In this document: positions 1 through 57,882 of the stretch, piece by piece
How the letters are laid out: each line of letters opens with the position of its first letter
Numbering within the stretch: the stretch's first letter is position 1
Assembly: GCA_023663945.1 (NCBI GenBank)
Contig: JAMPGL010000022.1
Span: forward strand, 1 to 57,882
Direction: 5' to 3'
DNA from: Lachnospiraceae bacterium
GTDB taxonomy: Bacteria; Bacillota; Clostridia; Lachnospirales; Lachnospiraceae
DNA: 57,882 nt
Translations under genes and position numbers: made by a program
Notes under the pieces: generated by a model
What the model was told of the DNA's origin: nothing
The model's input: the letters and a program-made list of their open reading frames with translations, nothing else
Databases searched by the model: none

Positions 1-707
1 TAACTGATGTAACAATAGAAAATGTGTTGACCGATAATCTGTATAACGACTTAGGCTTTATTGCCAATAATAAGCTGATGATACTCATTGAAGCGCAGTC
101 TACATGGACATTGAATATTCTGATTAGAATACTGCTGTATCTTGCGGAGAGTTATCATAAGTATTTTGAACAGAACGGACAAAACCTGTACGGGAGCAGG
201 AAAGTCAAAATGCCAAAGCCTGAACTTTATGTGATTTATACAGGCAATAAGGGCGGAAAACCCGACACAATATCTTTATCCAAAGAATTTTTTAATGGTG
301 CGGATATTGACATTGAGGTAAAAGCAAAAGTGATTTATGAAAGCGATACCGAGGACATCATCAACCAATACATTATTTTCTGTAAAGTCCTTGACGAGCA
401 GAGAGAAAAGTATGGAATGACGGAGCAGGCTATCAAGGAAACAATCAGAATTTGCAAAGACAGAAATGTGTTAAAAGAGTATTTGGAGAGCAAGGAAACG
501 GAGGTTGTGACGATTATGATGAGTTTATTTGATGATGAACGGATTATGAAAACCGCTTTGAAAAGCGAAAGGCATGAAGAAGCGAGGGAAACAGCGGTAA
601 GAATGTTTACGGATAGAGAACCGATTGAAAAAATTGCACGTTATTTACCAACGCTATCATTGGAAGAATTGAAAGAGATTGAAGCCGAGGTCATGCAGTT
701 AGCGTAA
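1..707 (+). CDS. Rpn/PD-(D/E)XK family nuclease, 5' end outside window
   Basis: The reading frame is open from position 3 with no stop before the window edge, so the gene starts upstream; the GTG at 24 is internal. The visible part starts TDVTIENVLTDNLYNDLGF and contains an ILIEAQSTW segment, which matches the E-x-Q part of the PD-(D/E)XK core in the Rpn recombination-promoting nuclease / putative transposase family. The C-terminal half is helical and charged, as usual for that family. Such proteins are DNA endonucleases that stimulate RecA-independent recombination (family knowledge). The gene may be host or mobile-element sequence; it lies just left of the truncated coupling-protein gene. 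A strong terminator follows it. Confidence 0.75.
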   Translation, partial: TDVTIENVLTDNLYNDLGFIANNKLMILIEAQSTWTLNILIRILLYLAESYHKYFEQNGQNLYGSRKVKMPKPELYVIYTGNKGGKPDTISLSKEFFNGADIDIEVKAKVIYESDTEDIINQYIIFCKVLDEQREKYGMTEQAIKETIRICKDRNVLKEYLESKETEVVTIMMSLFDDERIMKTALKSERHEEARETAVRMFTDREPIEKIARYLPTLSLEELKEIEAEVMQLA

Positions 708-737
708 CCAACAATTTAATATCAAAATAACAGTGTT

Positions 738-775
738 AGGACACATAGAAAATGAAAACTCTATGTGTCCTTTTT
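738..775 (+). terminator. Rho-independent terminator
   Basis: A perfect 11-bp stem (738-748 pairing with 761-771) with a 12-nt loop is followed by a T run (771-775). It separates the Rpn-type gene from the tnpW-like gene. Confidence 0.8.
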
Positions 776-794
776 GTATGTAAAGGAGCAGAAA

Positions 795-971
795 ATGAAG
801 AAAGCAGACACCACCAAGAGGGCGCAGGAAAAGCGCAAAGGCTTTACCAAGAAAATCGGCAACACCACCTATGACGTATCATTCCATTACAGCCGACAGA
901 GCAGGGAAAGCATGAACGACAAAATTATCCGTCTGATAGAAAACGATATGCAGGGCGTTAAAAAGAACTGA
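795..971 (+). CDS. tnpW: TnpW-like transposon-encoded protein
   Basis: A 58-residue basic protein. The ATG at 795 is chosen because AAGGAG lies at 783-788; a longer reading from 765 would begin inside the terminator. The sequence (KRKGFTKKIGNTTYDVSFHYS, then KIIRLIEND) resembles TnpW-type small proteins found on clostridial transposons and ICEs; their function is not established. It is separated from the following coupling-protein remnant by about 90 bp that shows no gene. Confidence 0.6.
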   Translation: MKKADTTKRAQEKRKGFTKKIGNTTYDVSFHYSRQSRESMNDKIIRLIENDMQGVKKN

Positions 972-1057
972 ATATTTGTATTGCGGGAGTGCTTGAAAAC
1001 ATTGGATTTTCGGGCATTTTTTAATATCTTTCATTATGTCCTTGACAAATCGTTCTG

Positions 1058-2311
1058 AAAGGCACTGTACTGGTCGAGTGCGGAAAAATGCTTTTAAAGA
1101 ACGGGTACAAGGTAAAAGTGCTGAACACCATTAACTTCAAAAAATCAATGCACTACAACCCTATCGCTTATATCCGGAGCGAGAAGGACATTCTGAAACT
1201 TGTAAACACAATCATTTTAAACACCAAAGGGGAGGGGCAGCAGTCCGGCGAGGATTTCTGGGTGAAAGCCGAAAAGCTCTATTATACCGCACTGATCGGG
1301 TACATCTGGTATGAGTGCGTGGAGGAGGAACAGAATTTCACCACCCTGCTTGACATGATAAACGCAAGCGAAGCGAGGGAGGACGATGAGGAATTTAAAA
1401 ACCCTGTCGATTTGATGTTCGACGAGCTGGAGGAAAGAGAGCCGGAACATTTTGCAGTCAAGCAGTATAAAAAATATAAGCTGGCTGCGGGCAAGACAGC
1501 TAAGAGCATACTTATTAGCTGCGGCGCAAGGCTAGCGCCTTTTGACATCAAGGAGCTGCGTGACCTGACAAGCTATGACGAGCTTCAGCTTGATATGCTT
1601 GGGGATGAAATGACAGCGCTGTTTGTCATTATATCCGATACGGACGATACTTTTAACTTTATCGTGTCGATCATGTACACGCAGCTTTTCAACCTGCTCT
1701 GTGACAGGGCGGACGATGTGTATCATGGCAGGCTGCCCGTCCATGTGCGATGCTTACTCGATGAGTTTGCGAACATCGGGCAGATACCAAAGTTTGAGAA
1801 GCTGATCGCCACAATCCGGAGCCGGGAAATATCAGCTTCTATTATTTTACAGTCGAAGTCGCAACTCAAAGCGATTTATAAGGATAACGCTGACACCATT
1901 GAAGGGAATTGTGATACCACATTATTCCTCGGAGGGAAGGAAAAGACCACCTTAAAAGAGATGGCGGAGATTTTGGGTAAAGAAACAATAGACCTTTACA
2001 ATACCTCTGACACAAGGGGTACGTCGCAGTCCTACGGTCTGAACTACCAAAAGACCGGGAAAGAGCTTATGAGCCAAGATGAGATTGCGGTCATGGACGG
2101 GGGAAAGTGCATCATGCAGCTTAGAGGGGTAAGACCGTTTTTCTCCAATAAGTTTGACATTACAAAGCATAAGCAGTACCGCCTTCTGTCCGACTATGAC
2201 GAAAAGAACGCCTTTGACATCGAAAAATATGTGAAAAACCTGTGCAAAGCAAAGATCAGGGACAACGACACCGTTGATGAGGTGGAGGATGCGGGTGTGA
2301 TTGAAGCATGA
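1058..2311 (+). pseudogene. VirD4/TraG-type coupling protein, 5'-truncated
   Basis: Type IV coupling protein remnant. From the ATG at 1088 it reads 407 residues, but recognisable family sequence (KGTVLVECGKM) already begins at 1058, with a stop in frame at 1043. In full-length Tn1549-type proteins (about 600 residues) this segment follows the Walker A loop, so the membrane anchor and Walker A are missing. The remaining part has the Walker B-like LLDEFANIG, the SREISASIILQS segment and the usual C-terminus. Known role: ATPase that passes the relaxase-DNA complex to the transfer channel. Without Walker A the product is very unlikely to work. The junction at about 1055-1058 marks a deletion or an insertion of the sequence to the left. 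Confidence 0.8.
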
Positions 2312-2360
2312 CAACTGAATATTGAAAAAACTGAATATGGAACTTGTAAACAAGCAACAA

Positions 2361-2387
2361 AACTTTTGGACAAAAAGTCCAGAAGTT
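2361..2387 (+). repeat. Palindromic repeat, intergenic copy
   Basis: Inverted repeat with 11-nt arms (2361-2371 and 2377-2387) around AAAAA; one arm position is a G-T pair. Its core TTGGACAAAAAGTCCA is nearly the same as three copies inside coding sequences at 6768, 6927 and 24932. This is the only copy I see between genes. Confidence 0.8.
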
Positions 2388-2496
2388 AAGAAACGGAGTT
2401 TTGAATGTACTTGGGAAAGGACGAAAACAAAGCACCCGGCACAGCCAATCGCCAAACTGAATGTACCGGATGCCCGCAGGGTTCTTCCCAAAGGAT

Positions 2497-2533
2497 TGCC
2501 CTGTCCTTATTTTACCATAAGGCAGGGCATTTT
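2497..2533 (+). terminator. Hairpin with short T run, possible terminator or attenuator
   Basis: A GC-rich 12-bp stem with one bulged T (2497-2509 with 2518-2529), followed by TTTT. It sits about 65 bp upstream of the Maff2-type gene and could stop read-through from the coupling-protein gene or attenuate the mating-pore operon. The 284-bp gap 2312-2595 otherwise holds only the palindrome at 2361. Confidence 0.45.
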
Positions 2534-2595
2534 ACACGAAAAACTCTTTCAAAACTATCAAAATAAAATTTTATGGAAAGAAAGAGGTAATCAAA

Positions 2596-2811
2596 ATGGC
2601 ATTTTTTGGAACAGCAATCACAGGATTAAAGACAGTCGTTACAGCAATCGGGGCAGGCGTAGGCGTATGGGGCGTCATCAATCTGCTTGAGGGATACGGA
2701 AATGACAATCCGGGCGCAAAATCACAGGGCATCAAGCAGCTCATGAGTGGCGGTGGCATCATCATTGTGGCGCAGACGGTAATCCCGCAGCTCACAAGCC
2801 TGTTCTCATAA
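2596..2811 (+). CDS. Maff2 family small membrane protein (pilin-like)
   Basis: 71 residues with two hydrophobic segments separated by a glycine-rich turn (about residues 8-28 and 50-68). SD-like AAAGAGG lies at about 2580-2587. The start MAFFGTAITGLKTVVTAIG is typical of the Maff2 family found at this place in Tn1549-type ICEs. In type IV secretion loci small double-spanning proteins at this position are VirB2 pilin counterparts; that role here is inference from position. It is followed 5 bp later by the TrbL-like gene, so the two are one operon. Confidence 0.8.
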   Translation: MAFFGTAITGLKTVVTAIGAGVGVWGVINLLEGYGNDNPGAKSQGIKQLMSGGGIIIVAQTVIPQLTSLFS

Positions 2812-2816
2812 GATAA

Positions 2817-3689
2817 ATGGGCGGCATCATAGACAAGATTACTGAGTTCATAAAGGATATGCTCAAAGGGTGGGTGCTTAGCAACCTCGACACCATGTTT
2901 ACCGATGTGAATGACAAGGTGGGCACGATTGCAGGAGAGGTTGCAACAACACCCAGCGCATGGAACTCCGGCATTTTCAACATGGTAAAAACGCTGTCGG
3001 AGAATGTGGTAGTCCCCATAGCGGGAATGATCATCAGCTTTGTGCTGATCTATGAGCTGATAACGATGGTGATAGACAAGAACAATATGCACGACTTCGA
3101 TACAAGCCTGTTCTTCCGTTTTTTATTCAAGGCTTGCATCGCTGTCATGCTGCTCTCCAAGACCTTTGATATTGTCATGGCGGTATTTGACGTTGGAAGC
3201 CATGTAGTGACACAGGCGGCATCTTCCATATCAGGCTCGACAAGCCTTGATGTGGAAGCAACGCTCACTTCCATGTTCAACAGCCAGATTGACAGCATGG
3301 GGATAGGGGAGCTGATCGGTCTAGGTCTTGAAACTATGGTAATCAGCCTGTGCATGAAAATCATGTCCGTCCTAATCACCGTCATTCTATACGGGCGCAT
3401 GATTGAAATATACCTTTATGTATCAGTAGCGCCAATCCCGGCAGCGACAGTTACCAACCGGGAATGGGGGACAATCGGGACGAATTATTTAAAGGGGCTT
3501 ATCGCACTGGCGTTTCAGGGGTTTTTCATCATGGTATGCGTGGCGATCTATGCTGTGCTTGTTGCAGGCGTCGCAGTAGCGGGCAACCTGCACAGCGCAT
3601 TGTGGTCGGTAGCGGCATACACCGTAATCCTCTGTTTCAGCTTATTCAAGACAGGCTCTCTATCAAAATCAATTTTCAATGCCCACTAA
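2817..3689 (+). CDS. TrbL/VirB6-like conjugal transfer membrane protein
   Basis: 290 residues, with an amphipathic N-terminus (about 1-55) and about five membrane segments (near residues 60-80, 95-117, 160-190, 225-255 and 258-280). Length and layout match the VirB6/TrbL-type inner-membrane channel component of Tn1549-like elements. VirB6 proteins form part of the membrane channel of type IV secretion systems. The gene is tightly packed between the Maff2-type gene and prgI. No damage is seen. Confidence 0.8.
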   Translation: MGGIIDKITEFIKDMLKGWVLSNLDTMFTDVNDKVGTIAGEVATTPSAWNSGIFNMVKTLSENVVVPIAGMIISFVLIYELITMVIDKNNMHDFDTSLFFRFLFKACIAVMLLSKTFDIVMAVFDVGSHVVTQAASSISGSTSLDVEATLTSMFNSQIDSMGIGELIGLGLETMVISLCMKIMSVLITVILYGRMIEIYLYVSVAPIPAATVTNREWGTIGTNYLKGLIALAFQGFFIMVCVAIYAVLVAGVAVAGNLHSALWSVAAYTVILCFSLFKTGSLSKSIFNAH

Positions 3690-3717
3690 ACAGAAAGCAA
3701 TGCGTTTAGCGGGCATT
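3678..3717 (+). promoter_or_regulatory. Hairpin over the trbL stop codon
   Basis: Fourteen-nucleotide arms (3678-3691 and 3704-3717) pair with one mismatch around a 12-nt loop and include the stop codon of the TrbL-like gene. There is no T run, so it is more likely an mRNA-processing or stability element between two operon genes than a terminator. Confidence 0.4.
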
Positions 3718-3737
3718 GCCCACGAAAGGAGCAGACT

Positions 3738-4145
3738 ATGGCAATTTCAGTTCCAGTGCCAAAAGACCTGAGTGGAATCAAGACGAAAGTGGCATTGAAC
3801 CTCACCAAAAGACAGATCATCTGTTTTTCCGGCGCTGCCCTTGCAGGCGTACCCTTATATTTCCTCACAAAAGGGGTATTGGGGACACAGGGGGCGGCGT
3901 TCATCATGGTGGGCGCAATGCTGCCATTCTTCTTTTTGGCGCTGTATGAAAAAGACGGTTTCCCCGCAGAGAAGATTCTGTATTTCATGTTAAGGCAGAA
4001 ATTCCTGACGCCGGGGATCAGACCGTATAAATCGGAAAACCTCTACAAGCAGTTGGAGGAACGGGAAAGAATCAGGAAGGAGGTACGTTCCCTTGAAGAA
4101 AAAGCACGAAGCGGCAGGGGGAAAGCCAAAACCGCAGAAAAATAG
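3738..4145 (+). CDS. PrgI family conjugation protein
   Basis: 135 residues. SD AAAGGAG (3724-3730) precedes the ATG. Two close membrane helices (about residues 27-70) are followed by a soluble basic C-terminus, the standard PrgI-family layout (VirB3-like position directly before VirB4). Family role: inner-membrane component of the Firmicutes mating pore. The 3' end overlaps the virB4 start by 53 bp, showing translational coupling. Confidence 0.85.
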   Translation: MAISVPVPKDLSGIKTKVALNLTKRQIICFSGAALAGVPLYFLTKGVLGTQGAAFIMVGAMLPFFFLALYEKDGFPAEKILYFMLRQKFLTPGIRPYKSENLYKQLEERERIRKEVRSLEEKARSGRGKAKTAEK

Positions 4146-6591
4146 ACAGGCAACGGAAAAGGCGGGACTTACTTTTTCCGAAAAGAAACGGTTAGCGGAG
4201 CTTAGGCGTGTCCTTGCCGGGAACAGCCGGGAACAGGCAAAGCCGGACACCGCACAGAAAACCATTACATTCAAAAAAATGTACCGGGACGGCATCTGTC
4301 AGGTGACGGACACTTATTTTACAAAAATGGTGGAGTTCTTTGATATAAATTATGACCTGCTGGAAGTGGAGGATCAGGCGGATATTCTGGAGGAGTACAG
4401 CAAGCTCATCAATTATTTCGATCCGTCCATAAAGTTCCAGTTGTTTTTATTCAACAGGCAGGTGAGTGAACAGGCGCTTGCGGGGCAGTTTGACATTTCC
4501 ATGCAGGACGATGACTTTGACGATATCCGGGATGAGTACACGCAGATGTTAAAGCACCAGTCGGCAAAGGGCAACAACGGCATCATCAAGTCAAAATACC
4601 TTATCTTCGGCGTGGAAAGCGCAGGCTTTAAGGAAGCGAAAAGCAAGCTGAACAATATCGAGAAGGACGTGATACATAACTTAAACAACATCGGCACGAA
4701 TGCCAGAGGTCTTGACGGGAAGGAAAGGCTGCGCATTTTACATGAGTATTTCAATCAGGACACAATGGAGCCTTTCCGCTTTTCATTCAAGGAGCTGTCA
4801 GAGTCCGGGAAGTCGGTCAAGGACTATATTGCGCCGCCGGGGTTTGACTTCCGCTATCCGAGCCGCTTTAAGTCTGGCAGCATTTACGGGAGCGTGTCCT
4901 ACCTTGACATTATCGCACCGAGGTTTACGGACGAGCTGCTTAAAAAGCTCTTGGACATTGACGACAACCTCACGCTTACCATGCATATGCAGACGTTTGA
5001 TCCGGTGGAAGCGATCAAGATGTTAAAACGTGCGCTGACCGACATCCAGAAAAACAAGATCGAGGAACAGAAAAAGGCAGTCCGCAGCGGCTATGACATG
5101 GACATTCTCCCTACGGACATCGTGACATACGAGAAGGACACGCTGGAGCTTTTGGATGACCTCAATACAAGCAACCAGAAACTTATCAAGATGACATTCC
5201 TGATTACCTGTTATGGGAGGACAAAGAGGGAGCTGGAAAACCTCACGCAGAGGGTGTCCGGCATCATACAGCAGGCAAACTGTAATTTAAGGTGCTTGCA
5301 GTATTTACAGGAGCAGGGGCTTATGGCTTCTGCACCGATTGGGTGCAATGATACGGGGATTGAGCGTAACCTTACGACAAAGAGTACCGCTGTCCTTGTG
5401 CCGTTCTGCACACAGGAGCTTTTCATGCCCGCACCCGCCATTTATTACGGTCTGAACGCACTTTCAAACAACATGATTATGGCAGACCGGAAAAGGCTGC
5501 GCACTCCGAACGGGGTAATCTTGGGGACGCCGGGAAGCGGTAAGTCTTTTTCTGCAAAGCGTGAGATTTTATCCTGTTTCCTTATCACAAGGGACGACAT
5601 TATCATCTGCGATCCGGAGGGCGAGTATTTCCCGCTGGTGCAGGCGCTTCATGGGCAGGTGGTAAGGCTTGCCACCAATTCAAAGGATTACCTGAACCCG
5701 ATGGACATTCAGTTATCCCATAAAGGGGACAAGGAAGCGTTGAAGCTGAAAAGTGACTTCCTGATTACGCTGTGAGACCTGATAGCCGGAGGGAAAAACG
5801 GTCTTGAGAATGACGAGAAGGGCATCATTGACACCTGCATCAAGCATATCTACGACAGATATTTTGACGAGCCAAAGCCGGAGAATATGCCCGTTCTGGA
5901 GGATTTGTATAACGCACTGTTAAAATATGAGCCGAAAGACGTAGCGCCGGAAATGCAGCGGGAGGCAAAGCAGAAAGCGGTCAGGATTGCCAACAGCCTT
6001 GTGCTGTATGTGCATGGATCGCAGAATTATTTTAACCACCGAACCAATGTTGACGCACAGAACCGCATCATGTGTTTTGACATTCGTGACTTGGGAAACC
6101 AGCTTAAAGAGCTTGGGATGTTAATCGTGCAGGATGCGGTGTGGAACAGGGTGTCGCAGAACCGGGAGCGCAGGGTTGCCACAAGATATTATTGTGATGA
6201 GTTCCATTTGCTTTTGAAAGAAAAGCAGACCGCCATTTATTCGGTGGAGATTTGGAAAAGGTTCAGGAAATGGGGCGGGATACCGACAGGCTTGACGCAG
6301 AACGTGGGCGATTTCCTTAAATCGGAGGAAATCGAGGGCATACTCGGAAACTCCGATTTTGTTTACCTGTTAAACCAGAACGCCAAAGACCAGCATATCT
6401 TGGCGGATAAGCTGGGATTATCAGAAAAACAGCTCATGCACGTCACCAATTCCGAACCGGGAAGCGGTCTGATACTGTTTGACAACGTGGTAATCCCGTT
6501 CGTGGACAAATACCCGACAGACACAAAGACCTATGCAATCATGAACACAAAACCGGAGGAATCCGTAACGAAAGAAGATGAGGTCAGTTAA
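4093..6591 (+). pseudogene. VirB4/TraE-type conjugation ATPase, interrupted by in-frame TGA
   Basis: The gene uses a TTG start at 4093 with a very strong SD (AGGAAGGAGG just upstream). It reads 560 codons to TGA at 5773-5775 and continues in the same frame to TAA at 6589-6591, 832 codons in total, the normal VirB4 length. The first part carries Walker A (G478-S485, GTPGSGKS); the second part carries the Walker B-like YYCDEFHLL segment. Sequence on both sides of the TGA (DFLITL then DLIAGGKNG) is continuous family sequence, so this is one base change, probably a Cys codon to TGA, not an insertion. A restart at the ATG at 5887 would give a 234-residue fragment. Neither half alone can be an ATPase. 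VirB4 powers pilus assembly and DNA transfer. Confidence 0.88.
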
Positions 6592-9278
6592 TGGCAGAAA
6601 AGAAAGGAAAGAAAAAACAGAACGCTGCCTGCCGTAAAGAAGCAGATACAGGTTTCCATAAGGGAGCTGATAATGCTTTTACGGGCGGCAGTGCCGCCTA
6701 CCAGCCGAGAGATGCAAATAGCACAAAGACAAGGCAGGCAACAGATAAGATGCACACGCAGCAGCCCACTTCTGGACAAAAAGTCCAAAAGCCGGAAAAA
6801 CAGCAGACAGGGGAGAATGATACTTTTACAGGGAATAAGGGTACAAATCCCCAAAGCCAAGATGCAGGGCAGCGTGTAAAGAACCGTACTTCTAAGGCTC
6901 ATGCGAAAAAGCAGATGTACCAATCCACTTCTGGACAAAAAGTCCAAAAGTCTGCTGAACAGCCGAAAGGGGAAGAAAAAACTGATTTTACAAAGGAAAA
7001 CAGTTCTTTTGCCGGACAGGATCAGTCCAATCAGACGGAAGAAGCGGAGAAAAGACGTCCGGAAACGGAGGATTATCATCGCCGGGACACTTACAGGCAG
7101 TCGCAGAAAAAGGGAAAATACCATAAAAAGCGGGTGCAGAAAGAACACCATAGCAGGGCGGACAATCATGCGTCTGCGGAAGATGTTTTTACGGAAAATG
7201 CGGGAAACGCATTTCAGGAAGAAAGCGGTTCAGAGTTCACAGGCAGTAAAAAGCTGCAAAGGAAACAGGAACAGGCGGAAAGAGCCGGAAAGAAGGCGCA
7301 GAAGGCAAGGGCGAAGCTGCCAAAGACAAGGGAGTACACCCTGCAGCGGGTTTTCGACGAGAAAACCGGGAAAGGGAAGTATGTGGTCGTTCCATTAGAA
7401 AAGGAAAAACCTTTCAGGCAGGAGGGAATCCCAAAGTCCGCCATGCGCCGGATGCAGAACGAGAGCCGGAATTTCGTGCATGGGAAGATTGCGGAAACGG
7501 AGAAAGAAAATTCTGCGGTGGAGGGCGCACACAAGACCGAGCAGAAAGGGGAGGAATTATTCGGCTTTGTGAAAAGGCAGGTTAAGGGAAAGGAGCAGAA
7601 ACAGCGGGCGAAGGTGGAAAAGCTGGAAAAAAAGCAGTTCAAAAAAGAGGTCAATTTCCAGTACCAGAAGTTTTTGGAGGAAAACCCGCAGATGCAGAAA
7701 AAGGCATTGCAGAAACGGTTGCAGAAACAGCGCATCAAGCGGGAATATATGAAAGCAAGGAAGAAAGCAGCCGCTTCAAAAACAGCGGAACAGGCATTTG
7801 AAAAGACAAAGGACACTACGGTCACTGTGGCGAGGAAGCTACAGGAGTTTGCCCGTAAAAATGCAGGTCTGCTTGTGACAATCGGAATCATGGCGCTGCT
7901 TCTTATGATGGTCATGGTTTCCGTATCGTCCTGCGGGGCGATGTTTGCGGACACACAGTCCACGATTTTAGCTGCAAGCTACCTAAGCAAGCCAAAGGAG
8001 ATTGATGCGGCGGATTTACAGTTTACACGCCTTGAGCTTGATTTGCAGAATGAGATTGACCGGGTGGAAACGGACAATCCGGGGTATGATGAATATTCCT
8101 ACAATCTTGGGGAAATCGGGCATAACCCGTTTACCCTGATAAGCTACCTGTCCGCCGTCCATACGGAATTTACCGCAGGTGAAGTGGAAAGCGAGGTGCA
8201 GGCGCTTTTTGACGAAATGTACACGCTGACGCTTACGCCGGATACGGAAACGAGGACAAGGACGGTCACTGATCCCGACACCGGGGAGGAGAGCGAGGAG
8301 GAATATGAGGTCAGTATCCTCAGAGTGACGCTTACGGTCATACCGCTGGAAAGCCTTGCTGCCGGAAAAATGGATGCGGAACAGGCAGAAATTTTTGCCA
8401 TGTATGGGGAAACAAACGGTCTGCTTCAGGAGTTCGCTTCCCCGCTTAACCTTTACTGGTATTATTATGTGTCGAGCTATTACGGATACAGGAAAAACCC
8501 AAGCACAGGGAATGAGGAATTACACCGGGGCGTGGACATAGCAGTGCCGACAGGCACAACCGTTTATGCAGCGCATGACGGTACAGTGACAGCGGCAGCT
8601 TATGACAGCCACTATGGGAACTATGTGGCGGTTGAAAAGGACGGTTACACAACCAAGTATGCCCACATGGACAGCCTAAACGTCAGTGCGGGGCAGCAGA
8701 TAACCAAAGGGACGGTCATCGGCACGACAGGGAACACCGGGAGCAGCACAGGAAGCCACTTGCATATCGAATGTTTATATGGCGGGGAGTATTATAACCC
8801 GTTATTTTATTTTGATGTGGGCGAGGGTACATTGTACGGTGAAACGCCGGGCGGTGCGCCGGGAAATGCTGTGCCGCCGGACGCATATGATGACGCATCG
8901 GTGCAGGCGCTTATGGAGGAAGCCGCAAAATACCTCGGCTACCCTTATGTATGGGGCGGTTCAAGCCCGTCCACAAGTTTTGACTGTTCCGGCTATGTGT
9001 GCTGGGTATTTACCAACAGCGGCGTACACAACCTTCCCCGGACTACCGCACAGGGCATCTATGACCAGTGTACTCCGGTTTCCGCATCAGACGCAAAGGC
9101 GGGGGACATTATTTTCTTTACCGGGACTTACAATTCGCCGGGTGCGGTGAGCCATGTGGGGATATACTGCGGAAACGGCGTGATGATACACTGCGGCGAT
9201 CCGATCAGCTACGCAAGCATCAACTCGTCGTACTGGCAGAGCCATTTTTACAGTTTCGGTCGTTTATCAGGAAATTAA
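6591..9278 (+). CDS. Membrane-anchored M23 peptidase + NlpC/P60 cell-wall hydrolase
   Basis: 895 residues; the ATG overlaps the virB4 stop (TAATG). Residues 1-420 are very basic, cytoplasmic and low in complexity, with two in-frame copies of the palindromic repeat encoding TSGQKVQK. A single membrane helix lies at about 424-446, followed by an extracellular linker. The M23-type domain has H645, D649 and H723-L-H725; the C-terminal NlpC/P60 domain has catalytic C799 (FDCSG) and H855 (SHVGIY). This is the VirB1-like enzyme that opens peptidoglycan for the conjugation channel in Gram-positive ICEs. All catalytic residues are present, so the gene looks intact. Confidence 0.9.
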   Translation: MAEKKGKKKQNAACRKEADTGFHKGADNAFTGGSAAYQPRDANSTKTRQATDKMHTQQPTSGQKVQKPEKQQTGENDTFTGNKGTNPQSQDAGQRVKNRTSKAHAKKQMYQSTSGQKVQKSAEQPKGEEKTDFTKENSSFAGQDQSNQTEEAEKRRPETEDYHRRDTYRQSQKKGKYHKKRVQKEHHSRADNHASAEDVFTENAGNAFQEESGSEFTGSKKLQRKQEQAERAGKKAQKARAKLPKTREYTLQRVFDEKTGKGKYVVVPLEKEKPFRQEGIPKSAMRRMQNESRNFVHGKIAETEKENSAVEGAHKTEQKGEELFGFVKRQVKGKEQKQRAKVEKLEKKQFKKEVNFQYQKFLEENPQMQKKALQKRLQKQRIKREYMKARKKAAASKTAEQAFEKTKDTTVTVARKLQEFARKNAGLLVTIGIMALLLMMVMVSVSSCGAMFADTQSTILAASYLSKPKEIDAADLQFTRLELDLQNEIDRVETDNPGYDEYSYNLGEIGHNPFTLISYLSAVHTEFTAGEVESEVQALFDEMYTLTLTPDTETRTRTVTDPDTGEESEEEYEVSILRVTLTVIPLESLAAGKMDAEQAEIFAMYGETNGLLQEFASPLNLYWYYYVSSYYGYRKNPSTGNEELHRGVDIAVPTGTTVYAAHDGTVTAAAYDSHYGNYVAVEKDGYTTKYAHMDSLNVSAGQQITKGTVIGTTGNTGSSTGSHLHIECLYGGEYYNPLFYFDVGEGTLYGETPGGAPGNAVPPDAYDDASVQALMEEAAKYLGYPYVWGGSSPSTSFDCSGYVCWVFTNSGVHNLPRTTAQGIYDQCTPVSASDAKAGDIIFFTGTYNSPGAVSHVGIYCGNGVMIHCGDPISYASINSSYWQSHFYSFGRLSGN
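6768..6790 (+). repeat. Palindromic repeat, in-frame copy 1
   Basis: ACTTCTGGAC-AAAAA-GTCCAAAAG, an inverted repeat read in frame as TSGQKVQK in the disordered N-terminal region of the wall hydrolase. Confidence 0.85.
6927..6951 (+). repeat. Palindromic repeat, in-frame copy 2
   Basis: The same sequence as copy 1 over 23 bases, 159 bp further on and in the same reading frame (again TSGQKVQK). Confidence 0.85.
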
Positions 9279-9309
9279 AAAGCACTTTCCAGTGCAGAAA
9301 GGGAAAAAT

Positions 9310-9570
9310 ATGACAAGGGAACGCATTGAAAAGGAGCTTTCCAAAGTGCAGGCGCAGCTTGAAAAATTACAGGCGAAGCAGAAGGACTTGGAAGAACAGA
9401 AACGCATGGCGGAGAGAGCCGAAAAAATAGATATTATCGAGAAGAACAAAATCTCGTCCGAGAAGCTGCAATTACTTATCAAGCTGAGCGAGGACGAGAT
9501 GTTACAGTTGTTGGCAGAAAAAGAAAAGAAAAAGGAGATGGCGGGAAATGAAGAAAAAGTTATCAGTTAA
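9310..9570 (+). CDS. DUF4315 family coiled-coil protein
   Basis: 86 residues starting at the ATG at 9310, with AAAGGGA upstream. Nearly the whole protein is a charged coiled coil (heptads through KVQAQLEKLQAKQKDLEEQK), which matches DUF4315 proteins encoded between the NlpC/P60 hydrolase and DUF4366 gene of Tn1549-type ICEs. Function unknown. The end overlaps the DUF4366 gene by 23 bp. Confidence 0.8.
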   Translation: MTRERIEKELSKVQAQLEKLQAKQKDLEEQKRMAERAEKIDIIEKNKISSEKLQLLIKLSEDEMLQLLAEKEKKKEMAGNEEKVIS

Positions 9571-11146
9571 GGCGCTGGCATCGCTGCTTTTATCAGCGGC
9601 GCTGTTTATGATGCCCATAGGGGCGTTTGTGGCAAACAGCGGAAATACGGTGGATGTCCATGCGGAGGATGCCGGAACAGAAGAAAGCAGCGAAACATCA
9701 GCAGAAGGAAGTACGGAAATAGAAAGTACGGAAGAAACAGAGCCGGAAGATGAGGGCGAAACGGTATCAGGAAATGATGTTCCGATGCCGGAGTGTACCT
9801 GTGGCGAAAAATGCACACAGTATTCCTTTGATAAGGATTGTGATGTCTGCAAGGAAGATTATACCCTATGTGAATATGTGAACCCAAATATAAAAATCAC
9901 AGTCAACACACCGGCAGGCTGGCACAATGACACCACAAAAGTACATATTTCAGTGGAAGATGTGGCACATTCCGGTAATTTCACGATAAAGACCGTACAG
10001 GCGAAAATCGCACAGAATGGGAGCTGGACGGACATCACAGAGGATATGTATGTGGAGATTTCGGAAAACGCAACCGTCTATGTGCTTGTGACAGACCAGA
10101 AGGGAAAGACCTATGAGAAAAACCGCTATATCAAGTGCTTTGATTTTACAAAGCCTACCTTAAATGCGGCGGTCGGCGATGGTCTGTTAAGCGTACAGGC
10201 GCATGATACGGATTCCGGCATCAAGGCGGTCTATGTGAACGGCTATGAGTTTACGGAGCTTACAAACGGCGTCCTGAATATCCGCCTGCAGCAGTTCGAT
10301 GCGGGGTATCAGTATTTTACCATTTCCGCTATGGACAATGCCGGGAATATGTCGGAAGTCTATAAAACCGCCAACCCATATTATACCGATCCGGAAAATG
10401 GGGACAGCAGCGAAAAGAACCCGGCAGAACAGCTTCCGGTCAATGCCGAAGCAACCAAGCCTTCCTCCGCAACCGCACAGGTGACGGAGCATACCAAAAC
10501 GGACAGTGACGGTAACACCGTATCTGAACTAAGCCCGGCAGAGCAGAAAAAACAGGCAATGGCGGAAGCGGCGGCATCGGAGAAAGCGGAAAATTCCGGT
10601 GACAGCGAAAAAAGCGAAACGGGGAAGGAATTTTACACGATACAGACCGCATCGGAAAAAGTATTCTACCTTGTGATTGACCGGGACGGGGACGATGAAG
10701 TGGTCTACTTCCTGACAGAAGTTACGGAAAATGACCTTCTGCACGTGACAACGGACAACAGCGAAACATTACCGAAAAATTCCGCTGCGCTGGAGTTTGC
10801 AATCCCTGTGACGGAGGGTGCACTGCCCAATAATAACGGGGAACAGGAAACGGAGGAAGAACCAACGGAAGAAGCGGCGGAGGAAGGCAGCGGGGAAGCT
10901 GTTGAAGAACCCGAACCGGAGCCGGTAAAGGAAAATCCGGCAGTGGCTTATATCATTCTTGGGATTGTAGCGGCGGCAGCCATAGGCGGGGGTTATTATT
11001 TCAAGGTGGTCAAAGGAAAGAAAGAGGAATTTCTTGACGAGGACGATGATGAGGAGGACGAGGAAGAAGAATATGACGATGATGAGGAAGAAAACGAGGA
11101 CAAAGAGGACGATTTCTTTGACGATAAAGACGGGGAGGACGAATAA
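9548..11146 (+). CDS. DUF4366 family surface protein
   Basis: 532 residues. A signal peptide (MKKK then a hydrophobic stretch to about residue 30, cleavage near VHAED) leads into an acidic linker, a Cys-containing segment (ECTCGEKC, CDVCKEDYTLC), Ig-like beta-rich sequence (about 110-290), another acidic linker, one membrane helix (about 465-486) and a very acidic cytoplasmic tail of D/E. This architecture is typical of DUF4366 proteins in conjugative elements. It is probably an exposed structural part of the mating apparatus (inference). The stop codon touches the start of topB. Confidence 0.85.
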   Translation: MKKKLSVKALASLLLSAALFMMPIGAFVANSGNTVDVHAEDAGTEESSETSAEGSTEIESTEETEPEDEGETVSGNDVPMPECTCGEKCTQYSFDKDCDVCKEDYTLCEYVNPNIKITVNTPAGWHNDTTKVHISVEDVAHSGNFTIKTVQAKIAQNGSWTDITEDMYVEISENATVYVLVTDQKGKTYEKNRYIKCFDFTKPTLNAAVGDGLLSVQAHDTDSGIKAVYVNGYEFTELTNGVLNIRLQQFDAGYQYFTISAMDNAGNMSEVYKTANPYYTDPENGDSSEKNPAEQLPVNAEATKPSSATAQVTEHTKTDSDGNTVSELSPAEQKKQAMAEAAASEKAENSGDSEKSETGKEFYTIQTASEKVFYLVIDRDGDDEVVYFLTEVTENDLLHVTTDNSETLPKNSAALEFAIPVTEGALPNNNGEQETEEEPTEEAAEEGSGEAVEEPEPEPVKENPAVAYIILGIVAAAAIGGGYYFKVVKGKKEEFLDEDDDEEDEEEEYDDDEEENEDKEDDFFDDKDGEDE

Positions 11147-13264
11147 ATGCAGTTAGTGATAGCAGAAAAACCAAGCGTTGCAAGAAGCATCGCAGAAGTA
11201 ATCGGCGCAGCGGAAAGCAGGGACGGATACATGGAGGGAAACGGTTATCTTGTGAGCTGGTGCGTGGGGCATCTTGTGGAACTCGCACAGCCGGAAAGCT
11301 ACGGGGAGCAGTGGAAGAAATGGACATATGAGAGCCTTCCCGTAAAGCCGGAGAAATGGCGGTATGAAGTCAAGGCGGACACCAAAGCGCAGTATGACGT
11401 GCTTTTCCAGTTAATGCACAGGGAAGACGTGTCGGCTGCGATCTGTGCAACAGACGCAGGGCGTGAGGGAGAACTTATCTTCCGCCTTGTGTATGAGATG
11501 GCAGGGTGTGACAAGCCGATCAGACGCCTATGGATTTCCTCAATGGAGGAAAGCGCAATCCGGGAAGGTTTTAAGAACCTGCGTCCGGGGAGCGATTACG
11601 ACAACCTCTACCATTCCGCACTGTGCAGACAGGAGGCGGACTGGCTTGTGGGCATCAACGGTACAAGGCTTTTTACGGTGCTGTATGGCGGTAAAGTCCT
11701 GAAAGTAGGCAGGGTGCAGACACCGACGCTTGCAATGCTGGTGGAGCGTGAGGAAAAAATCAGGAATTTCAAGAAAGAGCGGTATTACATGGCGCATATC
11801 CTGACGGATGGAATTGATGCCGCCACCGGGCGCATTGATGATAAAGACAAAGCAGATGGGATTGTAAGAGCCTGCAAGAATGGACAGGCTCTTGTCACAT
11901 CTGTCTTAAAGGAAGAAAAAACAGCCATGCCGCCGAAACTCTATGACCTTACCACACTCCAGCGTGATGCGAACCGTTTATTTGGTTTTACCGCAAAACA
12001 GACATTAGAATATATGCAGAGTTTATATGAGAAAAAGTTAGCCACTTATCCGAGGACGGACAGCCAGTTTTTATCCGATGACATGGGGCAGACCGCAGAA
12101 GGCGTGATCGAAGCGGTTTTCAGTTCCCTTATGTTTGAGGAAAGCATGATGTTTAATCCTGATATAAAAAGGGTGCTGGACAGCAGGAAAGTGACAGACC
12201 ACCATGCGGTTATCCCCACAATGGAGATTGCAAAGGCTGACCTTGCCGCACTTCCGGAAACGGAGCGCAAAATCCTGTCGTTAATTGCGAACCGCCTTTT
12301 GTGCGCCACCGGGGAGAAACACCTGTATGAAACGGTCAAAGCGGAGCTTTCCTGTAACGGACATACTTTTACCGTTTCCGGGAAGTCTGTCACGCATGAC
12401 GGGTGGAAAGCTTTTGAAGATGCTTTTAAGCGCTCTTTTAAGATTGCCGGGAATAAGGAAGAAGAAAACGGGGATAAGAAGCTGCCGGAATTATCGGAAG
12501 GGCAGACATTTGAAAATGTGCAGACAAAAGCCAGCGAGCATTTCACTTCCCCGCCGAAGCATTATACGGAAGATTTACTCCTGTCAGCAATGGAACGTGC
12601 CGGATCGGAGGATATGGGCGATGATGTAGAGCGAAAAGGATTGGGGACGCCTGCGACAAGGGCGGACATCATTGAGAAGTTAGTAAAGGACGGTTTCGTG
12701 AAACGTGAGAAAAAACAGATGATACCGACAGAGGACGGGTTAAAGCTGATAACGGTGCTTCCCGATGTGGTGAAATCCCCGAAACTTACCGCCGATTGGG
12801 AAAATGCCCTTACGCTGGTGGCAAAGGGCGGGCTTCCTATGGAGGACTTCATGGCAGACATTGAAAGCATGGTGTCAGAGCTTATCCATACTTACCATGA
12901 AGTCAGTGACGAACAGAAAAAGATGTTCGCACAGGAACAGGAAACGCTTGGGGCGTGTCCGAACTGCGGCGGTCAGGTGGCAAAGGGAAAATTCGGCGCA
13001 TACTGCACGAATAAATGCGGCATGAACGTGAGCCGGGTTATGGGCACTGCGCTTACCGATGCACAGGTAAAGGATATGCTTGCCGGGAAGAAAATCCTGT
13101 TAAAAGGGTTAAAAAATAAAGCGGGCAAGACATACGACGCCTATATTATTCCAAGTGGGACGGAAGAATACCATTACACCAAAGACGGGGAAGAAAAAAG
13201 CGGGGTACAGTTTAAGATTGTCATGGAATTTCCCAAGAAGAAATTTCCGGGGAAAAAGAAATAA
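11147..13264 (+). CDS. topB: DNA topoisomerase III
   Basis: 705 residues, type IA topoisomerase. It begins with the Toprim signature (LVIAEKPSVARSIA) with acidic D-x-G-R-E-G-E (TDAGREGEL). Active-site Tyr301 lies in TYPRTDSQF, and a C-terminal zinc-ribbon-like segment (CPNCGG...CTNKCG) follows. ICE-borne TopB acts on single-stranded or catenated DNA during transfer and element replication. It starts immediately after the DUF4366 stop and closes the transfer operon; the AT-rich cargo follows. Confidence 0.93.
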   Translation: MQLVIAEKPSVARSIAEVIGAAESRDGYMEGNGYLVSWCVGHLVELAQPESYGEQWKKWTYESLPVKPEKWRYEVKADTKAQYDVLFQLMHREDVSAAICATDAGREGELIFRLVYEMAGCDKPIRRLWISSMEESAIREGFKNLRPGSDYDNLYHSALCRQEADWLVGINGTRLFTVLYGGKVLKVGRVQTPTLAMLVEREEKIRNFKKERYYMAHILTDGIDAATGRIDDKDKADGIVRACKNGQALVTSVLKEEKTAMPPKLYDLTTLQRDANRLFGFTAKQTLEYMQSLYEKKLATYPRTDSQFLSDDMGQTAEGVIEAVFSSLMFEESMMFNPDIKRVLDSRKVTDHHAVIPTMEIAKADLAALPETERKILSLIANRLLCATGEKHLYETVKAELSCNGHTFTVSGKSVTHDGWKAFEDAFKRSFKIAGNKEEENGDKKLPELSEGQTFENVQTKASEHFTSPPKHYTEDLLLSAMERAGSEDMGDDVERKGLGTPATRADIIEKLVKDGFVKREKKQMIPTEDGLKLITVLPDVVKSPKLTADWENALTLVAKGGLPMEDFMADIESMVSELIHTYHEVSDEQKKMFAQEQETLGACPNCGGQVAKGKFGAYCTNKCGMNVSRVMGTALTDAQVKDMLAGKKILLKGLKNKAGKTYDAYIIPSGTEEYHYTKDGEEKSGVQFKIVMEFPKKKFPGKKK

Positions 13265-13353
13265 GTAGAAATATTGTTGTGATTGTGGTATCATATGAAC
13301 GGTATAAATTGAAATTTGTCATTTAAGCCCATACTGTTTGAGGAGGTAAAACT

Positions 13354-13659
13354 ATGTACAGAATAAATCATAATGATGCGATAGAATTAGAGCATCAAGT
13401 TCGTAGGTTATTTAAATGTGACCGAGCAGGAGTTTCTGGATTAGCTGATGCTGACAACTTTGAATCTCGTCCTATGGATGCAGCAGTTATGGTTGTATCT
13501 TACATTCATGCAAAAGGATTACAGAGTAGCGAAACACAATATGATGAGTTTTTATGTAAGTATGATGCTATTTTTACATATCCTGATGAAAATGATGCGG
13601 ATCATGAGGTACAAAATTATATTGATGAATTAACAAGGATTATTGAGGATTATTTGTAA
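13354..13659 (+). CDS. Small acidic protein of unknown function
   Basis: 101 residues with a clear SD (GAGGAGGTAAA, 13340-13350). AT-rich, unlike topB before it. Predicted mostly helical and acidic with no signal peptide or membrane segment. I do not recognise the family. It lies alone between topB and a terminator at 13751, so it is probably a separate small transcript at the left edge of the cargo block. Confidence 0.6.
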   Translation: MYRINHNDAIELEHQVRRLFKCDRAGVSGLADADNFESRPMDAAVMVVSYIHAKGLQSSETQYDEFLCKYDAIFTYPDENDADHEVQNYIDELTRIIEDYL

Positions 13660-13750
13660 TCATCAGTGTAAATTGTTTTAGTAACCTATACAGATTTCAA
13701 ATTATCGGTCAATGGCTACGGCAATCTCAATAGAATAGTTAAACAGCGTT

Positions 13751-13787
13751 AGAGCATATAGCGAATATCCTATATGCTCTTATTTTT
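13751..13787 (+). terminator. Rho-independent terminator
   Basis: A perfect 11-bp stem (13751-13761 with 13770-13780), loop of 8, then TATTTTT. It ends transcription of the small gene at 13354. Confidence 0.8.
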
Positions 13788-13856
13788 CATTAAAAATTAT
13801 GTTTACGATAGAGGATAAGGTATTAAGCGTTAGGAAAGAGGAAGAAAATCAGCATT

Positions 13857-14156
13857 ATGGAACCTTTCGGAATGTCAGAAGTAGCAGAAAGGATAATCAT
13901 GGTTATTCTGGCGGACATCAGAGAACCAAAGTTTGGTCTGATGTGCAGGATTGTAGTCAAGCTTGGCATCTGTGTCCATGAGCTTCGCACCGATGAGGAG
14001 CAATATGTCATATCTGTGCAGAAAGCTACCCTTGCAGGGATGCTTGTAATCAGTGAGATTAACAGTGTAAAACTGGAGAAACTGATACATATCATTCTGA
14101 AAAAAGGTATTGAGGAAAAAGAGCGGAATATTTTCTCTATTGATAGAGGTAAATAG
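13857..14156 (+). CDS. Possible hypothetical protein
   Basis: An open frame of 99 residues with a weak purine-rich upstream sequence (AGAGGAAG). Its second half (RTDEEQYVISVQKATLAG, then KLEKLIHIILKKG) looks protein-like, but I do not recognise it, and overlapping frames on both strands are also open. It may be a gene remnant. The promoter of the next operon starts 68 bp beyond it. Confidence 0.3.
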   Translation: MEPFGMSEVAERIIMVILADIREPKFGLMCRIVVKLGICVHELRTDEEQYVISVQKATLAGMLVISEINSVKLEKLIHIILKKGIEEKERNIFSIDRGK

Positions 14157-14223
14157 ATTTTTGGAAGTAATCATAGTATTTTAGGCATAATATTAAAAAA
14201 AATGTTGGATTTTACCGCATGGG

Positions 14224-14251
14224 TTGACAAAAGCCTAGAAAATGGTAAAAT
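14224..14251 (+). promoter_or_regulatory. Sigma-A-type promoter of the cargo operon
   Basis: TTGACA (14224-14229) and TAAAAT (14246-14251) are spaced by 16 bp. The predicted start of transcription near 14258 lies about 50 bp before the radical SAM gene and no other gene intervenes. Confidence 0.7.
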
Positions 14252-14309
14252 ATAAATTGGTGTATTTTGTAAAAAATGGATTCTCAAACAGTTTGTGAGG
14301 TTAGTAGTT

Positions 14310-15338
14310 ATGTTGGAATATTTGCCGTGGGCACAATCAACTTTAGAAAAAGCATTGGAGAAGTATGCTAGACGTATGTTTTCGATTTTAGATGTAGAAC
14401 TGGGAGGGGAGTGTAACTATCATTGTGTATATTGTGACTCTCCTGATAGAAAGAAAAAATGCAAAATTCCAATGGAGGCATTTGAAGATTTGATTAGTAC
14501 ACAAAAATTTGATTGGCTATTTATATGTGGTTTGGGTGAACCCACATATAATCATAATTATAATATTTTGTTAAAGATGCTTTCATTGTGTGAACAATAT
14601 GGCGTTAAATGTAGTATTTTTTCCAACTTGTCAAATCTTACACCAGAATTAATTCATTACGTTGAAGCGGAAGTACTATATATTTTCTTTAAATATGACA
14701 GTTCTCAAGCGAGTAAGGTAAAAATGTTATATGGAATTAAAAGTGCCCAGCAACAGATTGAAACAGTCAAAAGTATGAAAAAGTATGTTATCTGTAAAGA
14801 TAACAAAACAAATCTGGCTGCTTCAATAGTTCCAACACAGTTAAATTATAAAGATATTATGAATATTGTTGAAGAATGTGTAAATGCTAATATTTTTCCA
14901 CTTTTAGGAGAGTTAGAATTATCAGGAAAAGGAGAAACTAACTATGAAAATTTGTGTTTAAACCCTGAGGAATTGAAGAAAATTAAGGACAATACAGAAG
15001 AACTTTTAGGACATGAATATCAAATACCGGTATGTCCGTCTGTAATTAGTGGTATACATTTCAGTTCGGATAGTTATATCACAGTGGATGCTTTTTCAGG
15101 CTTGTCTTGTCATTGGTTTTGGCTTGAAGAGCCTAAAATTAATCGATTACTACAATTTAATGCAGATGTTTCTTTGACTGAAATGACAGACTTGATTTTA
15201 AATTACAGAACTGAGCAATTAAAGGATGTGGAAGCGTATATGAGAGAAAAAAGAGATGTTGGGGGAGCGTTTGGCGGTTGTGGGGGAAAAATAGGAACTA
15301 TTTTTAAACAGTATTTAACGTGTCATAAGAGGATATGA
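14310..15338 (+). CDS. Radical SAM protein of the cargo operon
   Basis: 342 residues. ATG 14310 is chosen over GTG 14295 because GTGAGG lies 9 bp before it. C35-x3-C39-x2-C42 (CNYHCVYC) is the radical SAM [4Fe-4S] motif; GLGEPT is the usual SAM-binding glycine-containing segment. The C-terminal part has extra cysteines (CPSVISG; LSCHWFW; GGCGGK; LTCHKR) with DAFSG, resembling a Twitch/SPASM auxiliary-cluster region. The substrate is unknown. The desulfurase gene follows after 2 bp or overlaps, depending on its start, so the two are coupled. AT-rich throughout. Could act on a peptide, tRNA or small molecule; nothing in the sequence decides this. Confidence 0.88.
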   Translation: MLEYLPWAQSTLEKALEKYARRMFSILDVELGGECNYHCVYCDSPDRKKKCKIPMEAFEDLISTQKFDWLFICGLGEPTYNHNYNILLKMLSLCEQYGVKCSIFSNLSNLTPELIHYVEAEVLYIFFKYDSSQASKVKMLYGIKSAQQQIETVKSMKKYVICKDNKTNLAASIVPTQLNYKDIMNIVEECVNANIFPLLGELELSGKGETNYENLCLNPEELKKIKDNTEELLGHEYQIPVCPSVISGIHFSSDSYITVDAFSGLSCHWFWLEEPKINRLLQFNADVSLTEMTDLILNYRTEQLKDVEAYMREKRDVGGAFGGCGGKIGTIFKQYLTCHKRI

Positions 15339-15340
15339 AT

Positions 15341-16483
15341 ATGATTTATTTAGATAATAATGCAACCACAATGGTTGATTCGAAGGTATATGTAAAACAA
15401 TGCGAAGTTTTAAGAAAAAATTTTGGTAATGCAAGTAGTGTTTACCCAATAGGAGTGGAAGCCAAACAAATTATTAAAGACGCTAGACAGAAAGTTGCAA
15501 ATTTTATAAATGCGGATATTAAGGCTGGAGATAGAGTTATTTTTACGAGTTGTGCTACCGAAAGCAATAATGCAGTTTTTCATTCAGTATTAGATCAAAA
15601 AGCTATTGGAAAACATATTATTATTTCCGCAATAGAACATCCGGCGGTAATAAAACCAGCGGCATATTATGAAAAAGCGGGATGCGTTGTAGAACGTATT
15701 CGGGTGGATGGTAATGGCTTTTTAGAAGAGAAACAGATTATAAGTTCTATCAATGAGAATACAGTGTTAGTTTCTATTATGATGGTAAATAGTGAAACAG
15801 GTGTAATAAATAATATTAAAAATATAGTTAAAATTATTAGGGAGAAGAATCCTAAGATATTAATTCATACAGATGCAGTGCAAGCTGCAGGTAAGATAAA
15901 AATAGACGCACAATGTTTAGGGGTTGATTTTTTATCTTTGTCTGGACATAAATTTTATGCACCCAAAGGAATTGGTGCTTTGTATATAAGGCGTGGGTGC
16001 TCATTTAACCCATTTTTTCTTGGCGGTCATCAAGAAGATGATTATAGAGCGGGAACTGAAAATGTAGCATCTATTGCAGCAATTGGTGAAGCGGCTTATT
16101 TAGCTCAACAAGATTTAGAAAATGGAGTCATTGCAAAAGTTGAAAATTTGCGAGATGAGATGGAAGAAAGACTCAAACGAGAGTTTCCTGATTCTATAAT
16201 CTTTGGTTCGAATAATGTAAGGGTTGGTAACACAACCAATATAGGTTTTAAGGCAGTTGATGGTTCTAAATTGGTGTTACAACTAGCTCAAAAAGGAATA
16301 TGCATATCCAGTGGTACGGCATGTAATTCTTTAACTGCGGCGCCATCAAGGGTGTTGAGTGCAATGAATGTGCCAGAAGATTATATACGGTCAATACGAA
16401 TAAGCCTTTCCAAAGAAAATACAGAAACAGATATTCAAGCATTAATTAATTCACTCAAATATGCCATAAAAAGGAGGAAATAA
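15341..16483 (+). CDS. Cysteine desulfurase (NifS/IscS-like)
   Basis: 380 residues from ATG 15341 (AAGAGG 8 bp upstream; an ATG at 15335 is also possible). A fold-type I PLP enzyme: His100 (IEHPAV), Asp178 and Gln181 (HTDAVQ), PLP Lys204 (SGHKFYAPKG) and catalytic Cys328 (SSGTACNS) are all present. The reaction is removal of sulfur from cysteine to form an enzyme persulfide. In this operon it could supply sulfur for the Fe-S clusters of the neighbouring radical SAM and ferredoxin proteins or be a direct sulfur donor for a thiolation reaction; the sequence does not separate these. It is an extra, accessory copy rather than part of an isc or suf locus. Confidence 0.93.
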   Translation: MIYLDNNATTMVDSKVYVKQCEVLRKNFGNASSVYPIGVEAKQIIKDARQKVANFINADIKAGDRVIFTSCATESNNAVFHSVLDQKAIGKHIIISAIEHPAVIKPAAYYEKAGCVVERIRVDGNGFLEEKQIISSINENTVLVSIMMVNSETGVINNIKNIVKIIREKNPKILIHTDAVQAAGKIKIDAQCLGVDFLSLSGHKFYAPKGIGALYIRRGCSFNPFFLGGHQEDDYRAGTENVASIAAIGEAAYLAQQDLENGVIAKVENLRDEMEERLKREFPDSIIFGSNNVRVGNTTNIGFKAVDGSKLVLQLAQKGICISSGTACNSLTAAPSRVLSAMNVPEDYIRSIRISLSKENTETDIQALINSLKYAIKRRK

Positions 16484-16484
16484 T

Positions 16485-17108
16485 ATGTCCATTAAATTTA
16501 ATTTTAACATGTGTGATAATAGCCCTGAGTGTAGCGGCTTAGCGGCATGTCCTACGGGTGCTATTTATTGGGATGAAGACGGTATAAACGCTCTTGGTAC
16601 AAAAGGAACATTGTGTGTGGATGATAGTAAGTGTATTTTATGTGGGGCATGTGTTGGAGAAGATGGGTGTCCTATAGGTGCAATTCTTTTTTCTAAAACA
16701 GAAACAGATTTTGGGAAAGAAAGCGAAATCAATAATGAGCAAGTTAATGCTTTGTTTGTTGAACGCTATGGTGCTGAGGTGATTGATGAAGCACTATGCA
16801 TATCTGATTTAGAAGTTTTGCAGAGTGAAAATAACAGGGTTATAGTTATTGAAGAATTTTCGGATTCCTCAATTCAATGCTTGCTTCATTCTATTCCAGT
16901 GACTTCAATTTTAGGAAAGATTCAACAGTTAATGGGTGGTATATCAGATATTGCTTATTATAAGTATTATAATGAATCTGGTGAGGGCGGAGAAGATTTT
17001 CCCAAATTATCTATTTATAAAGACGGTAATTTGCTTATTCAGATAAGAGGGTATTTTGATGATAGTCAGGAGGAAATATTATACGAGGAGATTGCAAGGC
17101 AAGTTTAG
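16485..17108 (+). CDS. Ferredoxin-like protein with thioredoxin-like C-terminal domain
   Basis: 207 residues; SD AAAGGAGGAAA directly upstream. The N-terminus has cysteines C10, C16, C22-P and C50-x2-C53-x2-C56 then C62-P, enough for two [4Fe-4S] clusters with an unusual first motif (x5 spacing). After a linker, residues about 115-207 have beta-alpha-beta sequence ending in FPKLSIYKDGNLLIQIRGYF, which looks like the end of a thioredoxin fold without a CxxC pair (inference). It probably gives electrons to the radical SAM enzyme. It starts 2 bp after the desulfurase stop. Confidence 0.78.
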   Translation: MSIKFNFNMCDNSPECSGLAACPTGAIYWDEDGINALGTKGTLCVDDSKCILCGACVGEDGCPIGAILFSKTETDFGKESEINNEQVNALFVERYGAEVIDEALCISDLEVLQSENNRVIVIEEFSDSSIQCLLHSIPVTSILGKIQQLMGGISDIAYYKYYNESGEGGEDFPKLSIYKDGNLLIQIRGYFDDSQEEILYEEIARQV

Positions 17109-17138
17109 TTATATATCAGAAAAATTGAGGTTGTGAGA

Positions 17139-19841
17139 ATGATGTTAGGTACTTTTGAAGAGATAAAAACACTTGAATGCTTAAGAAGGGTATTGACAAT
17201 AGAAGACGAGACAGGGTATCAAGATTCTATATCCACAGACAAACTGGAGTGTTATCTTGAAACATTATGCAATATACCTAATGCTTCTCAGATTGTTACT
17301 GGTTGGATTAATGAGCTTATAGATGAGTATAATAATAGATATTTGGAATTAAAAGAAAAAAGTTTGTATAATTTATGTCTCTATAAAGCATTTGACTATT
17401 TTCTTCCTTTTTTAGCTACATATGAAAAATTGGAAACACTCATTAATATGTGTTCCTTAGTGGACGATGAAGATGAAGATAATAAGGATTCCCATTTGAA
17501 ATTTTTTGAGGAGAGTGTACGAAATGCAACAAATTATGCAAAGAGGATTCACATTCTCGATTTAGTAAAAAACGGGAGAGTGGATAATGGTAATGAAATT
17601 CTTTATTTATTAGGTTTTTTAAATTTTAGAATTCAGCAATATGATATGGCAATAACTTACCTAAAGCCTTGTACGGAAACTTACTTAGAGAAAATTAGCA
17701 ATGATGAATCTATTAGTTTATATATTAATAGTTTAATTTACCTTGTTGAAAGTTACGAATATAGAAGTGATTTAGATAATGCTTTGAAACAATTACTTGG
17801 AGTTGATGGCGAACACTTAAAAAAACTTCTTAATGATATTTCTTCTAGAATTGATATTTCGCGATTTATTTTAGAAAATTATTCGAATATTGACAAAGGT
17901 GAAGAAAGCCTTCAATATATAAAAGAAATTTATAAATGTTTGTGTGATTCCCAAAAGGATTTACCAGCATCTTATAAAGTGTTTCAATTAAAAGGAATAA
18001 GTAAAAGTTTGAAATCTTTTGTACATATAACTGCACATTGTTTAAGTGAATATGCAGCGTTATGTATGGATGAAGTTGCAAAAAAACAAGGTGAATTTAC
18101 CAAAGAAATTAGAATTTATTCTTTGCTACAGCAGGTATCTCGCTTTTTAATGGATTGGCTAGTTGGTCAAGATGATTCATATGTAACTTGTCAGGCAACA
18201 ATAAGGGCAGAGAATGATGCATGCCCAGAAGCTATAAATATTCTTATAAAACGGTTGAAAGAACTTGAAAAAACAACAGACCAAAATCTTTCTATGAAAG
18301 AAAAGGTGGAGAAGGCAGAATTGCAGTTTTACATCTTTTATTTTGCTGAGCAAGAATTAAACATAAATAATAATAAAAATAATTTGTTGGATATTTGTGC
18401 AAAATATGGAACGGAATTTTATAGATTTGTAAAAGAATCTGGGGATACCAATGCATTGTTTCATTATTTAGTTATACAATTTAAATATTTATTAAAAAAA
18501 GCGGCACAGGATATATTACAACTTAATAATTCTTCCGATTATACTGAGTTGGATAAAATATATCATCAAATATGTATATGTCGTAAAAGCCCATTACCAC
18601 ATGTATTTCGTGAATTAATCGAAGAAAGTGAACGCCTTGAAAATGCCTATCTACTGCTAAGAGAATATCGTTATCTTTTTAAGAAGGATACTGATTTTTG
18701 TAATATGAAAGAGTTTTATAATAGGTTAGATTTAAAAAGAAAAATTATTCCAGTTAATAATATAGATGATGAAAAGGGAATATCAGACAGTGAAGATGAT
18801 GAAGATGCTGACGTTGAAGGCATAAATATTATAAAGGAATTAATTGATGAGATAGAAGCCAAGAAAAGGATATTAATATTAGCTCCGGTAAAAACTGCAC
18901 CATCATGTTCACTTGATTATCGTCCTATTAATCAATTAACGAGACTTGTTGATTGTAAAAATGAGTCAAATGATTTTGAAACCATTCATTCAGATTTTCA
19001 ACAAGTAGCTGCAGAACATAGTAAAAAGAAGGGAATAGACAAAATTCTACAATGCGACAATATTGAATGTGTAAAATGGATGATTTATTATGATAGTTCA
19101 ATAAGCGCTTTATTCATTTACTATAATGATCTGATAGATGAAATGAAAGGAGAAATGCTTAGAGCAAATTTGAATGAAAATGAAAAGAATCATCTTAATA
19201 AATTGTTTAGAAAATTGAAAAACAATTTCTTTCATAGCCATGCATTTCAGGTTGATTGCAACCAAAATGAGCATAAAAAAATCTATGAAAGTGGAGGTGT
19301 TTGTACCACATGGGTAATAAGGGGGAGTGATGTCACTTGTAATGATAAGTTGCTTGAAATTCTCATTTTTTCTGAGTTTGATTTTTGCTCACTTTCTGAT
19401 AGCGTAAAGGTTAATAAAGATGATTATATAATGTTTTCATCGGATGTTCATTCTGTAGCTAAATATAAAATAGTTTGTTTTGAAGAGCTACCTAAAACAA
19501 AGAAAATAGGGATTTGTAATTATTGTAGATGCGTTGACGTAAAAGGAGAGGAAGTAAATAAAGAAAATTCTTGCGAGATAAAATATCCACAAGAAACACA
19601 TAAGTGTATTTTTAATGGAAAGTCAGTTGATTTGCAAGGTTTAGAAATTAATATTACTAAAAGAATTAATAAGTTGCAGCTAGAAGAATATGGAGAAGTT
19701 ATTGAACTTTTAGAGGAAGTACATAGAGAAATCCGTAAATGCCGAGATTATTCTTGTCAAAGAAAGGATAGTGAGTATCAATGTGAATGGATTAAGAAAT
19801 GTAGGGACAATGGTGTAGATATCCCTATAAAGGAGGGATAA
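17139..19841 (+). CDS. Large helical Cys-rich protein of unknown function
   Basis: 900 residues; ATG 17139 has GAGG 8 bp upstream (GTG 17133 is an alternative). Residues 1-550 are helical with TPR-like stretches (for example YLLGFLNFRIQQYDMAITYL). Residues about 545-570 are an acidic linker. The C-terminal part is rich in cysteine, including CNYCRC followed by C and HKC, and a final cluster CRDYSC...C...KKC, which may bind metal. I do not recognise the family and see no P-loop. It is the largest protein of the operon and may be the scaffold, sensor or target-binding part. Confidence 0.75.
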   Translation: MMLGTFEEIKTLECLRRVLTIEDETGYQDSISTDKLECYLETLCNIPNASQIVTGWINELIDEYNNRYLELKEKSLYNLCLYKAFDYFLPFLATYEKLETLINMCSLVDDEDEDNKDSHLKFFEESVRNATNYAKRIHILDLVKNGRVDNGNEILYLLGFLNFRIQQYDMAITYLKPCTETYLEKISNDESISLYINSLIYLVESYEYRSDLDNALKQLLGVDGEHLKKLLNDISSRIDISRFILENYSNIDKGEESLQYIKEIYKCLCDSQKDLPASYKVFQLKGISKSLKSFVHITAHCLSEYAALCMDEVAKKQGEFTKEIRIYSLLQQVSRFLMDWLVGQDDSYVTCQATIRAENDACPEAINILIKRLKELEKTTDQNLSMKEKVEKAELQFYIFYFAEQELNINNNKNNLLDICAKYGTEFYRFVKESGDTNALFHYLVIQFKYLLKKAAQDILQLNNSSDYTELDKIYHQICICRKSPLPHVFRELIEESERLENAYLLLREYRYLFKKDTDFCNMKEFYNRLDLKRKIIPVNNIDDEKGISDSEDDEDADVEGINIIKELIDEIEAKKRILILAPVKTAPSCSLDYRPINQLTRLVDCKNESNDFETIHSDFQQVAAEHSKKKGIDKILQCDNIECVKWMIYYDSSISALFIYYNDLIDEMKGEMLRANLNENEKNHLNKLFRKLKNNFFHSHAFQVDCNQNEHKKIYESGGVCTTWVIRGSDVTCNDKLLEILIFSEFDFCSLSDSVKVNKDDYIMFSSDVHSVAKYKIVCFEELPKTKKIGICNYCRCVDVKGEEVNKENSCEIKYPQETHKCIFNGKSVDLQGLEINITKRINKLQLEEYGEVIELLEEVHREIRKCRDYSCQRKDSEYQCEWIKKCRDNGVDIPIKEG

Positions 19842-19844
19842 ATT

Positions 19845-20441
19845 GTGTGTAAGCAGAAGCTTTTTTTTGAAAAATGTCCAAAACGGCTATGCAATGAACT
19901 TAATGCTGAAATATTTAAGAGAATGAAAGAATTTTATGAGTCTTCGTATAAATCGTCTTTAATAAATAAAATAATATTTGATATGGTATGTTCTGTGGAT
20001 AGGACATTGCTTACTTTGATAGTGGGTAGTTTGACAAGTTTATCGATTAATTTAGCTACCGGTTTTATTGATTTGGAAAAAGTTAATTATAATGTAGAAT
20101 TTATTTTCCGTATTTTTCAATTTGTTTTTGCTGTAGGTTTTAATTTTTATACAATTTGTTTTACAACAAGAGTTATTAACATTCAAGAATGTGGTGAAAA
20201 GTATTACCCGGATCAAAAGATTTCAAAGGATTTAATAATTGAATCTCAAAAGAATGTTATGTTTAATGCTTGCATAGAGAATGAGAAGGATCTGAAAAAA
20301 TTTCTTTTGTTGGGTGGGGTTTGTATTATAGTTGTTATTTTAAGTGTACCTTTTAAATCCATTTGCATAGAAGGAATAAATCAAATTATATTATTATTGG
20401 GAGAATTGTGGAAAAATATTAAATCAGTTATAGGGGTGTGA
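19845..20441 (+). CDS. Small multi-pass membrane protein of unknown function
   Basis: 198 residues from a GTG start with GGAGGG upstream, 3 bp after the large gene. Three hydrophobic segments (about 50-72, 85-107 and 150-172) with soluble N-terminal and central parts. Not recognised. In bacterial conflict systems, small membrane proteins next to large repeat proteins are often effectors; that parallel is only inference here. Confidence 0.65.
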   Translation: MCKQKLFFEKCPKRLCNELNAEIFKRMKEFYESSYKSSLINKIIFDMVCSVDRTLLTLIVGSLTSLSINLATGFIDLEKVNYNVEFIFRIFQFVFAVGFNFYTICFTTRVINIQECGEKYYPDQKISKDLIIESQKNVMFNACIENEKDLKKFLLLGGVCIIVVILSVPFKSICIEGINQIILLLGELWKNIKSVIGV

Positions 20442-20446
20442 TTATT

Positions 20447-21082
20447 ATGAAAAAAAAAGATATTTATAGTATTAGCGAGTTGGTTCTTCAAGCATATGAT
20501 AGGATTGCTGAAAAGTATGTTGCGGCTTATGAAGAAAATGATTTGGTAGATTGTAAATATCTTAATGACTTTGTTGATTATTTGTCAGGCAATAAAGTTC
20601 TTGATATGGGTTGTGGGTGTGGAGAAAGTATTTCATATCTTTCTCAATTTGAACTGGACTTAATTGGAATAGATTTTTCAGAAAAGATGTTGGCTGAAGC
20701 ATGTAAACTTTATCCTTCATTAAAGTTTGAAAAACAAAATATTTTGAAAACTTCTTTTGCAGATAAGTCATTTGATGGTGTTGTTTTAACATATGTAATC
20801 AATCATTTTAATGATGAAGGATTAAAACTTCTAAAGCAAGAGATTGATCGGATACTTAAAGATAATGGAACTGTATTTTTATCTGTACATGTTGGAAATA
20901 ATGAGGAATATGTTTCTGATCCATTAGATGAAACTATAGAGATTTATTATAACTTTTTAAATATTGATAAGCTAGATAGACTTTTTAAAGATTATAAACG
21001 ACTAAAATATGATTTTCGAGAATCATTTGGAGAAGAAGAGTTTCTTTGTGATAAAATGTTTGTTATTTATAGAAAGGACTAA
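20447..21082 (+). CDS. Class I SAM-dependent methyltransferase of the cargo operon
   Basis: 211 residues from ATG 20447, 5 bp after the membrane-protein stop. Rossmann motif I at about 51-59 (VLDMGCGCG), acidic loop GIDFSEKM, and a motif IV-like DGVVLTYVINHF, typical of small-molecule methyltransferases (Methyltransf_11/25 type). No DNA target-recognition region. The substrate is unknown; possible targets include the product of the radical SAM enzyme or a polyamine from the next gene. Confidence 0.85.
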   Translation: MKKKDIYSISELVLQAYDRIAEKYVAAYEENDLVDCKYLNDFVDYLSGNKVLDMGCGCGESISYLSQFELDLIGIDFSEKMLAEACKLYPSLKFEKQNILKTSFADKSFDGVVLTYVINHFNDEGLKLLKQEIDRILKDNGTVFLSVHVGNNEEYVSDPLDETIEIYYNFLNIDKLDRLFKDYKRLKYDFRESFGEEEFLCDKMFVIYRKD

Positions 21083-21086
21083 TTAT

Positions 21087-21554
21087 ATGATTTTTCTTCC
21101 TAAAAAATATATTATGAGAACAGGTGTTGGATATGCTTCTCACAAATTAGGTGCATTTGATTGTGCGCTTATTGAGGCAGGTGTTCATGATTATAATTTG
21201 ATTAAAGTGAGTAGCATTTTGCCGCCGGACTGTGAAAAGCAAAATACTATATCCTTGGTTAAAGGGGCTCTTTTACCTTCTGCATTTACAAGTATATACT
21301 CAAACACATTGGGGGAGTGCATTTCGGCTGCTATTGCTATTGGTATACCTGCTAATAAGTCTGATGTAGGAGTGATAATGGAGCATTCTTCTTATAATTC
21401 GAAGGAAGAGACAGAGGAACAGGTAAGAAATTTTGCTGAAATTGCAATGAATACTCGTAATATTTTGGTCGAAAAAATAGTTTCATGTTCTATACAAATA
21501 AAGGTTGAAACAGAAGATTTTTATTGTGCTTTTGCAACAGTAAGCATGTGGTAG
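21087..21554 (+). CDS. Pyruvoyl-dependent arginine decarboxylase
   Basis: 155 residues from ATG 21087, 4 bp after the methyltransferase. The sequence follows the PvlArgDC family along its length: self-cleavage site S42-S43 in KVSSILPP, the LVKGALLPSAFTSI segment, GECISAAIAIGIP and the C-terminal CAFATVSMW. Self-cleavage at Ser-Ser gives a pyruvoyl group; the reaction is arginine to agmatine plus CO2. The length is usual. It is the last gene of the cargo operon. A related aspartate or histidine substrate cannot be fully excluded, but the SSILPP context fits arginine. Confidence 0.88.
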   Translation: MIFLPKKYIMRTGVGYASHKLGAFDCALIEAGVHDYNLIKVSSILPPDCEKQNTISLVKGALLPSAFTSIYSNTLGECISAAIAIGIPANKSDVGVIMEHSSYNSKEETEEQVRNFAEIAMNTRNILVEKIVSCSIQIKVETEDFYCAFATVSMW

Positions 21555-21570
21555 TTTTTTTGGGGGGGGG
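21555..21570 (+). repeat. T7-G9 homopolymer junction
   Basis: Seven T followed directly by nine G begins right after the stop of the arginine decarboxylase gene. Such a G run is exceptional in this AT-rich block and marks the right side of the cargo. Confidence 0.8.
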
Positions 21571-21644
21571 TATAGAAATATAATCTTATATTTTAGTGAG
21601 GTTAGTTATAAATTTGAAGATATGAGGAAAGGAGCAGACAAAAA

Positions 21645-21695
21645 TTGAATAAAGTATACCGTCACTGGTGGCAATGGATTATGAACGAACCATAG
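21645..21695 (+). CDS. Putative leader peptide (Trp-rich)
   Basis: A 16-codon frame from TTG 21645, with AAAGGAG 10 bp upstream, encoding NKVYRHWWQWIMNEP after the start. Its stop codon lies inside the 3' arm of the terminator-like hairpin at 21667-21706. This is the layout of a transcription attenuator. It is too short to judge by composition alone. Confidence 0.4.
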   Translation: MNKVYRHWWQWIMNEP

Positions 21696-21706
21696 CCGCC
21701 TTTTTT
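21667..21706 (+). terminator. Terminator-like hairpin overlapping a leader frame
   Basis: 11-nt arms (21667-21677 with 21690-21700; one wobble, one mismatch) followed by TTTTTT. It lies 42 bp before the start of the giant gene and overlaps the leader peptide, so it may attenuate the giant-protein operon. Confidence 0.6.
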
Positions 21707-21747
21707 ATTGCCTAAAATTGCAAAAAACTAAGAAACGGAGGTTCACC

Positions 21748-23835
21748 ATGAGAAAATATGACATAATTTCCGCACTTTCCGAGGAAACAGCAAGGAGGGT
21801 GGCGAGGAATGACGAGAGCTGGAAAAAGTACCTGAATACAGCATCAGGACTTTACAAATACCCGTTCAAAGACCAGCTTCTCATCTATGCCCAAAGACCG
21901 GATGCGACAGCCTGCGCTTCCATAGAGATATGGAATGAAAAAATGCACTGCTGGGTAAACAAAGGGGCAAAGGGCATTGCACTGATTGACGAAGAAGGGA
22001 GTCCTTACACCGGGCTGCGGTACGTCTTTGACATATCGGACGTGCATAAGGCAAGGCGTATCGGGCGTTTCCCGCAGCTATGGGAAATGAAAGAGGAACA
22101 TCAGGAAGCGGTGATTGACCGTTTGGAGCAGATTTACGGGGATACCAATAAAGAAGCCGGATTCGTGGACAGGATCAGGGAGATTGCGTCACGCATAGCG
22201 GAGGACTGTTATAAAGAGCTTGCTTCAGACATGGAATATCTGAAAGCGGGAAGTTTCTTGGAGGAGCTTGACGAGCTGAATATCGGTGTGCGTATCCGGG
22301 AAACGCTGGCAGACAGTATCGCCTACACTGTTCTGAAACGGTGCGGCATGGACGAAAAGGAACTGTCTGCGGAAATCGAGTTCCCATATATCCATGAATT
22401 TAATACGGTGGAAACACTCTCACACATCGGAAACAGCGTATCCGATTTATCCAAGCCTGTCCTTATGGAAATCGGGAAGGCAATCGGGGCGTATGACAGG
22501 GAGAATATAAGAAATGCAGAAACTAAAAATTTAGGCGGGAAAGGACTTGCAAATGCCTCTGACACACGCTATAATGCTTTAAAGCGTGAAAGCGAAACGA
22601 AGGACGTACAATCTATCGGACAGACCGGAAAAGCCGGGGAAAGGGAAAATAATGATGAATCTGAAATACGAAAAGAACGGGGATTACATGATCCCGATGT
22701 TACAGATGGACGGGCAGCCGGAGGGGACGCTGACCAAGTATGGGCTGATGAGGAAGAATTACTTACAGGAACACAAGAAAGGCATTTACACAGGACTTCT
22801 CCTGAAAGGGAAGCTGAAAGAGCATCTTCTGACCATTCAGGAACAGGCGGAGCAGAGAATGGAGCTGCTGACCGGGCAGATGATGAAGCAGGAGGGAGTG
22901 ACGGAGAAGCTCAAGGCAGAGAACCAGATGCTGTGGGTGCAGAAGATGAACAGCATCAGGCAGTCGGCGGAGGAGATCGTGCTGGCGGAGCTGGTATACA
23001 GCCTGTAAATGAAGAAAAAACAACTGAAAATGCGGAATTGCAGAAGCCGGATAATGGGGAAAACACATTATCCGGTTTTTCTTTGCCCGATATTGAAAAG
23101 GGTGTTTTGCAGTTTGATGAATTTATGGTGCATAAATGCCCGGACATTGCCGGAGTCATGCTTTTTGAGCCGGATAAGGACAAGCAGACAGAGTACATCA
23201 AAAACAGTTACAGGCATGGGGAATATGCGGAGTTTTATGTAGGCAGGGAACGTGTCGGGTATAAGGCGGATGAAAACGGTTTTTCGTTCTGGCGGGGAAG
23301 CCGTTCAGAACGGATAGGGGAAGTTATCATATCATGGGAAGATGTCAGAAACAGCATTGCCTACTATATGGAAAGAAACGAATACCTGAAAGACGGGCAG
23401 ATACCGCAGTGGCAGGAGCCGGAGGGGACGTACCAGCAGTTAAGCCTTTTCCCAAGCGTTGAGGAACAGATCGGCACAATCGAAGCGGCACAGGCAGGAG
23501 AGAAATACACCATGCCCGCCGCTTTTTCCCTGCCACAAAAACAGCTTGAAGCAATCCTGCGGACAGGCGGCGGACGCAATAACAGCAGAAGCCGCATTTA
23601 CGCCAAGTACCAGCAGGGCAGGACGCCGGAGGAAATGGCGGAGTTTCTGAAAAACGAATACCAGACCACCGGGAAAGGCTTTGACTTCGGGGACAATCCC
23701 GTTTCCGTATGGTTTAATGAAAAAGGCATGAGCATCGGCTATGGTATGTCCGCAAAGGAAAATCCGATTGCGGTGATGGGCTGCGGGAAGTGGAGGGCAT
23801 TGTCCGTTCTATGGTGGAGAATGGCTCTTACATGA
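21748..23835 (+). CDS. Giant polyvalent protein, N-terminal fragment (ArdC-like domain), frameshifted
   Basis: 695 residues from ATG 21748 (GGAGG 6 bp upstream). Residues 1-90 resemble the ArdC N-terminal single-strand-DNA-binding domain ([15 protein letters not shown]...WVNKGAKGI). A Gly/Asp/Glu/Arg-rich linker (about 300-430) contains tnpV in another frame. The last 20 residues ([14 protein letters not shown]) are out of frame: the next frame continues as [17 protein letters not shown]. One G is probably missing from the GGG run at 23785-23787 (GGGG would restore the frame). The intact protein, joined with the next entry, would be about 3050 residues, normal for the helicase/methylase protein of these ICEs. 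Confidence 0.8.
22652..23008 (+). CDS. tnpV: TnpV-like protein nested in another frame of the giant gene
   Basis: 118 residues from ATG 22652, preceded by GGGGAAAGGGA. The sequence ([15 protein letters not shown]...[15 protein letters not shown]...[38 protein letters not shown] in parts) matches the TnpV family of transposon-encoded proteins over the whole length. It lies entirely inside the coding frame of the 695-residue fragment, where the same DNA encodes the low-complexity linker. Function of TnpV is unknown. A complete, well-formed protein in this frame makes chance unlikely. Confidence 0.75.
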   Translation: MMNLKYEKNGDYMIPMLQMDGQPEGTLTKYGLMRKNYLQEHKKGIYTGLLLKGKLKEHLLTIQEQAEQRMELLTGQMMKQEGVTEKLKAENQMLWVQKMNSIRQSAEEIVLAELVYSL

Positions 23836-26800
23836 GTGCAAGCGAAGTGTTCCTTGTAGATGCGATAGAACGACAGAGGGTGTCAAATGACCTTTTCAAT
23901 TTCTTTAGGGACGGTATCGGGGAAATACCGGAGGGCATACCGATAAAAAATTACAACTATCCGGAAAGCATCACGAACCTCTGTGATCTTTTATCCACAC
24001 AGGAGGGGCGTGATATTGTCACCGGGGAGCTTGCCAGAGCAAAGGAACAGCTTGACGCAGGGGAAAAGCGGTTAAGGTGGCGGTATGTGAAGCGTCCGGA
24101 ACGCCTGCTTGCGGAGATTGCCGATTTAAGTGCGGAAAAAAGGGAATACCCGGCACAGGATAATGTGGAGGTTCTGCATGAGGATTTTATCACGCAGGAC
24201 GAGATAGATACCCGTCTGACGGGCGGAAGCAATTTTCATCATGGGCAGTTCCGCATTTATGAGTATTTCATGGAAGGGCATGACAAGAAAGAAAATATTG
24301 CCTTCCTTAAAAATGAATATGGCACAGGCGGAAGTTCCCACGCACTTACGGGGAGCGATACCGGGCATGAGGATCATGACGCAAAAGGCATCCGTCTGGA
24401 AAAAGGCAGCTATGGCAGCCCTTACGCAAAAGTGCTTTTAAAATGGAACGTGGTGGAAAAGCGCATCAGGGAGCTTGTAAAAGCGGATAAGTACCTTACG
24501 CCGGAGGGCAAGGAAGCCTATGCACAGTATAAAAAAGAGCAGGCGGAGGAAGCCATGCGCCGGGAACAGGAAAAGCTGGAGCATGGCATACGGATTGAGT
24601 GCAAGGACGCAATCGAAAAGGCGGTTGCAGAGAAATTTGACGGCAACACGCTTCCGAGGGATACCGCAGAGGGCATCATAAAGCAGTTTGGAAAGGAACG
24701 TGTCGGGATTGTCCTTGCCAATACAATCACGCACTTATCTTATGACGGGCGGTTTTCCCCCAATAACAAGGAATGGGCGAAAACGCTTGTACCCGATGCA
24801 GACTGGCAGACAAAGGATTATATCGTCACTTCCCACCCGGCTGTCCTTGACGGGTTTACCAATCAGGCAAGGCGCTATATAGAGCGTGACAGGGAAATGG
24901 ACAGGGCGGAGATGCCAAAAACGGAAGAAGAAACTTCTGGACAAAATGTCCAAAAGTCCGAGCCGGGAAATGAAATAAGCGGGAGTGACAGGGCGCTTAT
25001 GGAAAGGCTTGCGGAAATGTCCGCTGTGGTGAAAATCTGCGGTGCGCTTTCCATGAAAGATGTGGTCGGCTGGAATGAGGACACCGGGGAGGTTGCCATT
25101 CAGAACGATGACAGGCGGTTAGAGGGAAAAGCAGTCTATGACACGCTGTTCATGGAAGCCGCCGATTATGTCCTCATGCAGTCATTAAGCGGCGATACGG
25201 AAAAAGCGGTACAGATGGACTTGCTGCTCAAGGAAGCACAGAAATATGCGGCACGATATGACGAGCCGGAACAGCAGGGGGAAGAAAAGGCTGCTGATGA
25301 AATTTTCCAAGCGGAAACGGAAGAAGAAAAGCAGACGGAAACAGAGCCGGAAGCTGTACCGGAAGAACCGGGACAGGAAACAACAGCACGTTTTACGGTT
25401 ACGGAAACAACGGATGCCTTTGCAGAGCCTTTTGCGGTATGGGACAACGAAAAGCAGGATTATTATGTGACGGGCGATGGCACATTGCCTACGTTTGAAA
25501 CGGTTGAGGAAGCAAATGCGTATGCTGACCGCATCAACGGTATTCCGGAAGAAAAGGAAGCTGTAACAGGGCAGCCGCCAAAAGAGGAACAGGCAGAAAC
25601 GGAAAATACCAAGCCGACATTGGAAACTGATACGGAAACGGAGGATATTCCAAAAGAGGACAATATTGCCGGCACAGAAGATGATTTTTCCAATATTGAC
25701 ACAGATGCAGTCCGGGAAAGGCTTGCAAAAGCCGGGATTGTGGACGGGCAGCTTGTAGATGAAAATGCCTTAGAGAATGATCCGTTTATCCGGCAGGTCA
25801 TGCGTGACGTGGAAATGCTGACAGGGGAAACGGAGATAGAGCCGGAAAAAGAACCAGAAAAAGAAACGGAAAACGCATCAGGGAAAGAACCGGGGATTGA
25901 CAGGTCGGACGCAGTTAATTACCGCATTTCTTTTAATGAAGCGGAAAGCGCCGGAAAAGGCTTTGCGCCGAAAGAGAAATTCCGCCAGAACATTAACGCC
26001 ATTCGCACCCTTGAAAGGATTGAGGGCGAAAACCGCATTGCCACACCGGAAGAACAGGAGGTTTTAGCAAAATATGTGGGTTGGGGCGGTCTTGCCGACG
26101 CTTTTGACGGAACAAAGGCAAATTGGGCGAATGAATATCAGGAATTAAAGAGCCTGTTATCCCCGGAAGAATACGCTTCCGCAAGGGAAAGCACCTTAAA
26201 TGCCCACTATACAAGCCCTGTCATTATTCAGGCGATTTATGACACAGTGGGGAAAATGGGTTTCACCAAAGGGAATGTGTTAGATCCCGCCGCCGGGATC
26301 GGAAATTTCTATGGCTGTCTGCCGGAGGAAATGCAGGAAAGCAGGCTGTACGGGGCGGAACTTGACGGACTTACCGGGCGGATTGCAAAGCAGCTCTATC
26401 CCCATGCGGACATTAAAATCACAGGCTTTGAGAACACCAGCTACCCGAACGATTTTTTTGACGTTGCGGTGGGAAACGTGCCATTCGGTCAGTATAAAGT
26501 GGCTGATAAAGCCTATGACAAGCACAACTTCCTTATCCATGACTATTTTTTCGCAAAGACTTTGGATAAGGTCAGACCGGGCGGCGTGGTTGCCTTTGTC
26601 ACTTCAAAGGGGACGATGGACAAGAAAAACCCGGAAGTAAGAAAATACCTTGCGCAGCGGGCGGAGCTTTTAGGGGCGGTCAGGCTTCCAAACACAGCCT
26701 TTAAGGAAAATGCGGGTACGGAGGTCACTTCGGATATTTTGTTTTTAAAGAAGCGTGACAGGGTAATGGATATTGAACCGGACTGGGTGCATCTGACGGA

Positions 26801-29800
26801 AAAAGACGGCATTGCAATGAACCAGTATTTTGCAGACCACCCGGAGATGGTGCTTGGGAAAATGGAAATGGTTTCGGGGGCGCATGGAATGGAGTCCGCC
26901 TGTCTGCCGGACAATTCCCTCCCTTTGTCGGCGCAGCTTAAAAATGCGCTTTCCCATGTGGAGGGCAGCATCGAGCAGGCAGATTTTAATGAGATTGATG
27001 ACGGGCAGGCAAAAGAGAATATCCCCGCCGATCCGGATGTGAAGAATTACAGTTACACCGTAGTTGATGAAAAAGTGTACTACCGGGAAAATTCCATTAT
27101 GAAGCCTGTTGACGTGCCGGAAAAGGCGGAACAGCGCATTAAGGGCATGGTGGCAATCCGGGACTGCACACAGGAGCTGATCGACTTCCAGTTAAGCGAG
27201 TATCCGGAGGAAATGATTAAGAACAAGCAGACGGAGTTAAACCAGCTCTACGATGATTTTTCCAAGAAATTCGGTCTTATCAGCTCGCAGACCAACAAAA
27301 GGGCGTTTAATCAGGATTCAAGCTACTGCCTGTTATGTTCCCTTGAAAAGCTGGACGATGAGGGGAATTTTATCGGCAAGGCGGATATGTTCTCAAAATG
27401 CACCATAAAGAAACAGGAAGTCGTGACGAGCGTGGATACCGCAAGCGAAGCGCTGGCGGTTTCGCTTGCCGAAAAAGCAAGGGTAGATTTGCCCTATATG
27501 TCACAGCTTGCAGGCAAGAGCGAGGAAGAAATCACAAAAGAGCTTGCCGGGGTTATCTTCCAAAACCCGGTTACGGAGAATTGGGAAACAGCAGATGAAT
27601 ATTTAAGCGGGAACGTGCGGGAAAAGCTGGCAGTTGCAAAAGTGTTTGCGGAGAACCGTCCGGAATTTGCCATTAACGTAACCTCACTGGAGGGCGTACA
27701 GCCGAAAGAGCTTGACGCTTCGGAGATTGAGGTGCGCATCGGCGCTACATGGATCGACACCAAATATATTGAGGACTTCATGCGTGAAACCTTTGAAACG
27801 CCGGACTTCCTGTTTGAAAAGAATACCGTTGGCGTACAGTATTCCGATGCGACGGGGCAGTGGAACGTGAAGGGAAAGAACGCAGACCGGGGCAATTCGC
27901 TCGTCAACATGACCTACGGGACAAGCCGGGCGAACGCCTATAAGATTTTAGAGGATTCCCTGAACCTTCGTGATACCCGCATCTTTGACGTGATTACGGA
28001 GGACGGTAAGGAAAAAAGAGTCCTCAACAAAAAGGAAACCATGCTTGCAAGCCAGAAACAGGAAGCGATCCGGGAGGCGTTTAAGGACTGGATATTTCAG
28101 GAGCCGGAAAGAAGGCAGGCGCTGTGCGCAAAATACAATGAGCTTTTCAATTCCACCAGACCGAGGGAGTACGACGGTTCGCACCTGAAATTCCCCGGCA
28201 TGACGCCGGACATCGAACTAAGACCGCACCAACTTAACGCAGTGGCGCACCAGCTTTACGGGAACAATACGCTGCTTGCGCATTGCGTCGGGGCGGGAAA
28301 GACGTTTGAAATGATTGCCGCAGCAATGGAGAATAAGCGGTTAGGGTTATGCCAAAAGAGCCTATTTGTCGTGCCGAACCACCTGACAGAACAGTGGGCG
28401 AGTGACTTCCTGCGCCTTTATCCGGGCGCTAACATTTTGGCTGCCACCAAGAAAGATTTTGAACCGGCGAACCGGAAAAAATTCTGTTCAAGGATAGCGA
28501 CGGGCGATTATGATGCAGTCATCATCGGACACTCGCAGTTTGAGAAAATACCGCTTTCCACCGAAAGGCAGGCGGCGATGATCGAAAGGCAGATAACGGA
28601 GATTGAGCTGGCAATCGAAACCGTCAAGGCGGAAAAAGGCGAGCGCTACACCATTAAACAGATGGAAAAGACAAAGAAATCGCTGGATGCGAGGATGAGC
28701 CGCTTAAACGACACAAGCCGGAAAGACAACGTAGTGACATTCGAGCAGTTAGGCGTGGACAGGCTGTTCGTGGACGAGAGCCACAACTATAAGAACCTCT
28801 TTTTATACACAAAAATGAGGAATGTTGCGGGCATAGCACAGACCGAAGCGCAGAAATCCTCGGATATGTTCGCAAAGTGCCAGTACATGGACGAGCTGAC
28901 AGGCGGCAAGGGCATCACATTCGCAACGGGTACGCCAATCTCTAACAGCATGACGGAGTTATACACGAATATGCGCTATCTCCAGTACAACACCTTGCAG
29001 CGTTTAGGATTGGGGCATTTTGACAGTTGGGCGGCATCGTTCGGGGAAACGCAGACAGCGATAGAGCTTGCGCCGGAGGGTACGGGTTACAGGGCGAAAA
29101 CAAGGTTTGCAAAGTTCTTCAACCTGCCGGAACTGATTGCGCTTTTTAAGGAGAGCGCTGACATTCAGACACCGGATATGTTAAAGCTGCCTGTGCCGGA
29201 AGCGGATTATGAGAACATCGTGCTGAAGCCGAGCGAACACCAGAAGGAAATGGTACAGTCCCTTGCGGAGAGGGCGGAGGCAGTGCGTGACAGGAAAGTG
29301 GATGCAACCGTTGACAATATGCTGAAAATTACCAACGACGGAAGAAAACTTGCGTTAGACCAGCGTTTAATCAATGCCATGCTTCCTGACGAGGAAAATT
29401 CCAAAGCGACAACCTGCGTGGATAAGGCATTTGAGATATGGGAGCAGACGAAAGAACAGAAGTCGGCGCAGCTTATTTTCTGTGATTTATCGACACCAAA
29501 AGGAGATGGCACATTTAATGTTTATGAGGACATCAGGGACAAACTCATGGCGAAGGGAGTGCCGGAGAATGAGATAGCATTTATCCATGACGCCAATACG
29601 GAAACAAGGAAAGCGGAGCTGTTTGCAAAGGTAAGAAGCGGGCAGGTTCGTTTTTTGTTGGGTTCAACCGCAAAGATGGGAGCCGGGACAAACGTACAGG
29701 ATCGGCTTATTGCCCTGCACCACCTTGACGTGCCTTGGCGTCCTTCTGACATCGAACAGCAGGAGGGGCGCATTTTAAGGCAGGGCAACATGAATGACAA

Positions 29801-30917
29801 AGTGAAGATTTTCCGGTATGTGACGGAGGGGACATTCGACAGTTATTCGTGGCAGCTCATTGAAAACAAGCAGAAATTCATCGGGCAGATTATGACAAGC
29901 AAATCCCCGGTGCGGAGCTGTGAGGACATTGACGAAGCGGCGCTCACCTATGCAGAGGTAAAAGCCCTTGCAACGGGCAATCCGTATATCAAGGAAAAAA
30001 TGGACTTGGATATTCAGGTATCCAAGTTAAAGCTGTTAAAGGCAAACCACACAAGCCAGAAGTACCGCCTTGAGGACAACATCGCAAAGAATTACCCGGC
30101 ACAGATAACCACACTGAAAGAAAGGCTTGAGGGGTATCGTGCCGACATACAGACCTATGGGCAGAATAAATTCCCGGATAAGGACACCTTTTCCATAAAA
30201 ATCGGGAACAGGTCATATACGGACAAAAAGGAAGCCGGGGCAGCGTTAATTGATATGTGCCGGAGCGCAAAGCAGCCGAACATGGCAGTCACAATCGGGG
30301 AGTATCAGGGTTTTAAGATGAGCGTTTCCTTTGATTCGTTCTTTTCCAAGTTTACAGTCAACTTAAAGGGGAGCATCAGCCATGAGGTGGAAATCGGCGC
30401 TGATCCGCTGGGAAATTTGCAGAGGTTGAGCAATGCCTTAGAGGGAATGGGCGCAAAAATGGAAGCTGTGGCGCAGAAACTTGAAAACGTGGAACACCAG
30501 CTTGAAACAGCAAAAGCGGAGGTCACAAAACCGTTTCCACAGAAAGCGGAGCTTGCGGAGAAGTTAGAGCGCCTTACGGAATTAAATGCGCTTCTGAACA
30601 TGGACGAAAAAGGCAGCGACGGGATTGACATGGACGATGAGCCGGAAACGGACAGCGGGGAACAGCAGGAAATCGACATGGAGGAAATGCAGGATAATGT
30701 GGGGGCTGTGGCAGACGAACCATTCAAGCCGACATTCAACCGGGCAGCACCGGAAAAGGCTGCGGGGCATGGAAAGGAGAGGATGTTAGCAGACAGTCCG
30801 AGAGGGCGCATTTCCGTAAAAGAGAAACTTGCCGAGATGCATGAAAAAGCATATGGGCGGAAAACAGCGAATAAGCTGGAGCTGCAAAAGGATAAATGGG
30901 AGGAAAAGAGTTTGTAG
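23790..30917 (+). CDS. Giant polyvalent protein, main part: N6-adenine methylase + SNF2-type helicase
   Basis: 2375 codons from GTG 23790, though this start is only where the frame resumes after the frameshift. In order: helical N-terminus; acidic linkers with an in-frame palindromic repeat (residues near 382-389); methyltransferase domain with motif [11 protein letters not shown] (about 830-840) and NVPFG in place of NPP[FY] (about 895); SNF2-like helicase with Walker A CVGAGKT (about 1498), DESH box (about 1660) and motif [12 protein letters not shown] (about 1990); coiled coil; C-terminal tail [12 protein letters not shown]. Such proteins on Tn1549-type ICEs are thought to enter the recipient and protect or replicate the element. 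The methylase catalytic Pro-Pro is altered (NVPF), as is common in this family. Confidence 0.85.
24932..24957 (+). repeat. Palindromic repeat, in-frame copy 3
   Basis: AACTTCTGGAC-AAAAT-GTCCAAAAGT inside the giant helicase gene, translated TSGQNVQK. One base of the spacer differs from the copies at 6768 and 6927. Confidence 0.85.
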
Positions 30918-30927
30918 GGAGTAATAA

Positions 30928-30950
30928 AGAGCAGTCGTGTCGGCTGCTCT
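30928..30950 (+). terminator. Hairpin after the giant helicase gene
   Basis: Nine-bp stem (30928-30936 with 30942-30950; one G-U) and a 5-nt loop, with a weak following tract (TTATAAAT). It probably ends the giant-gene transcript before the AT-rich HNH gene. Confidence 0.5.
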
Positions 30951-31086
30951 TATAAATAGCTTTTTTTCTTTCTGGTTAAAAGATAAAATAATTATTAAAT
31001 TTATCGAAAGGAAAAGACATCTATATCGTTTTATGATAATATATAATTCCAAAATAGTAATTTTGAATCTAGGAGGATACTTATTG

Positions 31087-32091
31087 ATGTTACAATTTGA
31101 AGGATATGAGGTATTAACGACATTTAAAAATATAGATGAACAGGCGGAAAGAGAAGTACATAATATACAAATTCCTAAAGATCAGAGAAAATGCCTTTTT
31201 TGTGGGAAAGATAATACTACTACAACTTTTAATAAAGTTGCACATGCAGTTTCAGAAACGGTTGGAAATAAATCACTCATTTCTTATTGTGAATGTGATA
31301 AATGTAATGAGGATTTTGGGAAAGTGTTTGAAGATAATCTTGGAAAGTATATGCTTCCTTACAAAATTGTTACGCAGACATTTGGAAAAAATAAACAACT
31401 GGTTTCTAAAGATATTCCAAAAGATGAAAGCATTTCATACGACAGTTATCGTATTCAAGTAAACAAAAATACTCCGATTATTGAGGGGTTTGAAACAAAA
31501 GGACTAATTATTGAAAAAAGAGATACTGGAATAATAAAAAAAGTGGCTGATGGTTTTGAAATTTCTATACCACGACAACACTATTTTCCGCCAGCAGTAT
31601 ATTGTTCTTTTTTGAAAATGGCTTATAGTATTTTACCATTGGATTTATATAAAAACTATGTAAAACATTTTGTTGTGCTACAACAATTGATTTCAGAAAA
31701 TAGCATGTATCATAGCGAGGAAGAAAAAAGAGAAGTTATGAGTTCTATGGAAAATTGTGGCTTGTATTGTTTCGTTCCGGGAATAAATCCACTTGGTGGG
31801 ATTAATGTTATTTTGTGGAAAAAAATGAATTTGGAAGATAAATTATATCCACAAATGCTGTTTACCTTGGAAATGAAAAATTTTTCTTTTACGATTCCTG
31901 TTGTAGGAGATGACGAAGAAGGAAGTCGTAAGATGCCTAGATTTTCAAGTGATAAAGATATGCAGTATAATGTTTTAGATTTTACAAAAGAGGAAACTGA
32001 GTTTAAATGCTTAATGAAAGCAGAGGAGATAGAAATATTAGATTATGAATTGCTAGAGGAAGAACTAAGAAATCATAAACTTTTAAAATGA
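31087..32091 (+). CDS. HNH endonuclease-like protein (HNH_5 type)
   Basis: 334 residues from ATG 31087 with AGGAGG at 31071-31076 (TTG 31084 is also possible). The N-terminal zinc/HNH segment reads CLFCGK...AHAVSETVGN...CECDKCNEDFG, followed by DNLGKYMLP, a match to the HNH_5 pattern (C-x2-C, A-H, G-N, C-x2-C). The remainder is unclassified. AT-rich, unlike the genes on both sides, so it was probably inserted as cargo between two operons of the ICE. A nuclease role, perhaps defensive, is inference from the family. Confidence 0.75.
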   Translation: MLQFEGYEVLTTFKNIDEQAEREVHNIQIPKDQRKCLFCGKDNTTTTFNKVAHAVSETVGNKSLISYCECDKCNEDFGKVFEDNLGKYMLPYKIVTQTFGKNKQLVSKDIPKDESISYDSYRIQVNKNTPIIEGFETKGLIIEKRDTGIIKKVADGFEISIPRQHYFPPAVYCSFLKMAYSILPLDLYKNYVKHFVVLQQLISENSMYHSEEEKREVMSSMENCGLYCFVPGINPLGGINVILWKKMNLEDKLYPQMLFTLEMKNFSFTIPVVGDDEEGSRKMPRFSSDKDMQYNVLDFTKEETEFKCLMKAEEIEILDYELLEEELRNHKLLK

Positions 32092-32161
32092 TGCAATACT
32101 TAGCGATTATGGTTTGTATAATTGAACAGTTTAATAACAGCAGAAAGGAGATACAAGTATA

Positions 32162-32209
32162 TTGCAGAAATCGAAACGAATAAGAGCAGTAATGTTCACC
32201 CATATGTAA
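32162..32209 (+). CDS. Possible leader peptide
   Basis: A 15-codon frame from TTG 32162, with AGAAAGGAG 11 bp upstream, encoding QKSKRIRAVMFTHM after the start. A terminator hairpin follows 27 bp later, before the DUF6674 gene. The layout copies that at 21645-21706. Confidence 0.3.
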   Translation: MQKSKRIRAVMFTHM

Positions 32210-32235
32210 AACGTGAATAAGTATAGTATGCGTAG

Positions 32236-32259
32236 AGCAGCCAGAAATGGCTGCTTTTA
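32236..32259 (+). terminator. Terminator/attenuator upstream of the DUF6674 gene
   Basis: A perfect 8-bp GC-rich stem (32236-32243 with 32248-32255), GAAA loop and T run TTTTAT. It stands between the HNH gene and the DUF6674 gene, 33 bp before the latter's start. Confidence 0.7.
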
Positions 32260-32291
32260 TCATGCCCAAAATCAAACGGAGGTATCAAGAA

Positions 32292-33134
32292 ATGGAAACA
32301 GCAGAACAGAATACAAAACAGTTCATGGAGGAAAATGATGCGTTAAAGCAGTTCATGGAGCTGCTCAACCAGCAGAACATGGGGGAGCAGTCACAGGACT
32401 TCATGGCGGTTTTGCAGTATGCGGCGGATATGCAGTTGCAGCTAAGCATGATGGTGGACGAGTTACAGGGCGTCAGGGAACAGCTTTCGCAGTTACAGGA
32501 AAACCAGCCAAAGTCGGTTAAAGAAAACCTTATGGACAAAGTGGCGCACCTTCAGGAGAAAATCACAGATTTGTCGGAGCGTCTTTTGGCGGTAAAAGAC
32601 CATTTGATGGAAACAGCATCACAGGCGGTCAGCGCCTTTAAGGAAAAAGGCAAAGCGGAGATGTGCAAAGTCCTTCAGAAAGGAATTTCCGGCGTGAAGT
32701 CGGCGCTTTCCGATTACCGGGAGCGTCTTGTTGACGTGATGACGGACTATGAAAAGACCGCAAACCAGATTGACAGCATCGGGGACGAGCTGAAGCAGAT
32801 CGGGAACAGCGTTTCCAACGTGGGAAGGCTGTTATCCGGGAAAGGCGCAAAAGAGGTATCGGACGAAAAGCCGGGTGTAGCTTTGACAAGAGTAATCAAC
32901 AAGCCCGTAAAAAAGACAGCGGAGAAGCTGCGCAAAAGCATTGGTTCCGTTGACAGGGCGTTTGAAAAGCTGGACAGGCTGTCTGACCGTTTCAGCGCCG
33001 GGAAGGAAGCGGAGAAAGGCGGGCGGGTGTCCGCAAAGGACAAACTGTCAGAGATGAAGGCAAAGGCAGACCAGCAGAAGAAAGTACCGGAGCCGGACAA
33101 GCCAAAGGCAAAAAGCAAAGAGGAATGTTTATAA
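32292..33134 (+). CDS. DUF6674 family coiled-coil protein
   Basis: 280 residues from ATG 32292 (CGGAGGTA upstream). Long coiled-coil stretches (about 55-115, 145-190 and 215-245) and a basic C-terminus with the tail GRVSAKDKLSEM, shared with two much larger ICE proteins. DUF6674 proteins are common between the helicase and ArdC-type genes of these ICEs. Function unknown. Confidence 0.7.
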   Translation: METAEQNTKQFMEENDALKQFMELLNQQNMGEQSQDFMAVLQYAADMQLQLSMMVDELQGVREQLSQLQENQPKSVKENLMDKVAHLQEKITDLSERLLAVKDHLMETASQAVSAFKEKGKAEMCKVLQKGISGVKSALSDYRERLVDVMTDYEKTANQIDSIGDELKQIGNSVSNVGRLLSGKGAKEVSDEKPGVALTRVINKPVKKTAEKLRKSIGSVDRAFEKLDRLSDRFSAGKEAEKGGRVSAKDKLSEMKAKADQQKKVPEPDKPKAKSKEECL

Positions 33135-33160
33135 AACAACAGCAAATAAAAATATCCAAA

Positions 33161-33282
33161 GCAGGGACAGATAGGAAAACTTATCTGTTTTCTGCTTTCA
33201 TGCACACGAGCGTATGAGGAAATCAGCAGCTTCGCTGCATACGCTCGGCACAACAGACAGGGAGAAGGACATTCCCTGTCTG
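33161..33282 (+). promoter_or_regulatory. Three tandem hairpins upstream of the ArdC-type gene
   Basis: Hairpin 1: 33167-33173 with 33182-33188, closed further by GCAG/CTGC and followed by a T-containing tract, probably the DUF6674 terminator. Hairpin 2: perfect 10-bp arms 33207-33216 and 33238-33247, enclosing a second stem (CAGC/GCTG, loop TTC). Hairpin 3: perfect 10-bp arms 33254-33263 and 33273-33282. The ArdC-type SD follows at about 33289-33299. A structured leader that controls the 1805-residue protein is likely; a DNA-level role is possible. Confidence 0.55.
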
Positions 33283-33309
33283 ATTATAGGAAAAGGAGTA
33301 AATAACCAT

Positions 33310-36300
33310 ATGGCAGACGCAAGAACCGAGAAACAGAAAGTAAAAGAGATAACTGACAGATTAGAGGAAGGCTTGAAAGAGCTTTTTGAGGGCGAGAAGT
33401 ACAAAAGCTATTTAAGCACCATGTCAAAGTTCCACAATTACAGCGCAAACAATATCCAGCTCATAGCGATGCAGCGTCCGGATGCGACATTCGTTGCCGG
33501 GTACAAGGCATGGCAGAAGAATTTTGAACGCCATGTAAACAAGGGGGAAAAGGGCATCCGTATCCTTGCGCCCGCACCTTATAAGATAAAAGAGGAGCAG
33601 GAGAAGATTGATCCTGTGACAAAAGAGCCGATGCTTGACCGGGACGGGATGCCCGTCATGGAGGAAGTGGAGAGGAAAATCCCCGCATTTCGTGTCGTGA
33701 CAGTGTTCGATTATGCGCAGACGGACGGGAAAGAACTCCCCGGCTTGGGCGTGGACGAGCTGCATGGGAACGTGGAAAATTATCAGGACTTCATGGAAGC
33801 GCTGGAACGTGTTTCGCCTGTGCCGATCCGCTATGAGGAAATGGAGGGGGACAGGAAAGGGTATTTCCTTGACCTGAACTACCCTGTTGCAATCAAGGAG
33901 GGCATGAGCGAAGTGCAGACCGCAAAAACAGGCATACATGAGATTGCACACGCAAAACTCCACGCAAAGGAAGCGGGGCGGGATACAGAGCCTTCCGCCT
34001 ACAAAGACCGGGAAACAATGGAAATTGAAGCGGAAAGCATCGCCTACACCGTATGCCAGCATTTCGGGATTGACACGTCCGACTATTCTTTCGGCTACAT
34101 CGCAGGTTGGAGCAGCGGAAAGGAAACGCCGGAATTAAAATCTTCCCTTGACACAATCCGGAAAACGTCATCAGAGCTGATAAAGGGGATTGAAACACAG
34201 CTTCTTGAAATAGCAAAGGAAAAAGCGGAGGAACAGGCACAGGAGGACATCATACTCCTTGTGGCAAACCCTGAACGTTCGGAATATGACCTGTTAAGCG
34301 TGAGGGGCATGGAAAGGACAGACCTGCTCCATGCCCTGTCTGTCATGAATGATGATGACAGGCAGAACGTGGAAGCCTACCTTGAGAGAGCCGGGGCATG
34401 GGCAGCGCTTTTAGGCAATGAGCAGAGTGAGGACGTGGAGGAATACCATTTAGATTATGCCTACAATACAGATACCCATGAAATAACCGATTTTAAGGCG
34501 TTACAGGAAGAAAGGGAAAAAGCCAACAAGCCGATTGAGTATGCTGATGTGGTCGTGAGAATATCCATGCCTGACAGCGGGGAATATGAAACCATTAAAA
34601 TCACAAATATGCAGCCGGAAGTGCAGAACGTCCTATACGATGTACCGTTCCTTGAAGAGAATGAGTGGAATGGGAGTGTTACAGACTATCTGGCGGAAAA
34701 AGGCTTTGAATTTGTGCCGATCATGAGAAGCGGAGGACTGAATGACGGTTATCCGCAGTTTTATGATTTCGACTTGGATATGAGTGCATGGGAAGTACAT
34801 ACAGCTTCGGAACTTCCGGCAATGCTGCAGGCAGAGCAGCTCATTAACCGCATGGAATTTCACAGGTCGGTGTACGGGACTGACGAGCGCAACCTGATCA
34901 TGAACCATGCCTATAAGCTGGACAACATGGAGGATACCGCTTCCCTTGCGTTATCCCTAGCCGAGCAGAAAGACGATCCGGCGCTGCTTTCGGCAACAAA
35001 AGACATGGCGCAGGCAGAGATTGATGCCCTTCCGGACGGCATGGTGGGACTGTCAGAGATGCACGAATACGGTTATTCATGGGATGAAATGCTTCCGCTG
35101 ACTAAGGACAGGGCATCAGAGCTGTTTAAGGAAGGTTTGGAGGTATATCTGCTTCATTCAGACGGTTCGGAAGCGGTTATTGAGGATTGGGGCGCACTAC
35201 ATGGGCATGACGGTCTGTTTGGCGTAGAAAAGGACGATTGGAGCGCTTATCTGGAACGGGAATTAGAGGAATACATACCAGACAGGGAAAATCGGCTTCT
35301 ATATGGGAATGAGAGCCGGTTTGGTATCTACCAGCTTAAAGATACGGAAGAAACAAGGGACATTCGTTTTATGGCGATGGATTACCTTGAAATGAAAGGC
35401 GTTCCGGTTTCAAAAGAGAACTATGAGCTGGTATACACCGGGGAGCTGGAGGAGGGCATGAGCCTTGAAGATATTTATACAAAGTTCAATATAGACCGTC
35501 CGGCAGACTTTACCGGGCATTCCCTTTCGGTCAGTGACGTGGTGGTGCTGCATCAGGACGGGGAGAATACAAGCCATTATGTAGATGCTGTCGGTTACAG
35601 GGAAGTGCCGGAGTTTGCAAAGGAAGCCGCACTATCAGAGGAAATCAGCGGGGAAAAGGATTCTGCGGCGGAGAATGATAAGACTGATTTTGAAAAAGCA
35701 GAGCCTTACCGGGAAATGACATCGGAAGAAGTAAAGGCGTTTGTAAAAGAACGGTTTGCGTCACAGTTAAAAAGCAGCGGCATTGATGATGTTTCCCTTT
35801 ACATGGACAGGTTTGACGCACTCTACGGACAGGGGAAAATGGAACACCTCATGCCGACAGGGGAGGAAAGGCTTGTCCCGGCAGACATGGCATCTGCTGA
35901 ACAGGAAATTTCAGACACCAATACGGAGAGGGAGGAAACAGAGCTTGCTTTCCAATTAGCAGACCGTTACATCAGTATTCAGGAAGCCAGCGGCGGTTAT
36001 GATTACACAATCTATGACATGGATTACCGGGAACTGGACGGCGGCGTGTATGACAATCCGGACATTACAATCAGGCAGGCGCTTGACGAGATTGTGACAG
36101 ACTTAAAAGAGCCGATGCACCGGAGCGAACTGGAGGGGAATATCCATACCTATGATGAGCTGATACCGGTCGATTATGATGAACTGACGGAAAAAGCGGA
36201 ACAGGAAGCAAAGTACGGGATTGAAAGGCGTATGCTGAAAGAAGCGCAGAACCGTAAAGCGGTGGAAGATTTTAAAGCCAGAACAGGGGAATTATTCAAT

Positions 36301-38727
36301 GGGATCAGCGGAAAGACACAGGAGGACATAGAGCTTGACGTTTATGCCTATTTACAGTCCAAGATTGACGAATACGGGATAAATATAGAGCTTGTGGACA
36401 TGGCGGTATCGGGAAGCAGGTGCAGAGGTCTTGAAAAACCGGGTTCTGACCTTGACGTGGTCGTGGAATATAAAGGCAGGGAAAGGGAAGATGACCTTTT
36501 CAATGCCTTTAATGAGGACGGTTTTATGATAGGCGGCATTAAAGTGGACATCAATCCCATAACGGAGGGAAAGACCGGGACGCTCGGAGAGTACCTTCCG
36601 GGGGTGGAGTCCTATCTTGAGGGCGTCCGGGAAGCAAGGGAACATGAGCCGAGAAGCATTTTCAGCATCCGCATGAACGATGAAGAACGCTTTTTTGAGA
36701 ATACCAGCGGTCTTGACGCCGATGCCCTGTGCAGAGCCTACGGGGAGTGTGGGCTGCCTTTTGTGGAAATGGGGCAGTATGGCAGATGGATTGACATAGG
36801 GGAGTATGCGCAGACAGAGCAGAGTGAACGATTGGCATTTTCTGTACAATTTAATGAAGAAACGGATAAGATTACCATTTTTGACGGGGAAAATTTTGAA
36901 TACAGAGGTCTGCACGAAACAGTCTATCCGGAACAGGCAGAGAAAAATGTCAAAATAACGCTGACCGTAGCGGAGTGCGGGGAGTTCCACAACCTCGGAG
37001 AGTTCCATGAGGGCATAGAAAGCGTGGAAGAAGCGGTTTCCATTTTTAACAGGATACCGCCTGAGAGAATGAACGGCATCCCAAGCATCGGCATCAATAT
37101 CCATACAGAGGGGACGGAAAGCTATGAGGACGCACAGATGGATATTGTGTCGGGCAGAACCGTTGACCTTGAAGCGCTTGCCTATTATCCGGAGATTACG
37201 GGAAACCAGAAGGCGATGGAAGCCATTTCGGAGCTTATGGCTGCATTTCCGGATGCAGAGGTAAGGGGTTCGCTTGCACAGTGGCAGACCGGGGATATGC
37301 AGCGCAGCGAGCCGGAGCCGGATGCGGACAAAGCTGCGCTGATAGCGGCGGAAATAGACCAGCTTTCCTATGATTACGACACCCGCCAGTATAAGGAAAC
37401 GGTGGAGGACAGGGACGCACAGGTGGCGAACATCGCAGAGGACATCAGGAACGGGAATACGGAATACCTGAACGATTTCCTCAATGCCATGATTTCAGAC
37501 AGCATGAGGGAGGGCATGACGGATATTTTCGGGAAAGGCACAGCGCTTGATGACAGCGAGGGCGTACAGACCGCAAGGAAGGCAAAGGAGCTTTTAGACA
37601 GCCTTGCAGAATACAAGCCGCTTGAAAAGGCTGCGGAAAACGGACTGGAAGCCGCCACACAGCTTACAGAATTACAGCAGAAGGCGGCGGAGATAGCCAG
37701 AGGATATGAAAAGCTGCCCATGCAGGAAAGGATCAACATCATCGCACAGTCATTCGGCTGTACGTCGGGCAGGGTTGAAACGTCACCATGTACAGGAAAA
37801 TGGCGTGGAACAAGTGACATTTCTATCAGGTTTGACAATGGCGCTTCCCTGTTTATCGGCAACCACAGGACGCCGCAAGCCAAAACCGCAAAGGTGCAGA
37901 ATGAATGCGTCAACAGCGCATTGGTACAGTATAACCCGGACATTATCAGAATAACAAAGGAAACCGCCATTGACGCACTTAGAAAGCGGGAAGCAAAGGA
38001 TAATGAAATTGCCGCACAGAAAGGCTTGAAGCCTTATACCCTGCTGGACGTGGAATTTAATGACGGTACGGACGAAAAAAGCAGGGGGTACATGGGCTGG
38101 TATTATGTGACGCTGGCTGTTGGCGGTGAAATCCGTTCCCACATAGAAACCGGGCTGAACTATGAGATACTGGACGGGAAAGTAAGCGAAACACCCACAA
38201 GGGAAAATTATTTTGCAGCGGGGGCATTAAAGGAAAGCGATGCTGACTATGTTTTCAACAACGTAGGATTTTCCTCAACCTCCGGTCTGTATTCGCTGCC
38301 TGTTAGTGCGGAAGTGCGGGAACGGGCGGAAAAAACGCTTGCAGAGCGTGGCGTGGCGCAGGTGCCGGAATTTTTACGGGAGCAGGATCATTTTACGCCG
38401 GACGAATTGATGACCGGAGAACAGGTTGCAACACCGAGGGGCAGTTTCCATGTAACCGCCATGAGCCGGGAGCAGATGGAAGCAGCCGGATATGGTTTTC
38501 ATCATAAATCAGACAATGGAAAATATCTGATCATGGGGAACGGGAAACGGGCGTTTGCCATTGCAGCAGAACCGCCGGAAAACTGCCTAAAAAAAGAGAA
38601 GCAGACAGGCAGGATTTCCGTAAAGGAAAAGCTGGCGGAGAAAAAGGCGGTCATCGAGCAGAGGGACAAACCCGCAAAGGAAGCACCGGAAAAGGGAACA
38701 GAAAAAAAGACAGGAAGGGAGATATAA
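33310..38727 (+). CDS. Large polyvalent protein: ArdC-like, zinc peptidase, YodL-like and nucleotidyltransferase domains
   Basis: 1805 residues from ATG 33310 (AAAAGGAG upstream). Order: ArdC N-terminal domain (about 5-120; YSANNIQLIAMQRPDATF, HVNKGEKGI); zinc metallopeptidase motif HEIAHAKLH (about 209); several YodL-like and other large-polyvalent-protein domains (about 370-820); a minimal nucleotidyltransferase with GSRCRG...GSDLDVVVE and DINP (about 1033-1080); further uncharacterised domains; tail [11 protein letters not shown]. ArdC proteins protect incoming DNA from restriction. Such multi-domain proteins are thought to be sent into the recipient with the DNA. The gene appears intact. 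Confidence 0.82.
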   Translation: MADARTEKQKVKEITDRLEEGLKELFEGEKYKSYLSTMSKFHNYSANNIQLIAMQRPDATFVAGYKAWQKNFERHVNKGEKGIRILAPAPYKIKEEQEKIDPVTKEPMLDRDGMPVMEEVERKIPAFRVVTVFDYAQTDGKELPGLGVDELHGNVENYQDFMEALERVSPVPIRYEEMEGDRKGYFLDLNYPVAIKEGMSEVQTAKTGIHEIAHAKLHAKEAGRDTEPSAYKDRETMEIEAESIAYTVCQHFGIDTSDYSFGYIAGWSSGKETPELKSSLDTIRKTSSELIKGIETQLLEIAKEKAEEQAQEDIILLVANPERSEYDLLSVRGMERTDLLHALSVMNDDDRQNVEAYLERAGAWAALLGNEQSEDVEEYHLDYAYNTDTHEITDFKALQEEREKANKPIEYADVVVRISMPDSGEYETIKITNMQPEVQNVLYDVPFLEENEWNGSVTDYLAEKGFEFVPIMRSGGLNDGYPQFYDFDLDMSAWEVHTASELPAMLQAEQLINRMEFHRSVYGTDERNLIMNHAYKLDNMEDTASLALSLAEQKDDPALLSATKDMAQAEIDALPDGMVGLSEMHEYGYSWDEMLPLTKDRASELFKEGLEVYLLHSDGSEAVIEDWGALHGHDGLFGVEKDDWSAYLERELEEYIPDRENRLLYGNESRFGIYQLKDTEETRDIRFMAMDYLEMKGVPVSKENYELVYTGELEEGMSLEDIYTKFNIDRPADFTGHSLSVSDVVVLHQDGENTSHYVDAVGYREVPEFAKEAALSEEISGEKDSAAENDKTDFEKAEPYREMTSEEVKAFVKERFASQLKSSGIDDVSLYMDRFDALYGQGKMEHLMPTGEERLVPADMASAEQEISDTNTEREETELAFQLADRYISIQEASGGYDYTIYDMDYRELDGGVYDNPDITIRQALDEIVTDLKEPMHRSELEGNIHTYDELIPVDYDELTEKAEQEAKYGIERRMLKEAQNRKAVEDFKARTGELFNGISGKTQEDIELDVYAYLQSKIDEYGINIELVDMAVSGSRCRGLEKPGSDLDVVVEYKGREREDDLFNAFNEDGFMIGGIKVDINPITEGKTGTLGEYLPGVESYLEGVREAREHEPRSIFSIRMNDEERFFENTSGLDADALCRAYGECGLPFVEMGQYGRWIDIGEYAQTEQSERLAFSVQFNEETDKITIFDGENFEYRGLHETVYPEQAEKNVKITLTVAECGEFHNLGEFHEGIESVEEAVSIFNRIPPERMNGIPSIGINIHTEGTESYEDAQMDIVSGRTVDLEALAYYPEITGNQKAMEAISELMAAFPDAEVRGSLAQWQTGDMQRSEPEPDADKAALIAAEIDQLSYDYDTRQYKETVEDRDAQVANIAEDIRNGNTEYLNDFLNAMISDSMREGMTDIFGKGTALDDSEGVQTARKAKELLDSLAEYKPLEKAAENGLEAATQLTELQQKAAEIARGYEKLPMQERINIIAQSFGCTSGRVETSPCTGKWRGTSDISIRFDNGASLFIGNHRTPQAKTAKVQNECVNSALVQYNPDIIRITKETAIDALRKREAKDNEIAAQKGLKPYTLLDVEFNDGTDEKSRGYMGWYYVTLAVGGEIRSHIETGLNYEILDGKVSETPTRENYFAAGALKESDADYVFNNVGFSSTSGLYSLPVSAEVRERAEKTLAERGVAQVPEFLREQDHFTPDELMTGEQVATPRGSFHVTAMSREQMEAAGYGFHHKSDNGKYLIMGNGKRAFAIAAEPPENCLKKEKQTGRISVKEKLAEKKAVIEQRDKPAKEAPEKGTEKKTGREI

Positions 38728-38730
38728 GCT

Positions 38731-38934
38731 ATGGACAAGTTTACAGTAGAAGAAACCAATTTAATGTGCGTGTTTGAAGGGCAGGACAGAACCGGCATGA
38801 TTGCCGACATAAACGACGCAATCCCGCACATACAGGACAGCGGAATGGTTGAGCTTGCCAAACAGGTCATAGGAAAGCTGGAAGCCATGAGCGATGAGGA
38901 ATTTGCAGAGGTCGCACTGGAAGCGGCAGAATAA
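38731..38934 (+). CDS. TTRAP family transposon-transfer assisting protein
   Basis: 67 residues, 3 bp after the ArdC-type gene, with GGAAGGGAG upstream. Acidic, two helices; the FTVEETNLMCVFEG start and the MSDEEFAEVALE end are typical of the small TTRAP family of clostridial ICEs. The biochemical role is unknown. Confidence 0.75.
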   Translation: MDKFTVEETNLMCVFEGQDRTGMIADINDAIPHIQDSGMVELAKQVIGKLEAMSDEEFAEVALEAAE

Positions 38935-38948
38935 AGATAATTTGACAA

Positions 38949-38985
38949 GGGTGGCTTGCCATTTGGCAGGCTGCCCGATTTTTTT
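38949..38985 (+). terminator. Rho-independent terminator
   Basis: A 12-bp stem with three G-U pairs (38949-38960 with 38965-38976), ATTT loop and T7. It ends the ArdC-TTRAP operon. Confidence 0.75.
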
Positions 38986-39010
38986 GTTGAAAGATGCTGC
39001 TTTTTGCGGT

Positions 39011-39030
39011 AAACTATATCAGTATAGTTT
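39011..39030 (+). promoter_or_regulatory. Perfect palindrome upstream of the DUF3800 gene
   Basis: AAACTATA-TCAG-TATAGTTT, 8-bp arms, lying 22 bp before the DUF3800 start in the promoter region. It is probably an operator. Confidence 0.5.
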
Positions 39031-39051
39031 TAACGGAAAGAAGGTGAGTGT

Positions 39052-39825
39052 ATGGCGGAATATACTCTATACATAGATGAGAGCGAAACTTTTAACAGTG
39101 CAGGAAATAAATATTTTGTTATGAGTGGTGTTATTATCAGTGACAGTGACTATCCGGAAATTGAGGATAATTTAAACCAGATTAAGAGAAAAATATGGGA
39201 CAATGCACAGGGTTGTGAGAAAAACATATTACACGAGAAAGATGTCAGTTTTGCAAATTTTCGGTTAAATTCAAAGAGATTGTCAGATATTCCGGCTTGT
39301 TACCATATATTCCGGGATAAGAACAAAGTGCTGCTTTTATATAATGAGCTTTCAAAGCTGTTTAAGAAAGCGCCTCTTTATACGATTGGAGTCTGTCAGG
39401 ATAAAAGCGTCCTATTTGCCCGATACGGGGAAGAAAACCTCAATAACCAGCTTACCATAGCAATCCAGTTATTGATTGAGCATTACTGCCAGTTCCTGAT
39501 CATGAATAAAGCAACAGGGGCTATCTGCTATGAAGCGATGCAGCCGGAGCAGAACGCAAAAATACAGCAGAGAATATATGAATTAAAGGCATTGGGGACT
39601 ATGTATTATTCTTCGGGAACGATACAGAATTATCTGCGTGACATACATTTTGTATCAAAATCAGAAAATATGGCGGGACTTCAACTGGCAGATTTTGTTC
39701 CAAACACATTAGGACGCTACGCCGCAATGATGAAGCCTAAGAACAGGGATTTTTCAAAAAGCGTCAGGGATAAGCTGTATGATGGAAATGGAGATAAACG
39801 GTTTGGGTTTAAGATTTTGGCGTAA
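39052..39825 (+). CDS. DUF3800 domain protein
   Basis: 257 residues, ATG with AAGGTGAG upstream. It has the N-terminal YIDESE with acidic residues and the C-terminal LQLADFVPNTLGRY typical of DUF3800, a family with an RNase H-like pattern of acidic residues; activity unproved. DUF3800 genes are often found on mobile elements and near structured RNAs. Here two candidate RNAs follow directly (39876 and 40071). Confidence 0.85.
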   Translation: MAEYTLYIDESETFNSAGNKYFVMSGVIISDSDYPEIEDNLNQIKRKIWDNAQGCEKNILHEKDVSFANFRLNSKRLSDIPACYHIFRDKNKVLLLYNELSKLFKKAPLYTIGVCQDKSVLFARYGEENLNNQLTIAIQLLIEHYCQFLIMNKATGAICYEAMQPEQNAKIQQRIYELKALGTMYYSSGTIQNYLRDIHFVSKSENMAGLQLADFVPNTLGRYAAMMKPKNRDFSKSVRDKLYDGNGDKRFGFKILA

Positions 39826-39843
39826 AAATTTTTTTGCAGACAG

Positions 39844-39871
39844 TTGACTTTTTCGGATAAATGGATATAAT
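39844..39871 (+). promoter_or_regulatory. Promoter of the RNA downstream of DUF3800
   Basis: TTGACT (39844-39849) and TATAAT (39866-39871) with 16-bp spacing. No protein gene follows on this strand; a structured, terminated RNA does. Confidence 0.75.
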
Positions 39872-39875
39872 AGTG

Positions 39876-40024
39876 TTAATGGGATTGTGGCTGTGAGGTG
39901 CTAATGAACTTTAGTAAACCGTTTACGAAGTATCTCTTTTGGGAGATATGGAGTAATAAGCAGTCTGTCGAACCCATTAAAAAAGATTTACCAGAGCCTT
40001 GACTGTGATGTTAAGGCTCTTTTT
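39876..40024 (+). ncRNA. Candidate structured RNA, about 147 nt, downstream of DUF3800
   Basis: An 8-bp closing stem TTAATGGG/CCCATTAA (39876-39883 with 39973-39980) encloses a hairpin TATCTC/GAGATA (39931-39936 with 39943-39948) and a palindrome GTAAAC/GTTTAC (39914-39919, 39921-39926). A terminator follows: 8-bp stem 39993-40000 with 40013-40020, then T5. A consensus promoter lies directly upstream and no coding frame is evident. Published DUF3800 RNA motifs are known near such genes; whether this is one of them I cannot tell. Confidence 0.6.
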
Positions 40025-40070
40025 CTTTTAAAAAAGTAAGTAAGAAAAAAGGGGGATTCAGCAGGCGTCG

Positions 40071-40220
40071 GCATTGTGGGCAAAGTGTATAACTTCCCGT
40101 CTTATGGAGTTGTGGGTAACTGTGTTTGTAGGACGTGGGAAAGCTGCACTTTGCTTTTCCATGTGCTGTGAACATAGTTATCCATGACGGAATGGGGAGT
40201 TATGCACTTTTCCACGATGC
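40071..40220 (+). ncRNA. Long hairpin RNA, 150 nt, all mismatches G-U
   Basis: One long fold-back: 40071-40080 with 40211-40220 (10 bp), 40082-40098 with 40194-40210 (17 bp), internal loop, then 40109-40144 with 40153-40188 (36 bp, one G-G mismatch) and an 8-nt loop at 40145-40152. About 13 positions are not Watson-Crick and every one of them is G-U in plus-strand RNA (they would be A-C in the opposite strand). This suggests selection for folding of a plus-strand transcript. No promoter is obvious. The region 40025-40070 shows nothing else. Confidence 0.6.
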
Positions 40221-40254
40221 TTTTCTGCCCTTGACGGACGCATTTTTACGCTGA

Positions 40255-41628
40255 TTAGCGGGTGTGGTTTGTGTCCCTGTCCGCCTGTTCCTGTGCGTCT
40301 TTTAGCTGTTCTGTGCGCCCTAAATATTGGTTGAGGTTTTCCAGTTTTTGGGTTAAGGACTTTACATCTTTTTCACAATTCTTATATGTGGCGGTAAGTT
40401 CCTTTTTCTGTGAAACCAGCTCTTGGTATTCCGCTTTCATTTTGTCAATGTTCAAGCCTTTTAAGCTGATGCCCGCCTGTTCCAGCATACGCCTTGCGCC
40501 GCCATAAAGGATGATCTGGCTCTCATGCTTCCGGAAATATGCGTCAGGGTTCTTGGCTTTCTTGTAGGCAATATGAAAAGATTTATTTGCCTTGTACTGT
40601 TCCGCATATTTGATGATTTCTGCAAGGTCTTTGATGCGGTTCTCCAGTTTGCGGACGGTCTGCTTTGCTTCCTTTCCGGCAGCGGCAGTAGCGGCAATTT
40701 TCTGTTCCAGTTCCTTAATGGAACCGGCTTCATTGTATGCCTGTGCAGCAATCTTCAAATTCTCAACCGCTGCCCACCGTTGCAGACCGGGACTGTTCCG
40801 GAATTTTTCATCAGAGGTGTCAATCAATCTCCTGTTGGCGTAATCTTTTTTGGGAATAACAGCTTTCCGTTCCCGTTTTAGTTCGATACGCTCTTTGATG
40901 CGTTCCTTTGTATATTCTTTGCCGAGGGACTTTACGCTGCCACGCACAAAGCGGTCTTTCCCAAGTGGACGGAACGAGATAAATTTGGGTGCGTCTTCCC
41001 CAAAAATTTCGCCTTTTATCTCATAGCCTTTTGCCCGCATCAGGAGCAGAAATTCCTCATACGTTGATGACGCTTTTATGGCGGCATTGATGTCTTTCCT
41101 TATCTGCGGTTTCCATGAAGTCCCGTTCCTGTCTGCCTGCCATTCATTGTATTTTTTGCCACGTTCCCCGCCGGGGATAATGACGGAAAGGTTATGCTCG
41201 CTGCACAGCTCATCGCTCAATTTCCGGATGCGGTAATAGCTCTGTTTGCAGTCGTGGTATTTGTTATGTTCTAGGTTGTCGGCAGCGCAGAAAATGATGT
41301 GGTTGTGGACGTGACCTTTATCAATATGCGTGGTGACAATATAAGAATATTTTCCCTCCAAAACTTTGTCGGCAAGCTCTTTCCCTATCTGGTGCGCTTC
41401 CTTAAAACTGACCTCTCCGGGGGCAAAAGCCTGTATGAGATGGTAGGCTTTATTCAGGCTGTTTTCCCGGCAGTGATCCAGCGTATATTTGAAGTCAATC
41501 GCTGCGGTTTCCGGCGCACAGGCGTAAGCGGAAATGTAAATTTTTTCATCGGTTTTATCCGGGTTGCAGATGTAGTCTACCGCTTTATCAACGGTTGCTG
41601 TGACAGCATGGATTTTTGTGTATGCCAT
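40255..41628 (-). CDS. MobP-type relaxase
   Basis: 457 residues. The N-terminal relaxase domain has the three-histidine motif H101-x4-H106-x-H108-x-H110 (HIDKGHVHNHIIF) and Tyr19 in DYICNPDKT as likely nicking residue. The C-terminal half is coiled coil (about 280-450). It cuts one strand at oriT and leads it into the recipient. It overlaps mobC by 52 bp on the same strand. This is the relaxase type found on Tn1549-like ICEs. The gene looks intact, in contrast with the coupling protein. Confidence 0.9.
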   Translation of the reverse strand: MAYTKIHAVTATVDKAVDYICNPDKTDEKIYISAYACAPETAAIDFKYTLDHCRENSLNKAYHLIQAFAPGEVSFKEAHQIGKELADKVLEGKYSYIVTTHIDKGHVHNHIIFCAADNLEHNKYHDCKQSYYRIRKLSDELCSEHNLSVIIPGGERGKKYNEWQADRNGTSWKPQIRKDINAAIKASSTYEEFLLLMRAKGYEIKGEIFGEDAPKFISFRPLGKDRFVRGSVKSLGKEYTKERIKERIELKRERKAVIPKKDYANRRLIDTSDEKFRNSPGLQRWAAVENLKIAAQAYNEAGSIKELEQKIAATAAAGKEAKQTVRKLENRIKDLAEIIKYAEQYKANKSFHIAYKKAKNPDAYFRKHESQIILYGGARRMLEQAGISLKGLNIDKMKAEYQELVSQKKELTATYKNCEKDVKSLTQKLENLNQYLGRTEQLKDAQEQADRDTNHTR

Positions 41629-41918
41629 ACCTGATTCATCAACTCCTTTACCTCGTCCATATCTTCCTGATAGATATGGTTTGTGCTGTTAATCCTCTTT
41701 GCAATCTGGTTCAGGCTGGAACTGATCCGTCCAAGCTCTGTATTGTATTCCCTCAAAAAACTATAATCCACATCATAGACATATCCGTATAAAATGAGCT
41801 TGCGGAGGAAAGCCGATTTGCTTTTCATACCGGACAGTCTGAACTTCTCATCAAGAATATACTGTTCCTTATCATTCAAGTGAAATTCATTCCGGTTGGT
41901 GCGTGTCCTGTTTGCCAT
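41577..41918 (-). CDS. mobC: MobC-like relaxosome protein
   Basis: 113 residues. The N-terminal part (EFHLNDKEQYILDEKFRLSGMKSKSAFLRKLIL) resembles the ribbon-helix-helix DNA-binding region of MobC/MbeC-type proteins; the C-terminus is helical with the LNQIAKRIN segment typical of the family. It helps the relaxase at oriT. It is first in the minus-strand mob operon and reads away from the candidate oriT. Confidence 0.85.
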   Translation of the reverse strand: MANRTRTNRNEFHLNDKEQYILDEKFRLSGMKSKSAFLRKLILYGYVYDVDYSFLREYNTELGRISSSLNQIAKRINSTNHIYQEDMDEVKELMNQVWHTQKSMLSQQPLIKR

Positions 41919-41954
41919 TTCTGATACTTCCTTTCTTCATTTGGGCATAAAAAA

Positions 41955-42228
41955 ACTGCTGTAAAATGTTCGATTTACAACAGTCGGTTTCGTGTCTGTT
42001 CGGTTGTTTTTGGATAGAACTATCCATGTGTTATTGTAGCAAATCTGCGGATAAAGGTCAAGGACTGGCGGAGGAAAAACGGAAAGAAAATCAAAGAGGG
42101 TTAGGGATACTTCCCTATGAAAATTTCCTCATACGGACGGCAGGGAAGTATGGGGAATTTTGCCCATGTGTCCGGACATGGGCAGTGCTTGCTAGGTTAG
42201 TTTTTCGACACTCCCGGAGGGTGTGTCG
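41955..42228. other. Candidate oriT: cluster of inverted repeats upstream of mobC
   Basis: Four inverted repeats in 275 bp: 41955-41965/41974-41984 (10 of 11); 42107-42116/42142-42151 (perfect 10); 42161-42169/42176-42184 (perfect 9, GTCCGG loop); 42206-42215/42219-42228 (9 of 10, GGA loop). The position directly upstream of mobC-relaxase is where oriT is found in mobilisable elements. The nick site cannot be named from the sequence alone. Confidence 0.5.
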
Positions 42229-42268
42229 TTTAAGCCTTTAAATGTCAGATATGCTATTATACCAGATA

Positions 42269-42297
42269 GTTACTACCTAAAAAGTGCGTACTTGTGC
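42269..42297 (+). promoter_or_regulatory. Putative HxlR operator upstream of radical SAM gene
   Basis: CTACCTAAAAAGTGCGTACTTG resembles CTACCCAAAAAGTGCAGTCTTG at 43836-43857 in front of the nitroreductase gene, next to which an HxlR regulator is encoded. It lies 57-85 bp before the gene it would control. Confidence 0.5.
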
Positions 42298-42353
42298 TAG
42301 TGGCAATAGAATGTTATTTTTAATCTGAATAATTAAGAAAGAAGAATATAATA

Positions 42354-43379
42354 ATGAAAGATATAGAAATCGGTTTGATTCGTCCACCGTCAGAAAGTGA
42401 AAGTCTGCTTGTCAGGGTAACAAGAGGATGTCATTGGAATAAATGTAATTTCTGTGGACTTTATAAATCTATGAATTTTTCCATGCGTCCGATTGAAGAA
42501 ATCATAAAAGATATAGAGAAACAGGCAGCGTTGTATCAAGGGAAAAAATTCAAATCTTGTTTTTTGCAAGATGGAGATGTACTGGTATTAAAAACAGGTT
42601 ATCTGTTTCGGATTTTGGAAGCATTGAACAAAAATTTTCCTGATTTAGAATATATTACTTCTTATGCTCGTGCAGATAGCATCACACGAAAAAGTCCAAA
42701 AGAGTTGAGGGAACTTCGGCAGGCTGGATTGAATCATTTGTATTGCGGAATGGAAACAGGATCTGATAAAATATTGCAGCTTATCAATAAAGGCTTCCAT
42801 GCAGATACAGTTGTGAAAAGTGGTTGTATGGCAAAGGAAGCAGGCATGATATTATCAGAGTTTATATTGCTTGGGATTGGTGGGAAAGAACTTTCAGAAG
42901 AAAATGCAATTCAGACAGCAGAAGCATTAAATATTATTCAGCCAGATTTCATTCGTGTTCATGCAACAGGAATAAAACCAGAGTCGAAGATGTGGGAGTT
43001 TGTTCAGGACGGTTCTTTTACATTACAGTCAGAAGAAGAAATTGTGATAGAGCAAAAATTATTTTTGAGAAAGCTGTGTGAAATGAATAGTTACTATGTG
43101 AACGAACACATTATCAATTTGTTACTGGAGGTTAGGGGGAATCTGCAAACAGATAAAATGAAAATGATGTCTACCATAGATAAATTTCTAAGATTGCTAG
43201 AAGCTGAAAAACTTTTATTTATCATAGGTAGAAGGTTTAATATTTTCTTTATGCTAACTGACTTGAAAAATCCGGGATTATATCAAAAAGTGCAAGAATG
43301 TAGGGATAAGATTTTACAGAAAAATCCGCAGGTTGATTTCACTAAACTTTGTAATTATATTAGACAGTCGCAGATTTAA
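42354..43379 (+). CDS. Radical SAM protein (CHWNKCNFC type)
   Basis: 341 residues, with AAGAAAGAAG upstream. Cluster motif C-x4-C-x2-C (GCHWNKCNFCGLY) rather than C-x3-C-x2-C, followed by Elp3/B12-type radical SAM features (ITSYARADS; GLNHLYCGMETGSDKIL; LGIGGKELS). I cannot name the substrate. It probably shares HxlR control with the nitroreductase gene because both have the same upstream box. AT-rich cargo to the right of the mob region. Confidence 0.82.
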   Translation: MKDIEIGLIRPPSESESLLVRVTRGCHWNKCNFCGLYKSMNFSMRPIEEIIKDIEKQAALYQGKKFKSCFLQDGDVLVLKTGYLFRILEALNKNFPDLEYITSYARADSITRKSPKELRELRQAGLNHLYCGMETGSDKILQLINKGFHADTVVKSGCMAKEAGMILSEFILLGIGGKELSEENAIQTAEALNIIQPDFIRVHATGIKPESKMWEFVQDGSFTLQSEEEIVIEQKLFLRKLCEMNSYYVNEHIINLLLEVRGNLQTDKMKMMSTIDKFLRLLEAEKLLFIIGRRFNIFFMLTDLKNPGLYQKVQECRDKILQKNPQVDFTKLCNYIRQSQI

Positions 43380-43392
43380 GACCGAAGAAAAC

Positions 43393-43433
43393 CCGCATAG
43401 CAGTTTTTAGTTTGCTGACTATGCGGATTTTTT
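43393..43433. terminator. Bidirectional terminator
   Basis: 8-bp stem CCGCATAG/CTATGCGG (43393-43400 with 43419-43426) with an inner CAG/CTG pair; T run on the plus side. It lies between two convergent genes (radical SAM and hxlR). Confidence 0.75.
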
Positions 43434-43788
43434 ATTTGTTGGAAGGACAGCATAGTGGTTGTACATCTAATCCGTCAAGATATTCTTTTCCCCAATCACA
43501 CATAGCATTTAATACTGGAATAATGCTATCGCCAAACGAAGTAAGCGAGTATAGGGTTTTTGGTGGTTTTTCCGGAATGACTTCTCTCTGTATCATGCCA
43601 CATTCTTCTAAATCATGTAATTGCTGTGACAGCATTTTAGGTGTTGCCTTTGGTATTTTTCGCTGTAATTCCATATAGTGGAGAGGTTTTTCTATTAAAT
43701 GCCATAGAATAAGCGGTTTATATTTTCCTCCAATCAAGAGCAGAGTAGCTTCAACCGGGCAATTAAATTGATATTTTGAATAGTCCAT
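43432..43788 (-). CDS. HxlR family transcriptional regulator
   Basis: 118 residues from ATG at 43788 (SD AAGGAG lies 14 bp upstream, rather far; GTG 43803 is an alternative but touches the SD). CPVEATLLLIGGKYKPLILWHL...MLSQQLHDLEECGMIQREV is the HxlR winged helix with the N-terminal Cys that in some relatives (YodB, HypR) senses electrophiles. Divergent from the nitroreductase gene, which it probably controls. Confidence 0.9.
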   Translation of the reverse strand: MDYSKYQFNCPVEATLLLIGGKYKPLILWHLIEKPLHYMELQRKIPKATPKMLSQQLHDLEECGMIQREVIPEKPPKTLYSLTSFGDSIIPVLNAMCDWGKEYLDGLDVQPLCCPSNK

Positions 43789-43810
43789 TGTATTTGTAAT
43801 CACTCCTTTT

Positions 43811-43858
43811 TATAACTACCCTTTTGGGAAGTATCTACCCAAAAAGTGCAGTCTTGCG
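43811..43858 (+). promoter_or_regulatory. HxlR-type operator boxes between hxlR and nitroreductase
   Basis: Two related boxes: CTACCCTTTTGGGAAGTA (43816-43833) and CTACCCAAAAAGTGC (from 43835). The second matches the box at 42274-42290. They lie between the divergent genes and just before the promoter at 43854. Confidence 0.5.
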
Positions 43859-43881
43859 AAATATATATATGTTGATAAAAT
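43854..43881 (+). promoter_or_regulatory. Promoter of nitroreductase gene
   Basis: TTGCGA (43854-43859) and TAAAAT (43876-43881), 16-bp spacing, 50 bp before the start codon and next to the HxlR boxes. Confidence 0.5.
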
Positions 43882-43930
43882 AAAGACAGTAACACGTTAA
43901 GTATACAACATAAAGAAAGGATTGACTACT

Positions 43931-44449
43931 ATGAATTTTATTGAAATTGCGAAAAAACGTTTTTCTGTCCGCAGTTATGCGGATAAACAGGTAGAAGCTG
44001 TAAAGCTGGATAAGATTTTGGAAGCTGCTCATGTAGCGCCAACAGCAGCTAATTTACAACCGATTCGATTGCTTGTTGTTCAGAGCAAGGAGGGACTTGA
44101 AAAAATAAGTAAAGGGGCAAATATTTATGGTGCGCCGCTTGCAATTATCGTCTGTGCTGATCATGGTAAGGCATGGGTGCGTCCATTTGATAAAAAGCAG
44201 ACATCTGATATAGATGCGTCCATTTTAACTGACCATATGATGCTTCAAGCGACAGAGTTAGGTTTAGGTTCTGTTTGGATTTGCTATTTTAAGTCCGATG
44301 TGATAAGCAAAGAGTTTGAGCTTGCGGAAAATCTGGAGCCAATCAATATATTAGCAATTGGATATTCGGATGAGGAAGATGCTGATCCGGAACGTCATTC
44401 TCAAACCCGTATTCCAGTGGAACAGTTGGCTTCTTATGAAAAAATCTAA
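43931..44449 (+). CDS. Nitroreductase family protein
   Basis: 172 residues from ATG 43931 (AAAGAAAGGA 9 bp upstream). FSVRSYADKQV...AAHVAPTAANLQPIRL is the FMN-binding start of the nitroreductase fold; ILTDHMMLQATELGLGSVWI is the second signature. An FMN-dependent NAD(P)H oxidoreductase, short form. An FMN riboswitch and riboflavin importer follow, so the set is linked by flavin need. BluB-like activity is possible in principle, but the sequence is that of a general small nitroreductase. Confidence 0.9.
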   Translation: MNFIEIAKKRFSVRSYADKQVEAVKLDKILEAAHVAPTAANLQPIRLLVVQSKEGLEKISKGANIYGAPLAIIVCADHGKAWVRPFDKKQTSDIDASILTDHMMLQATELGLGSVWICYFKSDVISKEFELAENLEPINILAIGYSDEEDADPERHSQTRIPVEQLASYEKI

Positions 44450-44494
44450 CGAAGTGATTTTGCAGAAGTTAATATTTTGACAATTAAATATTTT

Positions 44495-44628
44495 TATCTT
44501 CAGGGCAGGGTGAGATTCCCGATTGGCGGTATAGTCCGCGAGCGTGAAAATGCAGGACTTGACAAATGTTCAAGTCAGGATTTGGTGCAATTCCAAAACC
44601 AACAGTATAGTCTGGATAGAAGAAGATA
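44495..44628 (+). ncRNA. FMN riboswitch (RFN element)
   Basis: Closing stem TATCTTC/GAAGATA (44495-44501 with 44622-44628). Conserved RFN blocks are clear: AGGGCAGGGTGAGATTCCC, GGCGGTATAGTCCGCGAGCG, the GGATTTGGTGCAATTCC segment and CCAACAGTATAGTCTGGAT. FMN binding is expected to lower expression of ribU through the downstream terminator. Confidence 0.95.
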
Positions 44629-44687
44629 GAATTGCATTGTGTAGTATACAGCTATATTTGTTGTTGTCCAATGCTGTTTTGACTTTT

Positions 44688-44728
44688 AGCGCCTGAATAA
44701 TGATAGTTTCAGGTGCTAATTTTTATTT
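44688..44728 (+). terminator. Riboswitch-controlled terminator before ribU
   Basis: 10-bp stem AGCGCCTGAA/TTCAGGTGCT (44688-44697 with 44708-44717; one G-U) followed by AATTTTTATTT, 17 bp upstream of ribU. Confidence 0.8.
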
Positions 44729-44744
44729 GAGGAGGAAACAATAT

Positions 44745-45389
44745 ATGAACTCTAATGCAAAGAAAATAACGACAACCGCCATGCTTTGTGCGATTGCTTA
44801 TGTAATGGTAGTAATTGGACGTATTCCAGTTGTACTTTTTCTAAAATATGATCCAAAAGATATTGTAATTACATTGGGTGGATTGATATGGAGTCCAATG
44901 ACATCTTTTATCGTGTCTGTAATTGTGTCATTGATTGAAATGGTTACAATAAGTGAAAACGGAATTTTAGGCTGTATTATGAATATTGTATCAACTTGTT
45001 CGTTTGCTTGTACTGCGGCTGTTATTTATAAAAAAAGGAGAACATTGGCAGGAGCTGTCATAGGGTTATTGGCAGGTTGTATTATGATGAACTTGGTAAT
45101 GATGTTATGGAATTATCTGATAGCACCGATTTATATGGGGTATCCTCGTGAAGCTGTTGCAAAGTTATTATTACCTGCTTTTCTTCCCTTTAACCTGTTA
45201 AAAGCAGCATTAAATGGAGCATTTACATTCCTTCTTTATAAGCCTATTATAACAGCTTTGCGAAAAACAGGTTATATATCTGGAGAAACTGAGATGCAAA
45301 AAGGCAAACCGATTGGACTATGGTTGCTTGCGGGAGTAATTATTATTACCTGTATTTTGCTAATATTGTCCTTAAATGGCATTATATAG
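44745..45389 (+). CDS. ribU: ECF riboflavin transporter substrate-binding subunit
   Basis: 214 residues from ATG 44745, SD GAGGAGG. About six membrane helices; the N-terminal AMLCAIAYVMVVIG and FLKYDPKDIVITLGGLIWSP segment is typical of RibU S components (Y-D-P-x-D-I motif). It binds riboflavin and works with an energising EcfAA'T module not present here. Directly after an FMN riboswitch, which confirms the assignment. Confidence 0.92.
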   Translation: MNSNAKKITTTAMLCAIAYVMVVIGRIPVVLFLKYDPKDIVITLGGLIWSPMTSFIVSVIVSLIEMVTISENGILGCIMNIVSTCSFACTAAVIYKKRRTLAGAVIGLLAGCIMMNLVMMLWNYLIAPIYMGYPREAVAKLLLPAFLPFNLLKAALNGAFTFLLYKPIITALRKTGYISGETEMQKGKPIGLWLLAGVIIITCILLILSLNGII

Positions 45390-45418
45390 GTATTAGTTGC
45401 TGCTTACGAGGATTGGTA

Positions 45419-45841
45419 ATGGGTAAAATAGTAATTCTATCATTTACGGATGATGAGGACGATATTTATAAAGAAGTATTGAATGTTGTAAAGAACAGTA
45501 AGAAATTTGGACAATATAATATTTATCAAAATAGGGAATTAATTCAAGCAGGAGCGCTGAAAATAAATTTTGTGCAAAGGTTTGTTTGTGTTAATAATGT
45601 TGAAATTGAACTTACTCATATTGAATTTGAAATTTTGTATCTCTTAGCCAGCAATCCCGGCAGGGTATTCAGCAAAGAGCAAATCTATGATATTGTTTGG
45701 AAAGAAGCATATGCAGGCGATTACAATATAGTTATGAGCCATATTCACAACATAAGGGAAAAGATAGAGGACAATCCGAGTGAGCCGATTTATATACAAA
45801 CGGTTTGGGGTGTCGGTTATCGGTTGAATAAAAATTTATAA
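45419..45841 (+). CDS. Winged-helix DNA-binding protein (OmpR/PhoB effector type)
   Basis: 140 residues from ATG 45419 with ACGAGGA upstream. Residues about 50-138 form an OmpR-type winged helix (ELTHIEFEILYLLASNPGRVFSKEQIYD and the YIQTVWGVGYRL end). The first 45 residues are too short for a receiver domain and lack the phosphoacceptor pattern. It may act as a stand-alone regulator of this cargo block. Confidence 0.85.
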   Translation: MGKIVILSFTDDEDDIYKEVLNVVKNSKKFGQYNIYQNRELIQAGALKINFVQRFVCVNNVEIELTHIEFEILYLLASNPGRVFSKEQIYDIVWKEAYAGDYNIVMSHIHNIREKIEDNPSEPIYIQTVWGVGYRLNKNL

Positions 45842-45868
45842 TGTCTTATATTAAAGTGGGGTGAAAAA

Positions 45869-46501
45869 ATGGTTAGTTTATATATAGTCAGGCATGGGCA
45901 GACGCTTTTAAATTGCTTGGATCGGGCGCAAGGATGGAGTGATTCGCCACTTACCGATAATGGGGAACAAAATGCCATTGATTTGGGAAATAGTCTGAAA
46001 GCGATTGATTTTGATGCAGTATATACAAGTGATATGCTGCGGGCTGTACAAACAGCAGAATTGATTTTGCAGGCAAGCGAAAGTAAAGTATTGGTGCAAA
46101 AGGACATAAGATTGCGTGAATGGTGTTTAGGGAGTATGGAAGCAGAGAATAATACTGTTTTTATAAAAAGCGTATCTGATTGGTTAGGCGGGGTAGATTC
46201 TTTTGCAGAATTGAATAGTAGACTTCCTGATGTTGCCAATGCTATTTATGAACATGATACAACCGGAATAGCAGAACCATTTTCTTTTATAGTAAATCGT
46301 TTGCAGAGTGTATTTATACATATTGTCCAAAACGCTAACCAACATAAACATAACAACGTATTAGTAGTATCTCATGCTTTTATGATTAAAACGATATTTT
46401 ACTTATATGCGCCAGAGCAACTAGGTGGTATGGATAAAGTAAAAAATACAGCAATCTTAAAGTTGATATATGATGAACATGGATTTCATATGCTGAAATA
46501 A
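45869..46501 (+). CDS. Histidine phosphatase family protein
   Basis: 210 residues, SD GGGGTGA. LYIVRHGQTLLN is the RHG motif; a second His lies in VVSHAFMIK. Phosphoglycerate-mutase-like superfamily, with CobC, GpmB-type and other small-molecule phosphatases as relatives; the substrate is not evident. Last gene of the AT-rich cargo; followed by a strong terminator. Confidence 0.88.
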   Translation: MVSLYIVRHGQTLLNCLDRAQGWSDSPLTDNGEQNAIDLGNSLKAIDFDAVYTSDMLRAVQTAELILQASESKVLVQKDIRLREWCLGSMEAENNTVFIKSVSDWLGGVDSFAELNSRLPDVANAIYEHDTTGIAEPFSFIVNRLQSVFIHIVQNANQHKHNNVLVVSHAFMIKTIFYLYAPEQLGGMDKVKNTAILKLIYDEHGFHMLK

Positions 46502-46530
46502 TACTTTGATGTATCAGTTTAATGAAAATT

Positions 46531-46719
46531 TTAGCAGTGGTCTGTAAGAAAAATATTACAGATCACTGCTTGTTTTTTGCCCTGTATGCCTAAAAGGTAT
46601 TCATAGGACACATGAAAAGTCTGTAAGAGCTTTTGTGACGGATGTCTTTCTGTCCTTAGTTTCATAATTCTCTGACCAATTAGGTTTGAATAATTCAGAA
46701 ATAATAGAGAAATAATCAA
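46531..46719 (-). pseudogene. Possible remnant of an XRE-type regulator
   Basis: A 62-codon minus-strand frame contains IGQRIMKLRTERHPSQKLL and TFHVSYEYLLGIQGK, which look like the two ends of an XRE helix-turn-helix with a deletion between. The end runs into the terminator hairpin. Probably decayed. Confidence 0.25.
46533..46577 (+). terminator. Strong Rho-independent terminator
   Basis: 15-bp stem (46533-46547 with 46556-46570, one G-U) followed by TGTTTTTT. Confidence 0.85.
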
Positions 46720-46745
46720 GCTAAAATCAAATTATTTAATGTATC

Positions 46746-47093
46746 CTATTCTTTGGGAGATTTATAAGTCCGAAGATAGGCTTCCACAATAGCGAGGATT
46801 GTTGTAATCTGTTCCTCTGTACATTGTGACAGATAAACCAGCAACCGCTGGTAGTCAAGGTTGTCTGCCGGGGCGGTTGGATAAAAGAACGGATCAGCAG
46901 AAATATGTAAGGCTCGTATGAGCTGCCCTAGCTTTTCAAGGCTTGGCACATTTCCATGATTTTCAATCTCTTTGATATAGCGTGATGAAACGCCGGATTT
47001 TTCAGCCAGTTCCTCATAGGTCAGCTTTTGGCTGGTTCTAGCCTGTTTCAGACGGAATCCCATTTCCTTGTCAATTTTCTTAGTCCTTGCCAT
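46746..47093 (-). CDS. XRE family transcriptional repressor of the ICE
   Basis: 115 residues. SD GGAGGTG is visible on the minus strand just upstream of the ATG. HTH at about 10-65 (FRLKQARTSQKLTYEELAEKSGVSSRYIKEIENHG); short C-terminal domain. Tn916/Tn1549-type ICEs carry such a divergent repressor before the sigma-like, HTH_16, xis and int genes; it likely represses excision functions. Confidence 0.88.
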   Translation of the reverse strand: MARTKKIDKEMGFRLKQARTSQKLTYEELAEKSGVSSRYIKEIENHGNVPSLEKLGQLIRALHISADPFFYPTAPADNLDYQRLLVYLSQCTEEQITTILAIVEAYLRTYKSPKE

Positions 47094-47620
47094 ATATGCA
47101 CCTCCATGTATAGTGTATATTTCCCATTTTACTTTGGAAATGCACTAATACTTCACTTTATTAAAGGGGCATAATGCACATAATAGAATAGAAAGACTTT
47201 GGATATTGCATATAAAAAAATGGCAGTATTCAAAGGTTTTTTCACGTTGCTTTTATCCTTTGGGTACGTTTCGGGGAATTTATGTGTTCTGAACGGTCTA
47301 AAGGATATTTTTATGATGTTTGGAATCTTTCCGCTATCCAATGCAGAAAGGTTCTTTTATAAGGTGTTTTGCAGGCGATACAGCAAGCTATAACCTGAAA
47401 AGTGAACTATGCACACTTGCAGCGTGTGGAAAAATCAGAATATCGGATATGAATAACGTCCAACGGGCATCAGCCTGTCAGGGCTTTTTTTATATATTTG
47501 AAAAATTTTTCAAAAAATTGAAAAGTTTTCGACGCTTTACCTATCCCCGATTGGGATATGGAGTGAAAGGGAGAATTATTTCACTCTGTTCCAACCGGAT
47601 ACGGAAGGAGGTGAACTCTT
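47094..47620. other. Regulatory intergenic region
   Basis: About 527 bp between the divergent repressor and the sigma-like gene. Open frames here (for example 47153-47341 minus, 47199-47393 plus) look like chance. A short stem AGCC/GGGCT followed by T7 at about 47471-47490 looks like an attenuator or terminator, and a second palindromic stretch (CCCCGATTGGG) lies at 47546-47556. Promoters for the excision operon must lie here. Confidence 0.4.
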
Positions 47621-48061
47621 TTGGAGCAATCTTCTTCCGAAAAAAAGCAGACAGTCAGGCATCAGTTTGACAGCTTCTGCAAAATGGTATTGCATGGCGA
47701 AAAGGTCAACTATGAAAAGGAAATGGAATACCGGGGCAGACATGAAATTTCTTTATCACAAGTGCCGGAGGAGGAGTTGAGTCGGTTGAATACTGTGGAC
47801 GAGTACATATCGGAATCAGAAGTATTTCGTGTCCTTGATTATGACATCGAGGTAAAGGACGAGCTTATTGGCGAAGCATTGAAGTATCTGCCGGAGAAAA
47901 AACGGAATGTTATTCTGCTGTCTTTTTTCATGGATATGACGGATACGGAAATCGCAAAGCACATGAATCTGGTCAGGAGTACCATTCATCATCACCGAGT
48001 CAGCTCACTTCAAGCACTAAAAAAGATTATGGAGGGAATCAGGAATGGAGAAATCAAGTAA
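47621..48061 (+). CDS. Sigma-70 region 4-like regulator of the ICE
   Basis: 146 residues from TTG 47621 with AAGGAGGTG at 47605-47613. The C-terminus (ALKYLPEKKRNVILLSFFMDMTDTEIAKHMNLVRSTIHHHR) is a sigma region 4 helix-turn-helix. Corresponds to Orf7-type proteins of the Tn916 family that activate excision genes. Overlaps the next gene by 17 bp. Confidence 0.88.
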   Translation: MEQSSSEKKQTVRHQFDSFCKMVLHGEKVNYEKEMEYRGRHEISLSQVPEEELSRLNTVDEYISESEVFRVLDYDIEVKDELIGEALKYLPEKKRNVILLSFFMDMTDTEIAKHMNLVRSTIHHHRVSSLQALKKIMEGIRNGEIK

Positions 48062-48284
48062 GTGTTCAAAATTGCTGCCCTACCATATCATAGCGGCAGC
48101 GGCTTCCGGCGATGTGGAAGCAATCAACAGGGTTCTGAAACACTATGAGGGGTATATTGCAGCGCTGGCTACAAGAAAACTCTATGATGAATGTGGGAAT
48201 CCGCATTATTGCGTTGATGAAACCTTGCGTCGCAGATTAGAAACAAAGCTGATTACAAAGATATTGGCTTTTGAAGTTGCGTAA
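48045..48284 (+). CDS. HTH_16-type helix-turn-helix protein (Tn916 Orf8-like)
   Basis: 79 residues; the start overlaps the sigma-like gene and has GGAGGGAATCAGGAATGG around it. LLPYHIIAAAASGDVEAINRVLKHYEGYIAALA is the HTH_16 pattern found in Tn916 Orf8 homologues, which always pair with the sigma-like gene. Confidence 0.88.
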   Translation: MEKSSKCSKLLPYHIIAAAASGDVEAINRVLKHYEGYIAALATRKLYDECGNPHYCVDETLRRRLETKLITKILAFEVA

Positions 48285-48720
48285 CAGGCAGTTGGCATTT
48301 TCCCTTTCTGCTGGCTGATTGAATGTGCGCAGGTGTACCTTGAAAACTGAATATTGTATTGCATACAGGACGTGAGGATATGCAGAGCCACTAAGCAGAT
48401 CCGCCATGATGTACCTGCTCTGTCTTATGGCAGGGTGAACGTGAGGGAATATCGAAAATGATATAGAAGCAAAGGTAAGGAGCGAATGAGATCGGGCAAA
48501 ATGTGTAGCAGTTACATGGGGCGATGAAGCATATCTGTGATAATGATACTTCCGGATTGTAGGGGAATCTGCAATCCGGTCAATTAGATGACGGTGCAAG
48601 ACCGATGTGGGCGGTGTAATGAGCTGCCACCTGTATTGCAGTTTTTATCTGCTAATAAATGGGAAGAAACGGATTCTGCCTGTTTATTAGCAGATAAGGC
48701 TGTGCAAAAAGGAGAAGTTT
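48285..48720 (+). promoter_or_regulatory. Structured noncoding region upstream of xis
   Basis: 436 bp without a gene. It contains CCGGATTG/CAATCCGG (48552-48559 with 48572-48579), CGCCAT/TATGGC pairing near 48402 and 48426, related ACGTGAGG repeats (48370 and 48439), and a perfect 15-bp inverted repeat just before the xis SD. Composition is balanced as in structured RNAs. A leader RNA controlling xis/int is likely; the class is not recognised. Confidence 0.45.
48645..48697 (+). repeat. Perfect 15-bp inverted repeat before xis
   Basis: TTATCTGCTAATAAA (48645-48659) and its exact reverse complement (48683-48697) around a 23-nt loop, 14 bp before the xis SD. It could be an attenuator or an Xis/regulator binding site. 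Confidence 0.8.
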
Positions 48721-48903
48721 ATGACAAAAAAGATAGATAAGAAAAAATATGTCAGATATCAAGAAGGCTCTGAAATATATAGCATGAGTGTGAGAAAATT
48801 TCAGGATTTGGCAAAAGATGCCGGGGCAGTCTATAAAGTCGGTAAAATGGCATTGGTAAACTGTGAGATATTTGATCAGTATATGGAAACATTCAAACTG
48901 TAA
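48721..48903 (+). CDS. Excisionase-like protein (DUF6462 type)
   Basis: 60 residues, SD AAAAGGAG. A small winged-helix-like basic protein (YVRYQEGSEIYSMSVRKFQDLAKDAGAVYKVGKMALVNCEIF) of the kind that precedes int in Tn916/Tn1549-like ICEs. Xis directs Int toward excision. Confidence in the Xis role comes mostly from position and size. Confidence 0.78.
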   Translation: MTKKIDKKKYVRYQEGSEIYSMSVRKFQDLAKDAGAVYKVGKMALVNCEIFDQYMETFKL

Positions 48904-48999
48904 TAGAATATGGAAGAAGATTTCGTTAAACAAAAAGTTCTTGACAAACTGTTAAACAGAAAGTATAGTGTTATTAGACGATAAATGTGAGGTGAGCAT

Positions 49000-49167
49000 A
49001 TGGCGAAAATGGGGCGTCCTAAGAAGGACGAAACAAAAAGAAATTCTATAGGTATTCGGTTATCAGACGAATGCTATGCCCATTTAATCCAGTATGCTAC
49101 GGAACATGGTCTGACTATAACACAAGTAGTGCAGAAGGCTTTGGAAAATTTTTTGAAAGAAGTCTAG
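49000..49167 (+). CDS. Small ribbon-helix-helix (CopG-like) protein
   Basis: 55 residues from ATG 49000 with GTGAGGTGAG upstream. MGRPKKDETKRNSIGIRLSD then ECYAHLIQYATEHGLTITQVVQKALENFL fits the basic strand plus two helices of an RHH repressor. It lies between xis and int and may regulate them. Short enough to be missed by ordinary gene calling. Confidence 0.75.
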   Translation: MAKMGRPKKDETKRNSIGIRLSDECYAHLIQYATEHGLTITQVVQKALENFLKEV

Positions 49168-49213
49168 CACAGATACGAAATCTCTTTCCTTTTTAAATCG
49201 GAAAGGAGAGCAG

Positions 49214-50452
49214 ATGGCAAAAGCAAGGAAAGATAACAAAGGCAGAGCTTTACGAAAGGGGGAAAGCCAACGCTCACAGGATAACAGGTACATTTACACA
49301 TATACTGATCCATTGGGAAAACGTGGCTATGTATATGCAACTACCTTGCAGGAACTTAGAGAAAAAGAAGCTAAGCTAATCAGGGATCAGTTAGACGGGC
49401 TGGATTTATATGTGGCGGGTAAAGCAGATTTGGATTTTGTAGTAGACCGCTATATGGCTACGAAGAATAATTTAGCTACTTCTACTTATGCTAACTATCG
49501 CTATACATATGACCATTTTTGTAAAGACGGTTTCGGAAAGCGGAAAGTAGCAGAAATAAAGTATTCGGATGTGCTTCACTTTTATCTCGGCTTGATAGAG
49601 AAGGGGATAAAAGTCAAAACGGTTGAGTCATTGCATTGCGTGTTACACCCAGCATTTGATTTAGCTGTGCGTGATGAAATTATACGCAAAAATCCGAGTG
49701 ACGGTGTAATCTCTGAAATTAAGAAAAGGCAAGGGAGAAAGCAAAAAGTACAACGTGCGTTGACAGTGGAGCAGCAGACAGAATTACTTAATTATGTAAC
49801 AGACCACCCATTGTATGACATTTGGAGACCGCTGTTTACGGTGCTTCTTGGAACAGGGTGCAGAATTGGGGAGATCTGTGGTCTTAGGTGGCAGGACGTG
49901 GATATGGAGAAACGTATCATTGACATCAATCACAGCATGACTTATTTCCGCAGAGGAAAACAGGCTCCATATACTTTTGAGTTCAAGTTTGAACCTCCCA
50001 AGACAAAAGCCGGAATAAGGAAAATTCCTATGCTTGATGATGTGTACGCAGTCTTAAAGGAAATGTATGAATATCAGAAAGAAAACGGGTTTAGTCCTTT
50101 GGTGGTGGATGGAGCTACCGGATTCATATTCATCAATAAATTAGGTAATCTGTACAAGCATAATGCTATTGACCACTCAATTAGACGGATTGTGAACACT
50201 CATAATGCGGAAGAAGAAATTAAGGCAAAGAAAGAACACAGAGAACCGATTATGTTACCGTTTTTCTCGTGCCACACATTCCGGCATACCTTTTGTACCA
50301 GATTTTGTGAGAATGAAACCAACGTAAAGGTTATTCAGGCAGTAATGGGACACGCAGATATTAATACAACAATGGATATCTACGCAGAAGTAACAGAAAC
50401 AAAAAAAAGAGAAGCAATGGAAAATCTATCAAAAAACATGAAGATTTTCTAG
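49214..50452 (+). CDS. int: Tyrosine integrase of the ICE
   Basis: 412 residues, SD GGAAAGGAG. Tn916-like N-terminal arm-binding domain (about 1-70), core-binding domain (about 75-170) and catalytic domain with R217 (TGCRIGE), K265, H354-x2-R357 (HTFRH), H380 (MGHADINTT) and nucleophile Y390 (MDIYAEV). All catalytic residues present. Catalyses integration and, with Xis, excision. The attachment-like repeat begins 178 bp after its stop. Confidence 0.95.
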   Translation: MAKARKDNKGRALRKGESQRSQDNRYIYTYTDPLGKRGYVYATTLQELREKEAKLIRDQLDGLDLYVAGKADLDFVVDRYMATKNNLATSTYANYRYTYDHFCKDGFGKRKVAEIKYSDVLHFYLGLIEKGIKVKTVESLHCVLHPAFDLAVRDEIIRKNPSDGVISEIKKRQGRKQKVQRALTVEQQTELLNYVTDHPLYDIWRPLFTVLLGTGCRIGEICGLRWQDVDMEKRIIDINHSMTYFRRGKQAPYTFEFKFEPPKTKAGIRKIPMLDDVYAVLKEMYEYQKENGFSPLVVDGATGFIFINKLGNLYKHNAIDHSIRRIVNTHNAEEEIKAKKEHREPIMLPFFSCHTFRHTFCTRFCENETNVKVIQAVMGHADINTTMDIYAEVTETKKREAMENLSKNMKIF

Positions 50453-50482
50453 GAAAGAGTCCAAGAAAGAGGATTCACATAC

Positions 50483-50520
50483 TTTGCAACAAAAAAGCAG
50501 TTTTGCAACAGATTTGCAAC
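50483..50520 (+). repeat. Three direct repeats TTTGCAAC, possible Int arm sites
   Basis: TTTGCAAC at 50483, 50502 and 50513, between int and the attachment-like repeat, where arm-type Int sites are expected. Confidence 0.5.
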
Positions 50521-50629
50521 GATTTTGGGTTTGATGGTGCATTATGGTACTACGTTGTGCATTGTCGAAAATGCCCTAAACAGGCTAGAATGTGTGATAA
50601 TGCCGGATAGTGCATGAAAACGGAAACAC

Positions 50630-50717
50630 GGTCTGGTCGTGTGGCTACTATTGTTGAGTAATAACAATTTTATAGTAAAACTACTATCTCCCGTCGAGAA
50701 ATTGGCGGGAGATTTTT
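50630..50717 (+). repeat. Attachment-site-like direct repeat, copy 1 (includes terminator)
   Basis: An 88-bp sequence repeated at 56362-56449; the last 53 bp (50665-50717) are identical and the first 35 differ at about six positions. The identical part ends in a terminator hairpin ATCTCCCG/CGGGAGAT plus T5. It follows int at the ICE end, so it likely contains the attachment core. Confidence 0.75.
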
Positions 50718-50827
50718 ATTTGGAAGAAAAACAAGGCTTGAATATATTTGTTGTAAAATATTATATTGATATAGTATAATTAAAAAAGCATCAGTTATGA
50801 TAAACAACGGGTAAAAGGATAATTCAT

Positions 50828-51967
50828 ATGCAGCTTCCATATTCTGATACTTTAGAAATCCAATATTTGAGCAGGATATTCGACAATACAAGCGAATGTT
50901 ATAAATTTTTTTGGTTTCAAGCGATTGTGGCAAAGGTGCTGGCTGGTAAAAGCAGCATAACATATGAAGAATTGGTTGATGAGATGATAGCAGATGCATG
51001 GTATATGGTAATTGAATACCATCTGAATCTGGGACCCAGAGATACTTTGGAGGGATTAGTGCTTTATCTGCAGCAGATATCGCAACTAAAGTCTTCTGAA
51101 AAAAAAGAAAATATCATCAATTATTTAAGAAATTGTAAAGATAAAGAAGTTATGAAGCGAAAAAGAGTTCTGACAAAGAACGTTCCGTATCGTATTCAGG
51201 CTCCATTTATGGATAAGGTTAAAGGCAAGGAATGGGATGTGCCGGAAGGAGAGCTTATCTCTAAAATCAACCGAGAACGCAGATTAATATATTATTTTGA
51301 CGCTTTAAACGGTATGAGGACGGTTATACGGCTGAATCCGGAGTGGCTTACTTATATACATCAGAACCAAGAGATTATAAAAGGGTGGTTACAATATAAT
51401 ATCATTATATATTTGCAAAAACGCAATCCGAGTGTTCCGGGAATTGCAGATAAATTATATCCACCGCAGGAACGAAAGCTGGATAAAGTAAAAAAGTATT
51501 GGAAACTGCTATTGGAGCTTCATCCAATACATGAAATATATGGGCATTTGCAACTATCAGGGGAAGATATTTCGATTGATCATTTTGTACCGTGGTCATA
51601 TGTGGCTCATGATGAATTCTGGAATTTGCATCCTACAACGCGAAGCATTAATAGCAGTAAGAACAATAATTTACCGGATTGGAATATTTATTTTCCGCAG
51701 CTTGCAAAGCTGGAATTTATTTCTTATGAGATGATGTGGAAATATGATGCCGTGCATGATGAATTTGAAAAATGTGCAAAGGAGCATTTAAATGATAATG
51801 CGGTGAAAAGGAAGATTTATCAAAAAGGACAGGATTTTATGAAGTTTTCCCAAGCATTGGAGGAAATTTTGCAGCCAGTATATCAATCTGCAAAGAATTG
51901 CGGATTTAAAGATTGGGTTTACAAGGATGTGAAAGAGGGTAATGAGTCAAACAATATCTTATTATGA
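50828..51967 (+). CDS. HNH endonuclease domain protein
   Basis: 379 residues; weak SD (AAAAGGA). The C-terminal HNH reads SIDHFVPWSYVAHDEFWNL...INSSKNNNLPD (about residues 255-290), with D-H, N and N-K residues. The N-terminal 200 residues are helical with no recognised domain. First gene of the right-hand island and overlapping the methyltransferase gene by 26 bp. A nuclease role in DNA defence is likely but unproved. Confidence 0.8.
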   Translation: MQLPYSDTLEIQYLSRIFDNTSECYKFFWFQAIVAKVLAGKSSITYEELVDEMIADAWYMVIEYHLNLGPRDTLEGLVLYLQQISQLKSSEKKENIINYLRNCKDKEVMKRKRVLTKNVPYRIQAPFMDKVKGKEWDVPEGELISKINRERRLIYYFDALNGMRTVIRLNPEWLTYIHQNQEIIKGWLQYNIIIYLQKRNPSVPGIADKLYPPQERKLDKVKKYWKLLLELHPIHEIYGHLQLSGEDISIDHFVPWSYVAHDEFWNLHPTTRSINSSKNNNLPDWNIYFPQLAKLEFISYEMMWKYDAVHDEFEKCAKEHLNDNAVKRKIYQKGQDFMKFSQALEEILQPVYQSAKNCGFKDWVYKDVKEGNESNNILL

Positions 51968-52568
51968 TAATAATGCAGAAGAGTTTTGCCATGCAACAAA
52001 AGATGCTGACATGGAGTTTTGTAGAGATAAATTTTTACAACTTTTGAATAAGAGACAATATATTAGCGTAAACGAAAATGAGAAACTCCAAACACATATC
52101 TTAGATGCAGGCTGTGGAAGCGGACGGGATGCAAGAGCATTTTTGGATGCGGGATATCAAGTAACGGCATTGGATGCTTCAAGAAAAATATGTGAAGAGG
52201 CTGAAAAGCTAATAAAGCAGAAAGTTTTTTGTATGAAATTTGAGGAAATGCAGTTTCAACAGGAGTTTGACGGGATATGGGCATGTGCATCTTTGCTGCA
52301 TATTCCTTATATAGAAATGAGTGAGGTGCTAAAACGCTTTTGGAATGCTTTAAAAGAAAACGGAATATTATATGCTTCTTTTAAATATGGGAAAAATACG
52401 AGAATTGATAAAGGCAGAGTGTTTTATGATTATGAAAAGGTTGGATTGAAAAATCTTATGATAAGGAATGTTTTTTTGATAGAGGACATTTTTATAACAG
52501 GGGATGTTCGTAAAGGCAGGGAAAATGAACAATGGATTAATGTACTGGCAACGAAAGCCATAAATTAA
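51942..52568 (+). CDS. Class I SAM-dependent methyltransferase
   Basis: 208 residues, start inside the HNH gene with GTGAAAGAGG upstream. Motif I ILDAGCGSGRDARAF, acidic ALDAS, and FDGIWACASLLHIP; small-molecule methyltransferase type (TehB/UbiE-like). No sign of DNA target recognition. Translational coupling suggests it works with the HNH protein, or that both are passengers of one promoter. The following 170 bp hold no gene that I can support. Confidence 0.85.
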   Translation: MSQTISYYDNNAEEFCHATKDADMEFCRDKFLQLLNKRQYISVNENEKLQTHILDAGCGSGRDARAFLDAGYQVTALDASRKICEEAEKLIKQKVFCMKFEEMQFQQEFDGIWACASLLHIPYIEMSEVLKRFWNALKENGILYASFKYGKNTRIDKGRVFYDYEKVGLKNLMIRNVFLIEDIFITGDVRKGRENEQWINVLATKAIN

Positions 52569-52739
52569 TTTTTAAAGACGGTTCCTCATAAATCGGAATT
52601 GGAGCAGATTAATATAATTCAGTTTTATGAAATAGAAGCAACAAATGAGGCATGGGGAATCTGCACGTTGCAAAGACAGTATAATTTATAATTGAAGTCT
52701 GATGTAGATTGGGATTTTAAGGGAAAGGACAGGTAATAG

Positions 52740-53249
52740 ATGATACAGCCAGATAAAATAAAAGCAGAAGCCAAGAAAAAGGAAAACGAAAACTTTAAAT
52801 TCCGCACTTATTTGAAATGCCATGCAGATGATGACGAGTTAGACAAGCAGTTTTTGCGTTTACATAAAGAATTATTTGCAGACTATGATTGCAGTAAATG
52901 TAGGAATTGCTGTAAGATGTATAAAGGAAGTATTCCGGCAGAGGATATTGAAAGAGATGCACAATACTTGGAAATTACACTAGAACAGTTCATGGATGTT
53001 TATTTGGAAAAAGAAGAGTATGACATGAATTATCAAACAAAGCATAAGCCATGTGATTTCTTACAGGAAGATGGAAATTGCAAATTGGGAGATTGTAAGC
53101 CGGATAGCTGTAAAAAATATCCGTATACCGATCAGCCGGAGAGATTGTCAAGTTTGCTGAGTGTATTGGATGTGATAGAGATTTGTCCGGTTGCCTTTGA
53201 GATTTTTGAGAGATTGAAGAAAGAGTATGGATTTAGAGCGCGCAGATAA
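52740..53249 (+). CDS. YkgJ family cysteine cluster protein
   Basis: 169 residues with AAAGGACAGG upstream. Cysteine pattern CSKCRNCCKMYKG...CDFLQEDGNCKLGDCKPDSCKKYP is that of the YkgJ/Fli(B)-like putative zinc or iron chelating family (UPF0153). Function unknown. Confidence 0.88.
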   Translation: MIQPDKIKAEAKKKENENFKFRTYLKCHADDDELDKQFLRLHKELFADYDCSKCRNCCKMYKGSIPAEDIERDAQYLEITLEQFMDVYLEKEEYDMNYQTKHKPCDFLQEDGNCKLGDCKPDSCKKYPYTDQPERLSSLLSVLDVIEICPVAFEIFERLKKEYGFRARR

Positions 53250-53291
53250 GTTGCTGTATGGATAAAACAGCGATTGTGGGCAGGAGGCAGC

Positions 53292-54416
53292 ATGAAAGAA
53301 GGTATTTACTTACAGGAAGGATTTCGTAAACCTGAGTCGGAGAAGCCAGATCCCTATTATTATGTTTGTGGAGGAAGATATACATATGAAGAATTGGATG
53401 ACATGACATGGGATGAGTTTGGTCTTAGAAGGCATGGAAGTATGCCCGCTAAATTATATAAGTATCATTCAAATAAAGTGATTGATGGAATAAATTATTC
53501 CAAGGAAGCGTTGGAAAATAATACAGTATATCTGCAGGAGATTAAGAAATTTGATGATAGTTATGACTGTACTTTGTCAATTAATATAGAAGAGTTTGCA
53601 AGACTGCGTATAGAACATTATGCAGAAATATGTGGGATGGAAATAAATCAGGAATGGGACTATAACAGATGTGCATGGGAGTTTTCTCTCTTTTTGTATA
53701 ATAAAATGCATGGCGGAATAGACTTAGAGCAGATATTTGGAATCAAACAATTGTCAACACAAGAAGATTATCGGCGGAGTATTTTCTGTCTGACTTTAAA
53801 ATCTGTTTTTATGAGTAGTGAAGGACAGGATAATATTTGGCAGACAGCTTTTTACAAAGCGATATTAAATGAATATGCTGATATAACAAAAATGATGAAT
53901 TGTTTTAGAGTTGCATGCTTTACTACATCTCCCTATATGATTAATATGCGGTCAAACCAATATGCCGACAATAATCAAGGTTTTTGTATTGAATATGAAA
54001 TGCCGGATATATTTCATAGGACGGATGAGGTGTGCAATAATTTGTTTCCGGTTATTTATAGTGATGCAAGAACAAATGTGTTAAATAAATGTTTGGAGTA
54101 TCATGAAAAAGAAATAGATAAAGAGTATTTGACAATGATTTATAAGTATGGAGTATTAGCGAAAAGTAAGTCTATGTGGAAAACGCAGGATGAATGGCGG
54201 TTGGTGTCATGTGATGATATGCTGGCGGATAGTTATAACTGTGCATTTTATCCGATTACAAGAGTATACTTGGGTATGAATATGAAAAATGACCAGCGGA
54301 GAGAAATTATTGAGATATGCAAAAGAAAAGGAATCTCCTGTGTTGGGGTTGTCAGAAACAATGAAAAGTATCAGATGCTGCAATGTGAAAAAATGTGTGA
54401 AGAGTGTATAAAATGA
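53292..54416 (+). CDS. DUF2971 domain protein
   Basis: 374 residues from ATG 53292 with CAGGAGG upstream. YKYHSN...NTVYLQEIKKFDDSYDC and the later FTTSPYMINMRSNQYADNNQGFCIEYE and KTQDEWRL segments match DUF2971. The family is frequent in defence-rich and mobile regions; biochemical function unknown. Confidence 0.82.
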   Translation: MKEGIYLQEGFRKPESEKPDPYYYVCGGRYTYEELDDMTWDEFGLRRHGSMPAKLYKYHSNKVIDGINYSKEALENNTVYLQEIKKFDDSYDCTLSINIEEFARLRIEHYAEICGMEINQEWDYNRCAWEFSLFLYNKMHGGIDLEQIFGIKQLSTQEDYRRSIFCLTLKSVFMSSEGQDNIWQTAFYKAILNEYADITKMMNCFRVACFTTSPYMINMRSNQYADNNQGFCIEYEMPDIFHRTDEVCNNLFPVIYSDARTNVLNKCLEYHEKEIDKEYLTMIYKYGVLAKSKSMWKTQDEWRLVSCDDMLADSYNCAFYPITRVYLGMNMKNDQRREIIEICKRKGISCVGVVRNNEKYQMLQCEKMCEECIK

Positions 54417-54591
54417 TTCAGAATATAAATGAAAAAATCCGGTAGGTGTAGTTGTCGCATGGAACAGCCTGATTTTAAAAATTTGCGTATGTCGGGATGT
54501 AAGAGAGTGGCGAAGCAAATTGTGAAGAATCTTATTAATAAAAGCCCTTTCGGTTATACTGATATTATTGGAAAGGTTGGTAACAATCCGA

Positions 54592-56106
54592 ATGAATATG
54601 CAGGAATTAAAACAGTTAATTTATAAAGGTGAGAAGATAGATATAGAGTGCAAGGAAGCAGAGAATAATGTACCACGCTCTGCTTATGAAACTTATTCGG
54701 CTTTTGCCAATACCAAAGGCGGCTATGTTATTTTGGGAGTGAAAGAAGACAAAAAGAAAACCTGTTTGGAAGAAAGGTTTATGGTACAGGGAATCAAAAA
54801 TGCAGACAAACAGGTAGAGGATTTTTGGAACACTATTAACAGCAGTAAAGTGAACCTCAATATACTGAAAGATGAAGATGTATTTATTGTGGAAGAGTCA
54901 GGCGTGAGTTTGATTGTGATTAAAGTTCCGAGGGCGGATTATAAAATGCGTCCGGTTTATGTTGGGGAAAATCCTTATAAAGGGACATTTAAGAGAAACA
55001 ACGAAGGTGACTACCATGCCACGGAACATGAGATTAGAGGAATGATTCGTGACCAGAATCCGGATGGCAGCGATGGAATGATTTTAGAATATTATACAAT
55101 TGATGATATTGACAAGGAAACATTGAGGAAATACCGACAGATTTTTGAAGTCAGAAATGATGGGCATGTCTGGAATTCTCTTGATGATAAATCATTTCTT
55201 GAAAAACTTGGAGGATATCGAAAAGACAGAAGAGAGGGTAAAGAGGGATTAACACTTGCCGGTCTACTGATGTTTGGTGACGGACTTGTCATACGGAATG
55301 AGTTTGCCAATATTTTTATGGATTATCGTAACGAAAGTGAAATTACAGCAGATATCCGATGGAATGACAGGATTACTTATGATGGTACATGGGAGAATAA
55401 TCTTTTTAATTTTTTTACGAAAGTTACTCCCAAATTAACCGAGGATTTGAAGAAACCGTTTAAGCTTGAAGGAATACAACGGATTGATGAAACACCAGTA
55501 CACAAGGCAGTGAGGGAAGCATTCGTGAATCTTATTATACATGCTGATTATTTGATGGACGCAGGTGTCCTGAAAGTAATAAAAAGGTCAGATGGTTTTG
55601 AGTTTACCAATCCGGGCATTTTGAAGCTTCCGTTGGAGGACATTTACCGGGGCGGGAATTCAAAGTCGAGGAACCCGCATATGCAGACTATGCTTAGAAT
55701 GGTTGGATTTGGGGATAATGCAGGTTCAGGATTCCCTTCCATATTGGCGGCATGGAAAGAAGAAGGATGGGTAAAACCGGAGCTGCTGGAGGATACCAAC
55801 CTTAATCAGGTAACACTTTATCTTAGGATGCTTCCGGCATTAGGCGAACAATCATCGAAAAAATCAGCAGAATCAGCAGAAAAATCAGCAGAATCAGCAG
55901 AAAAGCAAGAGGTATTGTTATCCGAGAGGCAGCGCCAGATACTTGAGTGTATGGAATTAGAAGTATTGTATAAGACAGAAGAAATTGCTGAAAAAATAGG
56001 ACTAAAGGGTCCAAGAACAAGGGAACTGTTGAATGAATTGGTAGCGATGGGAAGATTGACTTGTACGGCAGTTACGAAGAATAGAAGATATGTAAGGGTT
56101 GAATGA
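54592..56106 (+). CDS. Schlafen AlbA_2-type DNA-binding protein with ATP-binding-like C-terminal domain
   Basis: 504 residues if ATG 54592 is used (TTG 54568 and ATG 54598 are other options; the SD GGAAAGG is 15 bp from 54592). N-terminal AlbA_2/Schlafen domain (DIECKEAENNVPRSAYETYSAFANTKGG in two parts, about 15-130), middle region, then a GHKL-like segment (AVREAFVNLIIHADY; FTNPGILKLPL; GSGFPSIL) and a C-terminal winged helix (about 440-504). A 21-bp tandem repeat encodes KSAESAE twice in the linker. Family members act as transcription regulators or defence components. Confidence 0.85.
   Translation: MNMQELKQLIYKGEKIDIECKEAENNVPRSAYETYSAFANTKGGYVILGVKEDKKKTCLEERFMVQGIKNADKQVEDFWNTINSSKVNLNILKDEDVFIVEESGVSLIVIKVPRADYKMRPVYVGENPYKGTFKRNNEGDYHATEHEIRGMIRDQNPDGSDGMILEYYTIDDIDKETLRKYRQIFEVRNDGHVWNSLDDKSFLEKLGGYRKDRREGKEGLTLAGLLMFGDGLVIRNEFANIFMDYRNESEITADIRWNDRITYDGTWENNLFNFFTKVTPKLTEDLKKPFKLEGIQRIDETPVHKAVREAFVNLIIHADYLMDAGVLKVIKRSDGFEFTNPGILKLPLEDIYRGGNSKSRNPHMQTMLRMVGFGDNAGSGFPSILAAWKEEGWVKPELLEDTNLNQVTLYLRMLPALGEQSSKKSAESAEKSAESAEKQEVLLSERQRQILECMELEVLYKTEEIAEKIGLKGPRTRELLNELVAMGRLTCTAVTKNRRYVRVE
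55861..55902 (+). repeat. 21-bp tandem repeat in the Schlafen-type gene
   Basis: Two exact 21-bp units (55861-55881, 55882-55902), each itself built from two AATCAGCAG motifs; encodes KSAESAE twice. Confidence 0.9.
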
Positions 56107-56361
56107 CGTAAGGCATGAGAATATTAAGTTCTTAAGGCATGAGCATGGATGTAAGATATATAAACCAGCAAGTAGGATTTTATTTTTCGGTCATTCTTTG
56201 AAAATCCAAATGCACTTGTGATAACACCATGATAACAAAAATTTGAAAAACCTCAGATACGAGGTGCATATCAAGCAAAAAACTATCGAAAATGCCTAAA
56301 AAATCACTGGAAAATACAATAATTTTCATAACAGAAAACCGTGAGGGTGGCAGGACTGTTG
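56107..56361. other. Intergenic end of the right-hand island
   Basis: No gene seen. It contains two direct TGATAACA motifs (about 56219 and 56231) and a segment TCGAAAATGCCTAAA similar to TCGAAAATGCCCTAAA at 50565, so it resembles the terminal region of an integrating element. Confidence 0.45.
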
Positions 56362-56449
56362 GGTCTGGTCGTATGACTACGACTATTGAGTAATAGCAAT
56401 TTTATAGTAAAACTACTATCTCCCGTCGAGAAATTGGCGGGAGATTTTT
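56362..56449 (+). repeat. Attachment-site-like direct repeat, copy 2
   Basis: Second copy of the 88-bp repeat, 53 bp identical (56397-56449) to 50665-50717, including the same terminator hairpin and T run. It marks the right end of the 5.7-kb island. Confidence 0.75.
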
Positions 56450-56545
56450 TTCATGCAAAAATACTCCCCTAACTGAACCTTTCGTCATCTGTAAACGTCT
56501 ATATAAATGAAACCGGTTTTAATCATTATAACGGGAGGTGATGAT

Positions 56546-57820
56546 GTGGAGGAGTTTGAGAGCCTGCTGGAAGCAGAGCGGGTGTCTGTGGAACGATTTG
56601 TAAGATTTCGCATTATTTCCAAGGCTGATGCAGATGATGTCCTGCAGGAGGTATACCTTACGGCGTATCAAAAATTCTCTCAATTGAAGAATAAGGCAGC
56701 ATTTAAGGCATGGATTATCAGCATTGCAAGAAATAAATGCAATGATTATTTCAGAAAAAAAGCGGCGCAGCATGAAATTCCGATTGATGAGCTGACGGAA
56801 AAGGAACTGTCAGCCGGCAGGCATGGGATTTCTGTGGTTGATGCTGTAAGAGAAATAGTAAGCCTGCTTGGCGACAAGGATAAGCAAATCCTGTATCTTT
56901 ACTTTTGGAAGGAGATGCCGCAGACGGAAATTGCAAAGGCGCTGCGTATTCCTGTGGGGACGGTAAAGAGCAGGCTGCATACAGCAAAGCAGAATTTCAA
57001 AAATAATTATCCATATTGCACCAATGCATGGAAAGGAGAACATAACATGAAAAAATTACCTGAATTTATTCCGGAATACAAAATAGAGGAAAGCGCGGAA
57101 GCGCCTTTTGCCGTGAAATGGGAGGAGTTGATGGGCTGGTTTCTGGTACCTAAGCCTGGCGAAAAAATAGCGTGGGGAATGTATGACATGCCTTCCCGTA
57201 AGTGCAGCCATGTATGCGACATGCAGGTTACCGGCAGGGCTAAGGTTCACGGTATTGAAGGCGTAGAGCTGACTGCGCGGGAAGAGTCCTGTTCGGATAA
57301 GAATGATGTAAGCAGCTACACGTTTGTGGCACAGCTTACGGACACACACTGCCGCTATCTGGCGACATGCAGGAAGGACGGAGATGTCCGCAATTATCTT
57401 ACCTTCCTCGACGGAGAGGATTTTCTGCTTAACTGGGGGTTCGGAGAAGACAACTGCGGCAATGAAACCAATCTGGTACCCAAGGGCAATATTCAGAGAA
57501 AAGGAGCCATGATTACAAGCATCGACAAGGATTTCCAGATAGATATTGTAGGGCGATACACGGTCACGATTGGCAAAAAGAGCTATGATACGGTCTGTGT
57601 CATGGACATTGAAACCTACGAAGGCGGTGTTGTATCCGAGCAGTTTCTGGACAGGAACGGAAGGACAATTCTTTGGCGCAGGTTTAACCGTGATGACTGG
57701 GCGATTGCACACTACGGAAAAAAGTGGAGTGAGCAGTTGCCGGAAAACGACAGACTTATCATCAACAATGTGACGTATGTTCACTGGTATGACTGCATCA
57801 CGGATTATATCCTTCGGTAA
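56546..57820 (+). CDS. ECF sigma factor with long C-terminal domain
   Basis: 424 residues from GTG 56546, 7 bp after GGGAGG (the ATG at 56507 lacks an SD). Sigma region 2 (about 5-75; DADDVLQEVYLTAYQKF) and region 4 (about 110-160; LLGDKDKQILYLYFWKEMPQTEIAKAL, VGTVKSRLHTAK). Residues about 180-424 form an unrecognised beta-rich domain starting MKKLPEFIPEY. An internal ATG (57047) with AAAGGAG 8 bp upstream could make this domain as a separate 257-residue protein. Outside the repeat-bounded island, so probably host chromosome. Confidence 0.85.
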   Translation: MEEFESLLEAERVSVERFVRFRIISKADADDVLQEVYLTAYQKFSQLKNKAAFKAWIISIARNKCNDYFRKKAAQHEIPIDELTEKELSAGRHGISVVDAVREIVSLLGDKDKQILYLYFWKEMPQTEIAKALRIPVGTVKSRLHTAKQNFKNNYPYCTNAWKGEHNMKKLPEFIPEYKIEESAEAPFAVKWEELMGWFLVPKPGEKIAWGMYDMPSRKCSHVCDMQVTGRAKVHGIEGVELTAREESCSDKNDVSSYTFVAQLTDTHCRYLATCRKDGDVRNYLTFLDGEDFLLNWGFGEDNCGNETNLVPKGNIQRKGAMITSIDKDFQIDIVGRYTVTIGKKSYDTVCVMDIETYEGGVVSEQFLDRNGRTILWRRFNRDDWAIAHYGKKWSEQLPENDRLIINNVTYVHWYDCITDYILR

Positions 57821-57882
57821 AAAGAACCGAGTGTGTGAACAAAAGTCTGTAAATACAGATCTTCCGTGATAATGATTGGGCT

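Follow-up and report, generated by a model that had tools for sequence, protein, structure and literature searches.

In the Thoeris, CBASS and Pycsar systems, a signal-making component is combined with an effector. Radical SAM enzymes are also found in conflict systems: among the vWA-MoxR group, a radical SAM effector of the FtsH ternary systems is said (eLife 2020, PMC7159879) to modify a separately encoded peptide. The operon considered here, from a Lachnospiraceae bacterium, lies in a stretch of 57,882 nt (contig JAMPGL010000022.1; "the window") and combines a radical SAM enzyme with a cysteine desulfurase, a ferredoxin, a methyltransferase and a pyruvoyl-dependent arginine decarboxylase (PvlArgDC), together with a 902-aa protein and a membrane protein. 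The five enzyme and carrier families had been named in an initial annotation of the sequence, and all score above their Pfam cut-offs. The set of seven genes is described in no family library searched, and its architecture matches none of the known systems tested or found. Literature searches, mostly without subscription papers, found neither a radical SAM enzyme, a cysteine desulfurase and a pyruvoyl-dependent arginine decarboxylase together, nor a radical SAM enzyme, desulfurase and ferredoxin with a TIR domain in an anti-phage context.

The cargo operon and its setting

The features of the cargo slot and its edges are as follows.

11147..13264, + strand: topB, the conjugative element's topoisomerase, bounding the cargo slot on the left
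14224..14251, + strand: putative promoter-like site, TTGACA-16-TAAAAT, matching the consensus at 11 of 12 positions and with TG upstream of the -10 hexamer
14310..15338, + strand: radical SAM enzyme, 342 aa (Pfam, NCBIfam, 8-sequence alignment)
15335..16483, + strand: NifS-type cysteine desulfurase, 382 aa, or 380 from ATG 15341 (Pfam, NCBIfam, motifs)
16485..17108, + strand: two-cluster ferredoxin with a thioredoxin-like second half (Pfam; invariant Cys C132)
17133..19841, + strand: 902-aa protein, sensor/effector-like (homology of residues 144-478 to two TIR-ending proteins)
19845..20441, + strand: 198-aa membrane protein (hydropathy)
20438..21082, + strand: class I SAM-dependent methyltransferase of 214 aa (GTG start) or 211 aa (ATG 20447) (Pfam, NCBIfam)
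21087..21554, + strand: pyruvoyl-dependent arginine decarboxylase, 155 aa (Pfam, NCBIfam; Ser42-Ser43 kept)
21718..30917, + strand: two long ORFs of the element's giant protein, bounding the slot on the right; SNF2-type helicase motifs in the second

All seven genes of the initial annotation are confirmed, all on the plus strand, but at spacings of -4 to 24 bp, tighter than the 2–30 bp given there. The AT-richness described earlier is also evident, with a GC content of 0.311 (about 31%) in the operon vs. 0.494 in topB and 0.496 in the helicase (about 50%). The site at 14224–14251, put forward as the one promoter, is the best match of the region 13265–21760, but the total of 54 promoter-like matches there is near the shuffle mean (45.8, sd 6.7). 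Placement in a variable ICE cargo slot holds up well: in a related element (L050) the slot is only about 100 bp, and elsewhere it is filled by other genes.

The enzyme core

The product of the first gene belongs to the radical SAM superfamily by its Pfam Radical_SAM score (33.1 bits, cut-off 29.5). Its start is more likely at 14310, giving the family start MxEYxPW, and residues are numbered from there. The CxxxCxxC motif (C35, C39, C42) is present in 8 of 8 aligned sequences, the L010 protein having one residue more, at an alignment gap ahead of the second Cys pair, and the family C-terminus is FGGCGG. Four further cysteines are invariant in this alignment (C190, C242, C267, C324) and likely mark an auxiliary cluster. 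Two relatives are left out of the alignment and of the eight-locus counts below, L011 because the gene is cut by a contig end (query residues 225–347) and L012 because the match covers only about the first 60 residues.

The desulfurase scores 270.6 bits for Aminotran_5 (cut-off 21.5) and keeps both the SGHK motif with the PLP lysine and the G-T/S-ACNS catalytic Cys loop, conserved in 4 of 4 sequences of the family compared, identifying it as a cysteine desulfurase; its NCBIfam NifS score, 411.5 bits, is under the equivalog cut-off of 530.75. A further cysteine desulfurase (38% identity) is encoded by the host. In the ferredoxin, the first part matches Fer4_7 (28.6 bits, cut-off 27), while the thioredoxin-like half, with the invariant C132, has no Pfam match when scanned alone; the second half of the L005 homolog scores above the Pfam Thioredoxin cut-off (27.1 against 23.5 bits). 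As had been suggested, the operon of the radical SAM enzyme also encodes a sulfur donor and an electron carrier.

The decarboxylase, its start more likely at 21087 (155 aa), belongs to its family both by Pfam (128.9 bits, cut-off 22.7) and by TIGR00286 (124.1, cut-off 106.95); the L008 copy is under the latter cut-off at 91.1. The self-cleavage pair Ser42-Ser43 is found in 4 of 4 decarboxylases, and in 1mt1 the beta chain runs to profile column 41, the position of Ser42 in the window protein. No other PvlArgDC was found in the host genome (94% complete), and in 14 control genomes the only matches were in three archaea. The methyltransferase matches Methyltransf_25 (65.4 bits, cut-off 27) and PADLOC mad2 (56.9 bits).

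Related loci and distribution

The radical SAM enzyme has relatives (27–52% identity) in Clostridia, Bacteroidia and Tenericutes and on a viral contig, and eight loci could be read (the window and L004 to L010). In half of these (the window, L005, L006 and L007, from Clostridia and Bacteroidia) the radical SAM, NifS and ferredoxin/thioredoxin genes are found in one order, with the first two fused as a single gene in L007. A pyruvoyl-dependent arginine decarboxylase is likewise present at four loci. Neither NifS nor ferredoxin was found in the available DNA of L004, L008, L009 and L010, nor a decarboxylase in that of L004, L007, L009 and L010; the L004 and L009 sequences end 376 and 531 bp after the radical SAM gene, and L008 is a 4.8-kb contig. 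The identity tables of the radical SAM, NifS and ferredoxin proteins all pair the window with L005 and L006 with L007, as expected of a unit travelling together. Mobile-element genes lie beside five of the eight loci (the window, L004, L007, L009 and L010); at L005, none were recognized, and at L006 they are doubtful.

The initial annotation had taken a conserved seven-gene set across unrelated elements as a sign of a single system, and its restriction to this strain as a sign against one. The core is common to unrelated elements from two phyla and is not confined to the strain, but the exact set of seven is found only in the window; its variable parts are the methyltransferase and the 902-aa and 198-aa proteins. 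Homologs of the 902-aa protein without the other genes would also have told against it. Both of those found (L006 and L007) adjoin radical SAM, NifS and ferredoxin genes, but both were reached via the radical SAM gene, so the family may also occur alone.

At E 1e-25, the radical SAM profile matched only the centre genome in samples of 398, 345 and 245 genomes, and in 299 genomes of the host's family the radical SAM and 902-aa proteins each had one match, to themselves. Viral contigs, plasmids and phages held no further homolog of the 902-aa protein in a search blind to relatives as distant as those of L006 and L007. The radical SAM protein likewise led to nothing useful in plasmids and phages, and among viral contigs the radical SAM and two-TM alignments matched L004 only. 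Nothing useful came from the ferredoxin protein against viral contigs and plasmids, the decarboxylase against viral contigs, the TIR part of L006/L007 against plasmids, or the L010 radical SAM protein against phages. Against plasmids the last gave 8 records, covering at most 68% of the query and, where annotated, distant radical SAM proteins; the L007 fusion gave 435, the best 10 of which match mainly the NifS half. The TIR part had no matches in 199 genomes, a sample without a positive control.

Partner proteins

The 902-aa protein has nothing over cut-off in Pfam. TPR-like stretches had been read by eye in this family, but a TPR identity is supported neither by Pfam, which names no TPR, nor by a rough motif count (none of the 3 proteins has a position at which 7 of the 8 consensus sites match). 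Residues 144–478 are homologous to the two L006 and L007 proteins, whose C-termini are TIR domains by profile comparison (hhalign 93.7%, E 1.9e-7, conserved Glu aligned, with 0.2% and 0.1% for two control profiles), though not named by Pfam or PDB sequence searches. The reference profile consisted of 11 Pfam-chosen TIR domains, from 15 TIR_2 matches (L054 and L066, each with an internal stop, and L058 and L061 were left out). A TIR ending for the window protein itself is rejected (hhalign 0.1%); its C-terminal ~350 aa are not TIR by profile, and a membrane gene comes next instead.

This 198-aa protein has no Pfam match at all and two stretches over the hydropathy threshold, one barely, and does not resemble the two-TM proteins found elsewhere (hhalign 0.1%). 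L004, L005, L008 and L009 have a homologous two-TM protein, to which the two-TM protein of L010 is unrelated (hhalign 0.1%), and the TIR-partner and two-TM profiles have no common part (0.2%). A DUF4178-like identity for the 155–171 aa gene of L004 and L009 is not supported, as Pfam gives it no name, and PADLOC gave nothing beyond chance-level rows for the partner proteins. Overall, a TIR or a membrane protein is encoded at every one of the eight loci, in agreement with the executor-like role proposed earlier for such partners.

A possible conflict system and its alternatives

An enzyme core, exchangeable effector-like partners, mobile DNA and a patchy spread make up the pattern of a conflict system. 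We hold, with about as much confidence as doubt, that the cassette would be a mobile, modular system of this kind, probably anti-phage, with exchangeable effector-like partners. The core would be the radical SAM enzyme, often (4 of 8 loci) with its own sulfur donor (NifS) and an electron or sulfur carrier (ferredoxin-thioredoxin), often too (4 of 8) with the pyruvoyl arginine decarboxylase, which would make agmatine, and sometimes with a methyltransferase. Once triggered, the core would make a small molecule that may carry sulfur or agmatine and that would turn on the exchangeable effector. This would be a TIR protein, acting by NAD destruction, a two-TM protein, acting by membrane damage, or, for the window, perhaps the 902-aa and 198-aa proteins together. 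What the sequences themselves establish is the gene set and its conservation, the exchange of partners, the TIR match by profile and the mobile setting. Trigger, product, activation, killing and defence are all what we infer from this pattern, and agmatine may be a building block. More tentatively, the genes may represent a new kind of signal-type immunity, in which the radical SAM "synthase" would have its own sulfur supply and agmatine source, its molecule would be read by the exchangeable effectors, and the whole would have spread between phyla on mobile elements. That the product may be a pyrimidine derivative, from the TrmFO-type gene of L010 and the phosphoribosyltransferase-like gene of L006, is only a guess.

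In the main rival explanation, a conflict system would work without a diffusible signal, the radical SAM enzyme being a maturase of its partner (for example the four-Cys part of the two-TM protein, or the 902-aa protein), with sulfur and electrons from NifS and ferredoxin-thioredoxin, and the partner being armed or silenced. The best PDB relative of the radical SAM profile is 5v1q ("Radical SAM", E 1.4e-6), which we take to be SuiB, a peptide maturase; the radical SAM gene of L004 and L009 has the two-TM and 155–171 aa proteins as its sole close partners; and C156, C162, C240 and C242 are invariant in 4 of 4 homologous two-TM proteins. We consider this rather unlikely, since the TIR and membrane partners have no common part to modify (hhalign 0.2%, 0.1% and 0.1%) and the arginine decarboxylase of half the loci would be left without a role.

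A natural-product cassette (antibiotic, RiPP or similar), its core making a secreted compound and its membrane protein serving export or immunity, seems improbable. Radical SAM enzyme, methyltransferase and decarboxylase are a common biosynthetic mix, and the membrane partners of L008 and L005 have sub-cut-off matches to DctQ (24.2 bits, cut-off 28.3) and MFS_1 (17.3 bits, cut-off 33.4), but no transporter, NRPS/PKS or carrier protein was over cut-off in 27 proteins scanned, and TIR domains are not as a rule export or immunity proteins. A comparison of 650 small ORFs (E 0.01), which a lineage-specific RiPP precursor could escape, gave 64 matches between loci, 56 of them inside conserved genes in both and 7 in one; the single pair outside conserved genes in both is a 9-residue match.

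Agmatine and/or sulfur might also be put on tRNA or DNA, with the 902-aa/TIR protein acting on a missing mark or on foreign nucleic acid. The desulfurase matches PADLOC SspA/DndA at 398.9 bits, but NCBIfam DndA at 291.9 (cut-off 480). In L010 a TrmFO-type gene overlaps the radical SAM gene (NF003739 308.5 bits, cut-off 262; TIGR00137 245.9, under the cut-off of 428.65), and the L006 upstream gene is weakly uracil-phosphoribosyltransferase-like (21.1 bits, cut-off 27). Each of these genes is found at one locus, however, and there is no PP-loop DndC, DndB-E or nuclease in the seven window proteins. Such a modification role is quite improbable. Least probable is that the genes are ordinary cargo, serving metabolism or Fe-S repair, to which the 902-aa and membrane genes were added as unrelated passengers. 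Taken singly, the enzyme families are ordinary, and the host has its second desulfurase (38% identical), but members of the 902-aa family directly follow the ferredoxin gene in the window, in L006 and in L007, which is a Bacteroidia element, and the L005 membrane gene is homologous to radical SAM neighbors in L004, L008 and L009.

If, within the preferred conflict-system reading, the core does produce a signal, then radical chemistry other than that of viperin, and an amine derived from arginine, would join the known routes by which bacteria may answer infection with suicide, and there would be a new natural molecule to find. Even if it works by protein maturation, TIR and membrane effectors would be armed in a new way. 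With a small set, several lineages and clear active sites, direct testing is possible.

Comparison with known systems

PADLOC gives a strong name in the window only for the desulfurase (SspA/DndA), with the radical SAM enzyme and methyltransferase weaker. The radical SAM profile resembles the prokaryotic viperins (PADLOC pVip 39.8 bits; PDB viperins E 9.8e-6 to 8e-5), but the protein is not assigned to them by NCBIfam viperin (35.9 bits, cut-off 180), and it differs in its four further invariant cysteines, its desulfurase, ferredoxin and decarboxylase partners, and the exchangeable effector-like genes. The NifS-type desulfurase is close to DndA/SspA, but no DndC/SspD, DndB, DndD, DndE or restriction gene is among the seven, unlike in Dnd/Ssp. 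As in the vWA-MoxR systems (PMC7159879), a radical SAM gene is part of a possibly conflict-type operon, but no separate peptide or FtsH parts are named in the window set. Archaeal PvlArgDC (1n2m, 1mt1) matches the window protein over its whole length (E 7.8e-40) with the self-cleavage Ser-Ser in register, but here the gene is part of a cassette, beside a radical SAM gene, in a bacterium without another copy. CBASS is not indicated, with no CD-NTase in the seven window proteins; no CD-NTase or cyclase is named in these or in the 10 partner proteins or parts scanned, nor, for Thoeris, ThsA/ThsB. The likeness to Thoeris, CBASS and Pycsar would be in how the system works, an enzyme component being paired with TIR or membrane partners that can be exchanged; the difference is in the core, which in the window is radical SAM/NifS/ferredoxin/PvlArgDC.

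Operon structure and distribution

The seven genes at 14310–21554 (+ strand) are spaced -4 to 24 bp apart. As the initial annotation had it, they are AT-rich in a richer backbone, with 31% GC vs. ~50% in the element genes on either side. The enzyme families it named were borne out by family scans (radical SAM, NifS-type cysteine desulfurase, two-cluster ferredoxin, class I methyltransferase, and pyruvoyl-dependent arginine decarboxylase); the 902-aa (H902) and 198-aa (MEM198) proteins had no match above cut-off. The promoter it proposed is a good promoter-like site, but such matches hardly exceed the number in shuffles of this AT-rich stretch. Straight after the last stop codon, 21555–21570 consists of seven T then nine G, perhaps a length-variable tract.

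Relatives of the radical SAM enzyme were found on one viral contig and eight genome contigs. The latter come from a single scan in which two short peptide patterns were run against 84,980 species genomes; of 102 matching stretches 8 were confirmed, so the count is a minimum. Together with the window, seven of the nine records are complete enough to read; L011 and L012 are pieces. L012 (Mediterraneibacter MAG, 556–879) has only the first ~60 residues of a related radical SAM gene, followed by polysaccharide-like genes (by eye), and is probably a decayed copy.

Gene orders at the eight loci (rSAM, radical SAM enzyme; Fd, ferredoxin; MT, methyltransferase; ADC, arginine decarboxylase; MEM, membrane protein; H, H902 relative)
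Window: rSAM-NifS-Fd-H902-MEM198-MT-ADC
L005 (Oscillospiraceae MAG): rSAM-NifS-Fd-MT-ADC-MEM253
L006 (Clostridia MAG): PRTase-like-rSAM-NifS-Fd-H1186-ADC
L007 (Bacteroidia): MEM137-(rSAM/NifS in one gene)-Fd-H1027-MT-SLFN_AlbA_2
L008 (Clostridia MAG): MEM241-FMN reductase-SPASM-type rSAM-rSAM-ADC
L009 (Tenericutes MAG), L004 (viral contig): small gene-MEM-rSAM
L010 (Lachnospiraceae MAG): MT/rSAM fusion-2-hydroxyacid dehydrogenase-MEM378-rSAM-TrmFO-type

A TIR protein or membrane protein is present at all eight loci, NifS with ferredoxin at four, and the decarboxylase also at four; genes may be missing from three of the eight, since sequence ends 376 bp (L004) and 531 bp (L009) past the radical SAM gene and the L008 contig is 4.8 kb long. 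Mobile-element genes adjoin five of the eight. Identity tables for radical SAM enzyme, NifS, and ferredoxin all pair the window with L005 and L006 with L007. With an eight-sequence radical SAM profile at E 1e-25, only the centre genome matched in samples of 398, 345, and 245 genomes; the cassette is thus rare and patchily spread.

Several loci differ in content. The Bacteroidia element, with a tyrosine integrase and Mob_Pre relaxase, encodes the radical SAM enzyme and NifS as a single 716-aa protein (L007:10004–12154), a fusion that reads as a sign of joint working; a SLFN_AlbA_2 protein directly follows its methyltransferase (16521–17846). L008 (565–4398) has an FMN reductase and a second, SPASM-type radical SAM gene and retains the two-TM protein and decarboxylase, with no NifS or ferredoxin on the contig. 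L010 (6138–12278) is a different cassette around a distant radical SAM relative, with a methyltransferase/radical SAM fusion, 2-hydroxyacid dehydrogenase, and two-TM protein; a TrmFO-type gene overlaps the radical SAM gene, and T4SS coupling-protein, YqaJ, and YodL genes lie nearby. The 155–171 aa proteins encoded upstream of the two-TM gene in L004 (3559–4074) and L009 (6016–6483) are 60% identical between viral contig and Tenericutes MAG, and a family scan gave nothing above cut-off for them.

Core enzymes

CxxxCxxC, GLGEP, and C190, C242, C267, and C324 are invariant in all eight aligned radical SAM sequences, and these last four cysteines suggest an auxiliary Fe-S cluster. Profile matches in the PDB (5v1q, viperins, cytosylglucuronate decarboxylase, BtrN) are all distant. 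Of the ferredoxin proteins, only that of L005 has a second half above the Pfam Thioredoxin cut-off (27.1 bits); that of L007 matches DUF6568 below cut-off, and that of the window, searched alone, has no Pfam match. A four-sequence profile matches thioredoxin 5jy5 (columns 109–194; E 3e-5 for the whole match), and the invariant Cys in this half could carry sulfur or electrons. The decarboxylase family aligns with 1n2m from end to end (E 7.8e-40), and in processed 1mt1 the last column of the beta chain is that of window Ser42, so the window enzyme is likely to self-process; its product would be agmatine. The host genome has no pyruvoyl-dependent arginine decarboxylase besides the cassette copy; for the desulfurase, a single further homologue (38% identical) is present at E 1e-20.

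Partner proteins

Residues 144–478 of H902 are homologous to the L006 and L007 proteins (hhalign 97.7%, E 2.1e-12), and blastp extends this to residue 543. The final ~170–210 residues of the latter two, which start FISY or FISF, were given no name by sequence searches of Pfam and the PDB. Compared with a profile built from 11 of 15 TIR_2 domains of genomes close to the host's, this part scored 93.7% (E 1.9e-7), and the conserved Glu fell in register; two control profiles gave 0.2% and 0.1%. The H902 C-terminus scored 0.1%. One family thus has forms with and without TIR at the same position in the operon, and a membrane gene comes after the form that lacks it. As the radical SAM enzyme was the route to L006 and L007, the H902 family may also occur alone. 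A distinct, homologous two-TM protein is found in L004, L005, L008, and L009, with C156, C162, C240, and C242 (L005 numbering) invariant.

Mobile element and cargo slot

The window encodes a CD1115-family VirD4, a CD1108-family mobile-element protein, topoisomerase (topB), a giant protein with SNF2-type motifs (the helicase), a relaxase, and a Tn916-type integrase. These give good support for a conjugative element, for which Tn1549-like would be a suitable label. topB DNA was matched in 32 of 180 family genomes, including the host's, and the topB-helicase slot was compared in regions from 10 of the other 31. The two matches are ~100 bp apart in L050, and 1.5 kb (L045) and 2.5 kb (L044) apart with other genes inside; in L047, L052, and L053 the slot is ~7 to 8 kb and holds mainly a ~2,100–2,200 aa protein. 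The helicase match is weak in L051, about 1.5 kb on, and none was found in L048; L046 and L049 stop short of it. The slot is therefore variable and the cassette one of several fillings, in keeping with its earlier description as ICE cargo.

Further along the window are a DUF3800 protein (39052–39825); a MobA/VirD2-type relaxase on the minus strand (40255–41628), against most window genes, which may belong either to a nested element or to the right part of the conjugative element itself; another, unrelated radical SAM gene (42354–43379; top profiles RiPP C-methyltransferase and HemZ, all below cut-off); and, far downstream of the cassette, a SLFN_AlbA_2 protein (54568–56106).

Possible function and comparison with known systems

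A conflict system is the favoured reading, because effector-like parts are exchanged around a shared enzyme and mobile-element genes lie beside most loci. The parts are known from the genes; most likely a trigger would act first, the core enzymes would then make a molecule, and the effector would act after it. The presence of a decarboxylase and a sulfur donor suggests that the product bears an amine or sulfur. Neither is seen in L004, L009, or L010, and their role may therefore be to tailor a product that owes its basic step to the radical SAM reaction. The strongest alternative to this mechanism is a maturase, in which the radical SAM enzyme would modify the partner protein.

By membership tests the cassette does not belong to viperin, CBASS, Thoeris, or Dnd/Ssp. 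In Dnd, DndA is the sulfur donor (a Dnd reappraisal, PMC10853773). A literature search found no publication describing this gene set. The cassette is real, recurrent, and mobile, could be matched to no described system, and has, as read from the genes, the architecture of a modular immune-type system; its chemistry and its putative function are testable.
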